Part shown: piece after piece, positions 1-64,000 of the stretch
Layout of the letters: each line of letters opens with the position of its first letter
How positions within the stretch are numbered: position 1 is the stretch's first letter
Origin: Methylococcus sp. Mc7
GTDB taxonomy: Bacteria > Pseudomonadota > Gammaproteobacteria > Methylococcales > Methylococcaceae
Reading direction: 5' to 3'
DNA length: 64,000 nt
Assembly (NCBI RefSeq): GCF_019285515.1
Contig: NZ_CP079095.1
Coordinates: forward strand, 2,111,501-2,175,500
The notes under the pieces: model-generated
What the model saw: only the letters and a program-made list of their open reading frames with translations
The model's database searches: none
Told to the model about the DNA's origin: nothing
Position numbers and translations under genes: made by a program

Positions 1-157
1 TGGAGCGGAAAATGAGCTGACGATAAGCGCACGCCAAGCAGATTGGCCCCGAAACCCCGGTCGAACGTTCCCCGGATCGCCGGTAGCGAGGGCAAATCCC
101 AAGGGAGAGCGCTCGAAATTCATGCGTTCAGGCTCGATGGGAAGGTGTAAGCCGAGG

Positions 158-338
158 GGAACACGGATTCAGGTAAATGCGTAGGATTTCCATGGACAAG
201 CTTCTAAAAATAGGTGTGGAGTTTTAGAGTAATCTCATGGTCTGTAAGGTCAGCTGAATCCCTTGGATACATGGTCATAGGGGTTCAGCAGGCTTGCCTT
301 TAGACAAGGCGAGAATAAAGTACCTGAATCCGTGTTCC
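158..338. repeat. 18-bp perfect inverted repeats bounding 145 bp
   Basis: GGAACACGGATTCAGGTA at 158-175 is exactly inverted at 321-338. The right arm coincides with the expected left terminus of the IS1380-type element that follows, and a degenerate form lies near 3020-3030. The left arm is therefore probably the outward-facing end of a second, lost or truncated copy. I see no gene in 1-391, and no direct repeat flanks the pair. It could also be a small MITE. The arms are seen directly; their origin is inferred. Confidence 0.5.
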
Positions 339-412
339 GCTTGTTCACGATCAATTCCAACCGTATGATTTATTGAGACAAAGCTGCGTCATTGTTCTTC
401 ACCCAACTGATC

Positions 413-633
413 ATGCCCCGATTTGAAGTACGCCAGACCGGCAAGCTCAACCTGACCTCGTATTCCGGCCTGGCGCTGATTGGGCAGTGCTGCCAGGCGG
501 CGCAGGTGGAGGCGGTCATTGACCCGAAGATTCCGGTGTCGCAAGGCATGCGCACCTCGGACATCGTCAAGAGCGTGGTCGGGCTGTTGAGTCTGGGCAA
601 GAGCGACTTCGAAGCCATCGAGCCATTCCGGAA
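413..633 (+). pseudogene. IS1380-family transposase, N-terminal part
   Basis: The first ~74 residues (starting MPRFEVRQTGKLNLTSYSG, ATG at 413; an upstream in-frame start exists at 392) match the N-terminus typical of IS1380-family transposases. The frame then runs into foreign sequence at 634. The last native residues, EAIEPFR, join in frame to NDRFFKE on the far side of the insertion at 1777. The gene is disrupted, and this piece carries none of the catalytic acidic residues. Confidence 0.8.
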
Positions 634-1768
634 AAGGGGTGTCCATGTGAGTGCTGTAACCACTACCGGTTGTGTTCCCGCCATGGGTGTACGAGGGATG
701 CCCCAGCAAATGATGAGGTATGCGCTTGATGGTTGATGGGCGGCAGAGGCTTCGTGAGTTTGGGGGCTGGAGCCATGACGAGAACCCTATACGCTATAGG
801 CTTCACTTGAACCGCTTGCTCAAGGATGCGCCGAAACAGGAGGCCACGGAACTCCGCTTTGCGCCGGTTGAAACGGAAGGCGAACTCGTCAAGGTACGCT
901 TGAAGATGGTCGGCCTCCACGGCCCCTTGATGGGTTCCGAGCAACCATCGTTTGAGGAGGCTGGCGACACGGTGGACCCCCGGCAAGGCCACATGGGCTG
1001 GGTCGCCGGATCGGGCCACCACGTAGGGCTTGTGGAGGTAGTCGTCTCCGATTGCCTCCGGGTAAGAGGACAAGCCATCGGTGACAATGACGGCCCCAGG
1101 GCTCACATAGTCGAGCAGGAACGCGCGCAATGTCGGCGCTCGGGTATCGGGAATGATGCGCAGGCGGCAACGACCGAAGCCTTTGGGGCGGAGCAACTCA
1201 ACGGCCACAGCCACAAGCGTCTTGCCCTCCGCGCCTCGTCCCCGCTTTCCCGGCCTGACGCCACCGATGAAAATCTCGTTGACCTCAACTTCGCCGGTGA
1301 GCGGATCACGGCCCGGCCGCACCATCGCCGCGCGGAAGCGGTGCAGCATGGCCCAGGCCGTTTGATAAGAACCAAAACCGAGGAGCCTATGCAGGGTTTT
1401 GGCAGAGACGCCATTCTTCGCCGAGGTCACATGCCAGGCGGCCGCGAACCAGACCATGAGAGGAATCCGGGTACGGTGGAAGATAGTTCCAGAAGTCACC
1501 GATACCCGGCGTTGGCATGATGCGCACCAGAACCGTCCGTCGCCCATCCGCCAATGGCCGGGCGTCTCGCATCGCGGGCAGACGAAACCGTTGGGCCAAC
1601 GCAGCCACTCAAGGTAGTCGAGACATGCCGCGTCATCCGGGAACCAGGCGCGCAAATCAGCATAGCTGGGCGGATAATCGCGCCCCGCTCGAAGATCGGA
1701 CGCAGGCGTTTGTGTTGGGGCCGGCATTCCCATATTTTGGGCCTACAGCACTCACATGGATACCCCTT
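634..1768 (-). mobile_element. IS1595-family insertion sequence with 8-bp target duplication
   Basis: A 1135-bp element has 25-bp terminal inverted repeats at 634-658 and 1744-1768 (ends AAGGGGT, then one G/A mismatch, then TCCATGTGAGTGCTGTA). It is flanked by the direct repeat TTCCGGAA at 626-633 and 1769-1776. An 8-bp duplication is what IS1595-family elements make. The target is itself a perfect palindrome, so at first sight the inverted repeats seem to extend further outward. One transposase gene on the minus strand fills the element. Confidence 0.85.
663..1733 (-). CDS. IS1595-family transposase
   Basis: The 356-residue protein has an N-terminal zinc ribbon (FVCPRCETPGHW ... FWCASC, about residues 50-75), then the ISXO2/IS1595-type catalytic domain with a conserved FIGG segment. 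Family members normally read VDE just before this segment; here it reads EVNEIFIGG, so the expected first catalytic Asp is Asn (codon AAC, antisense of gtt near 1284). The later VTDGLSSY region supplies the second Asp and the GVEAD/NRR region the tail. Length is near normal for the family. The Asp-to-Asn change may make this copy inactive. Confidence 0.85.
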   Translation of the reverse strand: MGMPAPTQTPASDLRAGRDYPPSYADLRAWFPDDAACLDYLEWLRWPNGFVCPRCETPGHWRMGDGRFWCASCQRRVSVTSGTIFHRTRIPLMVWFAAAWHVTSAKNGVSAKTLHRLLGFGSYQTAWAMLHRFRAAMVRPGRDPLTGEVEVNEIFIGGVRPGKRGRGAEGKTLVAVAVELLRPKGFGRCRLRIIPDTRAPTLRAFLLDYVSPGAVIVTDGLSSYPEAIGDDYLHKPYVVARSGDPAHVALPGVHRVASLLKRWLLGTHQGAVEADHLQAYLDEFAFRFNRRKAEFRGLLFRRILEQAVQVKPIAYRVLVMAPAPKLTKPLPPINHQAHTSSFAGASLVHPWREHNR

Positions 1769-1776
1769 TTCCGGAA

Positions 1777-2992
1777 TGATCGCTTCTTCAAGGAGTCGCT
1801 GGGGCTGACGAAGGTGCCCGGAGCCGTGTGGCTGCGCCAGCGTCTGAATGCCAAGGCGGAAGCCATCCGCGATCTGGCCGATGAGCTTTCCCTGAGGCTG
1901 CTGGAGCGAACCGAGGCGCCGATCACGCCGCACAAGGGCTATGTCTGCTGCGACATCGATACCTTCGCCATGGACAATAGTGGCACGAAGAAGGAAGCGG
2001 TGTCGCGCACCTATCAGGGCTTCGACGGTTACACGCCGATTGCCGCCTATCTCGGCAACGAAGGCTGGAACACCGGGCTGGAACTGAGGCCAGGGTCCCG
2101 CCACTCGGCGTTCGAGACGCACTACTTCTACGAGCGGCTGTTTCCGCGCATCGAACGCCTGGTCAAACCGGATCAGCCCGTGCTGCTGCGCGAGGACAGC
2201 GGTTTCGACGGCGCACAGCTTCTGTTCGCCAAGGCCGCGGAGCGAGACCGGCAAGCCGCGCTGGGGCGAAGCCTCGACTTCATCTGCAAGTGGAACCCCC
2301 GCAAGCAGGACAAGGGGGACTGGGTCAAGCGCGCCGAGGAGGCGGGCGCCTTTGCCGAGGCTCGTCCAGGCAAGCGGGTTGCGTTGCTGTCGTTGGAAGT
2401 GGAACGCGCCTGGCACAAGGAGAAGCGCTCCTTCCGCCTGGTCGCCCAGGTGACCGAGCGCACCATCGACAAGAAGGGCCAACACCTGCTGGCCCCGGAG
2501 GTCGAACTGGAAGGCTGGTGGACGACGCTCTCCTGTTCCGCCGAGGAAGTGATCGAACTCTACCAGCACCACGGCATGCATGAGCAGTTCCACTCCGAGT
2601 TGTTCGGCTCCGCCGAATCCTTCGCTTCGCTCAGGACCGCCACTGCGTGGCGTCCTGCGCCCTTCGGGCTTGTCAAGACCGACCTCGATCTGGAGCGGCT
2701 GCCCTCGGGCAAGTTCGACACCAACGACGTGATCCTGCATCTGGCGGCCTTCGCCTACAACTGCCTGCGTCTCTTGGGACAGATCGGCCTGACCGGCGAG
2801 ATTGCGCCGATCCGTCATCCGGCCAAGCGCCGCCGCATCCGGACCGTGCTGCAGGAGATCATGTACCGGGCGGCGAAGTTCGTCGCCCATGCCCGCCGGC
2901 TGATCCTCGATTTCGGCCGTGGCGTGGCGGCAAACGTAGCCGTGTTCGTGATGCTTCAGAACCGGCTGTGGGCGGCGGCGTCCTCGGGATGA
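1777..2992 (+). pseudogene. IS1380-family transposase, C-terminal part
   Basis: About 405 residues continue the IS1380-type transposase begun at 413. The likely catalytic acidic residues are all here: CDIDTFAMDNSG (first Asp), LREDSGFDGAQLL (second Asp) and GMHEQFHSELFGS (Glu), followed by a basic C-terminal region. The stretch is intact but lacks its own start because an IS1595 element separates it from its first 74 codons. The open frame extending left of 1777 is inside the inserted element and is not native coding sequence. Confidence 0.85.
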
Positions 2993-3219
2993 TGGCAAGC
3001 GGATACGGCCCTCGAAGCGCGGATTCCGGTTCCCCGGAAGGAGCCAGCTCGCATACGGAGCGGAAAATGCGCTGACGGAAGGCACGCCTCGGACCGCCAG
3101 CGCTCCAGCGTATCAACACTCACTCCAATCTCCCGGGATACCGTTTCCACCGAAGAACTCTCCGGCGGCAGCAATCGCGCCACCGCACGCTCTTTGAATG
3201 CTCGTCCGTATAGTGCCAT
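2956..3219 (-). pseudogene. Helix-turn-helix transposase OrfA fragment
   Basis: Reading leftward from 3219, the first ~46 residues (MALYGRAFKERAVARLLPPE..., with GVSVDTLERWRSEA as the recognition helix) resemble the helix-turn-helix OrfA of IS3-like or related elements. After about 3082 the frame stays open but no longer looks like the family. The short segment 3057-3090 resembles 1-35 of the window, which suggests shared IS debris. I read it as a remnant truncated by the IS1380-type insertion, with no matching OrfB nearby. From 3220 to 3477 I see no gene. Confidence 0.45.
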
Positions 3220-3477
3220 TTTTCACCTCTCAGCCCCCTTAGGTTACAGAGCTATCGAGGCGGCAACTATCTTGACGTGGGGGCAAGCGGTCCAGCTTGG
3301 CCTCACGTCCCTCCGCGGCGAATAGGCTCTCTCTGATCAGGGCGCCTCAGGCAGGTTGTTCAGGGGCGGCATTGTCACATGACCTCGGTTTTTCGAGATG
3401 CCCAGTTGTGGATGTTCTATGAGGTCACAATTCAGCCATCCGGTCATAGCTTCTGTTGGTGAAGTGGTTGAAACTAT

Positions 3478-4410
3478 TCATGGTTTACGGGTCCGTATCC
3501 AAAACGCTCCGCCGTGCTTTTCGAATACATTAGGAATCTGCTCCCACAGCGACTCCATGCGCTGGCTCAAACGCTTGTCGTAACTAATAAATAATGCAGG
3601 AAATTCAATGGTAAACATGGATGTGTTAGCGAGTAACAATGCGGCTAGGAGATATTGTTCCGAATAGCCCTTCCTTACCCATTCCGTTGGATAATCATAA
3701 GGTAAAAAGATATCGTGAATTCCGACCAATACACCTGGCTTCAAGCGCGGCAATACCTCTAAGAAGAAAACGGTGACATCGGAGTTAGCGAAGCATCGAT
3801 GGGTTCCGTCAAAAAAAAGCATATCCCCAGCGTTGAGATTGTCAAATATCACAAGATCGGTTTCTTCGAGCGATGTTCGGATTATTGTGTCACATAATTT
3901 GTCGATTTCACTCCTTGGGTGAGGATCGATTGAGATAATTCGGGTAGAGAGCCCATAATCCGAAGCAGCTTGGTGAACAAATTTAGTGGAGGCCCCCGAA
4001 CCAATTTCTATGTAAGTTTGAGGCTTTTGAAGCGCCATAAAAGCATAAAGAGCCATTCCGTCTAATCCTGGAATCCAGCCGTTTAACCAGCAAGGGCTAA
4101 TTTCCCGAGCAACTTCCCCTGCTATTGGCATAAACCATTCGTTGGCCTCATGACTTCCTTGAATTGCTTGGGAATATCTAAGCGAGAGTTGGGTTAGGTC
4201 ATGGGGTGAAAGCTGGACAGATTGAGGGAGTCTGTTTAGTTTAGACAGCGGCTCTGCAAACTTGCTGAAGGAGTGTATAACATCCTCATAGTGTTTACGC
4301 TGTCGTTCCAATACCGCTAAGAGCCCTGGATGCGGTTTTTTTCCTAATTCGTATCTAGGGTGAGCACTTAAAGGATAGTCTAGATCGACGTGGAATACTT
4401 TTAATGTCAT
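3478..4410 (-). CDS. Class I SAM-dependent methyltransferase
   Basis: The 310-residue protein has a Rossmann-type SAM-binding signature YIEIGSGASTKF (about residues 135-146), a following acidic strand end (IISIDPHP), and LVIFDNL and GVLVGIHDIFLP motifs. These resemble methyltransferases found in polysaccharide, lipid or secondary-metabolite clusters. The substrate is unknown. The gene is visibly AT-richer than the core genes further right and sits between IS remnants next to an O-acyltransferase gene, suggesting a horizontally acquired surface-modification island. The ATG at 4410 is followed directly by a good fold, and I see no better start. Confidence 0.7.
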   Translation of the reverse strand: MTLKVFHVDLDYPLSAHPRYELGKKPHPGLLAVLERQRKHYEDVIHSFSKFAEPLSKLNRLPQSVQLSPHDLTQLSLRYSQAIQGSHEANEWFMPIAGEVAREISPCWLNGWIPGLDGMALYAFMALQKPQTYIEIGSGASTKFVHQAASDYGLSTRIISIDPHPRSEIDKLCDTIIRTSLEETDLVIFDNLNAGDMLFFDGTHRCFANSDVTVFFLEVLPRLKPGVLVGIHDIFLPYDYPTEWVRKGYSEQYLLAALLLANTSMFTIEFPALFISYDKRLSQRMESLWEQIPNVFEKHGGAFWIRTRKP

Positions 4411-4443
4411 TCTAATTTAAGCGTAGCTAATGGTTGTGTTAAT

Positions 4444-5480
4444 AGAGTTGCTTCCGTTGAACTAAATGGATTTGCTGTGGTATAAAATGATTAACAACAA
4501 TCGAATGATGTCAGCCAATGATTTTTGAAAAGTTCATGGAAGAAACCAGTGAGCGTACCGTCAGAGCCCTGATCGGAATGAGTAAGGCTCAATTCGCCAA
4601 GCTTTGCCCTATCTTTGAGGAGGCCCATGCGGAGATTCAGCAAGAACGCGTTCAGCAAGGCGAAATAAAACGGGTACCCAAAGGTGGCCATGTGGGCTAT
4701 CTCGATCGGATAGATAAGAAGCTGTTCTTCATTTTGCATTACCTCAAGACCTACTGTACCTTCGATGTCCTGGGCTTTCATTTTGGCTTCAGCTCGGGAC
4801 ACGCGCATCGCCATGTGGCGCAACTTCTGCCCGTGTTACGGCGCAGCCTGGCGAAACTTGATCTGCTGCCCGAGCGGGAGCTGACGACCCCGGAAGAGAT
4901 GATGAAGCTGATTGAAAAACATGGAGATATCATCATTGACGGGGTGGAATGCAGTTGCGTCAGGCCGCAGGCTGACGATCAGCAGAAAGCCCACTATAGC
5001 GGTAAAAAAAACGCCATACGGTTAAAACCCTAGTCATTTCGACCCTTGCACGGCAAATTTTGTTCGTTGGAAGTATCGTGGCCGGCAGTGTTCATGATTA
5101 TGCGCTGATGAAGCGATGGTTCGATCCTGCCTTATCATGGTTTGACGGTGCCGATGTCTGGTTGGATTTGGGGTTCTTGGGGGCCGCTTCCGATTATGGG
5201 AATAAAGCCAGAATTCACCTGCCTCATAAGAAACCCAGAGCCTCCAAGAACAATCCTCATCCCGCGTTGGCAGATCAACAAAGGCGCGAGAACAAAAAGC
5301 AAGCGCGAACTCGCATCTCCGTCGAACACTCCATTGGAGGAATGAAGACCTTTCATTGCTTGATGCATCGCATTAGAAACCGACTCAGTATATTCATAGA
5401 TAGCTTTTTCGGGCTTGGCGCCGGCCTTTGGAATCTAAAAATTTCTTTGTAATCATGCGGTTATCATCGGAAACAACTCT
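4444..5480 (+). mobile_element. IS5-family insertion sequence
   Basis: A 1037-bp element with imperfect 17-bp terminal inverted repeats: AGAGTTGCTTCCGTTGA at 4444-4460, and on the minus strand AGAGTTGTTTCCGATGA from 5480 to 5464 (two mismatches). It is flanked by the 3-bp direct repeat AAT at 4441-4443 and 5481-5483. A short duplication fits some IS5 subgroups. It contains one transposase coding region split across two frames. The following 5484-5692 is AT-rich and I see no gene in it. Confidence 0.75.
4518..5452 (+). CDS. IS5-family transposase split by a -1 frameshift at A8
   Basis: The first frame, 4518-5033, has an N-terminal helix-turn-helix region (FGFSSGHAHRHVAQLLP) and the start of the DDE domain (IIDGVECSC, where the catalytic Asp is expected). 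It ends at a TAG after GGT followed by eight A residues (5001-5011). Slipping back one base on the A run gives a continuous reading KKKRHTVKTLVIS into the second frame, which runs to 5452 and holds ADVWLDLGFLG and the C-terminal Glu-containing region RISVEHSIGGMK. Either frameshifting or slippage on the A tract makes the full protein, or the copy is broken. The sequence alone does not decide. Confidence 0.75.
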
Positions 5481-5692
5481 AATGATGTCAAGTTATCTTC
5501 GTGATGCGCTCAACGAATAACTCGGGGCCATTTGCCCCATCATTTTTCTTGGTAAAAAAAGTTTGTGCAGTCTACATAATAGATTATGTTGCCGGCTATG
5601 CTGTGTATCTATTATAACGTATAATGTATTTCATCTGCCTTTGGATGTGGGAAAAGTTAATATTTGTAGTTACATTTTGATCTATGGATAAA

Positions 5693-7768
5693 TTATTCCA
5701 GAAAGACATCGTCGAGCCTACTCTTGGTTTCAATTACAAAGCTGGATCGAAGATGATTTTCATCTTTGTAAATTGGGCGCCCAAATTTGTCGAGCCGGAA
5801 ACACTTATTATTGGGGCATAAATCGCGGATCTGGTCAACAACTCTTGCGCCAGCGCCTAGAGCAATTGACCGCAGCTCATTATTTAGGTTGAGTTGTTCC
5901 TGAGAAAGGTTGATTGTATCAGTCTCAATGCGTCTTGTAATATTTAGTCTGTTCCGTAATATATTGCGCGGATTGAAGAATTCACCATTGGGATTATCAA
6001 GGAGCAAATAGACAGAATAGTTTTTTGAGAGATCTGCAAGCATTTCCTTGAGCGAGGCGATCGCTAATTTCTTGCCGTCGGAGCCTCTAAATAGGAACCT
6101 AGCCCCGCTCTTTTCGTAGTAGAAATTTTGTGGGTCATTGACAAGTTTAAAAGTTTGGGGGTGGTGTACTAGTCCGGATGGCTTGGTTTGATCAATGAAG
6201 TAGCAATTCCAGCATCCCCCTATAACGATCTTTCGTATATCGAGCGATTTCTTCAAGAGCTCACGAAATTTGTCCACAAAAGGTCTACAGTGTTGATGTC
6301 TCTCGTCATCAAATACAAAAGGCACTAGCGGGCATCCTATGTCTGTCATGAACGCTACGGGCGGCATCTTAGTATTTTGTCCGAGATGCACAACTCTGGG
6401 GCCGAATTGCATAACATGGGAGTCACCGACAATTAGTATCTTTGGGGGTTGTGTAGAATTCCCGTAAAGAACGAGCCCATCATTTTCAAATTTGTTCAGG
6501 CCTGCCGGCCATTTCCAATCGCTTACTGCCTCCGAAATCGTATTGTGCTGTTCTACAAATAACCTATCTGGTATCCCTTCTGTCAAGTATGTTAGACATC
6601 CTGTAAAGCCAACAAGGCTCATCAGCGAAAACAAGACGATTGTTTTTTTCTTGGGTTGTGTTCCGAAGCGTATCGGTCGTTCAATTATCGTGTATGTAGC
6701 CCAAGCTAGTGCGATAGAGATCACGGCCGTCGCGATTCGGACAAAATATCCCGGGATAGAGTTCTCTACGATGTACGTAAACGCCAGTAGTGGCCAATGC
6801 CACAAATATAGGGGATAACTTATTGTGCCGAACCAAACCGCAACTCGGTTTGACAAAAGAAAGCGATTTAGCCATGTATCCGCCCCTGCTGAAATAACAA
6901 ATATGGTACCAATAACAGGTATTGTCGCTAAGATGCCAGGGAATTCATTTTGTTTGGTGATATTGAATACACTAATGACGATTAGCGTTACCCCGAGAAT
7001 AGATTGAAAATTGCGCAATGCTCCTCGTGCTGTATGTTTTTGGGGTAAGTGAAGAGCCTTGTTAAGGTGGCCCTCTAACGCACAGTAGAAGCGCTCGGAA
7101 AATGGGTTTTTATAGAATGCAGAGGAAGCAAGGAGAGAACCGCTTGCCAACTCCCAAAATCTAGTTTTGGGGGAGTAAAAGTCTTCTACAGGGCTGCTTT
7201 GATATATGGCGATGTTGAATGAAAATGAAATCGTTGTGGTTAAAATGATTATTAACTGAGGATTGATCCTTTTTTTCGATGTCAATACAAGTAAGAGAGG
7301 CCATGCGATGTAGAACTGTTCTTCTATTCCAAGGCTCCATAAGTGTAGTAATGGCTTCGTTGTTGTGGAGGTATCAAAATAGCCGCTTTCGCGCCATAGT
7401 ATGAAGTTTGATATAAATGCCGCAGCACCAGCAATGTGTTTCCCTAGTTGCTTGTATTCGTCTGCTAGCAATATATGCCAACCAATAGCAAATGACGCAG
7501 ATAATACTACTAGCAATGCAGGGAATATTCGTCGGATGCGGCGACTGTAAAACTCGACAAAACTGAATTTGTCAGTTTGGATAGCGGAGAATATTATGGT
7601 GGAAATTAGATATCCAGATATAACGTAGAAAATGTCGACGCCGACAAATCCGCCCGTAACGCGTTCTGGAAAGATATGGAATCCGACAACAGATAGTACT
7701 GCGACGGCGCGCAGCCCGTCGATATCGGCGCGATATCTTTGGGGTATTGCATTTTTTAGGAGCAGCAT
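5693..7768 (-). CDS. Acyltransferase-3 / SGNH O-acylation membrane protein
   Basis: The 691-residue protein begins with YRADIDGLRAVAVLSVV, the signature of the acyltransferase-3 (OafA/YrhL-like) family. About ten membrane segments follow (to ~residue 380), then a periplasmic SGNH-type domain with KILIVGDSHVMQFGPR (Ser in GDSH) and a late DENH segment supplying the Asp and His. Such proteins O-acetylate surface polysaccharides or lipids. It is AT-rich relative to the core genome and near a methyltransferase, supporting an acquired envelope-modification island. The length is typical of the fused form and I see no frameshift. Confidence 0.85.
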   Translation of the reverse strand: MLLLKNAIPQRYRADIDGLRAVAVLSVVGFHIFPERVTGGFVGVDIFYVISGYLISTIIFSAIQTDKFSFVEFYSRRIRRIFPALLVVLSASFAIGWHILLADEYKQLGKHIAGAAAFISNFILWRESGYFDTSTTTKPLLHLWSLGIEEQFYIAWPLLLVLTSKKRINPQLIIILTTTISFSFNIAIYQSSPVEDFYSPKTRFWELASGSLLASSAFYKNPFSERFYCALEGHLNKALHLPQKHTARGALRNFQSILGVTLIVISVFNITKQNEFPGILATIPVIGTIFVISAGADTWLNRFLLSNRVAVWFGTISYPLYLWHWPLLAFTYIVENSIPGYFVRIATAVISIALAWATYTIIERPIRFGTQPKKKTIVLFSLMSLVGFTGCLTYLTEGIPDRLFVEQHNTISEAVSDWKWPAGLNKFENDGLVLYGNSTQPPKILIVGDSHVMQFGPRVVHLGQNTKMPPVAFMTDIGCPLVPFVFDDERHQHCRPFVDKFRELLKKSLDIRKIVIGGCWNCYFIDQTKPSGLVHHPQTFKLVNDPQNFYYEKSGARFLFRGSDGKKLAIASLKEMLADLSKNYSVYLLLDNPNGEFFNPRNILRNRLNITRRIETDTINLSQEQLNLNNELRSIALGAGARVVDQIRDLCPNNKCFRLDKFGRPIYKDENHLRSSFVIETKSRLDDVFLE

Positions 7769-8413
7769 TAGAGTTGTGTACGTTGATTTTCCGTCATGCG
7801 GTTCAAACCACCGGCTTTCAGCCGGTCAGCTTTGGGTGGATTTTGATTTGGTCAAAAAACTAAAATTACTCTGGTGGTAGGTAACGATATGTCCACTTCG
7901 AGGGCGAGCGCCTTCCTATGGAATTCATCGGTGAGATTTAGAGTTGGAACTACGCGCCAGTTGCTTAGCATATTGCCGTTAACTCCATGATCGAGCCCTG
8001 TTGGGGCACGTAGGCGCGATTAGTGTGCCATTTTCGCTGAGGCACCCGATGGCGCACCTTGCGCTTATTCAATCAGAGGTCCGTGGAGGTCCGCTACACC
8101 CGTTTGTGGTTCCAGCGTGATGGCCCAGCGGCCGGGCGAGGCCGCAGCACTTCGACAAGCCCGGCCGCGGCCGACGCTGGATACATCTCCGTCTGTAGGA
8201 AGTTTTTGATCTCGCGGTCTTCCTCGGAGGTTTTCGTGGCCCGGGCTAGGGACGCCAGTATTGAGGCAATTTGACCATTTTGCAAGCTGTCCTTACTAAC
8301 TGTCAAATCTCTGGGAGTCAATACGCGATCCCGCGGAAGCCTGCCCCTGACCAAGGCTTCGAACCTGTCTTGAAAAATAAGATGTAGTATAGTCAATACA
8401 TCTGGACAAAGAG
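7769..8413. other. Gap with no convincing gene
   Basis: This 645-bp stretch moves from AT-rich island DNA into mixed composition just before a decayed IS. A 100-codon minus-strand frame at 8094-8396 starts MTILHLIFQDRFEALVRGRL, but its last third is low-complexity Pro/Arg/Ala and I recognise no family. It may be the end of a truncated gene. I found no clear ribosome binding site, RNA gene or long repeat. Confidence 0.4.
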
Positions 8414-9080
8414 ATGAAGCCGTTGAGTTATCCGAGTGATTTGAACGAGCACAAATTGGGGGGGCGGATTGAACGCTATTTCCAGCCCAACGTTCGGCGC
8501 AGTAGTGGAAGCAGGCAGTCGCGTAAACGGATCATAGATGTCATTCTGTACTTGGTAAAAACGGGTGTCCAATGGCGGCAACTGCCCCACAATTTCCCCC
8601 TTGGAAAACGGTGTGCGACCATGTCAGCCGCCGGAACCAAAGTGTATGGGAGCGCGCGTTGGACGACTTGAATCGGCAGTGGCGGAAAAGAACGGCAGAG
8701 GCCTTCGCCCCAGCTACGGCATCATTGACGCGCAAAGCGTCAAAGCCCAATACGACAGCGAAGACCGCGGGATCAATGGCGGCAAAAAAAGTGAATGGGT
8801 GCACCTGCCCTGAGTGCAGTCGAAAAGAATGCCACATCGTGGTCGATGTGTTGGGTAATCTATTGCACGTCCAGGTTCATGCCGCCAACCGTCACAATAC
8901 GGTGGGTGTGTTTGCGAAGTGCTCCGTCGATCCGCGGAAAAGCATCCGAGCCTACAGGCCTTTTCCGGAAATGCCGGGTATCGCGGCACCGCCGTTCTGT
9001 TTGTCGACGAGACCGTGGTGTTGACGCTGCATACTTCCGAGAAGATCCATGCTGGCTTCGCGGTCTTGCCCAAGCGCTGA
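8414..9080 (+). pseudogene. Decayed IS5-type transposase (DUF4096 N-terminus)
   Basis: The start at 8414 gives YPSDLNEHKLGGRIERYF and VILYLVKTGVQWRQLPHNFP, the classic N-terminus of this IS5 group. Homologous pieces then continue in shifted frames: PPWKTVCDHV (from about 8596), YGIIDAQSVKAQYDSEDRG (about 8718), HIVVDVLGNLLHVQVHAANRHN (about 8830) and AFSGNAGYRGTAVLFVDE to the TGA at 9078-9080. At least four frame changes destroy the gene, so it is an old remnant. Its end lies about 40 bp before exbD. Confidence 0.85.
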
Positions 9081-9121
9081 GCCCCTTCGGCTACGCTCAG
9101 GGCGAGTGAAGGAGAGACGCC

Positions 9122-9532
9122 ATGGCCATGAAAACCGGGGGCGACAACGACGAAGTGATGAGCGAGATCAACGTCACCCCGCTGGTCGACGTCATGCTGG
9201 TGCTGGTGATCGTGTTCCTGGTGACGGCGCCGCTGCTGACCCAGAGCATGAACGTCAACCTGCCCAAGACCGGCGCGGTGGCCGCCTCGGACGACAACCA
9301 ATCGACCCCGATCGGCATCGACGCCCAGGGACGCATCGTGCTGGACAAGAGCGAGATCGCCGACCTGGCGCAGTTGGAAGCCAGGCTCCGGGATCAGGTG
9401 CAGCAGAATCCGGAAGGCCTGTACATCGTCCACGCCGACCAGGCGGTGTCCTATGCCGTCGTCGCCAAGGTGCTCGCCACCGCCCACAAGGCCGGGGTCA
9501 ACCGGCTGTCTCTGGCGACGGTTCAGGAGTAG
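9122..9532 (+). CDS. exbD: ExbD/TolR-family biopolymer transport protein
   Basis: The 136-residue inner-membrane protein has a short cytoplasmic N-terminus (EVMSEINVTPLVDVMLVLVI), one membrane segment with the conserved Asp of the proton channel, and a periplasmic domain ending NRLSLATVQE. ExbD partners ExbB and TonB to energise outer-membrane transport. AAGGAGAG just upstream supports the ATG at 9122. No exbB lies upstream: the position is taken by a decayed transposase, so this is an orphan that either was cut from its operon or uses partners elsewhere. exbD and tolR are hard to tell apart from sequence alone. Confidence 0.85.
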   Translation: MAMKTGGDNDEVMSEINVTPLVDVMLVLVIVFLVTAPLLTQSMNVNLPKTGAVAASDDNQSTPIGIDAQGRIVLDKSEIADLAQLEARLRDQVQQNPEGLYIVHADQAVSYAVVAKVLATAHKAGVNRLSLATVQE

Positions 9533-9562
9533 ATGCTGCGGAACATGCTCGCCGGTCAGCAG

Positions 9563-9591
9563 GTAGGGTGGATAAGCGAAGCGCATCCACC
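9563..9591 (+). repeat. REP-like hairpin, left copy
   Basis: Contains GGGTGGATAAGCGAAGCGCA followed by TCCACC and can fold as a hairpin. It is the exact reverse complement of 10165-10193. Its position immediately 5' of a RAYT gene fits a substrate for that transposase. Confidence 0.7.
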
Positions 9592-9603
9592 AGACAAACA
9601 CCG

Positions 9604-10119
9604 ATGAGCAACTACCGAAGAGCCAAAATCGCCGGAGGAACCTTCTTCTTCACCGTGGTCACGCACGACAGAACGCCGTATTTCGCCGATGAGTCTGCCA
9701 TCCAAATCCTGCGGGCCGCATTTGCGAAGGTGAAAACTGCCCGTCCCTTCGAGATCGAGGCCATCGTCGTCATGCCGGATCACCTCCATTGCATCTGGCG
9801 CCTGCCGACAGGAGATGACGACTATTCCGGACGCTGGCGGGAGATCAAGAAAATCGCATCGCGGCAGTTAGACCCGGTCACCAATCTCCGCAACAAACGC
9901 CCGGTATGGCAGCGCCGATTCTGGGAACATGTCATCCGTGACGAAGAAGATTGACGCCGGCACATGGATTACGTCCATTACAACCCCGTCAAACATGGTT
10001 TGGCTCGACGGCCGATCGATTGGCCTTGGTCCAGTTTCAAGAAGGCGGTGGCAAAAGGCTGGTATGAACCGGCGTGGGGCAGTGACGAGCCGCACATTTC
10101 AGGTCTGGAATTGGAATGA
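9604..10119 (+). pseudogene. REP-associated tyrosine transposase (RAYT), nonsense-disrupted
   Basis: From ATG 9604 the frame gives YRRAKIAGGTFFFTVVTHDR, then the metal/nucleophile region VMPDHLHCIWRLP (HxH) and GDDDYSGRWREIK, all typical of Y1-type RAYT proteins (IS200/IS605-like). A TGA at 9952-9954 interrupts the usual DEEDFRRH segment (here DEED-stop-RRH). The same frame then continues HMDYVHYNPVKHGLARRP ... WPWSSFKKAV to TGA 10117-10119. A single Phe-to-stop change therefore separates the conserved C-terminal third. The gene is a recent pseudogene unless read through. Confidence 0.85.
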
Positions 10120-10164
10120 TGGGGACGAGGGAGCATCGCCGGATTTCATGAATCGATGGGGTTG

Positions 10165-10193
10165 GGTGGATGCGCTTCGCTTATCCACCCTAC
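10165..10193 (-). repeat. REP-like hairpin, right copy
   Basis: Exact reverse complement of 9563-9591, lying 45 bp after the RAYT stop codon. The inverted arrangement around the gene is characteristic of RAYT loci. Confidence 0.7.
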
Positions 10194-10247
10194 ATTCTTC
10201 AATCTACTGCGAAACATGCTCGCCGGCTCGGCATTCCGGGTCCGGGC

Positions 10248-10505
10248 TTAAGCAGCTTTGCCTCTCTGCTGTCTAAGCAGTTCCAACAAATACTCCGGTG
10301 CCAGGTCGGCACCGTTCGCCCAAGCCACGGTTTCCAAATCCGGGTGCTGGTGAGCCGTGGCAAAAAGTTTTGGGTCTCTCAAGGGGGAGAACATCGTTCC
10401 GGTCAGGCGATGCCGCAAGTCGATTTCGCCCGCTTCTCCATTATTGAAAGCGACGTACAACCGGAAGTTGTCCAATGCTCTGACTTCCTTCGTATGCAGG
10501 AACAT
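10248..10505 (-). CDS. DUF2442-family protein
   Basis: An 85-residue protein with the pattern of DUF2442: VRALDNFRLYVAFNNGEAGEIDLRHRL near the N-terminus, then FSPLRDPKLFATAHQHPDLETVAWANGADLAPEYL. The biochemical role of the family is unknown. It follows a DUF4160 gene by 5 bp on the same strand, a pairing seen in many bacterial genomes and sometimes suspected to be toxin-antitoxin-like. That interpretation is not shown by anything here. Confidence 0.75.
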   Translation of the reverse strand: MFLHTKEVRALDNFRLYVAFNNGEAGEIDLRHRLTGTMFSPLRDPKLFATAHQHPDLETVAWANGADLAPEYLLELLRQQRGKAA

Positions 10506-10510
10506 ATCGG

Positions 10511-10768
10511 TTACTCCAAGGGCTGGATGGGGTTCAGCGGCTCATCGCGCTGCGCCAGTTCCCAGTCGGCCAGCAATTCGTCCTGATGCAGGTCGAGCCA
10601 ATCCAATACTGCGCGCAATGCCCGTTTCGGAAACTCGCCTCGAACGATCCCGGTTTCGATGTCAACGGTAATTTCATAGCCGCTGTATTTGGCATGAAAG
10701 CGAGGGGGCGCGTGATCGCTCCAGTACATCCCTATCACGATGCCAAGAAAACGGGAAATTTCGGGCAT
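10511..10768 (-). CDS. DUF4160-family protein
   Basis: An 85-residue protein of the DUF4160 type: it starts MPEISRFLGIVIGMYWSDHAPPRFH and continues HAKYSGYEITVDIETGIVRGEFPKRAL. DUF4160 genes usually precede a DUF2442 gene, as here. Function is unknown. No signal peptide or membrane segment is visible, so it is probably cytoplasmic. From 10769 to 10892 I see no gene. Confidence 0.75.
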   Translation of the reverse strand: MPEISRFLGIVIGMYWSDHAPPRFHAKYSGYEITVDIETGIVRGEFPKRALRAVLDWLDLHQDELLADWELAQRDEPLNPIQPLE

Positions 10769-10892
10769 GGTTCAAAGCTTACTCTTGCATCGCTGAATCG
10801 CGCTTCAGAAGATCATAGTCTGATGCGGAGCCATCTGAAATCTCCCCTTGAAATGCAAGAGTATGCCGACGTTTCCCAACCGCGCTTAATCC

Positions 10893-12968
10893 TCAAGGCT
10901 GCTCCGTCACCATCAACGCCTTGGCCTGCAGCTTGAGCGCGATCGCCTTGTGCAGGCGCAGGTTCCGCATCGGGCCGATTTCCGTGTGCAGCGCCTTCTT
11001 TTCCAGGGCCAGTGCCTCTTCCAGCCGGGCCAGGGCTTCGGGGTAGGGGAGCAGTACCCCGCCTTGCAGGACTTCGATGGCATCCTCGGTGTCGGCCATG
11101 GCGAGTTTCAGCGTTTCCTTGGCTTTCTTGCCGCGCAGGGCCATGGATTTCCTGGACAGGCTGTTCGAACTGCGGATGTTCTCCACGGCGTTCAGTGTGC
11201 GCAGGAACAGCGCGATGGCGGTGACCTGGGACGATTCGAGCTTGACCCGCCGGTCCTTTCCGGACGAGGTCTTCGCGCCCGGCGAGAGGTTGAAGGAGTC
11301 GCCGTTGTAGGAGGCGATCGCTTCTTCCAGCGTGTTCACGCTGTTGTTGTGGAAGAACGGCGCGGTGTCGGCGGCCTCGATCAGCGGGGGGGTGTTGAAG
11401 CGGCCGGTGCCGTAACAGGGGTGGTCCTGGCTGAAGCCGCAACTGACCTGCTCGTTCTTGCCGAAACCGCCGTCCACGGCGAGGCCGGGGTCGAGCAGGA
11501 AGGCGGGGGGACTGCGCATGTTCTCCACCCCCGTGTCGCGGGTCGGGTTGGCCTTGGTGGTCGAACTGTTGGCGCCGGCGTTCTGGTGGCAGCCGTTGCA
11601 GTTGGCCGTTTCTCCCAGGATCACTTCGCCGTTCCTCACGGGGTTCTCCTTGACGTCGAACAGCAGCTTGCCCTGCTGGACCAGGGGGGAGTTGAAGCTG
11701 AGCTTGGAAAGATCGATGTCCTCGCTGCGTCCCAAGGACAGCATGTAGGCTTCCAGCGCGGTCAGTTCCTCGTCCGTGGGAAGGCGGAAATCGACCTGCG
11801 GAATGCGGTTCAGGGTCTTCGGCATGTGCTGGGTGATGGCGCCCAGGGCGAATTCCCGCAGCGAACCGGTGCCCGGCGAGCCGTCGCCGGACCAGCCCAG
11901 GGCATGGGCGAAGGCCTCGTCCTCGCAGAATTCGCCCTTGCCGCCGTGTTCGGCGCAGACCTCGACCTCCATGGACGTGGCAAGGCCCAGCAGATAGGGG
12001 ACGCTGCGCATGACGCCCGGTTTGTCGAAACCGTCGACGTTGGCCAGGATCAGGCCCATCTGCCGCAGCAGGGCGGGTTTCTCCAGTTCCTTGAGATCCG
12101 GGTTGTACTCGGCGACGAACAGCGGGTCGGAGGGGGGCAGCTTGGCGATGTAGCGCGGATCGATGGTGTGGTTGTTGTCCGGCCGGTGGCAGGTCGCGCA
12201 GGTGCGGCCGTTGCCGTCGAAGGTTTCCTCGACGAAGATTTGCCGGCCGCGGGCGATGAGCAGTTCCAGGCTGGCCGCGTCCGCCGCCGAAGTTTGCGCG
12301 ACCGCGGCCTTCGGCAGCAGGAAGGCGAAGGGCAGGGCGGGGCCGGCGGCCGGCCGCGGCTCGTCCCCCTTCGCCGTCAGGCTCCAGGGCTGGGAGGAAA
12401 AATAGGCGCGCTGCATGAGATTCGGGGCGCCGAACAGGAGGCCGCCGCGTCCCGGGGCTTCCCCGCCGCGGGCGATGATGGCCTGGTCGAGTTCGAAGCC
12501 GGCAAGGGACGCCCGATCGAGGGTGGTGCGCAGCACCGCCCAGCCGTCCGCCGTCCGCGCCAGCGTGCCCAGCCCGATCAGGCGATCGCCGGCCTCGGGC
12601 GTCACCGCCTGGCTGGCGCCGCCGCGGTTGTCCGCCAGCCAGACCTCGTAATTTCCCTCCGCCGGCAAGCCGCGTGCCTTCACCTCCAGGGCGCCCGTCA
12701 GCATGTCGAGGCGCAGCTCGCCGCGGGCCTGCGCCCCGCCGGCCGAGAGCGCGGGGGAATGGACCAGGGAAACCTTCAGTGTCTCCGCGTCGCCCCGCCG
12801 CTCATGCCGGGTTTTCCATCGGTCCAGGACGGAACGGAGGGCGGCAACGTCCCCGTGGCCGAGCATCGGGGAATCCGGCGCGGGTTCGTCGAAAAAGGCG
12901 GTGTTCAGCGCCGCCGCCAGCGCAAGGGCGGCGGCGAGCGAGGCAAGGTGTCGAGAGGATGAAAGCAC
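10893..12968 (-). CDS. Secreted di-heme cytochrome c peroxidase-like protein
   Basis: The 691-residue protein has an N-terminal hydrophobic export signal and two c-type heme sites, CATCH (about residues 257-261) and CNGCH (about 457-461), in the arrangement of the bacterial di-heme peroxidase/MauG superfamily (RGRQIFVEETFDGNGRTCATCH). Residues ~65-190 form an extra domain (GNYEVWLADN ... LGTLARTADGWAVLRTTL) resembling anti-sigma-K/RskA-type extracellular domains, not normally part of these enzymes. The short hydrophobic stretch LPFAFLLPKAAVAQ at ~212-225 between the two looks like a leftover signal peptide, hinting at a fusion. It is the last gene of the operon behind two secreted proteins, and probably acts in the periplasm or on the cell surface. 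Confidence 0.8.
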   Translation of the reverse strand: MLSSSRHLASLAAALALAAALNTAFFDEPAPDSPMLGHGDVAALRSVLDRWKTRHERRGDAETLKVSLVHSPALSAGGAQARGELRLDMLTGALEVKARGLPAEGNYEVWLADNRGGASQAVTPEAGDRLIGLGTLARTADGWAVLRTTLDRASLAGFELDQAIIARGGEAPGRGGLLFGAPNLMQRAYFSSQPWSLTAKGDEPRPAAGPALPFAFLLPKAAVAQTSAADAASLELLIARGRQIFVEETFDGNGRTCATCHRPDNNHTIDPRYIAKLPPSDPLFVAEYNPDLKELEKPALLRQMGLILANVDGFDKPGVMRSVPYLLGLATSMEVEVCAEHGGKGEFCEDEAFAHALGWSGDGSPGTGSLREFALGAITQHMPKTLNRIPQVDFRLPTDEELTALEAYMLSLGRSEDIDLSKLSFNSPLVQQGKLLFDVKENPVRNGEVILGETANCNGCHQNAGANSSTTKANPTRDTGVENMRSPPAFLLDPGLAVDGGFGKNEQVSCGFSQDHPCYGTGRFNTPPLIEAADTAPFFHNNSVNTLEEAIASYNGDSFNLSPGAKTSSGKDRRVKLESSQVTAIALFLRTLNAVENIRSSNSLSRKSMALRGKKAKETLKLAMADTEDAIEVLQGGVLLPYPEALARLEEALALEKKALHTEIGPMRNLRLHKAIALKLQAKALMVTEQP

Positions 12969-13122
12969 GGCATTGTACCATTGATAGCGGACAGACCCGC
13001 CGGCGGGCTCGATGCGCGCAGGCGGCCGGGAATGGCCCGGGTCGGGCCGGTTTGGTCCGGGAGGTGGCGGTTCAGGCTTATTCTTGCCTGTCTGGAGGAA
13101 GCGGCGGGCCGCTTCTCAAGGT

Positions 13123-13142
13123 GGGATACGTCCATGTATCCC
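13123..13142 (-). terminator. Hairpin 3' of the second secreted-protein gene
   Basis: GGGATACGTCCATGTATCCC forms a 7-bp perfect stem with a 6-base loop, starting 14 bp after the stop codon of the gene ending at 13157. There is no T-run, so it may be a processing or REP-type hairpin rather than an intrinsic terminator. The core TACGTCCATGTA recurs inside the MITE at 40124-40282. Confidence 0.3.
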
Positions 13143-13156
13143 GAAAACTTACGGCC

Positions 13157-14026
13157 TCAGTAGCACTGGCACTGGCCTTGATACTGCGGCAGGTTGCACA
13201 GGTCCACGTTCATGCAATGGCTCATCGGCGGATGCCAGCAGGTCTTGCCAACGGTGCAGCCGTTGGGGTCGATGACAGTGCCGCCGCCACCGCCGCTCGA
13301 GGCCTGCTTGACGTCCACCTCGAGCTGGAAATAGACGTCGTGCTTCTGGCTGGGGTCGCCGTGCTGGGCGTCTCCGCCCACGGCCACGGTCAGCCAGTCT
13401 TCTTTCCTGCCCTTGAGTTTGAAAACACCGTTGACGCTGGCCACGGTCTGCGGACCGACACCGTTAGCCGACATGTAGCCCGGGTTCGTTTTGTCGGTCC
13501 ACGGGCTGAGCAGCCAGCCCCAGAACGGAGGTGTGGTCTGGAACTGGTTCGGATACCAGTGCAGGTGCGGCCCCTGGTTCTGGTTGCCGCGCCAGACGGT
13601 GAGCGCCGGGATCAGGTCGCTCTTGGCCGGGTCGCTGCCGATGTAGCGCTTGGCGTTGATGGTGACGTTGAGCTTGGTCAGGCCCTGCGCCTTCAGGCCG
13701 CTCAGGTCGATGAGGAACCATTGCGAATGCATGGCCCAGCCATAGCAGGTTCCGGGTACGGCGCCGGCCGGCGGATTGGTCGCCGGGTCGCACCAGGCCA
13801 TGGACTTGGTGGTCGGGATGCTGGCGGGCGAGCCGCCGTCGCCGGGGGTGCCGATGGTCTGGCCGGAATGGACCGAGAGCGCCGGGGCGCCGGACTTGGT
13901 GTCCTTTTTCTGGAAGACGAATTTCGCGGCGTAGGTGATGCCGTCGGCGGGGACGATTTCGACGGCTCCCGCCGGGGTTGCGGCGTAGACGAGGCCCAGG
14001 GCAAGGGCGTTGAAAATTCTTTTCAT
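13157..14026 (-). CDS. Secreted His/Trp-containing protein, paralog 2
   Basis: A 289-residue exported protein (signal peptide about residues 1-21, ending PAGA) closely related to the gene just upstream. They share VHSGQ, TKSMAWCDPA, CYGWAMHSQWFLIDLSGLK, a GNQNQGPHLHWYPNQ segment, FWGWLL and a C-terminal DWLTVAVGGDA. This copy adds a Cys-rich tail (CTVGKTCWHPPMSHCMNVDL ... CQCY) absent from its partner. I recognise no named family with certainty. The conserved His and Trp pairs, and position before a di-heme peroxidase-like gene, resemble MopE/CorA-type copper proteins of methanotrophs only in general layout. Confidence 0.7.
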   Translation of the reverse strand: MKRIFNALALGLVYAATPAGAVEIVPADGITYAAKFVFQKKDTKSGAPALSVHSGQTIGTPGDGGSPASIPTTKSMAWCDPATNPPAGAVPGTCYGWAMHSQWFLIDLSGLKAQGLTKLNVTINAKRYIGSDPAKSDLIPALTVWRGNQNQGPHLHWYPNQFQTTPPFWGWLLSPWTDKTNPGYMSANGVGPQTVASVNGVFKLKGRKEDWLTVAVGGDAQHGDPSQKHDVYFQLEVDVKQASSGGGGGTVIDPNGCTVGKTCWHPPMSHCMNVDLCNLPQYQGQCQCY

Positions 14027-14090
14027 CGTGAATCCTAAACGGGTCGGACTGGAAGGTTGGCGGACGGCTGAATTCGCGGCGCGGGTGGTC

Positions 14091-14840
14091 TCACTGCGCC
14101 GGCTGCTTCTGCTTTACGTCGACGGTTAACTGGTAATTGACGCTGTGTTTGGTGTTGGGATCCTTGGCATCGCCGCCCACCGCGACCGTCAGATAATCCT
14201 GAGTACCGCCCTTGAGCTTGAACTTCCCCATGACCGAGGCGAAGTTCTGCGCGGGGGTCGCATAGGCGCTGTTGTAGCTGATCACATCGCCCTTGACGAA
14301 AGTAGCGCGTTGCAGCAGCCAGCCCCAGAATTCCGGCACGCCCTGGAGTTCGCTCGGATACCAGTGCATTTGCGGTCCCAGCGTCTGGTTGCCGCGGTAG
14401 ACGGTAAGGGCGGGAATGATGTCATTGTTCTTGGGGTCGCTGCCCGCGTGGCGTTCGACACTCACCGTGACCCAGACGGCGCCCAGGCCCTGGCCCTTGA
14501 GTTTGCTCAGGTCGATCAGGTACCAGTTGGCGTGCATACCCCAGCCGTAGCAGCCGTTGGTCTCGTAGCCGGCGGGGGTGACGGCCGGATCGCAATAAGC
14601 CATCGACTTGGTCTGCGGGATCATCGTCGCATTGCCGTCATCGTTCGGGGTGTTGAAAGCCTGGCCCGAATGAAGGGAGGCGGCGGCTGCGCCGGTCTTG
14701 GTGTCCTTCTTGTCGAAGATCAGCTTGGCGGCGTACTGGATGCCATAGCTCGGGTAGACGTCGCCGGCCAGGGCGTTGCCGGCGATACCTGCGATGCCGG
14801 CGGCGGCCGTCATCGAAATCAGCAGTTTGCGGTAGGTCAT
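14091..14840 (-). CDS. Secreted His/Trp-containing protein, paralog 1
   Basis: A 249-residue exported protein (signal peptide to about residue 25, NALAGDVYP) and first gene of the operon. Conserved features shared with the next gene include LHSGQ (His ~57), KSMAYCDPA, CYGWGMHANWYLIDLS (Trp ~100, His ~103, Trp ~106), GPQMHWYPSEL (His ~159), FWGWLL and DYLTVAVGGDAKDPNTKHS. It lacks the Cys-rich tail of its paralog. The start lies 53 bp downstream of a sigma-54 promoter. The function is unknown; metal binding is a hypothesis based on the His/Trp clusters and the di-heme neighbour. Confidence 0.7.
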   Translation of the reverse strand: MTYRKLLISMTAAAGIAGIAGNALAGDVYPSYGIQYAAKLIFDKKDTKTGAAAASLHSGQAFNTPNDDGNATMIPQTKSMAYCDPAVTPAGYETNGCYGWGMHANWYLIDLSKLKGQGLGAVWVTVSVERHAGSDPKNNDIIPALTVYRGNQTLGPQMHWYPSELQGVPEFWGWLLQRATFVKGDVISYNSAYATPAQNFASVMGKFKLKGGTQDYLTVAVGGDAKDPNTKHSVNYQLTVDVKQKQPAQ

Positions 14841-14892
14841 CGTTTCCTCATGACGAGAGTGTTCGGGAACATATTATCCGGCCCTGATACAC

Positions 14893-14907
14893 GCAATATG
14901 CAGGCCA
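14893..14907 (-). promoter_or_regulatory. Sigma-54 (-24/-12) promoter for the secreted/di-heme operon
   Basis: On the minus strand the sequence TGGCCTGCATATTGC matches the sigma-54 consensus TGGCAC-N5-TTGC with the diagnostic GG-N10-GC spacing. Transcription would begin near 14881, about 40 bp before the ATG at 14840. A sigma-54-dependent activator gene begins 265 bp away in the opposite direction. An imperfect candidate activator site, GCGGAA-N8-TTCCGC at 14919-14938, lies unusually close upstream. The rest of 14841-15171 contains no gene. Confidence 0.7.
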
Positions 14908-15171
14908 AGGGATGGGCGGCGGAATTCCGGCGTTCCGCGGGTGGGTCCGTTCGATTGTGTGTGAAATGCCTCAATCAATGCGGCTAATCGCTCACTTTGC
15001 TCTTGGAGCGAAACCGCATTTCCGTTCCGTGGGGTTGCAGCGGGGGTGAGACTTCGGGTCTCGAAGACGGATATCCGGATTTCCCCGCATGGCACGCCTG
15101 ATGCTTCGAAGTGCGCGGCGAGCGCGGTCGAGACAGGCTCGACCGTCGACGGGAAATAAGGAAAAGCGTCC

Positions 15172-16113
15172 ATGTTCGAAGTGCTCATCGGCCGGTCCCC
15201 CGGTTTCGAGGCGCTCATCCGCAGCGCGCGGCTGGTGGCCGCGACCGACGTGACCGTCCTCATCGTGGGCGAAACCGGCACCGGCAAGGAGCTCCTGGCC
15301 CAGGCCCTGCAGGGCCACAGCCTGCGCGCCGAAAGGCCGTTCGTCACGCTCAACTGCGCCGCGCTTCCGGCATCGGTCGCGGAATCCGAGCTGTTCGGCC
15401 ATCGCCGCGGGGCTTTCACGGGTGCGGTTTCGGATTTCTCGGGGCGGCTCGAGACCGCGGACGGCGGCACCCTGTTCCTGGACGAGATCAATTCGCTGCC
15501 TTTGCCGGTTCAGGCCAAGCTCCTGAGATTCCTGGATTCCGGGGAAATCCAGCCGGTCGGCGCGCGTTCGCCGCAGCGGGTGGACGTCCGCATCATCGCG
15601 GCGACCAATGCGAAGCTGGCCGACAAGATCGACGCCGGGGAATTCCGCCGCGACCTCTACTACCGGCTGAGCGTGGTTCCGCTCGAAATTCCCCCCTTGC
15701 GCGAGCGGGGCGGCGACGTGGAACTGCTTCTGCACCACTTCATGCGCCATTTCGCGCAAGCCTACGATATTCCCCCGGCGGTGTTCGGCCGGGGGGCGGT
15801 GCGGCGTCTGAATGCTTATCCCTGGCCGGGAAACATCCGGGAATTGCGGAATTTCTGTGAGCGCCTGGCCATCCTGATGCCCGGCCGGGTGATCGAAGAG
15901 CAGGACCTCCCGGAAGAAGCCCTCCGCTCCGTGCCACGGGCCAAGCCGCTGTTCACGCTTCCGGACGAAGGGCTCGAGCTGGAACAGATGGAAATCGACT
16001 TCATCCGGCAGGCGCTGCAGCGGACCCACGGCAACCGGAGCCGTACCGCCAGGCTGCTCGGCCTCACCCGCGACCAGCTCAACTACCGTATCCAGAAATA
16101 CGGCATCGACTGA
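15172..16113 (+). CDS. Sigma-54-dependent transcriptional activator without sensor domain
   Basis: The 313-residue AAA+ activator has Walker A GETGTGKE (residues 33-40), the sigma-54-contacting GAFTGA loop (80-85), Walker B LFLDE (~101-105), the sensor/arginine region FRRDLYYRLSVVPLEIPPLR, and a C-terminal Fis-type helix-turn-helix (NRSRTARLLGLTRDQLNYRI). The AAA+ domain starts almost at residue 1, as in PspF. There is therefore no receiver, GAF or PAS domain, and control must come from a partner protein or from expression level. It is divergent from, and probably activates, the operon starting at 14840. Confidence 0.9.
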   Translation: MFEVLIGRSPGFEALIRSARLVAATDVTVLIVGETGTGKELLAQALQGHSLRAERPFVTLNCAALPASVAESELFGHRRGAFTGAVSDFSGRLETADGGTLFLDEINSLPLPVQAKLLRFLDSGEIQPVGARSPQRVDVRIIAATNAKLADKIDAGEFRRDLYYRLSVVPLEIPPLRERGGDVELLLHHFMRHFAQAYDIPPAVFGRGAVRRLNAYPWPGNIRELRNFCERLAILMPGRVIEEQDLPEEALRSVPRAKPLFTLPDEGLELEQMEIDFIRQALQRTHGNRSRTARLLGLTRDQLNYRIQKYGID

Positions 16114-16128
16114 TTCCCGGGCGGCCGG

Positions 16129-17886
16129 TCAGGGAAGACGGATGATCCGGCGGGGCGTCCCCGGTGTCAGCGGCGAGTGCCGGCCGAAATAGCGCTCCAG
16201 CGCCGACAGTTCCAGTAGGGCGGCCATGCGGTTCGCGCCCTGGGTGAACATTGTGAAGCCGTCGCCGCCGTCGGCCAGGAAATCGTTGGTGACGATCCGG
16301 TAGATCTTCCCGGCGGCGATCGGTTTGCCGCCGAGCCTGATGGACGCCGGATCGACCTTGTCGCAGGCTTTTCCGCCGGCGTTCCACGCGTATTCGAAAC
16401 CGGCGGAGACCTGCAGAATCCGGTTGGCCGGCTGGCCGTTCGGGCAGCCCGGGAACTGCTGCTCCAGGAGCTGCTCGATCTGCGCGCCCGTCAACGTCAT
16501 CGTGACCAGCGTGCCGCCGAACGGCTGGACGTCGAACGCCTCGCGGTAGCTCACCCGTCCTTTCTTTCCCGGGGCGTAGGAGAAATCCGCCCGCATGCCG
16601 CCGCTGTTCATGAAGGCGATGGCGGCGCCGCCGTATCTGCGGCTGCGCGTCGCTTCCAACTGGGCGTCGGCGATGAGGTCCCCCAGGGCGGATTCGCCGG
16701 CTTCGTTGGGCGTCCGGCTGAAGGTCGCGGTGATGCGGCCGACGATCCGTTCCTCGATCGGCCGGGAAAGCCGGCCATAGTCTTCGACCAGCCGGGTCAG
16801 CAGCGGCTCCGGCCGGATATCGCGGCTTACCACCAGGTTGCGCGCCGCCGTCGAAATCACCTCGCCGGTCTTCGCGTCCAGCACCAGGTCGATGTCGCTG
16901 ACCAGGCGGCCGTAGTCGTGGGCGCTGGTGACGAGCACCGGTTCGCCGGCGGCGTTGGGCAGGCGGCAGGCATACGTCTCATGGGTGTGGCCGCTGACGA
17001 CCAGGTCGACTTCCGGGTCGAGCCGGCGCACGATGCCGGCGATCGGTCCGGAGATGCCGGCGCAGCCGTCGGGGCCGCCGCCGGGATGTCCCCCTTCGTG
17101 GATCAGCACGACGATGGCTTCGATTCCCTGGGAGCGCAGGACGGGAACCAGGGCGTTGACGGTGTCGGCCTCGTCGCGAAATTCGAGGTCTTTGACGCCG
17201 CTCGGCTTGACCAGCTTCGGCGTGTCTTTCAGGGTCAGGCCGATGAAGCCGATTTTCCGGCCGTGGAACTGCTTGACGCCATAGACCGGGAACAGCGTCC
17301 CGCCGCTCTTCCGGTCGAAGACGTTGGCGGCCAGGAAGCGGAAATCGGCGCCTTTGAATTTCCTGCCGACTTTCGAGCGGATCATGGGGCTGAGTCCCTT
17401 TTCCCGGCACGACCGGCCCGCTCTTTCCAGCCGGGGGTGGCATCCTCCCCGCTGCATGCGCAGAAGTTCGTCGCGGCCTTCGTCGAATTCGTGGTTCCCC
17501 ACCGCGTTGAAGTCCAGGCCGAGCAGATTCATGGCCTCGATGGTGGGCTCGTCCTGGAAATTGGCGGAAATGAGGGGGCTGGCGCCGATCAGGTCACCGG
17601 CGGAAACCAGGACGTTGTCCGGATTGGCGGCCCGGAGCTCGCGGACGTGGCCAGCGAGATGAGCCGCCCCGCCGGCGCTGACGGGGGCGCCGTTCAGCAT
17701 GAGGTCGCCGGGTGGGCGCAGGTTGCCGTGGAAATCGTTGATCGCGATGATCTTGACTGCGATGGCCGGCTTGCCGTCTGATGCAACCGTGGGATCAGGC
17801 GCCGCGTAGAGACGGGCGGCAGATATGAGGGACGCGCCGGACAGGGTGGAGGCCGCCAATATCCGTACTATGATGTGATGAGTCAC
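16129..17886 (-). CDS. Secreted 5'-nucleotidase/metallophosphatase (UshA family)
   Basis: The 585-residue exported enzyme (GTG start at 17886, signal peptide to about residue 28) has all the calcineurin-like metal motifs: INDFHGNL, VSAGDLIGASP, GNHEFDEG and VSGHTHETYAC. The C-terminal 5'-nucleotidase domain has NSGGMRADF and DVQPFGGTLVTMTLTG. UshA-type enzymes hydrolyse nucleotides or UDP-sugars in the periplasm. Two Cys-containing inserts (GGCHPRLERAGRSC, CAGISG) may be disulfide-linked. It ends 15 bp from the convergent activator gene. The divergent start region to the ATPase at 18123 is about 230 bp and holds no gene. Confidence 0.9.
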   Translation of the reverse strand: MTHHIIVRILAASTLSGASLISAARLYAAPDPTVASDGKPAIAVKIIAINDFHGNLRPPGDLMLNGAPVSAGGAAHLAGHVRELRAANPDNVLVSAGDLIGASPLISANFQDEPTIEAMNLLGLDFNAVGNHEFDEGRDELLRMQRGGCHPRLERAGRSCREKGLSPMIRSKVGRKFKGADFRFLAANVFDRKSGGTLFPVYGVKQFHGRKIGFIGLTLKDTPKLVKPSGVKDLEFRDEADTVNALVPVLRSQGIEAIVVLIHEGGHPGGGPDGCAGISGPIAGIVRRLDPEVDLVVSGHTHETYACRLPNAAGEPVLVTSAHDYGRLVSDIDLVLDAKTGEVISTAARNLVVSRDIRPEPLLTRLVEDYGRLSRPIEERIVGRITATFSRTPNEAGESALGDLIADAQLEATRSRRYGGAAIAFMNSGGMRADFSYAPGKKGRVSYREAFDVQPFGGTLVTMTLTGAQIEQLLEQQFPGCPNGQPANRILQVSAGFEYAWNAGGKACDKVDPASIRLGGKPIAAGKIYRIVTNDFLADGGDGFTMFTQGANRMAALLELSALERYFGRHSPLTPGTPRRIIRLP

Positions 17887-18122
17887 GGCGTGCTCCGGGC
17901 TGGGAAACCTTCCGGGACCGCATTGTGCGTCGGCTCGACGCCCCGCGCAAATGCTGTTTCCGCTCGTCTGGCAGCGGTTCCCGGCGAGTCACGAAAGTGT
18001 AACGAACCGCCTTTAATCTTCCGGACGATGGACGCCTCCGTATGCCACGCCCTTTCCGCTAATCGAACGACCCGCTTCCGCCGGCCAGCATTTGTGATGA
18101 CCGCCAGGACTTTGGTGTGGAA

Positions 18123-21100
18123 ATGAACACAATGGAAAAGAACCTCTATGCGGCCGATACGATCATGAGCTCCCGGCCTTCCGGCGAGACTCGGGTCAGC
18201 GTGCTGCGGATGCCCGCTCCCGGCCGGCTGCGCGTCAAGGTGGTGGGCCTGTACCGCTGCGACGACATGCAGCGGGCGCTCGAAGCCTTGCCGTCGGAAG
18301 CGCAGGCGCTGCGCATGGTCAGCGCCAATCCGGTCACGGGCAATGCCCTGGTCGTCTTCGATCCGCAATGCCCTCTGGCCGCGGTGCTCACAGCGCTGGA
18401 ACGATGCGCGCTGATTCATGGCGCGCCTTTTCCCGTCCCCAGGTCCAGGCCGGTATCGGGCCGGAGCTCGGCCGAGCCGAAGCGCGGACGGGGCAAGCGC
18501 CCCGCCGCCGCCCCTCGTCCTAAGCTGGCCGCCGTCGTCGGGGACACCGTAAGAAGCAAGGAGAGCTGGCATACCCTGGACGCCGAGGACGTGCTTTCCC
18601 GTCTGTCGGCGAACCGGGACGGCCTCAGTTCCGCCGTGGCCGCGGACAGGCTGCTGCAGTATGGGCACAACGTGCTGACCGAGATCAAGCCGCGTTCGGC
18701 GGTGGCGATGTTCCTGGAGCAGTTCGCCAGCCCCCCCGTCGCCCTGCTGGGGCTTTCCGCCGCCGTATCCATCGCCACCGGCGGCATGGCCGATGCGGTG
18801 GTGATCGTCGGCGTGGTGCTGATCAACGCCGTGATCGGCTACGTGACGGAGGCACAGGCGCAGAAGACGATCGACGCCCTGGGCAAGATCGGCCCGACCC
18901 AGGCCCTCGTCATGCGCGACGGCGTCAAGCGGTCGGTGGCCCTGGAAGACGTGGTGCCCGGCGACATCCTGGTGCTCTCGCCCGGCTCCTACATCGCCGC
19001 GGACGCCCGCCTGCTGGGGAGCAACCAGCTAACCGTCGACGAATCGGCACTGACGGGCGAGAGCCTGCCGGTGAGCAAGCGCCATGCCTTCGTCGGCACC
19101 AAGGACACGCCCCTGGGCGACCGCAAGAACATGTTGCACATGGGCACCATCGTGACGGGGGGGAGCGGCCAGGCGATCGTGGTGGCGACAGGCCGCCACA
19201 CCGAGATCGGCCTGATCCAGTCCCTCGTGGGCGAGGTGAAAACGCCGGAAACCCCTTTGCAGCGCCAGCTCGACGAAATGGGCAAGCAGCTCGCGCTGGC
19301 CTCCAGCGGTATCTGCGTGTTCGTGTTCGGGTTGGGCGTCCTGCGCGGCGCTCCGGCGCTGCAGATGCTGAAGACGGCGATTTCGCTGGCGGTGGCCGCC
19401 GTTCCCGAAGGCTTGCCCACGGTGGCGACGTCCACGCTGGCGCTCGGCATCCGCGAAATGAAGAAGCGCCACGTCCTGGTCCGTCAACTGCCTTCGGTGG
19501 AAAGTTTGGGCTCGGTGCAGACGCTGTGCCTGGACAAGACCGGCACGCTGACCGAGAACTGCATGCGGGTCGTCAGCCTCAAGACGCCAGACCAGGACAT
19601 CGGCTTGTCTCCTTCGGGCGAATTCCGCTCGAACGGGCAGACGGTCCGGCCCGCCGAGGCCGAAGACCTGCGGCGCCTGATGCAGGTGGTGTGCCTGTGC
19701 AGCGAGGTGCAGCTCAACGGCGATTCGTGCCGGGCTGTCCTGCCCGGCACCCTTCGGGCAAATGTAAATCCGCTCCCGGCGGATTTGTCTGGCCGGCCGG
19801 GCCTGGATGGCTCGCCGACGGAAATGGCGCTGGTGGAGATGGCGATACACTCCGGCGAGGACGTCGCGGCCTTGCGCCGGAGCCTGCCGCTGGTCAAGAC
19901 CGTGCACCGGGCCGAAGGGCGGCCTTACATGCTGACCGTCCACGACACCGGCGGCGAGGAGCACCTGATCGCGGTCAAGGGCAGTCCCACTCACGTGTTG
20001 GCGCTGTGCGACCGGCGCATGGAAGGCGGGGTGCCGGTGCCGCTCGACGAGGACGCGCGGGCGGCCATCGTGGAGCAGAATGAACTCATGGCCGGCCAGG
20101 CGCTGCGGGTGCTGGGAATGGCCTACGGCTATTCCAGGGAGACCTCGACCGCGGCGATTTCCGAAAAGCTCATCTGGCTCGGCATGGTGGGCATGGAGGA
20201 CACCATGCGGCCGGGCATGGCCGAGCTGATGGCCCAGTTCCACGACGCCGGCATCGATACCGTGATGATCACCGGCGATCAGAGCGCCACCGCTTTCGCC
20301 TTCGGTTCGCGGCTCAATCTCAACTACAAGAAGCCGCTGGAAATCGTCGATTCGACCAACCTCGACGAGCTCGACCCGGACGTGCTGAAGGGCATCGTGC
20401 GCGACACCACGGTGTTCGCGCGGGTGGCGCCTGCGCAGAAGCTCCGCATCGTCCAGGCCCTGCAGGCCAACGGCCGGGTGGTCGCCATGACCGGCGACGG
20501 GATCAACGACGGCCCCGCCCTGAAGGCGTCCGACGTCGGCGTCGCGCTGGGCAACGGCAGCGACGTGGCGCGCTCCGTCGCCGACGTGGTGCTGGAGGAC
20601 GACAACCTGCACACCATGATCACCGCGGTGCAGCAGGGCCGGACGATCTACCGCAACATCCGCAAGAGCCTGGCGTACCTGCTCAGCGGCAACCTCGCCG
20701 AGATCGAGGTCATGGTGGTCGCGACGGCGATCGGCGCCGGCGAAGCCCTGAATCCGATGCAGCTCTTGTGGATCAACCTCGTCACGGATATCTTGCCGGC
20801 CGTCGGCCTGTCCCTGGAGCCGCCGGAGAGCGACGTGCTCAAGGAGAAGCCGCGCGATCCGAAGGAAAAGATCTTCCGGCGCGAGGATTTGCTCCGGCTG
20901 CTGCGCCAGTCCCTGGTGGTCTCGGCCGGCACGCTCGGCGTCTACGGCTACAGCCTGGCCCGCTACGGCCTGGGGCCCGCGGCTTCGACGAATGCCTTTC
21001 TGACGCTGACCGTGGGACAGATGTTTCACGCCGTCAGTTGCCGGTCCGAGCGGACGACCGTGCTGGATAAAAGGGCGGGCAACCCGGTGCTGGTGTCCGG

Positions 21101-21290
21101 CGTCGCCGCGACCGTGGCGCTGCAGGCATTCGCGGCGGTGTTCCCGCCGCTGCGGGGCTTGTTGCGGCTGACGCCGATCAGCCCGGCGGACTGGGCGGCG
21201 ATCGCGGCCGGCTCGGTGTTGCCGTTCGTGGCCAATGAAGCCATCAAACTGCTCCCTTCCAAGGAACCCGAAAGCGAGAACCGTGCATGA
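18123..21290 (+). CDS. P2A-type cation-transporting ATPase with N-terminal HMA-like domain
   Basis: A ~1055-residue P-type ATPase. Key motifs are intact: DESALTGESLPVSK (~residue 307), PEGLP in M4 (~428), DKTGTLTENCM (~470), GDGINDGPALK (~790), NLAE in M5 and INLVTD in M6, which supply SERCA-like Ca2+ ligands (Asn, Glu, Asn/Thr/Asp). This points to Ca2+ or Mn2+ export. An extra ~110-residue N-terminal region (RLRVKVVGLY ... ALVVFDPQCPL) looks like a heavy-metal-associated fold without its CxxC. The frame opens with GTG 18117; ATG 18123 or 18132 is likelier. Its stop overlaps the next gene's ATG. Confidence 0.9.
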   Translation: MNTMEKNLYAADTIMSSRPSGETRVSVLRMPAPGRLRVKVVGLYRCDDMQRALEALPSEAQALRMVSANPVTGNALVVFDPQCPLAAVLTALERCALIHGAPFPVPRSRPVSGRSSAEPKRGRGKRPAAAPRPKLAAVVGDTVRSKESWHTLDAEDVLSRLSANRDGLSSAVAADRLLQYGHNVLTEIKPRSAVAMFLEQFASPPVALLGLSAAVSIATGGMADAVVIVGVVLINAVIGYVTEAQAQKTIDALGKIGPTQALVMRDGVKRSVALEDVVPGDILVLSPGSYIAADARLLGSNQLTVDESALTGESLPVSKRHAFVGTKDTPLGDRKNMLHMGTIVTGGSGQAIVVATGRHTEIGLIQSLVGEVKTPETPLQRQLDEMGKQLALASSGICVFVFGLGVLRGAPALQMLKTAISLAVAAVPEGLPTVATSTLALGIREMKKRHVLVRQLPSVESLGSVQTLCLDKTGTLTENCMRVVSLKTPDQDIGLSPSGEFRSNGQTVRPAEAEDLRRLMQVVCLCSEVQLNGDSCRAVLPGTLRANVNPLPADLSGRPGLDGSPTEMALVEMAIHSGEDVAALRRSLPLVKTVHRAEGRPYMLTVHDTGGEEHLIAVKGSPTHVLALCDRRMEGGVPVPLDEDARAAIVEQNELMAGQALRVLGMAYGYSRETSTAAISEKLIWLGMVGMEDTMRPGMAELMAQFHDAGIDTVMITGDQSATAFAFGSRLNLNYKKPLEIVDSTNLDELDPDVLKGIVRDTTVFARVAPAQKLRIVQALQANGRVVAMTGDGINDGPALKASDVGVALGNGSDVARSVADVVLEDDNLHTMITAVQQGRTIYRNIRKSLAYLLSGNLAEIEVMVVATAIGAGEALNPMQLLWINLVTDILPAVGLSLEPPESDVLKEKPRDPKEKIFRREDLLRLLRQSLVVSAGTLGVYGYSLARYGLGPAASTNAFLTLTVGQMFHAVSCRSERTTVLDKRAGNPVLVSGVAATVALQAFAAVFPPLRGLLRLTPISPADWAAIAAGSVLPFVANEAIKLLPSKEPESENRA

Positions 21291-22480
21291 AAAAGACATT
21301 CCTCTTCACGTCCGAGGCAGTGACCGAGGGCCATCCGGACTGCGTGTGCGACATCATCAGCGACGCGGTGGTCGACCGGTTCCTGCAGCAGGATCCTTAC
21401 GCCCGGATCGTGACCGAGTGCGCCTTGTCGAAGAGCGTCATCTTCCTGGCGGCGCGCTTCGCTTCGACCGCGGTGGTGGACATCCCCGAGCTGGCGCGGC
21501 GCACCATCGAGGACATCGGCTACCATCCGGAGGAATTCTCCGCGCCGGAGTCCACCGTGGTGACCAGCTTCATCGTGCAGTCGCTGGAAGGTCGCGCCGA
21601 GCGCGACGAGGCGGAAATGACCGACAAGGAACTGGATAAGCTCACCGTCAAGAACCAGGTGACCCAGTTCGGTTTCGCCTGCAGCCAGACGCCCGAGCTG
21701 CTGCCGCTGCCCATCGTGCTGGCCCGCCGCCTGGCGCGGCAGTTGACCGGAGCCAGGCGGCGCGGCGAGGTGCCCTATCTTTCCCCGGACTGCACGACCC
21801 AGGTCGGCGTCGAATTCGACAAGGGCAAGCCGGCGCGCATCCACAGCATCACCCTGATCGCGGGCACCCACGGCGTGCCGGATCTGGGGGTGGAGGAACT
21901 GCGCGGCGATCTCGACAAATGGGTGATCGCGCCGGCGTTCGAAGGCGAGGCGGTGCGGCCCGACGAGAACACCGAAATCTTCGTCAACCCGCGCGGCATG
22001 CTGCACCGCAGCGGCCCGGCGGCGCATTCCGGGATGACCGGACGCAAGAGCGCGAGCGACACCTACGGCGGCTATGCCCGCCATTCCGGTTCGGCCCTGA
22101 GCGGCAAGGGGCCGCTGCGGATCGACCGGGTGGCCGCCTATGCCGCCCGCCATGCGGCGAAGAACGTGGTTGCGGCGGGGCTGGCCGAGGAGTGCGAGGT
22201 CCAGCTCAGTTACACCATAGGCCAGGCCCGCCCGGTGAGCGTGCAGGTATCGACTTTCGGCACCGGCAGCGTGGGCGAGGACGTCATCAAGCAGCGTCTG
22301 GAGAAGCGCTTCGATTTCCGGCTGGGCGCCATCGTCCGTGATTTCAATCTGCGGCGGCTGCCTTCCGAGTACCGGGGCAGCTTCTACCGCATGCTGCCGG
22401 CCTACGGCCATTTCGGGGCTTCTTTCACCGCCCTGCCGTGGGAGCGGACGGACAAGGCGGATCTGCTGGCGGGCGACTGA
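21287..22480 (+). CDS. Divergent S-adenosylmethionine synthetase-like protein
   Basis: The 397-residue protein aligns along the whole length of bacterial MetK (FTSEAVTEGHPD, GMTGRKSASDTYGGYARHSG, VDR-like IDRVAAYAARHAAKNVVAAG, AYGHFG). Several positions that are near-invariant in E. coli MetK differ: the Lys after GHPD is Cys, the Glu of GGEITTSA is replaced in LAARFASTA, the GAGDQG loop reads VKNQVTQ, Lys165 (PDAKSQV) is Thr (PDCTTQV), and Lys269 is Arg. His14, Asp16, Arg244, Lys245, Lys265 and Asp271 equivalents remain. It overlaps the preceding ATPase stop (ATGA). Normal SAM synthesis is doubtful. Confidence 0.8.
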   Translation: MKKTFLFTSEAVTEGHPDCVCDIISDAVVDRFLQQDPYARIVTECALSKSVIFLAARFASTAVVDIPELARRTIEDIGYHPEEFSAPESTVVTSFIVQSLEGRAERDEAEMTDKELDKLTVKNQVTQFGFACSQTPELLPLPIVLARRLARQLTGARRRGEVPYLSPDCTTQVGVEFDKGKPARIHSITLIAGTHGVPDLGVEELRGDLDKWVIAPAFEGEAVRPDENTEIFVNPRGMLHRSGPAAHSGMTGRKSASDTYGGYARHSGSALSGKGPLRIDRVAAYAARHAAKNVVAAGLAEECEVQLSYTIGQARPVSVQVSTFGTGSVGEDVIKQRLEKRFDFRLGAIVRDFNLRRLPSEYRGSFYRMLPAYGHFGASFTALPWERTDKADLLAGD

Positions 22481-22482
22481 GC

Positions 22483-24507
22483 GTGCTTCCTCGGCGCCAG
22501 AGCGGAGCGGCCTCCGCCGCTTGGGGCGAGACGGCGGCGGCACAGCACAGGATCGATTACGGCGAGCGGTTCAAATATCCCGTTCTGGCGCTGGGCGCGT
22601 CGGTGGCCGCGACGCCCTTGGAATTGCCGTTCGCGCCCGCCGTCGTCGGCATCGTCCTCGCGCGCGCCGCTTTTCCCTTGTGGAAGCGCACCCTCGCCAA
22701 CCTGAAAAAGACCGGACGCCCCAACGCCGACCTCCTGGATTCGCTATGGGTTCTGGTCCACGGCGCGACGGGCGAAATGTTCGCGCCCGCCCTGGCCATC
22801 TGCCTCACCGAGACCGCCCGCGTGCTCAGGGATCTGACCGCCATCACCGGCGAGCGGCGCAAGCCCGACATGGTTCCCAACCGGCAGTACTGGATCGAGC
22901 GCAAGGGCAGAAGACGGCTGGTCCTGGCGAAGGACTTGCGGAAGGACGATCACGTTTTCCTCGGACCCGGCGACCGGGTGCCGGGCGATGGCGTCGTGGT
23001 GGGCGGCGACGGGCTGATCGACGAGCACGACCTGCTGGGCGGCGCCAAGCTGGTGCCGCGCACGGCTCTCGACGAAGTCTATGCGGCGTCCCTCCTGACC
23101 CAGGGACGCCTGGTGGTGGAGATGCGCCGGCTGGGGGCGGAAACGCGGATGGCGCAGATGGCCGAAACGGTCAAGGAGCGGCCCTGGAAGGAAACCCGGA
23201 TCAGCAACTACATGGAAGAGATCGGCAACCAGGCGGTGATGCCGGCGATCGGGGCCAGCGCGCTGGTGTTCGCGGTGACCGCCAGCCTGCCCAGGGCCGT
23301 CGCGCCGCTTCAATTGGACTTCGCCCAGGGCATCGGCGTCAGCGCGCCGGTCCCGGTGCTGGCCTCGCTCCATCACGCCGCTCAGAACCGGATTCTCGTC
23401 CGCAGCGGCCACGCGCTGGAGCAGTTGGCGAAGGTGGACGCCGTGGTGTTCGACAAGACCGGAACGCTGACCGAGCGCGGTGTGGAGGTCGGCTCGGTGG
23501 AAACCTCCCTGTCTTCGGTCTCCGAAGACGAACTGCTGTACTGGGCGGCATCGGCGAACCGCTACGTCCTGCGGCCGTTCAGCGCCGCGCTGGTCGCGTA
23601 TGCCGAAGGAAGATGCGTGGCGCTGACGGCCAGTGATCCGCTGGACTACTCCGACTCCGCCGTCGTGTCCCACGTGGACGGGCGCGAAATCGTCGTCGGG
23701 ACGTTCCAGTTCCTGGAGTCGCGCGGCATTCCGGTGGACGCCGAATATCACCGCAGGCACGATGGCGTCATCCTCAATCGCTCGATCCGCTACGTCGCCC
23801 GCGACCGTGAAGTCCTGGGCGCGATTTTCTTCAGCAACGCCCTGCGGCGGGAAAGCGCGGTCACCATCGAGACTTTGAGGCGCATGGGCATATCGTGTTA
23901 CCTGCTGACCGGGGACACCAGCAAGTCCGCAAACGCGGTGGCGTACAAGCTCGGCATCAGGCCGGGCTGCACTTTCGCGGAAGCTTCTCCCGAACACAAG
24001 GTGGAAGTGCTGAGCAGATTGCGCCGGAAACACAGGGCGATCGCCTATGTGGGCGACGGGATCAACGATGCGCCCGCCATGAGCCATGCCGACGTGGCGG
24101 TCTCCTTCCAGCAGGCGACCGATCTCGCCCGGGAGACGGCGGACGTGGTGCTGCTCGACGACGGCCTCCAGGGGCTGTGCTACGGCATCGAGACCGCCCG
24201 CGAGGCGATGCGGCTGGTGCACCAGAACATCGTGGCGGTCACGGCCGCGAACATCGCCGTGGTGGCCGGCGGGGTTTTCTTCAATCTGAGCACGGTGAGC
24301 GCGGTCGTCGTCAACAACGGGGCGGCGCTTCTGGCCTGCCTCAACGGCATGCGGCCGCTTTATGCGGGCGAGCGTAGGGACCCGGAAATACAGCGGACCA
24401 CGCTTCGGGACGACGAAAGCCTGCTGGGCATTCCCTGGCGCAAACGCGGCCGCGCCGGCGTCGATGGCATCCTCGGCGGCCATTCGGGGCACGCCGAGCC
24501 GGCCTAG
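22483..24507 (+). CDS. P1B-like P-type ATPase lacking key motifs
   Basis: From GTG 22483 the protein is ~674 residues. It keeps the phosphorylation site FDKTGTLTERG (~residue 323), TGDTSKSANAVA and VGDGINDAPAMSHADVAVS (~523), with membrane segments before and after. It lacks the A-domain TGES loop (here LLGGAKLVPR, ~183), the CPx metal motif of the P1B transmembrane helix (here GVSAPVPVL, ~286), and the HP dipeptide (here RP). It also lacks N-terminal metal-binding repeats. It may phosphorylate but not cycle or transport normally. It begins 2 bp after the MetK-like gene; a longer in-frame start inside that gene is less likely. Confidence 0.8.
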   Translation: MLPRRQSGAASAAWGETAAAQHRIDYGERFKYPVLALGASVAATPLELPFAPAVVGIVLARAAFPLWKRTLANLKKTGRPNADLLDSLWVLVHGATGEMFAPALAICLTETARVLRDLTAITGERRKPDMVPNRQYWIERKGRRRLVLAKDLRKDDHVFLGPGDRVPGDGVVVGGDGLIDEHDLLGGAKLVPRTALDEVYAASLLTQGRLVVEMRRLGAETRMAQMAETVKERPWKETRISNYMEEIGNQAVMPAIGASALVFAVTASLPRAVAPLQLDFAQGIGVSAPVPVLASLHHAAQNRILVRSGHALEQLAKVDAVVFDKTGTLTERGVEVGSVETSLSSVSEDELLYWAASANRYVLRPFSAALVAYAEGRCVALTASDPLDYSDSAVVSHVDGREIVVGTFQFLESRGIPVDAEYHRRHDGVILNRSIRYVARDREVLGAIFFSNALRRESAVTIETLRRMGISCYLLTGDTSKSANAVAYKLGIRPGCTFAEASPEHKVEVLSRLRRKHRAIAYVGDGINDAPAMSHADVAVSFQQATDLARETADVVLLDDGLQGLCYGIETAREAMRLVHQNIVAVTAANIAVVAGGVFFNLSTVSAVVVNNGAALLACLNGMRPLYAGERRDPEIQRTTLRDDESLLGIPWRKRGRAGVDGILGGHSGHAEPA

Positions 24508-24554
24508 CCGTCGGCGGCCGGCACGGGCACAACGTTCCGCCAGCCGCCGGCGGC
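24507..24554. other. Intercistronic hairpin between ATPase and Cache-HAMP genes
   Basis: Two 16-base arms (24507-24522 and 24539-24554) pair with only two non-Watson-Crick positions. They start at the stop codon of the P1B-like ATPase and end just before the next ribosome binding site (AGGAAGAG). With no T-run, a role in mRNA stability or translation seems likelier than termination. Confidence 0.35.
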
Positions 24555-24570
24555 TGCAGGAAGAGTGCGA

Positions 24571-26034
24571 ATGATATCGATCAGGGTCGTATTCCCCTTT
24601 ATTTTTGCTTTGCAGATATTCGTCGCCGTGGGACTGACGGGGGCCATCGCCTATGTCAGCCACATGAGGGAGGCGCAGGACACCGCCGAGGAGATCCTCG
24701 AATTGATCGGGAATACGATCGACGACCAGCTCTACCGCTTTCTGTCCCTGCCCATCGATATGACCCAGTTTTACGCGGATGGCCTCAGAAGCCAGCCGGA
24801 TCTGCCGCTCGGCGATCTGCTGGAGCCACGGCTGGTGAAGAGGCTCTCAAACTGCGTCTGGACCCAGGCCCGGATGACGCGTTGGGCGAATCTCAGCATC
24901 GCCAATCCCGCCGGGCAGAACCTCAGGTTCGACCGCAGGGAGTACGGCAAGAAGGTGGTCAAGGTGTCCGACATCCGGCGGGGCGGCGCCGTCGAATGGC
25001 GTTTGCTGGAGAATTACGGGAAAGGCGGTGCGCCGCTGGAGGTGCAGGAGGTCGCCTACGATCCCCGTGCCGAGGCGTACTACCAGGACGCGCTGGCCAA
25101 GGGCGGCCTGGTCATCTCGCCGATCCATTTCAGCCCGGTTCTGCAAGGTTCGGCGCCCGTCGTGACGGTGGCCGAGCCGGTCTATGCGGCGGACGGCAGG
25201 CCCAGGGCGGTGGTCTCGTCCGACATCTATCTGGCCGGCATCAGCCGCTATCTTCAGAACCTCCATCTGCCGAATTCCTCCATCGCTTTCCTCCTCGACG
25301 CCGAAGGCCACCTGATCGCCGCCTCGCGCGGCTCGGCCTCGACGCCGGGGCGGCTGCTGCTTGCGGCCGAAAGCACGGATTCCGTCATTCGCAGCACGGC
25401 CGGGTACATCGGCGAGCGCTTCGGCTTTCTCGAGGTTCCGGACGCCGAATCGTTCAAATACGTGCGCGGCGACCAGCACAATTATGTGTACACCGACCAT
25501 CTCCTCACCGACCGGCAGTTCGCCGGTCTCGGCCTGGACTGGAGACTGGCCGTGGTGATCGCGGAAAGCGACTTGATCGAAAATCTCATCACCGGCATCC
25601 ATTCGGCCGCCTGGCTGTCGCTGGGTCTGCTGGTGCTGGCCATCGCCGTGGGTTTGTGGACCGGAGCCTGGATGATCCGTCCCATCCTCACCTTGGGTAA
25701 GGTGGCGGCGGCCCTGGAAAAAGACGAACTCGACGCGCGGCACCTCGACATCCGCCAGCTCGAGCGCGACGCCCGCCGGCGCAACGAATTCGGCGAACTG
25801 GCTCGCATTTTTCTGCGCATGGTCCAGGAAGTGCGGGCCCGTCACGACCTGCTCGAGGCTCAGTTGGAGCAGCTTCGGGTCAACATCGACGAGACCGGCA
25901 CGCAGGCCAAGATCAAGCAGATCACCGACAGCGAATTTTTCGCCGAATTGAAAAGCAACGCCAGGCGCATTCGGGACGAGCGGAAGCGCGCCGCGGAACC
26001 GCCGGTGCGGGCTTTCGTCGAGCATGAACCTTGA
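24571..26034 (+). CDS. Cache-HAMP membrane sensor without output domain
   Basis: The ~487-residue protein has a first membrane segment (~residues 5-28), a long extracytoplasmic double-Cache-like region (~35-335), a second membrane segment (~345-368: LSLGLLVLAIAVGLWTGAWM), a HAMP domain starting MIRPILTLGKVAAALEKDEL and a short coiled coil ending in a charged tail. No kinase, GGDEF, methyl-accepting or phosphatase domain follows, so the signal must go to a separate protein. The neighbouring MinD-like ATPase is a candidate. ATG 24571 is preferred over GTG 24565 because AGGAAGAG is then well spaced. Confidence 0.8.
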   Translation: MISIRVVFPFIFALQIFVAVGLTGAIAYVSHMREAQDTAEEILELIGNTIDDQLYRFLSLPIDMTQFYADGLRSQPDLPLGDLLEPRLVKRLSNCVWTQARMTRWANLSIANPAGQNLRFDRREYGKKVVKVSDIRRGGAVEWRLLENYGKGGAPLEVQEVAYDPRAEAYYQDALAKGGLVISPIHFSPVLQGSAPVVTVAEPVYAADGRPRAVVSSDIYLAGISRYLQNLHLPNSSIAFLLDAEGHLIAASRGSASTPGRLLLAAESTDSVIRSTAGYIGERFGFLEVPDAESFKYVRGDQHNYVYTDHLLTDRQFAGLGLDWRLAVVIAESDLIENLITGIHSAAWLSLGLLVLAIAVGLWTGAWMIRPILTLGKVAAALEKDELDARHLDIRQLERDARRRNEFGELARIFLRMVQEVRARHDLLEAQLEQLRVNIDETGTQAKIKQITDSEFFAELKSNARRIRDERKRAAEPPVRAFVEHEP

Positions 26035-26094
26035 CATTTGACGGCGGCGGCATCGGGCCGCCGCAAACAGCGTGTACCTTCGAGGACTCGAGTC

Positions 26095-26862
26095 GTGGGA
26101 AAAATCATATCCGTACATTCCTTTCGCGGCGGCACCGGCAAGTCCAACGTGACGGCGAACCTCGCCGCCCTGCTTGCCCGCCGCGGCAAACGGGTCGGCA
26201 TCGTCGACACGGACATCCAGTCACCTGGCATCCATGTGCTGTTCAACCTCTCGCCCGAGCGGTTCCGCTACGCCTTGAACGATTACCTGTGGGGGAAATG
26301 CCGGATCGAGGAGGCCGCCTATGACGTCAGCGGCGTGCTGGAAGGACATCGGCTGAAGGAGGGCGGTTCCCTGCACCTGATACCGGGCAGCATGCGTACC
26401 GGCGAGATCACCCGGATCCTGCGTGACGGCTACGACGTCGGCCTGCTCAACAGCGGATTCCAGGAGCTGATGGAGCGGCTGGAACTCACCCATCTGCTGA
26501 TCGACACCCATCCCGGCGTCAACGAGGAAACCCTGCTGTCGATCGCCATCTCCGACATCCTGCTGCTGATTCTGCGCCCCGATCAGCAGGACTACCAGGG
26601 CACGGCGATCACGGTCGAACTGGCGCGCCAGCTCGAGGTGGAGCAGATGTTCATGCTGGTCAACAAGGCGATCAACCCGCAGGATTTCGGCGCGTTGAAG
26701 CAGCGGGTCGAGTCGACCTACCATGTGCCGGTGCTCGGCGTCCTGCCCCTCTCGGGCGACGTCGCCATTCTGGGCAGCGGCGGCATCTTCGCCCTGGCGA
26801 ATCCGGAACACCCCGTGACTTCCGTACTGGAAGCGGCGGCGCAGCGGATCGACGCCGCTTGA
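26095..26862 (+). CDS. MinD/ParA-like P-loop ATPase
   Basis: From GTG 26095 the ~255-residue protein has the deviant Walker A SFRGGTGKSN at its N-terminus, VDTDIQSPGIH (switch), a LTHLLIDTHPGVNEE Walker B, and VNKAINP as the base-recognition motif. This is the SIMIBI MinD/ParA class. There is no clear C-terminal amphipathic targeting helix of the cell-division MinD type. It starts ~60 bp after a Cache-HAMP sensor and 35 bp before a winged-helix gene, so it probably couples membrane signal to a regulatory output rather than dividing chromosomes. A longer TTG start at 26038 is possible. Confidence 0.85.
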   Translation: MGKIISVHSFRGGTGKSNVTANLAALLARRGKRVGIVDTDIQSPGIHVLFNLSPERFRYALNDYLWGKCRIEEAAYDVSGVLEGHRLKEGGSLHLIPGSMRTGEITRILRDGYDVGLLNSGFQELMERLELTHLLIDTHPGVNEETLLSIAISDILLLILRPDQQDYQGTAITVELARQLEVEQMFMLVNKAINPQDFGALKQRVESTYHVPVLGVLPLSGDVAILGSGGIFALANPEHPVTSVLEAAAQRIDAA

Positions 26863-26897
26863 CGAGCCGCTGCCGGTTTCGCAGAGAGGTATCCGAG

Positions 26898-27200
26898 ATG
26901 GCGCCGGAGCGTCCTTCATCCGCCGGTTTCAGGGCCAGCGACCTGCTCATGCTGTCGCCCGCCGAGCGTCGCGTTCTCCAGTGGCTGATGCGGCGCGGCT
27001 CGGGTTCCGTCCGCGAAGTCGCCGAGTGGTTGGAAATGCCGGAGGACGAGGCAGGCAGCCGATTGGACGCGCTGGAGAAGCGGGGTTACGTCGTTGCGGA
27101 GGGTGCCGGCGGGCCGAAGTCATACCAGCCGAAATTCGGCCGTTCGCGCCCGGCGCGGAAGCCGCCATCCGGCATCTGGGGAAAGCTGGACGGCTCGTGA
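26898..27200 (+). CDS. Small winged-helix protein
   Basis: About 100 residues from ATG 26898 (GAGAGG ribosome binding site 8 bp upstream). The core LSPAERRVLQWLMRRGSGSVREVAEWLEMPEDEAGSRLDALEKRGYV is a MarR/ArsR-like winged helix in which the second helix-turn-helix and wing are clear. The C-terminal ~35 residues are basic and Pro-rich (KSYQPKFGRSRPARKPPSG), which may bind DNA or a partner. It is the last gene of a six-gene co-directional run and could be its local regulator or an adaptor. No ligand-binding domain is present. Confidence 0.7.
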   Translation: MAPERPSSAGFRASDLLMLSPAERRVLQWLMRRGSGSVREVAEWLEMPEDEAGSRLDALEKRGYVVAEGAGGPKSYQPKFGRSRPARKPPSGIWGKLDGS

Positions 27201-27231
27201 TGTCCCAGGAACCGGCGGCTCTTCCCCAAGC

Positions 27232-27747
27232 TTATCTTGCGTCCAGATATCGGATTACCAGAATCCTCGAGTCCTTGTACTCGAGGGGGACGGACGTGGA
27301 TTCGATATTCTCGCTGTAAACGGTGGCTTCCTCGCCGGGAGCCGCGCCGCTGAGCGATGCGCCTTCGGCATGTTCACATTTTTCGGTGGCTTCCACCGAC
27401 GCATCGCAACCCATCCCCATTTTGTAGATCAGCCTGCTGTCGGCGATGATGACGATCGCGGCATCCCCGCCCGCTTTTTTCGTGAGGTGTGCGATATCCC
27501 CGAGATAGCTTTGGGTTCGCCAGGGGATGTTCCGCCGGACGTCGTGGATCATACCCAGTACCTTGTATTTCCTGTCGGGCGCGCCCGTGGTCCATATGTC
27601 GACGCCGTCGACGTTTTGAGCATGGTGCGCGGGCTTTTCTTCACCGACTTTTTCCAGCTCTTCAGGCGGTATCGCTGTCCTGAAGGTATCCCGCGGCGCG
27701 CAAGCGGATAAACCGAGCAGGAAAAAGAGTATATGGAGCGGTTTCAT
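27232..27747 (-). CDS. Predicted lipoprotein of unknown function
   Basis: From ATG 27747 the 171-residue protein has a lipoprotein signal with lipobox LSAC (MKPLHILFFLLGLSACAPRD). The mature part has VDIWTTGAPDRKYKVLGMIHD, a GGDAAIVIIADSR strand and a C-terminal ESTSVPLEYKDSRILVIRY segment. These resemble small DUF4156/SoxS-like outer-membrane lipoproteins in general pattern only. I do not recognise a family with confidence. It is followed by a second lipoprotein gene upstream on the same strand, 49 bp away. Confidence 0.65.
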   Translation of the reverse strand: MKPLHILFFLLGLSACAPRDTFRTAIPPEELEKVGEEKPAHHAQNVDGVDIWTTGAPDRKYKVLGMIHDVRRNIPWRTQSYLGDIAHLTKKAGGDAAIVIIADSRLIYKMGMGCDASVEATEKCEHAEGASLSGAAPGEEATVYSENIESTSVPLEYKDSRILVIRYLDAR

Positions 27748-27796
27748 GGCGGGTCCACCTGCGTTCATGTTCTGACCTGGATCGACGGGGCCGGCA

Positions 27797-28522
27797 TCAG
27801 CGTGGACTGATCACGGTGATGTCGTCGACTTCCTTGAAGCGGGCGACGACGGCTTCTCCAGGTTCATATTCGTCAAGCCTTCCGGCTTCCGGAGCCATGC
27901 GTACGCTGAAGACCCGGCCTTCACGGCTTTTGAGGGTGATTAGGCGCGATTGGGGATCGGAGGAGACCACCCAAGCGGGAATCTCGATGATTCCGCTCCA
28001 GTAAAGTTCGTGACGCTTGGCGGCGGATAGGCCATCCCGGTGGTAGTAGGGATTGAAATACTCGCGTTCTTGCATGCTGCCAGGAACGGGGTGCATGACG
28101 ATTTCTCCGGTTTCCGGATGATGATTGTCGTTTCTCACGATTTCCACCGTCTCGGCCAATTCAAATGTGGCTAGATCGCCGACACGCAGGTCCGCGAGGC
28201 TGCCCGCCCGGGGGCCGACCTTTACGGTGACCCGCTTTCCATCGGCGAGCAGGAATACCACTTGGCGGTCGGCAGGGTGAATGGCCTTGACCGTTCCCTC
28301 GAAGGCCCGCGCTCGGATGAGGGCCGGTTTCGGCGCGGACTTTCCAGTGGGAGCGGGAAGGGTTCTGGCGGTATCATCCCCGGCCGCTGCGGTGGGTAGG
28401 GCCGCCGGGTACGCGCTGGTGGCGGGTTTTGGGGGGGGCTCCGCGCATCCGATGAGTCCCAAGCCGGCGCTCAGGAGACAGGCAATCAGAGCGTGATTCT
28501 TTTTAGGCGACATTGCGGCCAT
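27797..28522 (-). CDS. Predicted lipoprotein of unknown function
   Basis: The 241-residue protein has a lipobox (LLSAGLGLIGCAEP), a Pro/Ala-rich linker, and two similar beta-rich units: FEGTVKAIHPADRQVVFLLADGKRVTVKVG, and later AWVVSSDPQSRLITLKSREGRVFSVRMA. Both describe a short SH3/OB-like strand pattern, so the protein looks like a duplicated beta domain on a tether. Either ATG 28522 or 28513 could be used. It starts 6 bp from the stop of an OprD-type porin gene on the same strand and is likely co-transcribed with it. Confidence 0.65.
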   Translation of the reverse strand: MAAMSPKKNHALIACLLSAGLGLIGCAEPPPKPATSAYPAALPTAAAGDDTARTLPAPTGKSAPKPALIRARAFEGTVKAIHPADRQVVFLLADGKRVTVKVGPRAGSLADLRVGDLATFELAETVEIVRNDNHHPETGEIVMHPVPGSMQEREYFNPYYHRDGLSAAKRHELYWSGIIEIPAWVVSSDPQSRLITLKSREGRVFSVRMAPEAGRLDEYEPGEAVVARFKEVDDITVISPR

Positions 28523-28527
28523 CTCTG

Positions 28528-29931
28528 TTAGAACTGGTATTGGATCTGGAGGCGGTTATAAAAGAAATCCTGCCTTTGGATGTTGCCATTCTGCCAGCCG
28601 AACCGATTTCGGATGGACAATCCGTCCAGGCCGGATGATTTTGAAAAGCTATAGGTTACGTCGACATCGGTTTCATAGGGATTGGAGGTGAAGGTGCTGG
28701 TGGGCGTGATGTAATAGCCGCCATAAGACACCATGGCCTTGATCTGCTTATCCATGAAATATGAGGTCGCAGCCACCTTGAACGCGCTCCCTGGGGATTG
28801 CATTTCGATCATGCCGCCTATCATCTGCGTGGTGTACAGATAGTCGGTTGCATAGCCGGTAGTGTACGGCGAAAGCAGTGCACCGTTGCCGAAGGCCCCG
28901 TTTTGCCTGGTAATGCCATTGTAAGCCGCGGTCAGGCGCACATAGGGGGTATCGATGCCTGCCAGGACACCGTAGATCTGACTATTTCCGGCCGCGCCTT
29001 GTCCCACCTGCGCCAGCAGGTTGTCCCCATCGCTCCACTGGCTCCCGAACTGAAAACCGAAGAGTGGATCGAAGCCGGTGCCGGTTTTGTGGACAAAACT
29101 GCCGTCAAACCATAAGAGCTGGGAGAAGTCAATGAATTTGTTATACCAGAGATGGGCCGTCAGCGGCTTCCCTGGGCTACCGTATTTCAGCCCGAATGCC
29201 AAAGCGCCCGGCGTGCTCTTGCCGTATAATGCCGAGACCGGTGAGCCTCCGGCGTGTCCTGGAAAATAAAGATTGGTCGGAGTGAACGATCCTTCCGCAC
29301 GCCCGTTGAATTCGAACACACGCAGGCCGACAAAACTCAAATCCTTCAGCGGGGCGTAATCGGAGAACGGAGTGAGCTCACCATAGACAGCGCGGTATGC
29401 TGACGGCTTTATGCGCGAATCGGACGGGTTTATCCAAGGGGTGTCCAGAATCTGGTCCGGGCCGCGCAAGGTAAAGTATTTGTGTTTGTATTGCAGGAAG
29501 GCTTCGGTCAGTACCCAGACGGTGCCGCCCGGCAGGGTTGTATCGACCTGGGCCGGATTGACCGGGTTGAGGCCGAGGCTGTTGCCGGCTCCCAGGGTCA
29601 GGCCGGCCTGAAAATGATAAAGCGGCGCGGTAAGCAGACCGGCATAGCCACCCAAGGAGTACGCGTATTGGTTCGTCGCTTCGCCCGTATATGTGCGGGA
29701 AAAATAGTAGCTGCGGAGGTTGCCGTGGAACTTGGTTTGTTGCAGGAAATCTCCGAAACTCTCATAGTAGGCGCCGCTCGTATCCGCATGGCCTGGGGCG
29801 CCAAGCATGATGGTTCCCAGCCCGATGCCGGCGGCCAGCCAGCGCGATAGCATCGAACGGAGGGCTTTCTGAGATTCATTCCCGCCGGGTGCCACGAGCC
29901 GGCGGGACCTGTGAGTTTCGAATCTTGCCAT
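28528..29931 (-). CDS. OprD-family outer-membrane porin
   Basis: The 467-residue protein has a signal peptide (cleavage near APGHA), then the OprD-type opening FGDFLQQTKFHGNLRSYYFSR, many alternating beta-strand segments, and a C-terminal ...RLQIQYQF ending in Phe as expected for barrel assembly. OprD-family porins admit small anionic or amino-acid-like solutes; the substrate here cannot be read from sequence. ATG 29853 would give a tighter signal peptide than 29931. No ribosome binding site clearly decides. From 29932 to 30060 I see no gene. Confidence 0.85.
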   Translation of the reverse strand: MARFETHRSRRLVAPGGNESQKALRSMLSRWLAAGIGLGTIMLGAPGHADTSGAYYESFGDFLQQTKFHGNLRSYYFSRTYTGEATNQYAYSLGGYAGLLTAPLYHFQAGLTLGAGNSLGLNPVNPAQVDTTLPGGTVWVLTEAFLQYKHKYFTLRGPDQILDTPWINPSDSRIKPSAYRAVYGELTPFSDYAPLKDLSFVGLRVFEFNGRAEGSFTPTNLYFPGHAGGSPVSALYGKSTPGALAFGLKYGSPGKPLTAHLWYNKFIDFSQLLWFDGSFVHKTGTGFDPLFGFQFGSQWSDGDNLLAQVGQGAAGNSQIYGVLAGIDTPYVRLTAAYNGITRQNGAFGNGALLSPYTTGYATDYLYTTQMIGGMIEMQSPGSAFKVAATSYFMDKQIKAMVSYGGYYITPTSTFTSNPYETDVDVTYSFSKSSGLDGLSIRNRFGWQNGNIQRQDFFYNRLQIQYQF

Positions 29932-30060
29932 AGAGAACGGTATCCCGGGAGGAAGTATCTCTACGGATTGTCGTCCGGAAAAATGACCGGGAGATTTCAG
30001 CCCTGTAAAAGATAATGGATGTTAGATAGTTATCAGGGACGGATGTCAGAAAACTTCAAA

Positions 30061-31440
30061 CTAGGCCATGCCGGATTGTTGAACGCCGTTCGAGTCGGCC
30101 GGGGATTTCCGGTTTTGCTTGAATCTGTACATGGAGCCGTCGGCATGGGCGATCAATGCGTCCGCGGTCACGCCGTTTTCGGGATAGGTGGAGACGCCTA
30201 TCGATGCGCTGACATGGAGGCGCTGGCCCTTATAGCCGATCGATTGTGAGATGATGCCGGCGAGCTTTTCCGCGACGGTCATCGCGCCATGGTGCCCCCG
30301 GGCACCGGGAAGAATCAGCATGAATTCATCGCCGCCGACACGGGCGACGGTATCGTTGCTGCGCAGCGCACCGCGCAGCCGCCTGGCGATTTCCACGAGC
30401 ACCTGGTCGCCGGCCCGGTGGCCGAAACGGTCGTTGATGGGCTTGAAGTCGTCGAGATCGATATAGAGCAGGGAAAAGCCGTCACGGTGGCGCCGGGCCT
30501 GGGCGATGGTCCGTTCGAGCCGGTCGTCCAGCAGGCGCCGGTTCGGCAGGTCGGTGAGGGAGTCGTGCAATGCCAGGTGCTGGATGCGGATGCGCTCGAA
30601 AAGCACCAGAAACACCAGGGCGGCGATCAGGCCCGACAGCAGCAAAGTGGCGATGCGCAGAATGACCAGGCGTTTCCCCTTGGTCTGCCAGCCTTCGGCG
30701 GGAGTGGCGGCGAGCTCCCAGGAGCCGCCGGGGACGGCGATCGACAAATCCACGTGGTCGTGGTCGAACAGCCAGGCGTCGCCGAGGATGATCCGGCCTT
30801 TCTCCCCGGCCTCGTCCTTGCTGCGCAAGGCCCAGGCGATCTTGGCCGGACGGCGGTCCTTGTTGATCGCGGCGAACAGCGAGTCGAAATTGATCACCAG
30901 GGCGACGATTCCCCAGTAATCGCCGTTCAGCAGATAAACCGGGGTCCGGCTGATGAGGCCGCGGCCGCCCTGGATCAGGTCCACGGGGCCACTGAGTACG
31001 GTGGTGCGGGTTTCCATGGCCCGCTTGACCGCCGCCCATTGCTCGGGGTTGTCCTGGTAACGGAAGCCGATCACTTTTTCGTTGCCCTTGAGCGGATAGC
31101 TGAACCGGACCTCGTTTCCCGGCGCCAGCACGATGTTGCGCAAATGCCGTCCATAGCCGAAGACGGTGCTCAGGATGACCTTGACCGATGCCGGGTCGAG
31201 GGTCTTGTGGGCCGATACGTAGCCGCTCAGGCCGTTGGCGAGGTAGAGCGTTGAGTACAGTTCCCCCTCCAGCCGCGCCCTTATCGTCGACGCCTCGGCG
31301 AGCACCTGGCTTTGAGAGATGACCCGCAGCCGTTCCGCCTCGATCCTGACGACATACTCGCCGAATGCCGCGATCAGCAGGAAAATGACGATGGCGAATG
31401 CCGATACGAACCGCGGACGGGCGAAGCAGTCGGCCAGCAC
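30061..31440 (-). CDS. CHASE-GGDEF diguanylate cyclase
   Basis: The 459-residue inner-membrane protein has a first membrane helix (~12-30), a periplasmic CHASE domain (NGLSGYVSAHKTLDP ... VLSGPVDLIQGGRGLISRTPV), a second helix (~265-285) and a GGDEF domain. The active-site VGGDEF is intact, and an RSND I-site five residues before it predicts product inhibition. It should make c-di-GMP in response to a periplasmic small molecule. It is probably functional. The neighbours upstream on the same strand are small Cys-rich secreted proteins; co-transcription is not certain. Confidence 0.9.
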   Translation of the reverse strand: MLADCFARPRFVSAFAIVIFLLIAAFGEYVVRIEAERLRVISQSQVLAEASTIRARLEGELYSTLYLANGLSGYVSAHKTLDPASVKVILSTVFGYGRHLRNIVLAPGNEVRFSYPLKGNEKVIGFRYQDNPEQWAAVKRAMETRTTVLSGPVDLIQGGRGLISRTPVYLLNGDYWGIVALVINFDSLFAAINKDRRPAKIAWALRSKDEAGEKGRIILGDAWLFDHDHVDLSIAVPGGSWELAATPAEGWQTKGKRLVILRIATLLLSGLIAALVFLVLFERIRIQHLALHDSLTDLPNRRLLDDRLERTIAQARRHRDGFSLLYIDLDDFKPINDRFGHRAGDQVLVEIARRLRGALRSNDTVARVGGDEFMLILPGARGHHGAMTVAEKLAGIISQSIGYKGQRLHVSASIGVSTYPENGVTADALIAHADGSMYRFKQNRKSPADSNGVQQSGMA

Positions 31441-31536
31441 GGCTTCAGCCCCCTGGAGCGTCGTGAGGAGCCGTTCCGCCTCCGTTCGATCCGGCGGAAG
31501 CGGCCGCGGCGGGCTTCGGGTCGGCGCCGGAAGAGG

Positions 31537-31896
31537 TCACGGCTTGACGAATTGCCGTCCGGACATGTCCACGCAGATGTCTTCGTAGTAGTCGTAATCG
31601 TGAGCGCAGGCGATGCAGCGTCCCCTGCAGGCATATTCCATGTTGTTGCAGATGAGAGCGGCCTGCTGATTGCTGTGCACGGTGACGTTCCCGACCTGCT
31701 CGAGGTTGTAACCGTCGCCCCAGCGCTCCACCCGGTAGCACTGCACCTGGATGGGGTTGTCCGCTTCGTCTTCCCATTCTTCCCAGGCCTGGACGGTGGG
31801 GGCGGCGCCCAGCGCGAGCAGGGATGCCATGCCCAGGCGACGCAGAAAACCCTTGATGCCGGCACGGCGCGATGGTGTCGAAAACGCCATGTTCAT
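31537..31896 (-). CDS. Small secreted Cys-containing protein
   Basis: From ATG 31896 the 119-residue protein has a signal peptide (cleavage near TVQAW), then ~80 mature residues with seven Cys (QCYRVERW ... LICNNMEYACRGRCIACAHD ... EDICVDM). A compact disulfide-stabilised or metal-binding domain is likely. I recognise no family. It lies 17 bp after the stop of another small Cys-rich secreted protein gene on the same strand, so the two probably share a transcript. A longer upstream frame on this strand is a shadow of that neighbour. Confidence 0.6.
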   Translation of the reverse strand: MNMAFSTPSRRAGIKGFLRRLGMASLLALGAAPTVQAWEEWEDEADNPIQVQCYRVERWGDGYNLEQVGNVTVHSNQQAALICNNMEYACRGRCIACAHDYDYYEDICVDMSGRQFVKP

Positions 31897-31913
31897 GCGT
31901 GGATTCCTTAAGT

Positions 31914-32339
31914 TCAGGGGGTGGGTTTGGTCCGGCTCCCGCCCTTGCGGGCGGCAGCCAGCGTGTCCTTGCAGGCGGAGGAAACCTGGCGGTGATGTTC
32001 CCTCAGGCAGGCGGCCACCCGGCCCTTGCCTGGCCGGACGTCCCCGCACAGGCGCTCGACGTCGGCCCCGCAGGCGGCCTGTATCTCCCGGTGCCTGGCG
32101 AGAGCGGATTCCAGGCCGGAGCGGCATGCCGGCGAGAGCCGTGCCTGATGCTCCTTGAGACAGTTCTGTATGCGTCCGCCGCCGAGGCCGAGGTTCTTGC
32201 AGTATCTGGCGATTTCATCCGAGCAGGGCAGAGGATGCGGCGCAGCGTGGCCGGGGACCGCCCAGGCGCCGGCGAGAAAGACGAGCAAAGCGATGCGCTT
32301 CAGCCTGCCGATGCCGGTATTGCTTGCGATCGAGCGCAT
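31914..32339 (-). CDS. Secreted Cys-rich repeat protein (PF00839-like)
   Basis: The 141-residue protein has a signal peptide (cleavage near GHAAP), then repeats with the spacing of the Cys-rich GLG1 repeat: CSDEIARYCKNLGLGGGRIQNCLKEHQARLSPACRSGL and CGADVERLCGDVRPGKGRVAACLREHHRQVSSACKD (both split here for reading). The GKGRV/GGGRI-xxCL pattern is diagnostic. The role in bacteria is unknown. AAGGAGAAGGA lies just upstream of the ATG at 32339. It probably co-transcribes with the small Cys protein that follows. Confidence 0.75.
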   Translation of the reverse strand: MRSIASNTGIGRLKRIALLVFLAGAWAVPGHAAPHPLPCSDEIARYCKNLGLGGGRIQNCLKEHQARLSPACRSGLESALARHREIQAACGADVERLCGDVRPGKGRVAACLREHHRQVSSACKDTLAAARKGGSRTKPTP

Positions 32340-32566
32340 GGTATTCCTTCTCCTTAGGAGGGGTTCCTGATTGCGGTAACGGGATGCTTGCCGGGCGAGG
32401 CTCCGGAACGACGTTACAATCCGGATGTGACCGTCTCGTGACGAACGCCATGCCCGAAAACCGCACTATGCACCCGGTTTCCAGCGTCGGCAAGTGCGGT
32501 GTACGTTGACATATACGGTGCCTCCGGCCATAAAATCACCTCACCCGAAGCGTGGAGGGGATGTTG

Positions 32567-33147
<581 letters not shown>

Positions 33148-33155
33148 GCGTCCCT

Positions 33156-33288
33156 CCAATGCCGTTAAGTTGAGCCGTTCGCTGAGCGGAGTCGAAGCGA
33201 ACGAGCTGGCTTCGACTCCGCTCGGCCAGCGCGACTCCGGCCAGGCGGCGAAGGGGCGAGCTCCGGCAGAGCATGGTAACGGCATTGG
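33156..33288. repeat. Composite inverted repeat (REP/MITE-like)
   Basis: Outer arms CCAATGCCGTTA (33156-33167) and TAACGGCATTGG (33277-33288) are exact inverses. Inside, GAGCGGAGTCGAAGC (33184-33198) pairs perfectly with 33209-33223 around a 10-base loop, and GTTCGCT/AGCGAAC offers an alternative stem. It fills most of the gap between the ferredoxin gene and the next gene. It may end ferredoxin transcription, but there is no T-run. Confidence 0.7.
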
Positions 33289-33373
33289 GCGTGCCCCGGC
33301 TTGTCACATTACGGTAACGGTCGGCCGCTATGTTGGGTTTCCCGAGTGAATCGAAGCAGGGAGCGTCCTAGCC

Positions 33374-35158
33374 ATGTCGGACTCCAGTGCCATCGAGGCG
33401 GGAGCGGGCCAGGGCCACTCCGATCTCTACGCCGGCCGGTTCCCCGTCGACGCCCGGGTCCGGGTACTCGCCCGGCGCTTCCCGCCCTATCATCGCGATT
33501 CTCCCTGCCTCGCCATCCTCGACCGCTTTCTGCACGATCCCGCGCTGGCGGCCGCGGCGGTGGTCGACGACGACATGCGGCCGGTGGGCCTGATCGACCG
33601 CTATTCGCTGGTGGAGCAGTTCCTCCATCCGTACAGCCGGGACCTCTACCACAAGCGCTCCATCGCCGCGTTCATGGATCCCAGGCCGGTCATCGTGGAT
33701 GCCGATTCCAGCATCGACGACCTCTCCCGGATCATCATCGACGCCGGCATGCGGCACATGGTCAGCGGTTTCATCGTCACCGAGGGCGGCGTCTATCTGG
33801 GCATCGGCAGCGGGCACGACCTGTTCGAGGAGGTCGCCAACCGCAAGCAGAACCATCTGCACTATCTGGCGCATTACGACCAGCTCACCGGCCTGCCGAA
33901 CCGTCTGCTGTTGAACGACCGTCTCAAGCGCGCCTGTCTGCGGGGTGAGCGCGGGGGATACCGGATCGCGCTGCTGTTCATCGACCTCGACCGTTTCAAG
34001 CTGGTCAACGATACCCTGGGGCATGCGGCGGGCGACCAGTTGCTGCAAGGGGTGGCCGGCCGTTTCTCTGCCTGCGTGCGCAAAGTGGATACCGTGGCGC
34101 GCCTCGGCGGAGACGAATTCACGGTGTTGCTGGAGCCGGTGCAGGGGTGGGACGAAGCGCTGGCGGCGGCATCCAAGCTGGTGCAGAGCCTCGAACGGCC
34201 GTTCCAGATCCAGAACCAGGAGATTACGACTTCGGCAAGCATCGGCGTCGTCCTGTTCCCCGAACACGACACGACGGTCGAAGGCTTGATGCGCAAGGCC
34301 GACGCGGCCATGTACCACGCCAAGCGCGAAGGGCGTAACCGGCTCGCGCTGTTCACGGAGGAAATGAATTCGACCGTGGTCGAGCGCGTCACGCTCGAGT
34401 CATGCCTGAATACGGCGCTGGAAAAGGGAGAGTTCCACTGCTATTTCCAGCCCCAGATGGCGACGGCGGACAACCGCCTCGTCGGCGTCGAGGTGCTGCT
34501 GCGCTGGATCAATCCCACGCTGGGGGTAGTGCCACCCGTGAAATTCATTCCGGTGGCGGAGGAGACCGGCCTGATTCTCCCACTCGGCCTGTGGGTGCTC
34601 GAGACGGCCTGTGCGCAGCAGGTCCGGTGGCTTTCCCAGGGGCTGCCGCCTTTGCGGATGGCCGTGAACATCTCGGCCTTGCAGTTCAGGAACCGGGATT
34701 TCTGTGACCAGGTCCGCGCGATCGTGCAAAAGACCGGCATCCGCCCGGAGCACCTGGAACTGGAACTGACCGAGAGCGCGGTGATGGCGGACGCGGAAAA
34801 CTCGGTCGGCATCCTCCGGGAGCTGCGCGATTCCGGCATTCGCCTCGCCATCGACGATTTCGGCACCGGCTATTCGAGCCTGAGCTATCTCAGGAGGTTT
34901 CCGCTCGACCGTCTCAAGATCGACCGCTCCTTCGTCAGCGGGATCGAGCGGATCGCCGCCAATGAACTCATCGTCAAGGCCATCGTCGCGCTGGGCGGGA
35001 GCTTGGGACTGGACGTCATCGCCGAAGGCGTGGAAACCGCGGAGGAACTGGAGCGCATCAAACGCAGCGGTTGCAGCGAATACCAGGGCTTCCGGCTGTC
35101 GGAGCCGCTCACCGCGGAGGATTTCGCGCGCTGGTTCGAAAATTCCCGGTCCATCTGA
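33374..35158 (+). CDS. CBS-GGDEF-EAL c-di-GMP enzyme
   Basis: The 594-residue cytoplasmic protein has a pair of CBS-like units in residues ~20-155 ([36 protein letters not shown]), a GGDEF domain with RKVD I-site and LGGDEF, and an EAL domain. The EAL signature reads EVL (VGVEVLLRW), but [23 protein letters not shown] and AEGVET are all kept. Both synthesis and breakdown of c-di-GMP are therefore possible, with a likely nucleotide-sensing input. There are no membrane segments. The gene stands alone 88 bp before cobU. Confidence 0.9.
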
Positions 35159-35245
35159 GCGTCGTCCGCGGTCCCAGTCCGCCTGAGCCCTTACAATGGG
35201 CCATGCGGCGGGCATCGCCGCCGGATCGGAAAATAAGACGAACGC

Positions 35246-35761
35246 ATGAAGGAATTGATACTGGGCGGCGCGCGCTCGGGGAAGAGCCGCCACGCCGAAC
35301 AGCGCGCCTTGCTGTCGGGACTGGAGGTCGTGTATCTCGCGACCGCCATGGCGGGCGATGCCGAAATGGCGGCGCGTATCGGCGGCCACCGGGCGAGGCG
35401 TCCCGAATCCTGGCTGACCGTGGAGGAGCCGCTGGCGCTCGCCGCCAGCCTGGAGGAGAACGCCGGCCCCGGCCGGTTCGTCCTGGTGGACTGCCTGACG
35501 CTCTGGCTCAGCAATCTGCTGGCCGAGGGCGAGGACGTGTTCCGGCGCGAACGGCAGGCGCTGCTGCGGGTGCTGCCGGGTTTGCCGGGCCCGGTCTGCC
35601 TCGTCAGCAACGAAGTCGGCCACGGCATCGTGCCCGTCAATCCGCTGGCGCGCCGTTTCGTCGACGAGGCCGGCTGGCTGCATCAGGAACTCGCCGCGCA
35701 GTGCGACCGGGTGGTATGGATTGCCGCCGGCCTGCCCCAGGTGCTGAAGGGGACCTCATGA
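35246..35761 (+). CDS. cobU: Adenosylcobinamide kinase / guanylyltransferase
   Basis: A 171-residue protein with P-loop [15 protein letters not shown] at the N-terminus, [15 protein letters not shown] and [11 protein letters not shown], all characteristic of CobU/CobP. It phosphorylates adenosylcobinamide and transfers GMP to give GDP-cobinamide, activating the lower-ligand attachment site. It is the first gene of a four-gene operon; its stop overlaps the cobT start (ATGA). The gap before it is only 87 bp and I see no cobalamin riboswitch there. Confidence 0.95.
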
Positions 35762-36798
35762 GCCGGATAGTCCCCGATTTCGCGCCGCCCTGCGCCGAAA
35801 CCTTCCACCGGGCCTTGCGGCGCCAGGCCGAACTCACCAAGCCGCCGGGATCGCTGGGGCGTCTGGAAAACCTGGCGGTACGCCTGGCCGCCATGCAGGG
35901 GAGCGAGCGTCCGTCGCTGGAGCGGATCTGGATCAGCGTGTTCGCCGGCGACCATGGCGTCGCCGAGGAGGGCGTTTCCGCCTATCCCCAGTCGGTCACG
36001 CGGGAGATGTGCCGTGTGTTCGTGGCGGGAGGCGCCGCCATCAGCGTCTTGGCGCGGCAGATCGGCGCGGTGCTGGAGGTGGTCGACGCCGGTGTCGCCG
36101 GGCCGCTCGCAAGTCCCGGCATCGTCGACGGCCGCGCCGGGTCTGGCACCGCCAATTTCACCCGCGCGGCCGCCATGTCGGAATCCCAGCGCGACAGGGC
36201 GCTGGCGGCCGGCGCGGAAGCGGCCTCGCGCGCAAAGCGTTACGGGGCGCAGCTTTTCATCGGCGGCGAGATGGGCATCGCCAATACCACCTCCGCCGCG
36301 GCTCTCGCCTGCGCCCTGCTCGGCGTCGGGCCGGAGCGGCTGGCCGGTCCCGGCACCGGGCTCGACGGCGCCGGCGTCCGCCACAAATGCGAGGTGATCG
36401 AAACGGCCCTGCGGCTGCACGGGGAAGCGTTGCGCGATCCGGCGGAAATCCTCCGCCGCCTGGGGGGATTCGAGATCGCCGCGCTGATCGGCGCCTATCT
36501 CGCTGCCGCCGCGGCCTCGATTCCGGTGCTGGTCGACGGTTTCATCACCACGGTCGCCGCCCTGCTGGCGGTCCGCATGCAGCCGGCCTGCGCGGACTGG
36601 TTCCTCTACGCCCACCGCTCGGCCGAGCCGGGCCATCGCCTGGTGCTGGAGGCGCTGGGCGGGGAGCCGCTGATCGATCTGGGCATGCGGCTGGGCGAAG
36701 GCAGCGGGGCGGCGGTGGCCGTGCCGCTCTTGCGGGCGGCCTGCGCCCTGCACAACGAGATGGCGACTTTCGCCGAGGCCGGGGTGTCGGGCGGATGA
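35758..36798 (+). CDS. cobT: Nicotinate-nucleotide-dimethylbenzimidazole phosphoribosyltransferase
   Basis: From ATG 35758 the 346-residue enzyme has [42 protein letters not shown] and the catalytic Glu region [15 protein letters not shown] at the C-terminus, all typical of CobT. It makes alpha-ribazole phosphate from dimethylbenzimidazole and nicotinate mononucleotide. An open frame continues upstream through cobU in another frame, but the 4-bp overlap with cobU fixes the start. Length is normal. Confidence 0.95.
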
Positions 36799-37388
36799 GC
36801 CGCGTCACCATCGATCTGCTGCGGCACGGGGAGGTCGATGGCGGCCTGTGCCTGGGCCGGGGATGCGACGTTCCCCTCAATGCCCGGGGCTGGTTGCAGT
36901 TGCGAGCGATGCTGCCGGAGCGTCCGCCCTGGACAGGCATCGCCACATCGCCGCTCCGGCGGTGTGCCGAATTCGCCGGCGAGCTGGCCGGACGGCTCGG
37001 CCTGGAGCTCCGGGTCGACGAGCGCTTCAGCGAACTGGGCTTCGGCGAATGGGAAGGCAGGCCCTGGTCGGAATTGTACGATCGCCACGGCGAGCAATTG
37101 TTGGACTTCCAGCGCCGCCCGGACTGGAACCCCGCTCTGGACGGCGAGCATTACCCGGATTTCGAGCGCCGCGTGGCCGCGGCCTGGGAGGACTTGCTGG
37201 GCCTGCCCGGCGAGCGGCACTGGCTGGTGGTGACCCACGCCGGCACCATCCGCGCCATCCTGCGCCGGGTGCTGGAGTTCCCCACGACTCGCCTGTTCGG
37301 GATCGACGTTCCCCCTGCCTGCCTGAGCCGCATCGTCCGCGACGGCGAGGATGCGCCGCGGCTGGTGTTTCACGGAGGCCGGCCTTGA
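36795..37388 (+). CDS. cobC: Alpha-ribazole phosphatase (histidine phosphatase family)
   Basis: A 197-residue histidine phosphatase with [12 protein letters not shown] (catalytic His), [12 protein letters not shown], a [10 protein letters not shown] segment and [13 protein letters not shown] (second His). In this operon it should remove phosphate from alpha-ribazole phosphate or from adenosylcobalamin phosphate. It overlaps cobT by ATGA at its start and cobS by TTGA at its end. Other members of the family act on sugars, but the context is decisive. Confidence 0.9.
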
Positions 37389-38104
37389 ACCTCTCGCCTT
37401 TCTGGCTGGCGGTGCAGTTCCTGACCCGTCTGCCGGTGCCGCGCGCTGTGGACTTCTCCCCGCGCGCTCTGGGCCGGTCGGTCGTGTTCTATCCCGCGGT
37501 GGGGCTGTTGATCGGCGCGATCCTGCTGGCCGCCCGGCTGCTGCTGCAGGATGCCGGTCCCGCACTGGCTTCGGCCTTGGTATTGCTGGTCTGGGTACTC
37601 GTCACCGGCGGGCTGCACATCGACGGGCTCGCCGACAGTGCCGACGCCTGGGTGGGCGGCCACGGCGACGCGGAGCGCAGCCTGGAGATCATGAAGGATC
37701 CCCGCGCCGGGCCGATCGCCGTCGCCGCCGTCGTTCTACTGCTGCTGGTGAAATTCGGCGCCCTCGCCGAGCTGTCCGGCGGGTTGCCGCTGCTCATCGC
37801 CCCGCTGGCCGCGCGCGGCCTGGTTCCGGCCCTCTTGCTCACCACGCCCTATGTGCGCAAAGGCGGGCTGGGCAGTCCTTTGGCGGAGCATCTGCCGCGG
37901 CGGCCGGTCCTCTTCGCCGTGCTGTTCGCGGCGGCGGCGACGCTGGCGGCGCTCGGGCCCTGGCCGCTACTCGTGGCCGCGGCGGTCGCCTGGATACTGC
38001 GGGCCATGATGCTGCGGCGCCTCGGCGGCTGCACCGGCGACACCCTCGGCGCCGGCATCGAGATCGCCGAAGCCGCGGTGCTGGTGGCCGCCGCGCTGAC
38101 GTGA
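37385..38104 (+). CDS. cobS: Adenosylcobinamide-GDP ribazoletransferase
   Basis: A 239-residue membrane protein starting at TTG 37385 ([19 protein letters not shown]) whose start overlaps the cobC stop. GGLHIDGLADSADAW and GDAERSLEIMKDPRAGP are the CobS signature with the acidic metal-binding residues, followed by several membrane helices. It joins GDP-cobinamide and alpha-ribazole in the last step of cobalamin assembly. Its last ~138 bp overlap the end of the convergent transglutaminase gene. Confidence 0.93.
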   Translation: MNLSPFWLAVQFLTRLPVPRAVDFSPRALGRSVVFYPAVGLLIGAILLAARLLLQDAGPALASALVLLVWVLVTGGLHIDGLADSADAWVGGHGDAERSLEIMKDPRAGPIAVAAVVLLLLVKFGALAELSGGLPLLIAPLAARGLVPALLLTTPYVRKGGLGSPLAEHLPRRPVLFAVLFAAAATLAALGPWPLLVAAAVAWILRAMMLRRLGGCTGDTLGAGIEIAEAAVLVAAALT

Positions 38105-40081
38105 CGGGATTTCCCGCCCCAGCGCCTTCAGGCGTTCGAGTGCGGCGGCTTGCGCTGGGCCGCCGTAGCGGATGGCCAGGAACAGTGCAGTGAACCGGCC
38201 GAAGGGCTCGGCCAGGTCGGGCCGGGTTTGGGCGACGCGGGCCGCGAAATCGCGCATGCCTTCGGCGGGCGCGCGGACGAGTCCCTGGCGTTCGAGTTTT
38301 CCGGTGACCCGCAGATAGAGCCGCAGCGCCGGATCGGCGACGGTCCGGTCGCGCGGCCACAGCAGGGCGAAGGAGATCAGGGCGAGGAGCCCGAGCAGGC
38401 CGGTCAGCCAATAAACCAGGCGGTTCCAGTCGACGACCCCTAAGCGCTCCAGAAACCGGCCCTGGTTCTCCGGACCGTAGGCCAGCACCCACTGCACCCA
38501 GGCGTGGTCGACCGCGTCCCACATCAGGCCGGCCTCGCGCATCAGGCCGCGCAGGCTGGACAGCCGGTCCCCCAATGCCTGCGCCACCGGGCTGGCGAAC
38601 ACCACCGCACCGTCGGCGCCGGCCGCGAATTCCAGCTCGCGTTCGATACGCTCCGGCGCGACCGCGGCGGTGGGATCGAAGCGTGTCCAGCCGTTGCCGT
38701 CGAGCCAGATTTCCGCCCAGGCATGGGCGTCGGCCTGGGCGACTTCCAGGAAATGGCCCACCGGGTTCCAGTGTCCGCCCTGGTAGCCGGTGACCACCCG
38801 CGCCGGGACGCCGGCGACCCGCATCAAGTAGACGAAGGCGCCGGCGTAGTGTTCGCAGAAGCCGCGCCGGGTGTCGAACAGGAAGCCGGCGACCGGATCG
38901 CCCTCGATGGCCGGCGGACGCAGGGAATAGATGAACGGTTCCTCGCGGAAATGGCGCAGCGCCCTTTGTGCCAGGGCTTCGGCGGAAGGGTTCTCCAGCA
39001 GCCAGCCGTTGACCAGCTCCCGTACCCGTTCGTCGGGCATGCCGGGAATCTGCAAGGCGCGCCGCCGTTCGCCCTCGCTCAATGCGTCGAAAATCGCCGC
39101 CGGACGCGAAGACAGGACGTAGCGCCGGCGCTCGCGGATCGGTTCCGCGGCCAGGAGGAAACCGTCCTCGGCGCACGTCAGTTCGGCCGGGAAGGTTTCC
39201 GCCGTCTCCAGCGGAAACACCCAGCGCCGCCGTTGCGGCTCCAGGGTGAGGGCATAGCGGTAGCTTGCTCCGGCCGTTTGCGGCGGCCGCCGGGCCGGGA
39301 GCGGTTCGTCGTAGCCGGCGGTCCAGCGGCGGCCGTCGTACTGCCAGAACACCGGGCCGCGCCAGTAGCGCTCCTGCGGCGGCGGCAGGGCGCCCTCGAA
39401 GTCGACGCGGAAGGCGGTTTCCCGCGACAGCCCGAGCCGGCTGATCGCGCCGGGCTCCATGGAGTCGCTCAAGCCGGTCCGGCCGGCCGGTTCATCCTCC
39501 GGCAGCTTCCACAAAGGGCCGGCGATGCGAGGCAGGAACAGGAACAGCACCACCATGACCGGGATCGCCTGCATCACCATCTTCGCACCGAGGCGCAGCC
39601 GGCCGGCGAGGCTGAGGCTCTCCCCGCCGTTCAAGCCGATCAGGCAGCTCATCAGCAGCGTGACAACCCCTAAGGTATAGGCGGCGATGGGGATGCTCTG
39701 GGAGAACAGGTATTCGGTGACGGCGACGAACAGCGCCAGGTAGACCACCAGGTACAGGTCGCGCAGGCTGCGCATCTCCAGCAGCTTGAGGCCCAACCCG
39801 ACCAGGAACAGGGCGGTGCCGCCCTCCCGTCCGTAGAACTTGTGGAAGTGCAGATAAACCAGCCCCGCCCCGGCCAGGGTCAGCAGGAACAGGCTGATTC
39901 GCGAAGGCAGGGGCGCCTTGCGGTAAAGCGCCGCCAGGCGCCAGCCGCAGGCCAGCCAGACGAAACCGGGGATGTCGAGCGGCAGGTCGGCCGCATGCGG
40001 CGTCACCACCAGCGCCAGGGCCGCGCACAGCAGCGGCAGGGTGCGCAGGAGGAGTTCGGGGGGCAGGGGCGGAGGAGGCAT
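37967..40081 (-). CDS. Transglutaminase-like membrane protein (TgpA/DUF3488)
   Basis: From ATG 40081 the 704-residue protein has five to six N-terminal membrane segments (DUF3488), a periplasmic transglutaminase core with the triad in RRGFCEHYAGAFV (Cys), DAHAWAEIWL (His) and GWTRFDPTAAV (Asp), another membrane segment (WLTGLLGLLALISFALLWP) and a DUF4129-like tail. It belongs to the moxR-DUF58-tgpA set, thought to act in envelope homeostasis. The C-terminal ~45 residues (from EIPSRQRGGHQHRG) overlap cobS and look unlike the family; the true stop may have been lost by a small insertion. Confidence 0.88.
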   Translation of the reverse strand: MPPPPLPPELLLRTLPLLCAALALVVTPHAADLPLDIPGFVWLACGWRLAALYRKAPLPSRISLFLLTLAGAGLVYLHFHKFYGREGGTALFLVGLGLKLLEMRSLRDLYLVVYLALFVAVTEYLFSQSIPIAAYTLGVVTLLMSCLIGLNGGESLSLAGRLRLGAKMVMQAIPVMVVLFLFLPRIAGPLWKLPEDEPAGRTGLSDSMEPGAISRLGLSRETAFRVDFEGALPPPQERYWRGPVFWQYDGRRWTAGYDEPLPARRPPQTAGASYRYALTLEPQRRRWVFPLETAETFPAELTCAEDGFLLAAEPIRERRRYVLSSRPAAIFDALSEGERRRALQIPGMPDERVRELVNGWLLENPSAEALAQRALRHFREEPFIYSLRPPAIEGDPVAGFLFDTRRGFCEHYAGAFVYLMRVAGVPARVVTGYQGGHWNPVGHFLEVAQADAHAWAEIWLDGNGWTRFDPTAAVAPERIERELEFAAGADGAVVFASPVAQALGDRLSSLRGLMREAGLMWDAVDHAWVQWVLAYGPENQGRFLERLGVVDWNRLVYWLTGLLGLLALISFALLWPRDRTVADPALRLYLRVTGKLERQGLVRAPAEGMRDFAARVAQTRPDLAEPFGRFTALFLAIRYGGPAQAAALERLKALGREIPSRQRGGHQHRGFGDLDAGAEGVAGAAAEAPQHHGPQYPGDRRGHE

Positions 40082-40123
40082 GCGCCGGAACGGTCTGTTA
40101 CAGCGTTTGCAGGGCTGTTCGGA

Positions 40124-40282
40124 TACTAAGCGTAAAGAAATGAATGTCGCATCGCTCGTCATTCCGGCATGGATTGCCGGAATCCAGAAGCCAGGGATGG
40201 CAAGGCCGATACGTCCATGTAACCTGGACCTCGGCACTCCCTGCCGAGGTGACGAATGACTTTTCTTCCTTAACGCTTAGTA
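40124..40282. repeat. Fold-back MITE with nested stems
   Basis: A 159-bp element has 10-bp perfect terminal inverted repeats (TACTAAGCGT at 40124-40133; inverse at 40273-40282). Inside are GTCATTC (40158-40164)/GAATGAC (40254-40260), a perfect 9-bp hairpin at 40161-40183 (ATTCCGGCA/TGCCGGAAT), CCAGG (40191)/CCTGG (40223), and a second perfect 9-bp hairpin at 40228-40250 (ACCTCGGCA/TGCCGAGGT). It codes for nothing convincing. It lies between the transglutaminase gene and the nucleotidyltransferase gene. Confidence 0.75.
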
Positions 40283-40324
40283 TGCGTATGGAGGTCCGGA
40301 AGGTAGTTATGGAGGGTATTCCAC

Positions 40325-40615
40325 TCAAACCGGCCTAGCCTCCGCAAGCACGGTTGCGCGAAATTTTTCGGGTATCGCCTTCGGCGTCAGCACGTCTACC
40401 GGTACGCCCAGCAACTGCAACAGTTCGTGCCGGATAGCCCCGATGTCGAACAAGGTGGTTTCCGGGGTGGGATCGATCAGAAGATCGAGGTCGCTGTTCT
40501 CGGTATCTTTTCCGTGGACGACCGATCCGAACACGCGAGGATTGACGGCGCGGTGCGCTTCCACGATGCGGCGGATGGTCTCCCTGTGGTTGTGTAAAGC
40601 GTCGGACGGTTTCAT
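40325..40615 (-). CDS. Minimal nucleotidyltransferase (MntA-like)
   Basis: From ATG 40615 the 96-residue protein carries the polymerase-beta signature VFGSVVHGKDTENSDLDLLID (GS-x10-DxD) and IRHELLQLLGVPVDVLTPKAIPEKFR. Such proteins usually pair with a HEPN RNase and act as antitoxins that AMPylate it. No HEPN gene is adjacent: DUF58 lies upstream and a MITE downstream. It is therefore a solitary antitoxin-like gene inserted within an otherwise conserved operon. A longer frame to 40702 overlaps DUF58 and is less likely. Confidence 0.85.
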   Translation of the reverse strand: MKPSDALHNHRETIRRIVEAHRAVNPRVFGSVVHGKDTENSDLDLLIDPTPETTLFDIGAIRHELLQLLGVPVDVLTPKAIPEKFRATVLAEARPV

Positions 40616-40649
40616 GGGTGAGGCCTCGGGTGCAGGCGTATCGGGCATT

Positions 40650-41615
40650 CTACAGTCCGAACAGCGCCAGCGCTTCCAGGCAGCGGGCCCGATGGGCTTC
40701 ACCCCGGCCTTTCTCGATCACGACGCCGGGCAGTCGCAGGCTGTAGGGCGTGCCCGCCGCCTCGGCGTCCAGCACCCAGCGGCACAGGCGGGACAGCCGG
40801 GCCTCGACGTCGGCGCCGGGCGTGTATTGCCAGTCCAGCGCCAGCTCCGCTGCCTCGCCGCCGGCGTACTGTTTGACGTGTACACCCTGGCCCTTCGCCA
40901 CCCCCTTCCAGTGGATGCGCTTCAGCGGATCGCCCGGCCGGTAGCCGGAGAAGCCGTAAAAATCCTCCTCCTCGCTGTGGCTTGGTCGCGCACCGTTGCC
41001 CGGCTCGGGAATCGCGGGCGGTTCGATCCCCGCGGGGGCGGGGCGGGGATAGACCAGGGCCCGCTGGCGCAGGTTGATCGGCGACCAGGCGCGGAACAGT
41101 CCCAGCGGGAACGAAGTATCGAAGGTCACCGTGGGCAGCGGCAGCCACCCGCGTTTCCCGGTGTCGGCGTGTAGCACCAGTGTCGCCGTGGATTCCGGTG
41201 CGACGTCGAAGCGGATCGTCGTTGCGGCGCTGGCAAGCCGGGCATTCAGGCCTAAGCGGTGGATGCGGGAAGGATTGTCCAGATGCAGTTCGAAGCGCGC
41301 CGGCTCTCCGGCGAACACCGGCGGCGCCTTGCCGCGGCGCACGCTCAGCCCCGCCAGGTTGCGGAACGCGTACAGCGTGGACTGCATGGCGATGCCGGCC
41401 AGCAGGAAGGTCAGGATGAAGGCCAGGTTGTTGCTGTAATTGATGGCGGCCAGGAACTGGATGGCCAGCAGCACGGCCAGTCCGAATCCGCGCCGGTTGG
41501 GCAGGATGAACACGCGCCGGTGGCTGAGGCGGATCGGCCCGTCCACCGCCTTCTCGCCCCTGAAGAAGCGGCGGAGGTCGAAGCGCTCCTTCCACTCCGT
41601 CGCCACGGAAATCAT
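40650..41615 (-). CDS. DUF58-family protein
   Basis: From ATG 41615 the 321-residue protein has two adjacent N-terminal membrane segments (FGLAVLLAIQFLAAINYSNN, LAFILTFLLAG), a beta-rich region, and the DUF58 core EDFYGFSGYRPGDPLKRIHWKG, where the (Y/F)xxGDxxxxIHW pattern is diagnostic, ending in a vWA-like segment. It works with MoxR AAA+ ATPases as membrane-linked complexes of unclear chemistry. It follows moxR by 13 bp on the same strand. Confidence 0.9.
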   Translation of the reverse strand: MISVATEWKERFDLRRFFRGEKAVDGPIRLSHRRVFILPNRRGFGLAVLLAIQFLAAINYSNNLAFILTFLLAGIAMQSTLYAFRNLAGLSVRRGKAPPVFAGEPARFELHLDNPSRIHRLGLNARLASAATTIRFDVAPESTATLVLHADTGKRGWLPLPTVTFDTSFPLGLFRAWSPINLRQRALVYPRPAPAGIEPPAIPEPGNGARPSHSEEEDFYGFSGYRPGDPLKRIHWKGVAKGQGVHVKQYAGGEAAELALDWQYTPGADVEARLSRLCRWVLDAEAAGTPYSLRLPGVVIEKGRGEAHRARCLEALALFGL

Positions 41616-41628
41616 CGCGCGCTCATCC

Positions 41629-42540
<912 letters not shown>

Positions 42541-42674
42541 GTATCGTGCAGAAAGATGGCGGATCGCCTGTCGGCATCCGCTCCATGGGAGTCAAGTAAA
42601 CGTAGGGCGGAACCGGCTCCTCGGGTTCCGCCGGAACGGACGACCTCTTCGTTCGGGTTGACAGCGGGCGGCCG

Positions 42675-43199
42675 TCAATATCCCGCCGGTCTCGGCGGGA
42701 ACCCTTTGAACAGTTTGTCCATCGCCTCCTGCATCAGCGCGGTGTTCTTCTGCGGATCGTCGGAGACGGTGTCCGTCGCGGTGCCGCGCCAGATCGGCTG
42801 TTTGGTCCGGCTATCGAACATGTCCACGATGATCGTGCCGACGGTGTATTTGATGACTTCGGACTGCGCCATACCCATGTGGCCGTAGCCGCCCCAGCCG
42901 CTGTAGAACGTATCCACCCGTTCCTGTTCCTGGGCCGTCACCTGGGCTCCCAGCGCCACGTCGCTGGGGCCCGCCGCCACCTTGCGCCAGCCTTTGGCGG
43001 AGAGCTGGGCGTCCACCATCTGGACTATCCTTTCCTCCATCAGGGGATTGCCGGTTTGCGGCGTCTTGATCCAGGCATAGGTCTTGTATTTCGAAAAATC
43101 CGCCACCGGGTCGTAGTCGGTGTGCACCTTGATGTCCAGGTCGGCGCAGGCGGCGGTCATCGCCAGGACGGCGCCGAGCAGGGCTCCTCGAATGTTCAT
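42675..43199 (-). CDS. DUF4136-family lipoprotein
   Basis: A 174-residue lipoprotein (lipobox region AVLAMTAACADL) with the DUF4136 pattern: VHTDYDPVADFSKYKTYAWI, VDAQLSAKGW, DVALGAQVTAQE, YTVGTIIVDMFDSRTKQPIWRGTATDTV and a C-terminal KLFKGFPP. These are outer-membrane lipoproteins of unknown function. TCAGGAGAAAA lies just before the ATG at 43199. It stands alone, facing away from moxR. Confidence 0.88.
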   Translation of the reverse strand: MNIRGALLGAVLAMTAACADLDIKVHTDYDPVADFSKYKTYAWIKTPQTGNPLMEERIVQMVDAQLSAKGWRKVAAGPSDVALGAQVTAQEQERVDTFYSGWGGYGHMGMAQSEVIKYTVGTIIVDMFDSRTKQPIWRGTATDTVSDDPQKNTALMQEAMDKLFKGFPPRPAGY

Positions 43200-43402
43200 G
43201 TTTTCTCCTGAAGGCGTGGCATTCCCCCGGTTCGGGGATGATCTGAGGTTATCATATCGTTTTGTAGAACATCGGAAGGATTTCCCTTGCGTTGCCGAAG
43301 CTTTTTTCTGCGGCCGTTGCGGCTAGAATGTCACGGCGAAAATATGCGTCCCGGAGGGTCCGGGGCGGGTCTCATCCTTATGGTTCGAGGGGGCGGAACA
43401 AC

Positions 43403-43822
43403 ATGAACATCAAGGCGATTGCGGCAGGGGCGATATTGGCGGCGGATATTTGCGGAACGCCGGCCGGCGCGGTGACGGCGGACGATTTCGTCATCCACGA
43501 TGCGAAGGATCTGGCGGATCTATGCGCGACGCAGCCCGCCGATCCGGCCCACGTCGCCGCTCTCCAGTTCTGCTACGGTTACATGCAGGGCGCGTACGAC
43601 TATTACCTGGCCGAGCGCCAGGGGCCCGATGTCGAGCACTTCGTCTGTCTGCCCAAGCCGGCGCCGTCCCGCGAGGAAGTCGCCCGCCTGTTCCTCGCCT
43701 GGCTCAAGGCGCATCCGGGGCACGACAAGGAAGCGGCCGTCGAAGTGCTGTTCCAGTTCGGCGCGGACAAATGGCCTTGCCCGGAGAAGAAAAAGGCCGC
43801 GACCTCCGAGCCCAAATCCTAA
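43403..43822 (+). CDS. Rap1a/Tai-like secreted protein
   Basis: From ATG 43403 the 139-residue protein has a signal peptide (cleavage near PAGAV), then a helical domain with paired Cys (LADLCATQPADPAHVAALQFCYGYMQGAYDYYL ... HFVCLP ... KWPC, split here). This resembles the Rap1a/Tai family, whose founding members are immunity proteins against type VI amidase effectors, though many relatives are solitary. No effector gene is adjacent. The length is typical. The start follows GAGGGGGCGG. Confidence 0.7.
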   Translation: MNIKAIAAGAILAADICGTPAGAVTADDFVIHDAKDLADLCATQPADPAHVAALQFCYGYMQGAYDYYLAERQGPDVEHFVCLPKPAPSREEVARLFLAWLKAHPGHDKEAAVEVLFQFGADKWPCPEKKKAATSEPKS

Positions 43823-43949
43823 AGGCCGTTCCCGCCGCTTCCGCCGGAGCGCGTCCTCGGCGCTCCGATGTCCCCGGCCGGTCCGTCTTCCGGGAACGGT
43901 CCGGCGGGCTTTCCATTTCCCATCCGCGATTGAGCAACCATTCCCACGT

Positions 43950-45701
43950 ATGTCCATCCCTGTCACGACCGCCGGCGTCCCGGCACGGAGCTTGGAGCGC
44001 TGGCTGCCGGCGTTCGCCTTTCTTTTCGCCGCATTCCTGCTGTTCACGCACCTGGGCGACGCGCCGCTGCTGAGCCCGGACGAGGGGCGCAACGCCCAGG
44101 TCGCGCGGGAGATGCGCGAGAGCGGCGCCTGGCTGGTGCCGACCTATGACGGCCTGACCTACCTGGACAAGCCGGCCTTCTATTTCAAGACGGTGGCCCT
44201 GTCGTTCGCGCTGTTCGGGGAGTCCGAGGCGGTGGCGCGGCTGTCTTCGGCGCTGTTCGCGCTGTCGCTGCTGGCCGCGCTGTTCCTGTTCTGCCGCCGG
44301 GTCTACGACACGCGCACGGCCAGTCTCGCGGTGCTGGTGGTGGCGGCGACGCCCTTGTACTGGGCCTTCGCCCGAATCGTCATCTTCGACATGACGCTGG
44401 CGTTCTTCGTGTGCTCCGCCGTCTTCGCCTGCTATCTGGCGGAAGAATACGAGGGCAGGCAGCGGGAACGCTGGTACCGGGTCGGCGCCCTGGCGGCGGG
44501 CTTCGCAACCCTGGTGAAGGGGCCGGTCGGCTTCATCGTGCCCAGCCTCGTCGTCGCGGCGTTCAACAAGCTCGACGGGCGCGAGGGCGCCCTGCGGCGC
44601 TGCTTCGCCTGGCCGAACTGGCTGATCTTCCTGGCGGTGGTGCTGCCCTGGTTCGTCGGCGTGTCGCTGCAATGCCCGGATTTCCCCTATTACGGGATCA
44701 TGAAGGAGTCGGTGTCCCGCTTCACCACCACCGAATTCCGCCGTACCCAGCCGTTCTATTTCTACGCCGTCATCATCGCGAGCTGCTTCTTCGCCTGGAG
44801 CCTGCTGCTGCCGGAGTCGATCGTGGCGGCCTGGCGGGCCCGGCGGCGCTGGTCGCGGCCGGACCGGCTGTTCATCGTCTGGGCCGTCGTGGTGGTTGCA
44901 TTCTTCTCCATGTCGCAATCCAAGCTGCCCGGCTACATCCTGACCGCCGTCGTCGCCCTCGGGGTGCTCGCCGCCCGCGTTTTCGCCCTCGCGCTGGCGA
45001 ACGGGGCGGGGCGGGCCGCAGCCATCGTGCATCGCGGCACCGTCGCGCTGTTCGCTCTCGCCGCGCCGGTGGCCGTCGTCTGCGCCACCGCCGCATCCGA
45101 TGCCCTGTGGCTGGAGCGGGTGCTGGGGCTGAAGCGCAAGACGGCGGAATTTCTCCAGCCGGGTTTGTTGGCGATGGTCGTCTCGCTGGGCGTGGTGACC
45201 GCGCTGGCCGCGTTCGCCTGGCGGCGGCGCGATTTCAGGGTGGCATTCGCCGCCTTTCTCAGCTTTCCGGCGCTGCTGATCACGCTGAATTTCGATCTGC
45301 TCGCGGACTATGCCGACAGCCGCTCGGGGCGCCGGCTGGCGGCGCACATGCCGGATCTGCCCGCCGAGGTGGAAATCGCCTGCCTGGATTGCCTGCCCAA
45401 CGGTCTGCCGTTTTATCTCAAGCGGTTGATCACCGTCATCAGCGACGAAGGGCGGGAGTTCACCAGCAACTATGTGCCGTTCAGCCTCAAGAGCGGCAAG
45501 CCCTGGCCGGAGCGGGTGGTGCCGCTGGCGCAGCGGGATGCCTGGCTGGCCGGCCGCGACCACCCGGTGTTCCTGATGGCGCGGGGGGACGACGTGGAGC
45601 AGCTCGATACGATTGCCGAAAAATACGGTGCCAGCCAGATCGAACTGGGGTTCGGCTATTGGGGGGTCCTGCTGGCTCCTCACCAGAAGGAAGGACTTTG
45701 A
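43950..45701 (+). CDS. ArnT-like integral-membrane glycosyltransferase
   Basis: From ATG 43950 the 583-residue protein begins with a hydrophobic helix and APLLSPDEGRNAQVAREM, the conserved acidic signature of the PMT/ArnT (GT83-type) fold, then LDKPAFYFKTVA, about twelve membrane segments and a periplasmic C-terminal domain. It transfers a sugar from a polyprenyl-phosphate donor to a lipid or protein acceptor. An asparagine synthetase gene starts 1 bp after its stop, so the two are co-translated. The longer upstream frame overlaps the Rap1a-like gene and is not native. Confidence 0.88.
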   Translation: MSIPVTTAGVPARSLERWLPAFAFLFAAFLLFTHLGDAPLLSPDEGRNAQVAREMRESGAWLVPTYDGLTYLDKPAFYFKTVALSFALFGESEAVARLSSALFALSLLAALFLFCRRVYDTRTASLAVLVVAATPLYWAFARIVIFDMTLAFFVCSAVFACYLAEEYEGRQRERWYRVGALAAGFATLVKGPVGFIVPSLVVAAFNKLDGREGALRRCFAWPNWLIFLAVVLPWFVGVSLQCPDFPYYGIMKESVSRFTTTEFRRTQPFYFYAVIIASCFFAWSLLLPESIVAAWRARRRWSRPDRLFIVWAVVVVAFFSMSQSKLPGYILTAVVALGVLAARVFALALANGAGRAAAIVHRGTVALFALAAPVAVVCATAASDALWLERVLGLKRKTAEFLQPGLLAMVVSLGVVTALAAFAWRRRDFRVAFAAFLSFPALLITLNFDLLADYADSRSGRRLAAHMPDLPAEVEIACLDCLPNGLPFYLKRLITVISDEGREFTSNYVPFSLKSGKPWPERVVPLAQRDAWLAGRDHPVFLMARGDDVEQLDTIAEKYGASQIELGFGYWGVLLAPHQKEGL

Positions 45702-45702
45702 C

Positions 45703-47550
45703 ATGTGCGGGATCAGCGGACTGGTGCAGTTGGAAGGCGCGGCCGACAGGAGCGCGATGCGGCGCAGCGTGGAAACCATGGTCAAGGCGCTGGCCCACCG
45801 CGGTCCCGACGACTCCGGCGTGGCCGGCGACGGCGCGGCGGTGTTCGGCATGGCCCGCCTGGCGATCCGCGGCTGCCACGACGGCAAACAGCCGATGGTG
45901 GATGCCGAGACCGGCGTGATGATGGTCTGCAACGGCGAGATCGATAACCACGCCGAACTCCGCGGCTGGCTGGCGGAGCGCGGGAGGGTGGTCGAGCACG
46001 CGACCGACGTGGCCGTGATCCCTGGACTCTACCTCGAGCTGGGCGATGCCTTCGTCGAGCGGCTGGTCGGCGCCTTTGCCCTCGCCGTCTGGGACCCCCG
46101 CAATGGCCGGTTGCTGCTCGCCCGCGACCGGGCCGGCGAGCGTCCGCTGTTCTACGCTTGCCGCGACGGCCGGGTCGGCTTCGCCTCCCAGGCGGCCGCG
46201 CTGGTGGCTGGGAGCAGCGAGCCGTATCCGGCCGACAAGGCGGCTGTACAGGCATTCCTCAAGGCCGGCTATTTCGAGGCCCCGGCCAGCCCCTTCGCCG
46301 GCATGCGGAAAGTGCTGCCGGGCGAGCGGATCGCCATCGACGTCAAGGGCGTCGAGAGCACCCGCTACTGGCGCCTGAATTTCACCCGCGGCCCGGCGCG
46401 CAAGAATCCCCTGGACGAGTTCGACGCGGTGTTCCGCGAGGCGGTGCGCCGCCAGAGCGAAGTCGAGGTCGATTTCGGCGCCTTCTTGAGCGGCGGGGTC
46501 GATTCCTCCCTGGTCACGGCGGTGATGCGCAGCGTCCATCCGGACCGCAAACTCAAGGCCTTCGGCCTGCGCTTCAGCGAAAGTTCCTACGACGAAGGCG
46601 TCTTCGCCGAGCGCGTGGCCGAATCCTTGGGGGTCGACTACACCCCGATCTGGGTACGGCCCGAAGATTTCCCCGAGACCATCGCCGATCTGGTCCGCCA
46701 GTCCGGCGAGCCGCTGGCCGATCCGGCCTGGGTGCCCACTGCCCTGCTGGCCCGGCGCGCCTCCGACGAGGTGCGGGTGGCGCTGGTGGGGGAGGGCGCG
46801 GACGAATTGTTCGGCGGCTATCCCACCTATTTCGGCGCCCGCATGGCCGAGCGCTACAGCCGCCTGCCGGGAGGACTGCGGGCGTTGATCCGCAAGGCGG
46901 TGGAAGCCTGGCCGGTGAGCGACAAGAAAGTGACGGTGTCGTTCCTGCTCAAGCGCTTCGTCCAGGGCGACGAACTGGATTTCCTGGCGCGCCACGTTCT
47001 GTGGACGTCCAGCATTTCGCCCGCGCTGCTGCGGCGGCTGGGCGTGACGCCGCCCGAAGCGGCGCGTGTCGCCGGCCCCCGCGAAACCATGCTCGACCGG
47101 CTGCAGCAGCACGACCTGGAAACCTCCCTGGCCGAGGGCCTGCTGACCAAGGCCGACCGCGCCAGCATGCGCTCCGCGCTGGAGCTGCGGGCGCCGTTCC
47201 TGGACAAGGACGTGATCGAATTCGCCGCCACCCTGCCCGAGCGCGACCGCGTGCAAGGCCTGGAAACCAAGGTGTTCCTCAAGCGCATGGCGCTGCGCTA
47301 TCTGCCGAAGGACATCGTCTACCGCAAGAAGCGAGGACTGTCCGTGCCGCTGAGCGCCTGGCTGCGGGGTCCCTTGCATGATTGGGCCGAAGCCCGGATT
47401 TCCAATCCGCGTCTGGAAGAAATCGGCATCGACCGCACCGCCGCCCTGGACCTGCTGCGCGAGCACGACCGCCGCAGCGCCGACCATGCCCGCGCGCTGT
47501 GGACCTTGATCGTCGTCAGCGAATGGCTGGAGTGGAAGGCCGGGGTTTAA
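45703..47550 (+). CDS. asnB: Asparagine synthase (glutamine-hydrolysing)
   Basis: The 615-residue enzyme starts MCGISGLVQ with the catalytic Cys at position 2, has ALAHRGPDDSG and CNGEIDNHAEL in the glutaminase domain, and FLSGGVDSSLVTAV (P-loop for ATP pyrophosphatase), GEGADELFGGYPTY and KADRASM in the synthetase domain. It amidates Asp or an aspartate-like substrate from Gln. Cotranscription with an ArnT-like glycosyltransferase suggests the paralog family that modifies surface polymers, though plain asparagine synthesis is also possible. Confidence 0.92.
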   Translation: MCGISGLVQLEGAADRSAMRRSVETMVKALAHRGPDDSGVAGDGAAVFGMARLAIRGCHDGKQPMVDAETGVMMVCNGEIDNHAELRGWLAERGRVVEHATDVAVIPGLYLELGDAFVERLVGAFALAVWDPRNGRLLLARDRAGERPLFYACRDGRVGFASQAAALVAGSSEPYPADKAAVQAFLKAGYFEAPASPFAGMRKVLPGERIAIDVKGVESTRYWRLNFTRGPARKNPLDEFDAVFREAVRRQSEVEVDFGAFLSGGVDSSLVTAVMRSVHPDRKLKAFGLRFSESSYDEGVFAERVAESLGVDYTPIWVRPEDFPETIADLVRQSGEPLADPAWVPTALLARRASDEVRVALVGEGADELFGGYPTYFGARMAERYSRLPGGLRALIRKAVEAWPVSDKKVTVSFLLKRFVQGDELDFLARHVLWTSSISPALLRRLGVTPPEAARVAGPRETMLDRLQQHDLETSLAEGLLTKADRASMRSALELRAPFLDKDVIEFAATLPERDRVQGLETKVFLKRMALRYLPKDIVYRKKRGLSVPLSAWLRGPLHDWAEARISNPRLEEIGIDRTAALDLLREHDRRSADHARALWTLIVVSEWLEWKAGV

Positions 47551-47566
47551 GGGTACCCGGATTCGT

Positions 47567-47800
47567 TCACCGCTTGACTGCGGTCTGGTAGACGGCGTCG
47601 CGCTCGCGTTTGCCCACGGCCACGACCAGTACGAGCAGTTCGGAATCCCGAACTTCATACACCAGGCGGTAGCCCGCCGATCGCAGTTTGATCTGGTAGC
47701 GGTCATTCCGTCCGGACAACTGTGCCGCCGGAACGCGTGGATCGGCCAAGCGTTCGACCCGCTTCTTTGTAGCCGGCTCATACGACAAGCTCCAGCGCAT
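47567..47800 (-). pseudogene. RelE/ParE-type toxin, 5'-truncated
   Basis: The last 66 codons (ending at 47567) read ERLADPRVPAAQLSGRNDRY, YQIKLRSAGYRLVYEVRD and VLVVAVGKRERDAVYQTA, clearly a RelE C-terminus. Before about 47767 the frame changes to MRWSLSYEPATK, antisense to the gene starting at 47826 on the other strand. The usual N-terminal ~25 residues, including the first helix pair, are therefore missing. A deletion or recombination joined the two. No antitoxin gene adjoins. Confidence 0.75.
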
Positions 47801-47825
47801 CCTGGCCGGCGACGACTGGGAGAAG

Positions 47826-48332
47826 GTGATCAACGGCAACGCCGATCCGCTGTACCGGCTCAGGCGGGTAGGGGATATCATGCCGGCCATGGACGATTTA
47901 AGCCAAGGAATACTCAAAGGACTGCTAGGGCGGGCAGAGGCCTCCAAAGCGAAAGGGGCTGACTTGCTTAGGGACCTGTGGATAAATCCAGGCGGATTCG
48001 ATCGGCATGTCGTCAAGCGCGTTACACGGGGTCACGCCGAAGATGCTGGTGATTACGCGTCCAAGACGTTTGGAGCAATTGCCGCCGCAAGGAAGCTGGT
48101 AATCGCTATGCCAGCCAATAAGGATGGCTTGGTGAGCGGAAAGATCAGCGCCGTGATGGACCGGTGGGTAGTGATTTTTAGCGAAGACGGGCGCATAGTG
48201 ACATCCTACCCTTTCGACCCAAACAAGGTGACATTCGAAGAGCGTCACCGCCAGAACGGGGACAGCATCCATGAGTGCACTATCAGCAGAGAAATTAGCC
48301 GACTATTTGCACGAGTATTCGGTCTATCTTGA
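47826..48332 (+). CDS. Possible nuclease-toxin domain protein, probably truncated
   Basis: A 168-residue frame from GTG 47826; it stays open further upstream to the junction with relE, so the true start may be lost. The C-terminal half has the sequence DRHVVKRVTRGHAEDAG, DYASKTFGAIAAARK and RWVVIFSEDGRIVTSYPFDP. An early His followed by a strand-rich end with DG-x-I-x-T is what I would expect of BECR-fold ribonuclease domains at the ends of phage head or contact-toxin proteins. This is pattern-level inference. The composition is less GC-rich than its neighbours. Confidence 0.4.
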   Translation: MINGNADPLYRLRRVGDIMPAMDDLSQGILKGLLGRAEASKAKGADLLRDLWINPGGFDRHVVKRVTRGHAEDAGDYASKTFGAIAAARKLVIAMPANKDGLVSGKISAVMDRWVVIFSEDGRIVTSYPFDPNKVTFEERHRQNGDSIHECTISREISRLFARVFGLS

Positions 48333-48570
48333 ATACTGGTCCCCAGACGAAGGGGACAGCCATGAAATGCTCGGGGCGCGGGAAATACTGGGCAAGAACG
48401 CCGGACGCCTGACATCCGCAGAGGCTGAGGAGCTGGCGAGGCTCGACCGGAAGGCTATACGGCTGATGCAGACTTATCGCGGAAGGGACACGTGGGACGT
48501 GAAGATGCTCAGAGAGACCGCACGGCTGGCTCACGAGCACTTGACGTCTCGGGAAGCATCTGCCGCCTAA
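48271..48570 (+). CDS. Small acidic helical protein, possible immunity partner
   Basis: A 99-residue protein (ATG 48271) overlapping the end of the preceding gene by 62 bp. It is helical and acidic: ADYLHEYSVYLEYWSPDEGD, SAEAEELARLDRKAIRLM, LRETARLAHEHL. No family is recognised. The tight overlap with a possible nuclease toxin suggests an antitoxin or immunity protein. I see nothing in the following 48571-48811. Confidence 0.45.
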   Translation: MSALSAEKLADYLHEYSVYLEYWSPDEGDSHEMLGAREILGKNAGRLTSAEAEELARLDRKAIRLMQTYRGRDTWDVKMLRETARLAHEHLTSREASAA

Positions 48571-48811
48571 TTATCTCCGGTCGAAACGGAGTTTTCCGCT
48601 CTCACCCGCACTTTTTCCGGAATCACTACTTCCCAGGTATCGCAACACGCCTTTGACGGGTACTCGGCTTCGGTTTCGTCTTGCCGGCGGACGATGCAGA
48701 ATGTCTGGGATTCCGGCCAATGAATCGAGCAACGGATGGTTCGGCTCGATGCGCGTCAGCGTCAAAGTTGTCCCTGACCGTGTCATCACGACGAAAGCCT
48801 TGGGGGGAGCC

Positions 48812-49609
48812 TTACACCGGCTGCCGGGCGGCTGCGTCGGGGAGCCATCCGCCCAAGGCCGCCAAGCCGATGCCCCGTCCCGCCAGTTCCATGCGCAGGC
48901 GCCGGGCGAAGGCCGCGGCGTCCGGACCGTCGCCGTGCAGGCAGAGGGTGTCCACGGGTATCGCGATGACCGTCCCGTCGCGGGCGGTCACTTCGCCGCG
49001 CTCCACCATGCTCAGGACTTGGGCGACGGCTTCGGCCGGATTCCCGATCAGGGCGTCGGGCCGGCTGCGCGGTGTCAGGGTGCCGTCCGGTTCGTAGCGG
49101 CGGTCGGCGAAGCCTTCCCGCGCGACCGCCAGGCCCGCCGCCTCTCCGGCCTGGACGAGATGCGAGCCGGCGGGTCCCACCAGGATGAGGTTCGCGTCGA
49201 AGGCTCGGACCGCGGCGGCAACCGCTTCGGCCATGGCCGCATCGGACGCCGCTTGGCCGTACAGCGCGCCGTGCGGCTTGACGTGGACCAGCCGCGCGCC
49301 GGCGGCCCTGGCGAAACCGGCCAGCGCGCCGATCTGGTAGAGCACCAGGTTGCGGATTTCGTCCGGACGCAATGCCATGGGGCGGCGCCCGAAGCCCTGG
49401 CGGTCCGGTAGCGATGGGTGGGCGCCGAGGGCGACGCCACGGCTCACTGCGAGACGTACCGTTTCCGCCATGACGTCCGGATCGCCGGCGTGGAAGCCGC
49501 AGGCGATGTTGGCCGAGGTGACCAGTTCCAACAGGATGTCGTCCTGGCCCATGCGCCAGGGGCCGAAGCTTTCGCCGAGATCGGCGTTGAGGTCGATGGT
49601 TCGTGCCAT
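48812..49609 (-). CDS. pxpA: 5-oxoprolinase subunit A (LamB/YcsF family)
   Basis: The 265-residue protein opens TIDLNADLGESFGPWRMG and has SANIACGFHAGDPDVMAETV, GAHPSLPDRQGFGRR, VKPHGALYG and VDTLCLHGD, the LamB/YcsF signature. It opens 5-oxoproline to glutamate with PxpB and PxpC in an ATP-driven reaction. It is the last gene of the operon, 8 bp after pxpC. Confidence 0.95.
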   Translation of the reverse strand: MARTIDLNADLGESFGPWRMGQDDILLELVTSANIACGFHAGDPDVMAETVRLAVSRGVALGAHPSLPDRQGFGRRPMALRPDEIRNLVLYQIGALAGFARAAGARLVHVKPHGALYGQAASDAAMAEAVAAAVRAFDANLILVGPAGSHLVQAGEAAGLAVAREGFADRRYEPDGTLTPRSRPDALIGNPAEAVAQVLSMVERGEVTARDGTVIAIPVDTLCLHGDGPDAAAFARRLRMELAGRGIGLAALGGWLPDAAARQPV

Positions 49610-49617
49610 GCGAGTTC

Positions 49618-50607
49618 TCACGAGGATGGGCTGTTCAATGGCCAGCGCAGGTCCAGGCTGGTGCGCAGCCGGCGGAGCTGGAGGGCGCGGATGCGGTACA
49701 GCGTCTGCGCTCGTTCCACCGGAATGGGTTCGAAGCGGACGGTCTCTCCCGGTCTCAACTGTGCGAGCCGCGGATGGTCGACGCTCGCCACCGTGCCCAG
49801 CACCGGATAGCCGCCGGTGGTCTGGCGGTCCGCCCCCAGCAGGATGGGCTGGCCGCCCGGCGGCAGTTGCAGCGTGCCGAAGGTGACGCCGGCGGAGAGC
49901 CGTTCGGCTGCGGCCAGGCGCAACGGCGGCCCTTCCAGGCGCAAGCCCATCCGGTCGGACGCCTGGCCGACCCGGAAAGCCTCCGCCTCGAGCGCGCGCC
50001 GGTCTTCGTCGGGCAGGGTCTGCCAGGCCGGTCCCGGAATCAGGCGCAGCCGCGCCGGGTATTCCAGCGGCAGCGCCCTGTTCCACGCCGCGGACCAGGC
50101 TGGTACGTAAGGGCGTGACGGGTCGTCCGGCAGGGCCAAGCCGCTTTCGCCCGTCTCGATGACATCGCCCTTGCCGAGCGGACGTCCCCCCAATCCTCCG
50201 AACCCCGCCCGAAGGTCGGTGCCGCGGCTGCCCAGCACAAGCCCGACTTCGAAACCGCCGGCCACCGCCAGATAGGCGCGGCAGCCCAGGCGAGGCCTGC
50301 CGAAGCCGAGCCGCGAGCCGGCAGGGAGCCACACCGGCCGCCAGCCGGCGAGGGGTCTCCCGTCCACTTCCGCGGAGAGATCGGCGCCGGTGAGGGACAC
50401 CCAGGCGCCGCGCTCGAAGCTCAGCCTCGGGCCCTGGAGCGTCATTTCCAACACCGCGGCTGCCGGCGGATTGCCCACCAGCGCATTGGCGATGGCGGCG
50501 GAGTAGCTGTCCATGGCGCCGCCCGGCGTCACGCCCAGATGCTGGCAGCCGGGCCGGCCCAGGTCCTGCAGTGTACTCAGGAGGCCGGGGTGTTCGACCC
50601 GGATCAC
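49618..50607 (-). CDS. pxpC: 5-oxoprolinase subunit C (biotin-dependent carboxyltransferase family)
   Basis: From GTG 50607 the 329-residue protein has VEHPGLLSTLQDLGRPGCQHLGV, GGAMDSYSAAIANALVGN, WRPVWLPAG and GGYPVLGTVASVDHPRLAQLRPG, the PxpC/KipA pattern. It is the partner of PxpB, with which it forms the ATP- and substrate-handling subcomplex. Its GTG start overlaps the pxpB stop (GTGA), supporting translational coupling. A longer frame upstream runs through pxpB. Confidence 0.95.
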   Translation of the reverse strand: MIRVEHPGLLSTLQDLGRPGCQHLGVTPGGAMDSYSAAIANALVGNPPAAAVLEMTLQGPRLSFERGAWVSLTGADLSAEVDGRPLAGWRPVWLPAGSRLGFGRPRLGCRAYLAVAGGFEVGLVLGSRGTDLRAGFGGLGGRPLGKGDVIETGESGLALPDDPSRPYVPAWSAAWNRALPLEYPARLRLIPGPAWQTLPDEDRRALEAEAFRVGQASDRMGLRLEGPPLRLAAAERLSAGVTFGTLQLPPGGQPILLGADRQTTGGYPVLGTVASVDHPRLAQLRPGETVRFEPIPVERAQTLYRIRALQLRRLRTSLDLRWPLNSPSS

Positions 50608-51293
50608 CGGTCCTCCCCCCTCATGCACGACTCGAATTCGTCCGGTCCGATCGGCACGAAGCGCAGCCGGTCGCCCGGAGCCAAAAGGCAAGGCGGCTCG
50701 CGCAGCGGATCGAACAGGCGCAGGGGTGTGCGGCCGATGAGCCGCCAGCCGCCAGGGCTGGCCTGCGGATAGATGCCGGTCTGCTCCCCTGCGATCCCGA
50801 CCGCTCCCGCCGGTACGCTGGAACGCGGCGTGCCGCGGCGGGGCGTCGCCAAGTCCGGATCGAGGCCGCCCAGATAGGCGAATCCCGGCGTGAAGCCGAG
50901 AAAATACACGAGGTATTCGCCGCCGCTGTGACGGGCGGTCACCTCGTCCGGGGTGAGCCCGCAATGGCGGGCCACTTCGTCCAGATCCGGCCCGTGCTCA
51001 CCGCCGTAGCAGACCGGGATGAGGAGATGCCGGTCTTCGAGAGCGATGCCGCCTTCGTCCGCGAGGTACGGCATCACCGCTTCGACCAGTCCGTCATGGC
51101 TCCAGACGCCAGGATCGTAATGCAGCGTCAGGCTGGCGTAAGCCGGGACCCGGTCGGTGACGCCGGGCAGGTCCGCCAGCGCCTTCGACAGGGCGACTGC
51201 ACGCCGGTTCAGCGCCGGATCGATCCGGTCGCCGAAAACGATCAGCAGGGCGCTGTCGCCCAGCGGCGCGAGGCGGGGCGGGCTGAGGCTCAT
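50604..51293 (-). CDS. pxpB: 5-oxoprolinase subunit B
   Basis: The 229-residue protein has APLGDSALLIVFGDRID, IPVCYGGEHGPDLDEVARHCGLTPDEV, FLGFTPGFAYLGGLD and PAGAVGIAGEQTGIYP, all typical of PxpB/KipI. With PxpC and PxpA it hydrolyses 5-oxoproline. It starts 4 bp after the stop of a 111-residue unknown, so the operon reaches further upstream. Confidence 0.95.
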   Translation of the reverse strand: MSLSPPRLAPLGDSALLIVFGDRIDPALNRRAVALSKALADLPGVTDRVPAYASLTLHYDPGVWSHDGLVEAVMPYLADEGGIALEDRHLLIPVCYGGEHGPDLDEVARHCGLTPDEVTARHSGGEYLVYFLGFTPGFAYLGGLDPDLATPRRGTPRSSVPAGAVGIAGEQTGIYPQASPGGWRLIGRTPLRLFDPLREPPCLLAPGDRLRFVPIGPDEFESCMRGEDR

Positions 51294-51297
51294 GGGC

Positions 51298-51633
51298 TCA
51301 CGTCTGGCGCTCGGCTTTCAGTTCCGAGTCGTCGCCCAGATGTAAGAAGATGCGTCCCTCGGCCTGCTCGCCGCAGGTACGAAGCCAGCCGCGTCCGCTC
51401 ACCGGATCGTTCTCGTCGAAACCCGACCAGGAAAAATCGAAGCGCGGTCTGCCATCGATCGTTTCGATCCGTCCGTCGAGATCGCCCTGTACCAGGCCGA
51501 ACTGGAAGCTGCCGGTCAGGTCCTTACGGATCGTGATGTGAGCCGGCACTTCCATGTCGAAATAGTCGGCATCCCACTGTTCCATTTCCGTGATGCGCCA
51601 CGTGCCCGTGAAGGCGGAAGCGGCTTTTATCAT
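51298..51633 (-). CDS. Small conserved-looking protein upstream of pxpB
   Basis: From ATG 51633 the 111-residue protein reads like a single beta-barrel: FTGTWRITEMEQWDADYFD, AHITIRKDLTGSFQFGLVQGDLDGRIE, RPRFDFSWSGFDENDPVSGRGW. I recognise no named family. It overlaps the stop of the preceding 394-residue gene (ATGA) and sits 4 bp before pxpB. No signal peptide is seen, so it is likely cytoplasmic. Confidence 0.6.
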   Translation of the reverse strand: MIKAASAFTGTWRITEMEQWDADYFDMEVPAHITIRKDLTGSFQFGLVQGDLDGRIETIDGRPRFDFSWSGFDENDPVSGRGWLRTCGEQAEGRIFLHLGDDSELKAERQT

Positions 51634-52814
51634 GCTTTCCCCCGGCCGATCCCGGCCTTGTCGAGTCGGGCAACCCAAGCGGCGCGTTTGCCATGGCTGG
51701 CCTGCAAGCGGGCCAGGCCCAGGTCGAAATCGGCAGGTCGCCCCGCCAAAGCCAGCGCGTCGGCAAGTTCCCTCACCGCGTGGAGCGCCTGATCGTAAGC
51801 GGCTCCGGAACCCCGTTGCAGCGTCTGGTCGATGGATGCCCATATTTCATCGGCCTGCTCGGACAGTCGGCGGAGATACTTTTCCCGCTCTTCACGTTGC
51901 CGGGCCGCCAGGGCGTCCGCTGCCCGCCGTTCGCGATCCAGCCGAGCCGTTCGGGCCTCGTCATAGCCTTCCGCGATCCGGGCGAGGGTACGGCGCTCCG
52001 CGTATGTCTGCCCAGGCCGCTGTTGCGACCGTTGCCATGCGAGGAAGCGCCCTTTCAGCTCCCGTTCGGCCTGCTGGCCGGCTCCGGCGAGCAGGAGGCG
52101 GAGAGTTTTCCGCATGTCTTCCGGTGATTGCAGCGACAGCCAGGCATCGGCCTGGCCGTCCGAGTCTGCGGAGTCCTCCGTATTCGGGCTCGCCACAGCC
52201 GCAGCCGAGAGCCAGTCGGGGTCGATCAGCAGGAATTCCACCAGCGCCGCCTGGGCGGGCGTGAGGGACTGCAGGCCAGGCGGTACCGGCGGTTCGACGT
52301 CCGTGTCATCCACTTCATCGTTGCAGACGCCTGCGAGCCAGCCAAGGTACAAGGGCCGCAAGTCGCCCCGGAGCAACTCATCGCGCAGGGGCAGCAGCCG
52401 GATCATCCAGCCTGGTCCGTCGGCTTCGGTCCAGAATCGTTCCAACTCCCCGGAGTCGTCATGAAAGCACCAGTCGAGAATCCAATGATCTGCGGTGCGA
52501 TGGACGCTGAAGGCGCTGTCAAGGCCGTCCGGTGATGGTGGGGTGAATTCCTTCAGGGTGGCCTCGTCGAATGTCTCGCGCGGCAGGCGCAGCAGCAGGC
52601 GGCAGCTGCCCCAGTTGGCGGAGTAGACATGGGCGTCGAAATACCGCTCTACCCATGCCAGCGGATCCCCCTTGAGATCACCCCAGTGGTATTCGTTGAT
52701 GAAGCCGGTCGCGGTGATGGCGGCGCGTGACGAGTGGGAACGCAGTTCGGTCTGTTGTTGGGGCGTCAGCGGCCGGTCGACAGCCGCGAATTCGTAGTAT
52801 TGGTATTCGCTCAT
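51630..52814 (-). CDS. Uncharacterised 394-residue protein
   Basis: A soluble protein with no signal peptide. It begins YQYYEFAAVDRPLTPQQQTEL, has a WVERYFDAHVYSANWGSCRL segment, a variable acidic middle, and a C-terminal helical region with a long predicted coiled coil (RTARLDRERRAADALAARQR, about residues 280-320). I recall similar proteins only as uncharacterised. It overlaps the next gene (ATGA) and so heads the operon ending in pxpA. The start is fixed by ATG 52814. Confidence 0.6.
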   Translation of the reverse strand: MSEYQYYEFAAVDRPLTPQQQTELRSHSSRAAITATGFINEYHWGDLKGDPLAWVERYFDAHVYSANWGSCRLLLRLPRETFDEATLKEFTPPSPDGLDSAFSVHRTADHWILDWCFHDDSGELERFWTEADGPGWMIRLLPLRDELLRGDLRPLYLGWLAGVCNDEVDDTDVEPPVPPGLQSLTPAQAALVEFLLIDPDWLSAAAVASPNTEDSADSDGQADAWLSLQSPEDMRKTLRLLLAGAGQQAERELKGRFLAWQRSQQRPGQTYAERRTLARIAEGYDEARTARLDRERRAADALAARQREEREKYLRRLSEQADEIWASIDQTLQRGSGAAYDQALHAVRELADALALAGRPADFDLGLARLQASHGKRAAWVARLDKAGIGRGKA

Positions 52815-53290
52815 GGAAAGACATCAGGCTTGGTGAATGGGCGGATTAGGTCAACTCGAAAGTCTACTTCGATTGAGAGGGAGGGGGCCAGGCATGGTGT
52901 CGAGATTTCACGTTCCAGTGAGGGGAACGCGGCGTGCTTGAATTTCGGGTCGAGCGGCTGCCTTGCCACAGAATCCCACCACGAAGTCTCCCCCCTGATC
53001 CTCAGCTATCGAGACCGGTGGCCCGGAAGTTCGCCGAGTGCCGGCCTATATTCCTTCCCTTGCTTTATTTCGTAACTGGGCCTAACGTTCTGAATGTGGC
53101 GTCGAAGGTAAGCTCAAACGGCTTGAGGTCGATTGCATCGCATTCATGGGACGCCGCTTGCATTGCGAACCACAATTAAGGGCCAATGCGTCGGAGCGTC
53201 AGTCAAGGTTATTTCATAACGATTTCCAGGCTCCCCCGCTTTTTTTCCTAAATGCTGGCCAAGATAGAAAACGACCATTAGGAGAGCGAA
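52815..53290. other. Intergenic region without a recognisable gene
   Basis: This 476-bp divergent region between the 394-residue gene and the secreted-protein gene has several short frames but none with coding character. A TTAGGAGAGCG ribosome binding site at about 53279-53288 serves the gene at 53291. I found no clear promoter, riboswitch or repeat. Confidence 0.4.
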
Positions 53291-54100
53291 ATGAAACTTA
53301 CAAAGCCCCTTCTTGAATTGCTCGCAGCAATGGCATTGTTCCTTTCCTTTGTATCTGCGGTCAATGCCGATGTTGCCGCTGACTATCTGCTCGATCGTCC
53401 TGCATTCAAAGCCACCACGAAATCGACCGATAGTCTGACATTTAACCTATATGATGACCAGGCGTGCACCCACCAGGTATTTACTCACAGCCTGTTGGCG
53501 GGAGATTCCTCTATTTCTTATGAAAAGCCGACTACCCAAAAGGTGAAAGGAGGGACAGCACCAGCGAAGACGATTCTCCTGCATACCACCCTTCCGTTCA
53601 CGACGCCTCCAGGACCTCTCTATCTCGTAGTCACTGGCCCCGGCATAGTTCCCGTGGGTGGGGCATGCCAGGTTCAGATCGGAACTGGGCCATACCGTTC
53701 TCGATATTTTACTTCCGGCGCGCTCAATACCCGCTCCCTCGATGCGACATCTACGTTCCAGAAGATCGACGACTTTTTGACATTCAACAAAGCGGACGTG
53801 GGCAGCCGTATCGAAGTCACTCTGAATGCGCTCGTTTTAGGGGGTAACTTTAGCGGTACCAATGGGGTCCAATTTCAGGTGAGAATAGACGGCAACCCGC
53901 CAACACAAGGAAACCTGGGTGCCATCACAACCACAAACACGAGAGAGTTCCTTTCTATTTTTGCGGTCTTCGAAGGGCTTCCCGCGGGAAGTCATACCGT
54001 CAGCGTATGGGCGAGGAGCGCCCCAGCCGGTACGTCAAATGGCGTAACGCTGGATGCCGGCGGCTGGGGCGGTCGCATCATAGTGAAGGAAACTTACTGA
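53291..54100 (+). CDS. Secreted protein of unknown function
   Basis: A 269-residue exported protein (signal peptide about residues 1-26, SAVNADVAADY) with a Ser/Thr/Gly-rich beta pattern: DSLTFNLYDDQACTHQVFTHSL, GPLYLVVTGPGIVPVGGACQVQI, then a second domain from ~residue 140 (RSLDATSTFQKIDDFLTFNK ... SHTVSVWARSAPAG). Two Cys may form a disulfide. I recognise no family. The base composition is more AT-rich than the surrounding genes, suggesting later acquisition. It stands alone. The 281 bp after it contain no gene I can support. Confidence 0.65.
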   Translation: MKLTKPLLELLAAMALFLSFVSAVNADVAADYLLDRPAFKATTKSTDSLTFNLYDDQACTHQVFTHSLLAGDSSISYEKPTTQKVKGGTAPAKTILLHTTLPFTTPPGPLYLVVTGPGIVPVGGACQVQIGTGPYRSRYFTSGALNTRSLDATSTFQKIDDFLTFNKADVGSRIEVTLNALVLGGNFSGTNGVQFQVRIDGNPPTQGNLGAITTTNTREFLSIFAVFEGLPAGSHTVSVWARSAPAGTSNGVTLDAGGWGGRIIVKETY

Positions 54101-54381
54101 TTCTGTCGATGTATCTGGCCGGTCGATGGCGTATGGAAGCGCCATCCGCCGGCTATCTGATCACTGCCACGTTGGCGTGGTGCCCTGTCTCAAATCCGGA
54201 GTTGGCCGATCCGGGCTCTAGGCGGGATATTCCGGATATCGCGGCCAGGGGGTTGCCGTCACACGGTCAGCCCGCGCCTGGGGCCGGGAATATGCGGGTC
54301 TTCGACAGCACAGGAATCTCACTTTCGACTGAGCCCGTTGGAATGACCGCCGCATTTCATCGACAGTGTGGGAGACGGCTC

Positions 54382-55809
54382 ATGAACGGTCCGTTGCGGT
54401 CGATCTTGCTCTGTCTGATCACGGCCCTGTTCGGGTGCGCTTTTGGGCCGCCCCCGACCGTGACCGAAACGGAGCTTGATGCGTCCCATCTCCTTATCCG
54501 GAATGCTTCCCTCCTGATCACCATGGATCCGGCCCTGGGCGAGGGGCCTCTCGGGATCGTCGAGGACGGGGACGTGCTGCTGGAAGGCGGCAGGATCGCC
54601 GCGGTGGGGCGGGGGCTGGACGGTGTAGGCCAGTCCACGCTGGATGCGGCCGGCAAGATCGTCATGCCGGGATTCGTCGATACGCATGATCACCTCTGGC
54701 AGTCCCTCATCCGCGGCTGTGCCAGCGATCGCGATCTCTACGGCTGGCTGGAGACTTGCGTGTATCCCATGGGCCGGATACGGATTTCGGAAGCGGACGC
54801 CTACGCGGCGGTGCGGCTCGGCGCCCTCGGACTCATCGGCACGGGGGTCACGACGGTCCTGGACTGGTCCCACGCTTTCAACCCCGGTTTCGTCGAGGGC
54901 AACCTGAGAGCCTTGCGCGATTCCGGTCTGCGATTCGTATTCGCTTACTGGCTCACCCCGCCGTGGGGCGAGGGATGCGGAGAAGCGGAGCGTCTTCGCA
55001 GGGATCTGCTCGGCCACCGGCCGGCGGCGGCTTTTCAGGTCGCAACGCACCCCACCCTGGCGAATCTGGATCAATTGAAGGAGGCGGTGCATTGTGCGGA
55101 AAAGCTCCATGTGCCGCTCAACGTGCATCTCGGCGAAAGCCCGAAAGACCCGCAGCAGGGGCAGATTCAGGCGCTGGAGCTGTCCGGCGCCCTGGACCGG
55201 CCACTATTGGCCGATCATGCGATTCACCTGACGGATGGGGATGTGGAACTGCTGGCGAGGCACCGGGTCGCGGTCGCGCACAATCCTCTGAGCAACATGC
55301 GGCTCGCCTCCGGCATCATGCGTCTGCCCGAAATGCATGGGGCGGGGCTCAGGATCGGGCTGGGTCTGGACGGCGGAACCGGGGACGGTCCGGACATGTT
55401 CGCCGACATGAAGGCCGCCGTCGGGTTGCAGCGTGCCCGCCTCGAGAGCGCCTCGGCGTATCCAGGCATTGCGGACGTCTTGCGCATGGCGACGCTGGGA
55501 GGCGCGGAAGCGCTCGGGCTCGACACGATCACCGGCTCCCTGACCCCGGGCAAGCGGGCGGACCTCATCATCCTCGACCCGGGAAGCGCGAATATCGCCC
55601 CGCGCTGGGATTGGCCCAGCCAGATCGTCCTCAACGGGCAGCCGGCGAACGTGGAGTACGTCTTCGTTGACGGCCGTGCCCTGAAAGCGGAAGGTAAGCT
55701 CGCCGAGGACCAGGAAAAGAATGCCGTGCAGGCGGCGGAGGCGGCGGCACGCAGAGTCCGGGCCGCCTTGGGCGTTAGCCGCGTTCGGCCACCGGCCGGG
55801 CACGATTGA
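54382..55809 (+). CDS. Lipoprotein amidohydrolase/deaminase
   Basis: From ATG 54382 the 475-residue protein has a lipoprotein signal (LLCLITALFGCAFG) followed by an intact amidohydrolase domain: VDTHDHLWQSLIRG (HxH metal ligands), VPLNVHLGES (His), LADHAIHL (His), GLGLDGGTGDGPDMFADMK (catalytic Asp). The pattern is closest to the TrzN/AtzB/cytosine-deaminase group. Those enzymes are normally cytoplasmic, so the lipobox is unusual and implies periplasmic action. An in-frame extension upstream to 54007 lacks coding character. A methyltransferase gene follows 53 bp later. Confidence 0.85.
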   Translation: MNGPLRSILLCLITALFGCAFGPPPTVTETELDASHLLIRNASLLITMDPALGEGPLGIVEDGDVLLEGGRIAAVGRGLDGVGQSTLDAAGKIVMPGFVDTHDHLWQSLIRGCASDRDLYGWLETCVYPMGRIRISEADAYAAVRLGALGLIGTGVTTVLDWSHAFNPGFVEGNLRALRDSGLRFVFAYWLTPPWGEGCGEAERLRRDLLGHRPAAAFQVATHPTLANLDQLKEAVHCAEKLHVPLNVHLGESPKDPQQGQIQALELSGALDRPLLADHAIHLTDGDVELLARHRVAVAHNPLSNMRLASGIMRLPEMHGAGLRIGLGLDGGTGDGPDMFADMKAAVGLQRARLESASAYPGIADVLRMATLGGAEALGLDTITGSLTPGKRADLIILDPGSANIAPRWDWPSQIVLNGQPANVEYVFVDGRALKAEGKLAEDQEKNAVQAAEAAARRVRAALGVSRVRPPAGHD

Positions 55810-55862
55810 GCCGTGCCGGCCTTCGGCTGAACGCCATCATTCGTTGTGGAGGAAACCTCATC

Positions 55863-56648
55863 GTGCGTACCGACTACGACCCCATCGCCGAACGATACAA
55901 GCGGGCTAAGCTGCAGCCTTGGCGGAATTGCATCGAAGCCTTCACTCTGCTGGACTTGGTCGGAAACCTTTCCGGCCAGGCGGTCGTGGACGTCGCCTGC
56001 GGGGAGGGTTTCTACACCCGGAGGCTCCGGGCCCAAGGCGCGGCCCGAGTGCTGGGCATCGACCTGTCCGAGCGCATGGTCGAACTCGCCCGTGAGCAGG
56101 AGGCGGAGCAGCCCTTGGGCATCGACTACCGCGTGGGAGACGGCAAGAACCTGTCCCTGCCTTCCGAATTCGACCTGGCGGTGGCGGCTTACCTCTTGAA
56201 CTACGCGGCGGACCGGCACGAGCTGGAAGCCATGTGCGCCGGGATATCGGCCTGCCTCCGGCCGGGGGGACGCTTCGTGACGGTCAATTCGAATCCGGCC
56301 ATGGACTTTTCGGCGCTTCCCTCCTACCGTCGGTACGGCTTCGACACCCGAGTGGCGGGAGAAATCCGCCAGGGTATGCCGGTGACCTGGACTTTTTTCC
56401 TGGAAGACGGCCCGCTCGAGATCGAGAACTACTATCTCGACGTGCCGGCCCATGAGGCCGCGTTCCGTGCCGCCGGATTCCGGGAAATCCGCTGGCATGC
56501 CCCCAGGCTGTCCCCGGAGGGCAAGGCGGAGTTCGGCGAAGACTTCTGGGCGGATTTCCTCGACCATCCGCCGGTGATCTTCATCGAGTGCCTGAGAGCT
56601 GCCGGGGGGCGTCAAGTCTTCAGCAGGCCGGAGACCGCGGCGCACTGA
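55863..56648 (+). CDS. SAM-dependent methyltransferase
   Basis: From GTG 55863 (GGAGGAAA nine bases upstream) the 261-residue protein has the SAM-binding motif VVDVACGEGFYTRRL, GIDLSERMVELA, VAAYLLNYA and CLRPGGRFVTVN, typical class I. The substrate is unknown. It lies behind a lipoprotein amidohydrolase and its last 37 bp overlap the end of the convergent aldo-keto reductase gene. The in-frame ATG at 55806 is upstream of the ribosome binding site. Confidence 0.85.
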   Translation: MRTDYDPIAERYKRAKLQPWRNCIEAFTLLDLVGNLSGQAVVDVACGEGFYTRRLRAQGAARVLGIDLSERMVELAREQEAEQPLGIDYRVGDGKNLSLPSEFDLAVAAYLLNYAADRHELEAMCAGISACLRPGGRFVTVNSNPAMDFSALPSYRRYGFDTRVAGEIRQGMPVTWTFFLEDGPLEIENYYLDVPAHEAAFRAAGFREIRWHAPRLSPEGKAEFGEDFWADFLDHPPVIFIECLRAAGGRQVFSRPETAAH

Positions 56649-57463
56649 TCCTGCGTCAGCTCGAATTCGAAGATCGCCAGGTCTTCCCGCATGTGGGCTT
56701 CCGATGCCGTTCCGGTCAAGGGGACGACGCCGATCTGGGTGAGATAGCGGAAGAAGACCTGCGCGGGCGTGCGGCCGTGAGTCGACGCCAGAGCCCGCAG
56801 CGTGGCATGGGCCAGGATCGACGGGTTGGCGGTCAGGGTCCAGAAGCTCTGATAGACGATCCGGTTGTGCCGGCAGAATTCCCGGATCTCGCGGTCGTAC
56901 CGGGTCTTTGCATAGAAGCGGTTCTGCACCACGGCCGGTTTGACCCGGCTCAGGCGGTACAGGCATTCCAGCAGTTCGGGCCGGTAGCAGTTGCTGATCC
57001 CCAGTTGCCTGGCGCCGCCGCCGTCGAAGACCGTCTCCATCGCCCGCCATGCTTCCAGGGTATCGCGCTCGTCCGACAACGGCGAATGCAGGATCAGACA
57101 GTCCAGATAAGGCGTGCGGAGATTCTTCAGCGAGGTTTCGAAGGACTGGGCGACTTGCTCGGCCAGGCTCGCCGTTGGATCGTAGGGTATCCGCTCGGGG
57201 TCCTGGCCGTCGACCGGGGTGAATTTGCTCTGGAGGTAGAGGTCGGCCCGTTTCAGGCCGGCATTCGTACTCGCCGCGAGGCCGGCGCCGACACCGGCTT
57301 CGTCGTAATGTCTGGGCTGGCAGGCGGTGTCGATGCCGCGGAATCCGAGCGAGACGGCCTGTTCCACCAGGGCCGCGGTACGGTCCTTTTTCCAGGCCGT
57401 GCCGTAGATGATGCCGGGCATGCGGACGCCGTAAGCGGAAACCAGAAAGCCGTCTTTTTGCAT
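56612..57463 (-). CDS. Aldo/keto reductase
   Basis: From ATG 57463 the 283-residue protein has the AKR tetrad: Asp in GFRGIDTACQPRHYDEAGVG, Tyr in RHYDE, Lys in YLQSKFTP, His in DCLILHSPLS; the NADPH-binding end is GVVPLTGTASEAHMREDL. It reduces carbonyls with NADPH; the substrate is unknown. It is 10 bp downstream of a methyltransferase gene on the same strand, and converges with another one. A longer frame to 57820 overlaps that methyltransferase gene. Confidence 0.9.
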   Translation of the reverse strand: MQKDGFLVSAYGVRMPGIIYGTAWKKDRTAALVEQAVSLGFRGIDTACQPRHYDEAGVGAGLAASTNAGLKRADLYLQSKFTPVDGQDPERIPYDPTASLAEQVAQSFETSLKNLRTPYLDCLILHSPLSDERDTLEAWRAMETVFDGGGARQLGISNCYRPELLECLYRLSRVKPAVVQNRFYAKTRYDREIREFCRHNRIVYQSFWTLTANPSILAHATLRALASTHGRTPAQVFFRYLTQIGVVPLTGTASEAHMREDLAIFEFELTQDQCAAVSGLLKT

Positions 57464-57473
57464 CGGATCAACC

Positions 57474-58100
57474 TCAGGTGCGGCGCCACACGCTGGCCAG
57501 CCAGGGCTGCCGGTCGCGCGGCAGGCCGGCGGGCCGGTAATAGTGTTCCAGCTCCAGGAACCCGGCCGATGCCAGGAACCCGCGCCAGGTATCGAGATCG
57601 TAGTAGGCGCCGTAGCGTCCCCCGTTCCAGCCTTCCTCGTTCCGGCCCCTCGGATTCGAGGCGAACAGCACCCCTTCGGGTTTGAGCGCGGCGCGCAGCT
57701 CGCGGAGAACTCTCGGCAGCTCGCGGCTCGGCACGTGGAAGAGGGTCGCGTTGGCGAAAATTCCGTCGAAATGCCCGTCCGGGAGATCGAGGCTGAGGAA
57801 ATCCTGGTGCCAGACTTCACAGCCGCTGTAATCCTTCGCCATTTCGACGAAACGGAAGGCGCCGTCCAGGCCGATGGCGCGGTGTCCCAGTTCGGTGAAA
57901 GCCTTGAGGTCGCGCCCTGGCCCGCAGCCGAAATCCAGCACGGTGAACGGCGGCTCGTTCCGGATATGGGAGAGCAGGGCGGCGATGTTCTGGCTGACGT
58001 CGTGATCGCGCGTGCCCTCGAAGAACGCCTCGGCGTTGCGCTCGTAATGTCCGAGGGTTTCGGCGGAAATTCGGTCCGGCGTCTCCATGATTTTTTTCAC
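57474..58100 (-). CDS. SAM-dependent methyltransferase
   Basis: A 208-residue class I methyltransferase with TVLDFGCGPGRDLKAF, AIGLDGAFRFVEMA, FDGIFANATLFHVP and LKPEGVLFASNPRG. It is of the UbiE-like small-molecule type; the substrate is unknown. It is unrelated in detail to the methyltransferase at 55863. It precedes an aldo-keto reductase gene on the same strand and likely shares its transcript. From 58101 to 58347 I see no gene. Confidence 0.85.
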   Translation of the reverse strand: MKKIMETPDRISAETLGHYERNAEAFFEGTRDHDVSQNIAALLSHIRNEPPFTVLDFGCGPGRDLKAFTELGHRAIGLDGAFRFVEMAKDYSGCEVWHQDFLSLDLPDGHFDGIFANATLFHVPSRELPRVLRELRAALKPEGVLFASNPRGRNEEGWNGGRYGAYYDLDTWRGFLASAGFLELEHYYRPAGLPRDRQPWLASVWRRT

Positions 58101-58347
58101 CGTTGTGTCGACACTGGTGGGAAGTGGAATTAACCATACTATGGCGCTGGGTTATATGAGGCAACGCTTTTGGGGCCGCGACGGGCTCGCTGTGGTGAGC
58201 GATCCCGGAAACAGTGAACTGACCGGGCGGAGCGCAATGTCGGCGCCGGCGAGTCTTCCGCAGGGATCGAATGCGGACGATGTGGCGCCTTCAGACGCAA
58301 AGGCCACCCTATTGGTGTCATACTGGTGTCTTTCGACGGAGACCGCC

Positions 58348-58593
58348 ATGGCCGCCAGCCTGACCCTCAAGAATATCCCCGATGAAATCTACGATCGCCT
58401 CAAAGAGGCGGCCCAGGCGCATCACCGCAGCCTGAACAGCGAGGTGATCGCCTGCTTGGAGCAGGCCCTGATGCCGCTCCGTATCAGTCCGGGCGAACAC
58501 CTCGCCCGTGCCCGGCGAATACGCGAAGGGTTGCAGCCTGGTCAATTCAAGGCTGACGAGATTGCGGAGGCCATCGATCAGGGCCGTCCATGA
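58348..58593 (+). CDS. FitA-like ribbon-helix-helix antitoxin
   Basis: From ATG 58348 the 81-residue protein has ASLTLKNIPDEIYDRLKEAA, AHHRSLNSEVIACLEQAL, the FitA/Arc ribbon-helix-helix pattern. The C-terminal half (GLQPGQFKADEIAEAIDQGRP) is the toxin-binding tail. It overlaps the start of a PIN-domain toxin (ATGA). The two together should form an autoregulated toxin-antitoxin operon. A longer frame to 58087 is not native. Confidence 0.88.
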   Translation: MAASLTLKNIPDEIYDRLKEAAQAHHRSLNSEVIACLEQALMPLRISPGEHLARARRIREGLQPGQFKADEIAEAIDQGRP

Positions 58594-58991
58594 TCGTGGT
58601 GGACACCAACGTCCTGGCCTACCTGTATCTGCCGACGGAGTTCACTCCGCTGGCGGAACGGCTTCTGGAGCACGAGCCGGACTGGGTTGCCCCCCTGCTC
58701 TGGCGCAGCGAACTGCGCAACGTGCTCACCCTCTACCTGCGCAGGCGGCTGCTGAACTTCGACCAGGCTTACGCGATACAAACGGAGGCGGAGACGCTCC
58801 TGGCGGATCGGGAATACACCGTCGATTCCTTCGAAGTGCTGCGCCTCGTTGAGGATAGCGAATGCTCAGCCTACGACTGTGAATTCGTGGCCCTGGCCAG
58901 GCGGCTCGCGGTTCCTCTGGTGACCGCCGACCAGAAAGTGCTCAAGAATTTTCCAGGGGTCGCCACTTCCCTCGTCGAGGCCACGCGCTGA
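58590..58991 (+). CDS. vapC: PIN-domain toxin (VapC family)
   Basis: A 133-residue PIN domain with the acidic metal-binding residues in MIVVDTNVLAYL (Asp), LLWRSELRNVL (Glu), CSAYDCEFVALA (Asp) and LVTADQKVL (Asp). VapC toxins are RNases that cut tRNA or rRNA. It overlaps the antitoxin gene by 4 bp. All catalytic positions are present, so the toxin is likely active unless bound. From 58992 to 59174 I see no gene. Confidence 0.92.
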   Translation: MIVVDTNVLAYLYLPTEFTPLAERLLEHEPDWVAPLLWRSELRNVLTLYLRRRLLNFDQAYAIQTEAETLLADREYTVDSFEVLRLVEDSECSAYDCEFVALARRLAVPLVTADQKVLKNFPGVATSLVEATR

Positions 58992-59174
58992 ATGGTCTTG
59001 CCCGCCGGGCATCATGCGGATACCTGGGTTGCAGGCAGTCGAGCCTGCAAAGGGGCGTATGAGCCCATATGGAAAACCCTTCGAAAAACGCCGCCCCGAA
59101 GCCCCGTAAAATCGGGAGCTCCAGGGGGCGACGAAAGTCATAAGGCAAACACAGGATTTCAAAAACGCAAAGGC

Positions 59175-59489
59175 ATGAACCATATCGATACATTGATCCG
59201 CTTGATCGACCAAGGCTTTTCGACTCAGGTGATGCTGAAGGACGGAAGCATGATCCTCGGGTTTCGGCCGCACGACATCATCGCCAGGGGCAGCGTGTCG
59301 GCGGGGGTCGTCGTGGCGCGCGGCCTGGTGGGCGGAGAGGACCGGGTCGTTCCTCTGTGCGACGTAGGCGGCGTCTTCAGCGAGCATCCGCGCGAGGCCC
59401 TCACGGCGGACGCAGGGTTTTTCCTGCGCAATCCCGTGCCTCGTGGATGGACCCGGATACACGCCGCAGCCGCCTCCGGCGGTCACTGA
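59175..59489 (+). CDS. Small protein of unknown function
   Basis: From ATG 59175 the 104-residue protein reads NHIDTLIRLIDQGFSTQVML, GSMILGFRPHDIIARGSVSA, VVARGLVGGEDRVVPLCDVG. A short helix is followed by beta strands, as in a small SH3/Sm-like domain. I recognise no family. It faces a SWIM protein gene convergently. A longer frame to 58992 has no ribosome binding site and poor coding character. Confidence 0.5.
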   Translation: MNHIDTLIRLIDQGFSTQVMLKDGSMILGFRPHDIIARGSVSAGVVVARGLVGGEDRVVPLCDVGGVFSEHPREALTADAGFFLRNPVPRGWTRIHAAAASGGH

Positions 59490-59599
59490 TCGGCTCCGCT
59501 TCGGCGGGGTTCGGGGCGGGGCGGCGCAGAGCTGCCGGGCGGCTTTCAGTCGCTGGTTCCTGGGGAGGTTTCTTTCCCGCGCTTCGAGGGCGCAAGACG

Positions 59600-60436
59600 T
59601 CACCACTCCTTTTCCCGCTTCCGGACCGCGTCGTAGATCATTTCCATGGCCGCGGGAAACGGCAGCGAGAGATTCCAGAATTCCGGAAAATCGCCGCCTT
59701 TCCGGATCAACAAGGCGGGCACGGTGGTCGTAGCCGGAGTTTCCGGCAGTTCGGGCAGGCGTTTCGGGGCATCCCAGAACGCTCCGGGGGCGCAGGTTCC
59801 CGGCGGAGGGGCAGGCTGCGGGCGGGTGAAATAGGCATCCACGACCCGCAGCCCTTCCTCCCGTTCGGCGTCTCGAGCCTGCGCCAGCACCTTGCCCAAA
59901 GGCGTCTGGCGCAGTTGCTCGAACAGGCTCGCGCGCGGCAGGCCGCGCAATTCGAACAACAGGAAAGGGTCCTGGTCGAGCTGCGCCGAAAGCAGATAAC
60001 AGAGGCCGGCGATGTGCTTGCAGGGATTCTGGTAGTCCGGGCAGGAGCAGCGGGTCTTGAAGTCCTTCGCGCTATGGGGCAGCAGGTGCAGGTCGAGCAG
60101 CTCGAACGGCTTCTCGATGTTTTCCGGCATCTCGTTCAACAGCAATCGCGAGACGAAAGCGGCGCGGGAGCCCAGGTGGCGGACGAGCAGCGCCCAGTCG
60201 CTGTCGCGGATGGGGCTGAGCGACAGCGCCGTGTCGTAAGTGGGTTCCTGGTATATGCCGTAATAGGGGTTCGCGTTGCCGCGAATCCTGGCCGAGACCT
60301 CGCCCTTCTTCAGTTGCCATGACTTGATGCGGTCGCTGCCGGCATAGCTGCGGCCGCGGGCGAGGCGGGCGGCATCGGTGAAGCGTTCGAGGGCGGCGAT
60401 GAAGCGCTGTCCCCACCAGGTGCGAATGGCTCGCAT
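59600..60436 (-). CDS. SWIM zinc-finger protein
   Basis: The 278-residue protein has the SWIM zinc motif TRCSCPDYQNPCKHIAGLCY (CxC-x6-CxH) at about residues 131-150. The N-terminal region WWGQRFIAALERFTDAARL ... RGRSYAGSDRIKSWQLKKGE is typical of the proteins encoded beside SNF2 helicases. It likely binds DNA or a partner protein. It is immediately downstream (19 bp) of an SNF2 helicase gene on the same strand, the common pairing. The C-terminal third is Pro-rich. Confidence 0.9.
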   Translation of the reverse strand: MRAIRTWWGQRFIAALERFTDAARLARGRSYAGSDRIKSWQLKKGEVSARIRGNANPYYGIYQEPTYDTALSLSPIRDSDWALLVRHLGSRAAFVSRLLLNEMPENIEKPFELLDLHLLPHSAKDFKTRCSCPDYQNPCKHIAGLCYLLSAQLDQDPFLLFELRGLPRASLFEQLRQTPLGKVLAQARDAEREEGLRVVDAYFTRPQPAPPPGTCAPGAFWDAPKRLPELPETPATTTVPALLIRKGGDFPEFWNLSLPFPAAMEMIYDAVRKREKEW

Positions 60437-60455
60437 GGCGTGTCCTCCCGATCCT

Positions 60456-63400
60456 TCAGTCGTCCAGGATAGTGGCGCGGTTCAAGGCGATGAGCTTCTT
60501 GAACGCGTCGTTGTCGAGCTGGGCCAGCCAGGATTCGTCACTGCCGACGATGGCTCCGGCCATGCGCTTCTTGTCTTCGATCATCTGGTCGATGCGCTCT
60601 TCCAGGGTGCCCAGGGTGAGGAATTTGTGCACGAATACGTTGCGGGTCTGGCCGATGCGGAAGGCGCGGTCGGTGGCCTGATCCTCCACCGCGGGGTTCC
60701 ACCAGCGGTCGAAATGGAAGACGTGATTGGCGCGGGTGAGGGTGATGCCGACGCCGCCTGCCTTGAGCGAGAGCACGAACACCGCCGGCGGCGTCTGCGG
60801 GTCCTGGAAGCGGGCGATCATCTGCTCCCGCTTCTGGCGCGAGGTGCCGCCGTGCAGATAGTAGGTCTGACAGTCCAGGTGCGTTTTCAAATGCCGTTCC
60901 AGCCGCTCGCCGATCTCGGTGAACTGTGTGAAGACCAGTGCGCTTTCCCCTTCCGCCAGGACGTCGCCCAGCATGTCGGCCAAGCGCTCCAGCTTGTGCG
61001 AGCGCTGGGGGTCGAACGGGCTGTCGTCCTGCAGAAACTGCGCCGGATGGTTGCAAATCTGCTTGAGCCTCATGAGCGTGGACAGCATCAGGCCCTGGCG
61101 CTGAATGCCTTCGCTGGCTTCCAACTGCTTCTCCACGTCGCGCACCACCGCCTCGTACAGCGAGGCTTGCTCCCGGCTGAGGTTGCAGTATTGCTTGTTC
61201 TCCACCTTGTCGGGCAGGTCCTTGATGATGGCGGGATCGGTCTTCACGCGGCGCAGGATGAACGGCTCGACCAGGCGCCGGAGCTGCGCCGACCTGGCCG
61301 GGTCGTGGTCGCGCTGGATCGGCGTTTCGTAGTGTTTGCGAAAAGCCGCCTGCCTGCCCAGATAGCCGGGATTGAGGAAATTGAAGATCGACCACAGATC
61401 GAGCAGCCGGTTTTCCACCGGGGTGCCGGTGAGCGCCAGCCGCGAACCGGCGTCCAGCTTGAGGATGGCCTTGGTCTGCTTGGCTTCGGGATTCTTGATG
61501 TTCTGAGCCTCGTCCAGCACCAGGCGATGCCAGCGCACCGCGGACAGCAGCGCCGAATCCCGCAGCGCCAGGGCGTAGGAGACGATGACTACATCCTGGT
61601 CGAGGGCGGCAGCGGCAAAGGCTTGGGGATTCTTGCAGCGTTCGGCGCCGTGATGGACCAGGGTTTGCAGTTGAGGGGCGAAGCGTTCGATTTCCTTGCG
61701 CCAGTTTCCCAGGACCGAGGTCGGTGCAACCAACAGGGTGGGGGCGGGGCGGCCTGCCTGTGCTCTTTCGTGGAGCAGACGGGCGATGACCTGGATGGTC
61801 TTGCCCAGGCCCATGTCGTCGGCCAGACAGCCGCTCAGCTTGAGCGATTCCAGGAAGGCCAGCCAAGCCACGCCGCGCTTCTGATAGTCCCGCAACTGGG
61901 CCCGCAGACCCGGAGGGTCGTCGATCGGCTCCAGCCGGCTGTGATCGCGCAGCTTGTCGAGCATGGCGGCGAGGGCGTCAGTGGGGTCGATTTCGAAGAC
62001 ATCGTCCTCGTCCGCGGTGCGGTGCAGCATCGCCTGCACATCCAGGTTCTCACCGGCCTCGCCCTCCTTTTTCCAGAACGCCAGCATCTCCGCCATGCGA
62101 TCCTTGTCGAGCACGACCCACTGGCCGCGAAACTGCACCAGCGGGGTCTTGGCTTCGACCAGCCGGGCCCATTCTTCGGGGGCCACCGTTTCGCCGCCCA
62201 GGGTCAGCTCGTAGCGGAATTCCAGCAGTTCGTCCAGGCTCAGGTCCGCGCGCTTGGCGGCGGCGCTGGCCTTCTTGCCGGCAGGCGAAGATCGCATCCG
62301 CAGCTTGGCGCGGCGGCGTCCCTGCGGGGTCCACCAGGCGGGCACGATCACCCGGAAACCGGCGTCTTCCAGTATCCAGGAGGTTTCGGTCAGGAAGGCG
62401 AAGGCCTCTTCCAGCGACAGGACCATGCCAGTGGGTCGCGCGGTATCCAGGGCATCCCACAGGGCGGGATAGATACGGGCCATCTGGCCCAGATCGGTGA
62501 GCAGATCGGTCTCGAAAGTTGGCCCGAACTCGCGGCCCAGCGGTTCGCGTTCCCGATCCGGCAGCGGCCAATACTCGGCCAGGGGAATCCGCAGGGAAGG
62601 ATCGCGCCGCGACCAGGCCAGGAATTCCAGCGGCCAGTGCTCCGGTGCTTCGGCGGCGGGTTCATGGACCTGCAGCGCGAGCTGAAACGAACGCGTACCG
62701 CCGCTGCCGGCGACCCGTCGACGCCATTTCGTCCATTGCTCGGCCACTGTCGGGTCCGTGGCCGCCAGCCAGGGCGCTCTCCTGGGAGCGACGCAGGCCT
62801 CGGGCAGGAAGCTGGACTGGAGCTTTTTCAGCGCGGCCTGGGTCAACTGCGCTCTCCCGATGGCTTGGTGCAGCATCACTTCGGCGCAATGACGCAGGAT
62901 AGAAGCCGCTTCATACCCCGGCGCGGCGGCGGGCGGCATGCACTCGGCCGCTTCAACCAACAGGCGATCGTAGGCGTCGGAAAGAAATTCCCAGCCGGGA
63001 TGAAATGCGTAGGCCGATCCGTCCTTGCTCCGGCGGCAACGCATGGCCGGGACGTATTGGTCCTTCAGCAACAACGACCTGAGCGACTGGGTAAAAAAAT
63101 ACCAGAACAGAAAATCCTGGCCCGGCCGGACGTCCCCGCCCTGGACGAGCAGGCGGTAATGCAGTTCGTTGATGGTCTGGATCGGAGCCGACGGGAGGCG
63201 GAAGCAATCGACTTTCCAGGCCGCCCACTCGCTCTGTTCGGGCAGCTCCGTTTCGGACAACAGCTCCGGCGAGGGGAGCGGTCCTCCCTCGGCGCTCGGG
63301 AGATACAAGGATTGCGCAGCGCAAAAGCCGGGCGCGAAGGACCGGTCCAGTATCTCGTTGAGCCAGATCAGAAGCGACTTGGCGTAGCGCTGGCGTGGGT

Positions 63401-63521
63401 GACGGCCGGGCTTCCTGGGCTTGGCGGGCTGGACGGTCTCCATCCACAGGAAAAAATGGCCGGGCTGCACAAAATCGTCAGTGACATCGGGTTGCCAAAT
63501 CAGGTGGAGTACGTCAGGCAT
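60456..63521 (-). CDS. SNF2-family DNA translocase/helicase
   Basis: A 1021-residue protein with an SNF2-associated N-terminal region and the full helicase core: LADDMGLGKTIQVIARLL (motif I), LVLDEAQNIKNPEAKQ (II), LALTGTPVENRLLDLWSIFN (III), VLSLKAGGVGITLTRAN (V) and QATDRAFRIGQTRNVFVHKF (VI). It should remodel or displace DNA- or RNA polymerase-bound complexes. Its neighbour is a SWIM protein. The ATG at 63521 fits the family start (MPDVLHLIW). It lies next to an integrase remnant at the window edge. Confidence 0.95.
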   Translation of the reverse strand: MPDVLHLIWQPDVTDDFVQPGHFFLWMETVQPAKPRKPGRHPRQRYAKSLLIWLNEILDRSFAPGFCAAQSLYLPSAEGGPLPSPELLSETELPEQSEWAAWKVDCFRLPSAPIQTINELHYRLLVQGGDVRPGQDFLFWYFFTQSLRSLLLKDQYVPAMRCRRSKDGSAYAFHPGWEFLSDAYDRLLVEAAECMPPAAAPGYEAASILRHCAEVMLHQAIGRAQLTQAALKKLQSSFLPEACVAPRRAPWLAATDPTVAEQWTKWRRRVAGSGGTRSFQLALQVHEPAAEAPEHWPLEFLAWSRRDPSLRIPLAEYWPLPDREREPLGREFGPTFETDLLTDLGQMARIYPALWDALDTARPTGMVLSLEEAFAFLTETSWILEDAGFRVIVPAWWTPQGRRRAKLRMRSSPAGKKASAAAKRADLSLDELLEFRYELTLGGETVAPEEWARLVEAKTPLVQFRGQWVVLDKDRMAEMLAFWKKEGEAGENLDVQAMLHRTADEDDVFEIDPTDALAAMLDKLRDHSRLEPIDDPPGLRAQLRDYQKRGVAWLAFLESLKLSGCLADDMGLGKTIQVIARLLHERAQAGRPAPTLLVAPTSVLGNWRKEIERFAPQLQTLVHHGAERCKNPQAFAAAALDQDVVIVSYALALRDSALLSAVRWHRLVLDEAQNIKNPEAKQTKAILKLDAGSRLALTGTPVENRLLDLWSIFNFLNPGYLGRQAAFRKHYETPIQRDHDPARSAQLRRLVEPFILRRVKTDPAIIKDLPDKVENKQYCNLSREQASLYEAVVRDVEKQLEASEGIQRQGLMLSTLMRLKQICNHPAQFLQDDSPFDPQRSHKLERLADMLGDVLAEGESALVFTQFTEIGERLERHLKTHLDCQTYYLHGGTSRQKREQMIARFQDPQTPPAVFVLSLKAGGVGITLTRANHVFHFDRWWNPAVEDQATDRAFRIGQTRNVFVHKFLTLGTLEERIDQMIEDKKRMAGAIVGSDESWLAQLDNDAFKKLIALNRATILDD

Positions 63522-63652
63522 GTGAAAGGGGGAGTGAAGGGCGGCGCGAAATGTTTTGTTACGGATTGAGAAAATTCATCGGGTCGCACCGGTGGTATAG
63601 GGTATCCGAAGTGACATCATCACGTGGCGCAGTTTACGCACCTGAACGGAAG

Positions 63653-64000
63653 TCAGCCACGGGCAACCGATCCAGCGGGCTTACCACCCCCCCTCGGTCC
63701 CCGCTGGAGCACATGCGTGTAGATCATCGTCGTTTTCACGTCGGCGTGTCCCAAGAGCGCCTGCACCGTGCGAATGTCCTGCCCGGATTCCAACAGACGC
63801 GTGGCAAACGAATGGCGCAGGGTATGCGTGCCGGCCGGCTTGGTGATCCCCGCCGCCAACACCGCCCGTTTGATGGCCCGCTGAATGCCCTGTTCGTGGG
63901 CATGGTGACGCCGGCGTACACCCGTGCGCGGATCGGTGGAAAGCTCGCGCCCCGGAAACAGCCAGAACCAGGCGAAGGTTTTACCCTCCTCGGGCTCCTT
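63653..64000 (-). CDS. Integron-type tyrosine recombinase, C-terminal part
   Basis: The frame is open from the window edge to the stop at 63653. It has [40 protein letters not shown], then [20 protein letters not shown] (Arg), [19 protein letters not shown] (His, Tyr nucleophile). The insert before the catalytic box (the FPGRE ... DPR ... RRHH segment) is characteristic of integron integrases (IntI). The N-terminus, the first catalytic Arg and any attI site are outside the window. From 63522 to 63652 I see no gene. Confidence 0.8.

Follow-up and report, generated by a model that had tools for sequence, protein, structure and literature searches.

The six co-directional genes at positions 18,123 to 27,200 of the window, i.e., the whole stretch of 64,000 nucleotides from Methylococcus sp. 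Mc7 analysed here, are two neighbouring modules, namely an older pair, A-B, encoding a P2A-type cation pump and a protein derived from the S-adenosylmethionine (SAM) synthetase MetK, and a younger set, C-D-E, followed here by gene F. The explanation we favour, with a confidence poised evenly between acceptance and doubt, is that the first module would be a Ca2+ pump under a Pho link whose regulatory subunit derives from MetK, and the second a younger sensor module sometimes found beside it. The features concerned are the following:

17987..18003, forward strand: Pho-box-like direct repeat AGTCAC-N5-TGTAAC with an 11-bp period, upstream of A
18123..21290 (start at 18117 or 18123), forward strand: gene A, cation pump of P2A type (SERCA/SPCA-like), predicted to be a Ca2+ ATPase (Pfam/NCBIfam)
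18195..18419, forward strand: N-terminal ferredoxin-like, HMA_2-type domain of A (PF19991, AF2, Foldseek)
21287..22480, forward strand: gene B, MetK-derived, probably no methionine adenosyltransferase, overlapping A by ATGA
22483..24507 (start uncertain, the ORF opening at 22438), forward strand: gene C, P1B-like degenerate pump (orthologue motifs)
24571..26034, forward strand: gene D, sensor of Cache-HAMP type, predicted to span the membrane twice (dCache_1 and HAMP)
25732..25986, forward strand: C-terminal coil/tail of D, also present in CNB and receiver proteins encoded next to homologues of E (tblastn, alignment)
26095..26862, forward strand: gene E, MinD/ParA-like ATPase with an RGGTGK Walker A (Pfam/NCBIfam)
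26898..27200, forward strand: gene F, small winged-helix protein (weak TrmB-like match)

A preliminary description of this DNA had viewed the run as a single six-gene system. The six open reading frames (ORFs) it claimed are all present in the window, its spacing (a 4-bp overlap, then gaps of 2, 63, 60 and 35 bp) is reproduced with matching starts and verified codons, and Pfam and NCBIfam agree with its protein labels for all six. Since dN/dS between the window copy and other Methylococcus is low, i.e., 0.05-0.25 for A-E and a looser 0.29-0.48 for F, A-F are more than chance ORFs. The single module itself is ruled out by the distribution of the genes among genomes: a neighbourhood search for the set of six found no co-conservation beyond the genus, C-D-E-F following A-B in Methylococcus only (five of six genomes, counting the window; in G003, A-B stands alone). 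What holds of the proposal that the altered MetK acts as a partner is a tie between its gene and that of the P2A pump, far closer than one stretch of DNA could show, with core residues changed in the same way across phyla.

This tie is strict. A lies directly 5' of B on the same strand in 54 of the 57 B-bearing loci, the other three being cut at contig ends, and directly upstream of B in 32 of 34 loci of relatives, window included, the other two again being cut; the two sets of B loci overlap and their counts are not additive, while a further locus, L210, matched the search pattern by chance and has no B. The B-bearing loci come from Methylococcales, Nitrosovibrio, cyanobacteria, planctomycetes and others, and their commonest A/B junction is a 4-bp overlap. 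Pumps of the A clade (at least 49% identity, E<=1e-100) and B (at least 56% identity) are found in one and the same set of 31 genomes out of 61, with one A-clade pump lacking a B neighbour (L217 in G017). Trees of A and B, built without partial loci and without L161 and L164, whose crudely extracted sequences contained in-frame stops, agree closely (r 0.94, permutation maximum 0.27), all 18 strong B splits being recovered in A with no strong conflict. A-B is an old pair with a patchy distribution across phyla, and its arrangement suggests transcription as a two-gene operon. Around it, in 7 of 60 loci, a co-directional gene of the Ca2+/H+ antiporter family stands directly downstream; among the 142 neighbour ORFs analysed, out of 147, phosphate-type neighbours are few (PhoU 2, PPK2 1, alkaline phosphatase 1) and the 25 most frequent of 97 families form no obvious recurring pathway. 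Literature searches for the pair or its genes, limited to open-licence PMC papers, brought up none recognised as a description of it.

C, D and E co-occur in 8 of 61 genomes, all of which carry A-B, a coincidence with a chance of 0.0027 if the modules were independent and kinship is ignored, so that a weaker link between the two halves survives. It may be that their adjacency in Methylococcus is incidental, reflecting a shared insertion site or read-through with no common function, a reading that falls somewhat short of an even chance: the modules are separable and differently spread and F evolves loosely, but in Candidatus Methylumidiphilus (L158) they adjoin a second time in another order, C-D-x-E-A-B, and B and C are tightly spaced in the window, with 2 bp between them if 22483 is the start of C. 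Slightly less probable, and in our opinion doubtful, is that the six genes constitute one functional system of Methylococcus, in which D and E would sense and control pump A via B and C. The adjacency of A-B and C-D-E-F in five of the six Methylococcus genomes, the presence of A-B in every C-D-E genome and the rearranged locus L158 would all fit such a system; they are to be set against G003 with A-B alone, G006, G015 and G020 where the modules lie apart, and the 23 of 31 A-B genomes without C-D-E.

Within the second module, the residue losses claimed for the P1B-like C, like those claimed for B, are real and conserved among orthologues. In eight full C orthologues, TGES and CPC are lost in 8/8 and the SEHP histidine in 7/8 (kept in L133), while DKTGT is kept in 8/8 and GDGxND in 7/8 (GEGVND in L044); dN/dS of the window copy against other Methylococcus is 0.11-0.18. 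D, found in the same eight genomes as C, matches dCache_1 (below its cut-off) and HAMP by Pfam, which bears out the Cache-HAMP sensor of the preliminary description. It is not simply without output, as was claimed there, because its C-terminal tail of about 85 residues recurs in CNB- and receiver-domain proteins beside E homologues: tblastn retrieves it in G209 and G320 (38.6% over 83 aa, E about 3e-11), and it aligns with the CNB protein of G008. In E, RGGTGK replaces KGGxGK in 9/9 orthologues with the remainder of the P-loop kept. F, with its weak TrmB-like winged-helix match, occurs in Methylococcus only among the loci compared. This younger unit, C-D-E plus F in Methylococcus, may serve in signalling: the Cache-HAMP receptor D would use its conserved tail to relay a signal to the MinD-like ATPase E, with C, a P1B-derived pseudo-pump that is perhaps still phosphorylatable, as membrane partner. 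It adjoins the first module in two lineages, where it may modulate it.

Gene A has every appearance of an intact pump. DKTGT, GDG[IV]ND and the TGES glutamate are each present in 43/43 orthologues, as are the Ca2+-site residues E309, N768, E771, N796 and D800, with T799 in 37/43, in what we take to be the SERCA numbering of the Ca2+ ligands. Its best PDB matches are SPCA1 and LMCA1 (E about 1e-137), followed by SERCA. These residues point to Ca2+ as the ion carried; SPCA-type pumps transport both Ca2+ and Mn2+, and Mn2+ would also be possible. Ahead of the pump domains, PF19991 (HMA_2) is matched by 16 of 17 A N-termini at E<=0.1, the window's own match being weak (E 0.023), and residues 31-100 are modelled by AF2 with block-mean pLDDT of 95-98. 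A Foldseek search with this N-terminus returned no match at E<=0.001; ranked by E, RNA-polymerase subunits take the first four places and HMA-type domains come next (E 0.014-0.09, TMt up to 0.74).

As described in a section of PMC4415409, the Pho box is made of two direct repeats of a CTGTCAT-like unit with an 11-bp period. The repeat upstream of A in the window matches at 11 of 12 positions, i.e., with one mismatch, and the 14 bases TCACGAAAGTGTAA there are identical in 6/6 Methylococcus genomes. By a stricter Pho-box score, all 48 upstream regions average 9.5 vs 9.0 in shuffles, the window's region being unremarkable. With a half-site loosened after that score, and with the near-duplicates L146, L147, L149, L153 and L168 removed, repeats of at least 11/12 precede A in 13 of 43 loci, compared to 0 on the reverse strand, 0-2 at 11 other spacings and a mean of 0.35 (maximum 2) in random windows. 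The same loosened half-site finds a forward repeat in 4 of 7 hold-out loci and 0 in reverse, this hold-out leaving aside L049 and L050 (score 10) because they are close to L152/L153 and including loci that share a genus with the first set. The family-wide signal upstream of A is clear while most single loci lie below threshold, 30 of 43 regions having no box at that level. No box was found before C or D in three module-2 loci, on the side of the 5'-nucleotidase or ahead of the orphan A of G017, the best scores being 8-9/12. Elsewhere in the window's own genome, exact Pho-type repeats number four (0 for the reversed-pattern control), of which one lies about 50 bp before a Porin_O_P gene; the ORFs following the remaining three look, by eye, like DnaJ, methane monooxygenase and FtsH, none of them a phosphate gene. 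In many lineages, A-B would probably be switched on by PhoB under phosphate limitation. Riboswitch control was rejected on Rfam searches, with no family at gathering score in seven loci and, for the window stretch at E<=1, a lone chance match (E 0.13).

With three S-AdoMet_synt domains by Pfam, B belongs to the overall three-domain MAT sequence family; it scores 334.8 bits against the NCBIfam metK cut-off of 309.4, i.e., above the equivalog threshold, and is 41% identical to the other MetK of the window's genome. The distinct proteins compared were 31 B and 20 canonical MetK, the window's B and canonical MetK being counted once. E. coli MetK numbering was transferred through the canonical rows, with a constant shift of 2, and verified with the residues given in a section of PMC3853416, which assigns methionine contacts to E55, D238, K269 and Q98. 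In B, E55 is changed to R in 54/55, K269 to R in 54/55 and D238 to H in 55/55, a count partly selected by the search pattern in this set of 55 and standing at 31/31 in the distinct B proteins found without any motif pattern; the canonical residue occurs in 0/55 at E55, D238 and K269 and in 24/55 at Q98, and D118 is nearly always replaced. E42, D163, R244, K245, K265 and D271 are kept in 55/55, and H14 and D16 in 54/54 proteins having a letter there; the residues kept beside H14 and the ribose aspartate D163 we take to be the Mg2+/triphosphate set. F230 is variable (F in 28/55), and K165 is kept in 12/55 and gone from 31 distinct Methylococcales proteins. B is under purifying selection (dN/dS 0.06-0.12, window copy vs other Methylococcus); its AF2 model is poor (pLDDT 57) and was left out of the argument. 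Judged by its residues, B no longer looks able to bind methionine, with the Mg2+/triphosphate pocket probably kept, and it is probably not a methionine adenosyltransferase. MetK encoded on plasmids was considered and rejected, all 167 records being below 60% identity.

Rather unlikely, to our mind, is that B is a new enzyme, cleaving ATP or tripolyphosphate or adenosylating an anionic acceptor, whose product or phosphate would work beside the pump in Ca2+/phosphate balance. The residues kept would suit such chemistry, E55 to R and D238 to H would place positive or neutral groups at the methionine amino site as for an anionic ligand, and Pho-like boxes lie upstream; yet D238, a ribose holder too, is gone, F230 varies, K165 has disappeared from the Methylococcales proteins and the 25 most frequent neighbouring families trace no obvious recurring pathway. 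That B is a plain second SAM synthetase isozyme, as its score, its 41% identity and the listing of two MetK genes, MCA0450 and MCA0139, with divergent phylogenies among the redundant genes in a section of the M. capsulatus Bath genome paper would have it, is very improbable given that every member examined has E55, D238 and K269 altered, that canonical MetK is also present in 29/31 B-bearing genomes (two as fragments; the two remaining genomes, G011 and G026, are drafts) and that B is strictly linked to one pump clade.

The regulatory-subunit explanation would run as follows. A would be an intact efflux pump of the P2A Ca2+ type that carries an HMA_2-like domain at its N-terminus and is co-translated with B, and B most likely its dedicated cytosolic regulatory subunit, contacting A and setting its activity on binding Mg-ATP or another polyphosphate. 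In some lineages, the operon may run on into the Ca2+/H+ antiporter gene; Pho control and this continuation would thus link Ca2+ export with the status of phosphate or energy. More tentatively, and at rather less than even chances, the MetK pseudoenzyme (or new ATP/polyphosphate-handling protein) could be the built-in phosphate/energy gauge of a Ca2+ pump under Pho control, the pair being a two-gene device used across phyla to which some methanotrophs would have added the Cache-HAMP/MinD/pseudo-pump module. Ca2+ homeostasis of bacteria is poorly understood and, to our knowledge, hardly any regulatory subunit of a bacterial P2A pump has been described; the conserved pump/MetK-like pair is a concrete candidate for one. 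It also points to a protein family of methanotrophs, cyanobacteria, planctomycetes and a nitrifier genus that models name SAM synthetase, probably wrongly. Should the Pho link be true, calcium and phosphate physiology would be joined in a testable two-gene system.

Respective to known systems, A resembles the P2A Ca2+-ATPases, i.e., SERCA, SPCA1 and Listeria LMCA1, in its catalytic motifs and Ca2+-site residues but differs from them by the HMA_2-like N-terminal domain and the fixed MetK-derived gene partner; its clade stands apart, with at least 49% identity to the window's A vs at most 41% for other P2A pumps of the 61 genomes. While B shares with MetK/MAT the three MAT domains and H14, D16, E42, D163, R244, K245, K265 and D271, it departs from them at E55, D238, K269 and nearly always D118, and its gene adjoins a pump wherever the upstream side is present. 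By description only, B can be set alongside eukaryotic MATX, presented in a section of PMC3923989 as a divergent MAT paralogue of patchy distribution; MATX and MAT are there mostly mutually exclusive in eukaryotes, whereas B mostly coexists with canonical MetK and is pump-linked. C retains the DKTGT (8/8) and GDGxND (7/8) of P1B heavy-metal ATPases but, unlike them, is without TGES and CPC (8/8) and the SEHP histidine (7/8). As for E, it is a P-loop ATPase of the ParA/MinD family by Pfam/NCBIfam, differing from MinD/ParA by an Arg in place of the Lys of KGGxGK, the signature residue of their Walker A, and by neighbours in which Cache-HAMP, CNB or receiver modules bear a common tail at the C-terminus.

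The window covers positions 2111501-2175500 of a complete 4.0-Mb Methylococcus genome. The preliminary description presented six co-directional genes in it, which lie as follows:

18123-21290 (+), gene A, P2A pump
21287-22480 (+), gene B, MetK-derived protein
22483-24507 (+), gene C, P1B-like protein
24571-26034 (+), gene D, Cache-HAMP sensor
26095-26862 (+), gene E, MinD-like protein
26898-27200 (+), gene F, winged-helix protein

An ORF and codon check of the window confirmed these six ORFs and their spacing, and the domain labels stood as well, namely P2A ATPase for A, full-length MetK family for B, P1B-type for C, Cache plus HAMP for D, ParA/MinD for E and a weak winged helix for F. The proposal that the six form a single system was not confirmed, as C-D-E is separable from A-B by its distribution over 61 genomes, and the core discovery is the pump/MetK-like gene pair A-B.

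In these 61 genomes (the own genome and 60 relatives), a B-type MetK (at least 56% identity) is present in 31, and an A-type pump (at least 49% identity, E<=1e-100) in exactly the same 31. B-type MetK is well separated from canonical MetK, for which identity to B is 39-41% if full length (34-45% for fragments), and other P2A pumps show at most 41% identity to A. Gene A lies directly 5' of B in 32/34 fetched loci, window included, the remaining two being cut by contig ends. Orthologues of C, D and E occur in 8/61 genomes, the same eight for all three, namely G006, G015, G020 and all but one of the six Methylococcus genomes, and A-B is present in all eight. In the three genomes from outside Methylococcus, C-D-E stands apart from A-B, ordered C-D-E in G015 and D-E then C in G006 and G020; the order is C-D-x-E-A-B in Ca. 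Methylumidiphilus, the Methylococcus genome G003 has A-B without C-F, and G008 has E without C or D. Given these occurrences and orders, C-D-E is considered a second unit adjoining A-B in two lineages and in two orders. Among the loci compared, F is restricted to Methylococcus, where within-genus dN/dS indicates weak constraint.

A wide scan with B-specific motifs, one genome per species, returned 50 loci, most of them from Methylococcales, the others from Nitrosovibrio, two cyanobacteria, two planctomycete MAGs, other gammaproteobacteria and a deltaproteobacterial MAG where the upstream side of B is cut. Since a motif search of 369 gammaproteobacterial genomes gave only nine matches including the window, of which L210 has no B gene, and an HMM search at E<=1e-120 of 398 Pseudomonadota genomes only two, window included, the pair is rare and patchy. 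The two motif searches together provide 58 loci, 57 encoding B; A (45-90% identity) is directly upstream on the same strand in 54 of these 57, and the remaining three (L156, L186, L195) start at or inside B. Over 43 loci, distances in the A and B trees correlate at 0.94 (best of 2000 permutations, 0.27), and each of the 18 splits with strong support in the B tree has strong support in the A tree too, with no strong conflict; a 4-bp overlap is the commonest spacing. In G017, a second copy (L217, 8059-11244) is an A-clade pump without B; polyphosphate kinase-like and PstS/PstB-like genes were seen nearby by eye.

Considering A itself, DKTGT, GDGxND and the TGES glutamate are found in 43/43 orthologues, as are the Ca2+ ligands E309, N768, E771, N796 and D800, with T799 in 37/43 (SERCA numbering). 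Among solved structures, SPCA1 and LMCA1 are the closest, followed by SERCA. At the N-terminus, ~75 residues fold as a ferredoxin-like domain in a confident AF2 model; HMA_2 matches at E<=0.1 appear in 16/17 A N-termini, the window's own being weak, and Foldseek returned nothing for this domain at E<=0.001, RNA-polymerase subunits ranking first and HMA domains next. A Na/Ca-exchanger-family gene is directly downstream on the same strand in 7/60 loci searched, and the commonest families among 142 neighbour ORFs are HMA_2 proteins (16) and Na_Ca_ex (9). A convergent HMA_2 protein gene lies just after B in 13/60 loci (L172, L174-L177, L182, L183, L193, L194, L206, L208, L212, L218), and in L176 a Ca2+ antiporter gene on the opposite strand follows B at a distance of ~1 kb.

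Besides B, the genome encodes a single canonical MetK, with which B shares 41% identity. When 31 distinct B proteins (by whole-length similarity) were compared with 20 distinct canonical MetKs (E. coli numbering), E55 was replaced by R, K165 by T, D238 by H, K269 by R and D118 by N, H or S in 31/31. In a wider set of 55, E55 and K269 are each replaced by R in 54, D118 is kept in one, and D238 is H in 55/55, a residue for which the search pattern partly selects; at K165, 37 proteins carry T and 12 retain K, which shows that this loss is not universal. This set keeps H14 and D16 (54/54 with a letter), E42, D163, R244, K245, K265 and D271, which, apart from H14 and D163, have Mg2+/triphosphate roles in MetK. 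Excerpts of PMC3853416 assign the methionine amino group to E55 and D238, its carboxylate to Q98 and K269, the ribose to D163/D238 and acid catalysis to H14. By these roles, B has a rebuilt methionine pocket and retains the phosphate pocket. In a tree, the 55 proteins group as a single clade separate from the canonical rows (support 0.915), and dN/dS within the genus (0.06-0.12) is among the lowest of the locus; as judged from sequence, B is a maintained protein with, presumably, another job.

Upstream of A, repeats resembling the Pho box were sought, the latter being described in an excerpt of PMC4415409 as two 11-nt direct repeats with the E. coli core CTGTCAT. A stricter score, at first look, was on average hardly above shuffles. 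Only then was the half-site relaxed to TGT[CA]A[TC], repeated at an 11-bp period with at least 11 of 12 positions, and this found repeats on the operon strand in 13/43 non-duplicate regions and on the other strand in 0, 11 other spacings giving 0-2 regions each and random windows a mean of 0.35 (maximum 2). Because of this post hoc relaxation, seven previously unused loci were tested, of which four were positive forward (two sharing one genus), none in reverse and 0-1 at other spacings. The window's predicted box is located in the region separating A from a divergent 5'-nucleotidase gene, and six Methylococcus genomes share its 14-base core unchanged. The box and other features of the window are as follows:

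17987-18003, orientation of A, predicted Pho-like box, 11 of 12
16129-17886 (-), UshA-like 5'-nucleotidase, divergent from A and sharing the box-containing intergenic region
15172-16113 (+), sigma-54 activator, AAA+ and Fis-type HTH without receiver domain (Pfam)
13157-14840 (-), two neighbouring look-alike proteins, secreted-looking by eye, without Pfam match
5696-7825, acyltransferase-like ORF (by eye), in the low-GC stretch
4001-8000, possible island, GC 0.44-0.45 versus 0.57-0.72 in other 2-kb blocks

The sigma-54 activator adjoins the locus in 6/6 Methylococcus genomes compared. Elsewhere in the same genome (L226, 1501), an exact Pho-type repeat occurs upstream of a Porin_O_P (phosphate-selective porin) gene, at a distance of ~50 bp.

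Regarding the second unit, all eight full C orthologues have lost TGES and CPC, and seven the SEHP histidine, which L133 keeps; DKTGT is kept in 8/8 and GDGxND in 7/8. With dN/dS of 0.11-0.18, C has the appearance of a maintained pseudo-pump. The Walker A of E reads RGGTGK, not KGGxGK, in 9/9, and homologues at E<=1e-30 occur in 3/369 gammaproteobacteria, window included. Outside the module, the E homologue of G008 adjoins genes for a CNB protein and arginase-like, RsbW-like and STAS proteins (by eye), and those of G209 and G320 adjoin a HisKA-receiver protein. The ~85-residue C-terminal coil and tail of D is common to the CNB and receiver proteins beside E homologues, so that D probably contacts the MinD-like ATPase through this tail; such a contact would explain how D signals without an enzymatic output domain. 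At L136, L220 and L221, RGGTGK MinD-like ATPases lie beside CNB or receiver proteins with one C-terminal tail in common. RGGTGK ATPases and tail-bearing sensors may possibly constitute a wider sensor/MinD family.

As for the mechanism of A-B, the best inference, about as likely to be right as wrong, would be B as regulatory subunit, Ca2+ as the ion and control by phosphate. No described counterpart of the pair was found in the open-licence papers searched. An excerpt of the M. capsulatus Bath genome paper notes two MetK genes of divergent phylogenies, there viewed as redundancy.

Follow-up and report, generated by a model that had tools for sequence, protein, structure and literature searches.

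Does a MetK-like protein that lacks several active-site residues, and whose gene lies directly behind that of a P-type ATPase, still synthesize S-adenosylmethionine (SAM), or has it acquired a new function? Methionine adenosyltransferases (MATs) are among the most conserved enzyme families. An initial annotation of the window (the whole 64,000-nucleotide stretch of Methylococcus sp. Mc7 DNA analysed here) had described one of its genes as MetK-like, with a consistent pattern of selective loss in an otherwise full-length fold. The genes and domains considered are as follows.

18117-21290, + strand: type II (SPCA/PMR1- and LMCA1-like) P-type ATPase, 1057 aa, identified by Pfam P-type domains; the start codon was assigned mechanically.
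About 18198-18417, + strand: N-terminal HMA_2-like domain of this ATPase, without CxxC; weak Pfam HMA_2 match (E 0.035).
21287-22480, + strand: MetK-like (MAT-fold) protein, 397 aa, ATG start; supported by Pfam, TIGR01034, clade membership and dN/dS.
22438-24507, + strand: second P-type ATPase, heavy-metal class (TIGR01525, 369 bits against a cut-off of 346.25); its true start is probably downstream of 22438.

The MetK-like protein is a full-length MetK homologue. PF00438, PF02772 and PF02773 all matched above cut-off, and the same Pfam scan gave no match to the archaeal AdoMet synthetase family, leaving the three bacterial-type domains. Its score against the NCBIfam metK equivalog TIGR01034 (334.8 bits, cut-off 309.4) means that by sequence alone the protein passes as MetK. 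An AlphaFold2 model built from a 25-member alignment reached a mean pLDDT of 72.8 but was poor exactly in the active-site segment (residues 237-273, below 50), so its pocket geometry is of low confidence. The top Foldseek matches of the model were MAT structures only (best 7r3b, E 1.3e-33, TM 0.76). Membership in the three-domain MAT fold is safe.

We aligned the protein to E. coli MetK, the letters of which were verified against PDB 7ll3 (crystal numbering, Met = 0). Human and E. coli MAT residues were matched by constant offsets, not from a printed alignment. In human MAT2A, Glu70, Gln113 and Asp258 (counterparts of E55, Q98 and D238) hold methionine, and the residues given as catalytic are Glu23, His29, Lys181, Lys265, Lys285, Lys289 and Asp291 (PMC6850014). 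Five replaced codons are central to what follows.

21341-21343, + strand: codon of C19 (E. coli K17), Lys to Cys; lost only in the Methylococcaceae subclade, as Cys or Arg.
21455-21457, + strand: codon of R57 (E. coli E55, methionine-amino clamp), Glu to Arg by alignment; human Glu70 binds the methionine N (PMC6850014).
21794-21796, + strand: codon of T170 (E. coli K165, catalytic Lys), Lys to Thr in the Methylococcaceae subclade; human Lys181 is listed as catalytic.
22025-22027, + strand: codon of H247 (E. coli D238, methionine-amino clamp), Asp to His, as in 66 of 66 clade members; human Asp258 binds methionine/SAM (PMC6850014).
22118-22120, + strand: codon of R278 (E. coli K269), Lys to Arg, as in 65 of 66 clade members; human Lys289 is listed as catalytic.

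Two of the three methionine-holding residues are therefore replaced in the window protein (E55R and D238H), and Q98 is kept. Each loss named in the initial annotation could be seen in the alignment: K17, the Lys after GHPD, is Cys; the Glu of GGEITT is gone, the motif having become AARFAS; GAGDQG is absent, with TVKNQV in its place; and K165 and K269 are Thr and Arg. The catalytic and triphosphate residues that it listed as kept (H14, D16, R244, K245, K265, and D271) are all present. The changes D238 to His, D118 to Asn, and F230 to Leu had escaped it.

The proposal of a new function had been made to depend on the presence of a further metK. One other MetK homologue is encoded in this 4.0 Mb, single-contig genome, a canonical metK at G000:C1:1077232-1078368 with every catalytic residue intact, which is 41% identical to the MetK-like protein and 78% identical to E. 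coli MetK. A scan of GTDB species genomes yielded 25 divergent-type and 55 canonical loci. A maximum-likelihood tree set all divergent sequences apart from the canonical ones by a branch that had 100/100 support and was recovered in 100% of bootstrap trees. The separate clade with the same losses that the initial annotation looked for thus exists, and it supports a putative new function for these proteins. The clade spans Methylococcaceae, other Gammaproteobacteria, Cyanobacteria, Desulfobacterota, and Nitrospirota. A canonical second metK was found in 20 of 23 carrier genomes, the exceptions being draft MAGs; Cylindrospermum NIES-4074, like most other carriers, has both types. About three quarters of 38 Methylococcaceae genomes carry the divergent gene, nearly all together with the canonical one, and in wider samples it is sporadic (Gammaproteobacteria 11/369, Cyanobacteria 11/194, Nitrospirota 9/100, and 13/198 in Desulfobacterota, the phylum of Syntrophorhabdus). 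Within the genus, dN/dS of the MetK-like gene is 0.06-0.12 versus 0.03-0.06 for canonical metK, indicating purifying selection. In-frame TAG codons flagged by the search in four loci (L107, L109, L110, and L126) were considered as possible pyrrolysine codons and rejected, as there was no internal stop within the aligned part of the protein.

We counted residues in 66 divergent and 57 canonical sequences. E55 is Arg in 62/66, D238 is His in 66/66 and K269 is Arg in 65/66 divergent sequences, whereas the canonical residues are kept in 57/57. In the same set, I56 is Phe in 64/66 and F262 is Leu in 66/66, Q98 is kept in only five of the 66 (mostly Leu otherwise), and the GAGDQG loop is rewritten across the clade; F230 and D118 are variable. 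Other active-site residues are preserved, with E42, K245, K265, and D271 in all 66 sequences, R244 and D163 in 65 each, and H14 and D16 in all 63 that cover these positions. Clade-wide, a fixed Arg/His/Arg set thus takes the place of the methionine clamp, and the site for the nucleotide triphosphate is retained. The fixation of the new residues marks the change as replacement, as opposed to decay. The pattern and the fold described initially stand, but loss alone does not describe them. Nor do the losses form one pattern: the methionine pocket changed throughout the clade, but the loss of K17 and K165 is a second layer found mainly in Methylococcaceae. K17 is kept in 54/66 and lost only in nine Methylococcaceae-type sequences (Cys or Arg). 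K165 is kept in 53/66 and lost in the same nine, where it is Thr, and in four sequences outside Methylococcaceae. These counts are most simply read as an early rewriting of the methionine pocket, followed in the methanotroph line by loss of the catalytic lysines.

The gene neighborhood is equally constant. In the window, the ATPase stop codon overlaps the MetK-like start codon by 4 bp (ATGA). After opposite-strand shadow ORFs of both genes were filtered from the neighbor clusters, an ATPase of the same subfamily directly preceded the MetK-like gene, in the same orientation, at 62 of 62 loci for which flanking sequence was available (31 overlapping, 48 within <=60 bp), and a further locus set had the same arrangement except for two loci at contig ends. 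In one cyanobacterial genome (G619, locus L155/L101), a 1.2 kb gap separates the two genes and the MetK-like match misses the first ~20 residues, possibly reflecting an insertion or a broken copy. Across 761 sampled genomes, the two genes were nearly always jointly present or jointly absent. In the Cyanobacteria sample, 11 genomes had the MetK-like gene and 12 the ATPase, with 11 in common; in Desulfobacterota 12 were common to 13 and 13. The Gammaproteobacteria ATPase search gave 10 genomes, all 10 with the MetK-like gene; it missed the window genome, probably because only 2 of its 24 candidates were scored. Pairwise distances of the two proteins were correlated (Mantel r 0.90, 0/999 permutations as high), as would be expected of any operon. 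The two genes are one conserved unit that moves as a pair across phyla and coexists with canonical metK.

Among solved structures, the pump core is closest to human SPCA1 (ATP2C1; Ca/Mn) and Listeria lmo0841. Alignments to SPCA1 and LMCA1 showed the full core, with DKTGTLT and with conserved cation-site residues both in M4 (PEGLP) and in M6 (N-x-x-x-D). From these relatives, the putative substrate is of the Ca2+/Mn2+ type; the window pump scores below the NCBIfam equivalog cut-offs. The N-terminal HMA_2 match, weak in the window pump, is clear in the partner ATPase of locus L018 (Pfam, E 1e-9). An HMM made from neighboring HMA_2 proteins recognizes this domain, which has no CxxC, in 53 of 54 full-length partner ATPases, the exception having an apparently over-extended start. 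In Cyanobacteria, only one ATPase of the group (G498) has no MetK-like partner, and it is also without the HMA_2-like N-terminus, which is a single suggestive case. HMA_2-type type II ATPases at 41-43% identity without a MetK-like neighbor do exist (in G694 and as a second copy in G678), and their N-terminus aligns, so the domain does not require the MetK-like partner. The whole window genome has seven HMA_2-like matches, several inside ORFs of ~800-900 aa that are possibly further P-type ATPases; this domain type is therefore expanded in the organism.

Other neighbors are less constant. The heavy-metal-class ATPase lies immediately downstream of the pair in the window and in two other loci (L003 and L006), with relatives near L137, L159, and L160; it is a local addition, found beside the pair in Methylococcus and outside the widespread pair itself. 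Its usual CPx motif is apparently replaced (GVSAPVPVLAS, by eye), and no HMA domain was found in it. Three consecutive genes further downstream (24565-27200) may form a small signalling operon: they encode a dCache/HAMP membrane sensor, in which a Pfam scan found no kinase or cyclase domain, an ATPase of MinD/ParA type, and a winged-helix protein resembling TrmB/MarR. The pair is repeatedly accompanied in Desulfobacterota and Nitrospirota by small HMA_2 proteins, DUF5132 and DUF3562 proteins, and a repeat protein of 230 aa rich in alanine and glycine, and in Cyanobacteria by HMA_2 and DUF5132 proteins. Small HMA_2 proteins, which lack CxxC, tend to occur together with DUF5132 proteins as a set near the pumps (L015, L016, L018, L019, L022, and others). 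Members of the ~230-aa repeat family, which had no Pfam match, are encoded ahead of the ATPase at 18 of the 62 loci (e.g., L018, L019, L156, and L166), often near the HMA_2 and DUF5132 small proteins, and could be membrane scaffold proteins. DUF5132 was not found mentioned in the open-access papers searched. A Na/Ca exchanger-type protein follows the pair in three Methylococcaceae loci and a CorA protein does so in six others. These wider neighbors point to divalent-cation physiology, although they are not universal.

We slightly favor the interpretation that the MetK-like protein is a neofunctionalised, cytosolic MAT-fold partner of the upstream type II pump, with a nucleotide/triphosphate site and an anionic ligand, and without SAM synthesis. 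Its components are not equally secure. Judged by the residues, SAM synthesis has very probably been lost in the window's subclade. The partnership with the pump is strongly supported by genomics and we consider it probable. That the protein is a regulator or accessory with a nucleotide/PPPi site and an anionic second ligand, in that exact form, is tentative. In the proposed mechanism, the pocket would bind ATP or tripolyphosphate together with an anionic ligand instead of methionine, having been re-tuned away from an ammonium group. In human MAT, PPPi hydrolysis is separable from SAM synthesis (PMC6850014). Through ligand binding or turnover, the protein may tune the Ca2+/Mn2+-type pump as a regulatory or accessory subunit, with contact probably made through the HMA_2-like domain of the pump. 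Since K17 and K165 are gone in Methylococcaceae, the window protein most likely serves as a subunit for binding or regulation and catalyzes little or nothing. More broadly, we give an even chance to a two-gene pump system in which the re-tuned MAT-fold protein is an obligate subunit or dedicated enzyme, which either gates transport by sensing nucleotide or triphosphate or produces a new adenosylated compound.

A main rival is an adenosyltransferase with a new, anionic acceptor in place of methionine. Most clade members would still attack ATP at C5' and release triphosphate, the product would be moved, sensed, or used at the pump, and Methylococcaceae would have lost the activity secondarily. 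The triphosphate-site residues and D163 are essentially invariant, the non-methanotroph majority keeps K17 and K165 (54/66 and 53/66), and the amino-clamp acids have become Arg and His, a charge inversion. However, F230 and D118 vary, the acceptor and product are purely hypothetical, and the subclade of the window protein itself has lost the catalytic lysines, so we regard this as an unlikely, if serious, alternative. Those lost lysines, the variable gating-loop residues, and the operon linkage would also fit a pure scaffold or pseudoenzyme, a MAT fold with a vestigial site that does no more than give the pump an oligomeric platform on which to dock. We find this second main rival rather improbable: H14, D16, E42, D163, R244, K245, K265, and D271 are essentially invariant over 66 sequences from several phyla, and a vestigial site would not keep them. 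A second, unusual SAM synthetase supplying SAM locally has in its favor the NCBIfam metK score and the 2004 M. capsulatus genome paper, whose authors listed the metK genes MCA0450 and MCA0139 as redundant, with divergent phylogenies (PMC517821). The replaced E55, D238, and GAGDQG loop, the missing K165 in the window subclade, and the canonical metK in the genome make this reading very unlikely. A decaying paralogue or artefact, which the loss of several catalytic residues might suggest, is scarcely credible, and chance or decay is ruled out by the dN/dS of 0.06-0.12 and by replacements that are fixed, not random, in intact ORFs held in one operon at 62 loci in several phyla.

We found no description of the MetK-like/ATPase pair or its function in open-access papers, nor, within the same literature, functional work under the M. 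capsulatus locus tags or on metK paralogues with P-type ATPases. Any member scoring above the metK cut-off, including this one, would receive the SAM synthetase name from automatic annotation. What sets the group apart is a multi-phylum clade in which the methionine pocket is coherently replaced and the gene is invariably linked to a single pump subfamily. Should our interpretation of a neofunctionalised pump partner be true, P-type ATPases would have an accessory protein not described before, whose adenosyl or triphosphate chemistry may be new, and annotation would be corrected in Desulfobacterota, cyanobacteria, and methanotrophs. Because the genes form an operon, the partnership is directly testable.

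Among known systems, the PacL effluxosomes of Mycobacterium tuberculosis similarly join a P-type ATPase to dedicated small partners encoded next to it (PMC9374683, PMC13043812). Small proteins also lie near many of our pairs (HMA_2, DUF5132, and alanine/glycine-rich proteins), and in Pfam these small neighbors match HMA_2, DUF5132, and DUF3562. CtpC is a P1B metal exporter, whereas the window pump is type II, and the abstracts of those papers mention no MAT-fold partner. The ferrosome (fez) cluster, considered because of the HMA_2 and DUF5132 neighbors, also pairs a P-type ATPase with small proteins; its FezB is a putative ferrous-iron transporter and its FezC a DUF4405-like cytochrome. This identity is not supported, as no DUF4405 match occurred among the neighbors scanned and the pump is type II. 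The window pump aligns with SPCA/PMR1 (ATP2C1) and Listeria lmo0841/LMCA1 over the whole transport core but differs from them in the extra N-terminal HMA_2-like domain and the constant MetK-like neighbor; we know of no MetK-like neighbor described for those pumps. With bacterial MetK (EC 2.5.1.6), the MetK-like protein shares ~40% identity, the three domains, the fold, and the triphosphate-site residues. Unlike MetK, it has fixed new residues in place of the methionine clamp and the GAGDQG loop, has lost K17 and K165 in the Methylococcaceae subclade, and is encoded in an operon with a P-type ATPase, beside a canonical metK elsewhere in the genome.
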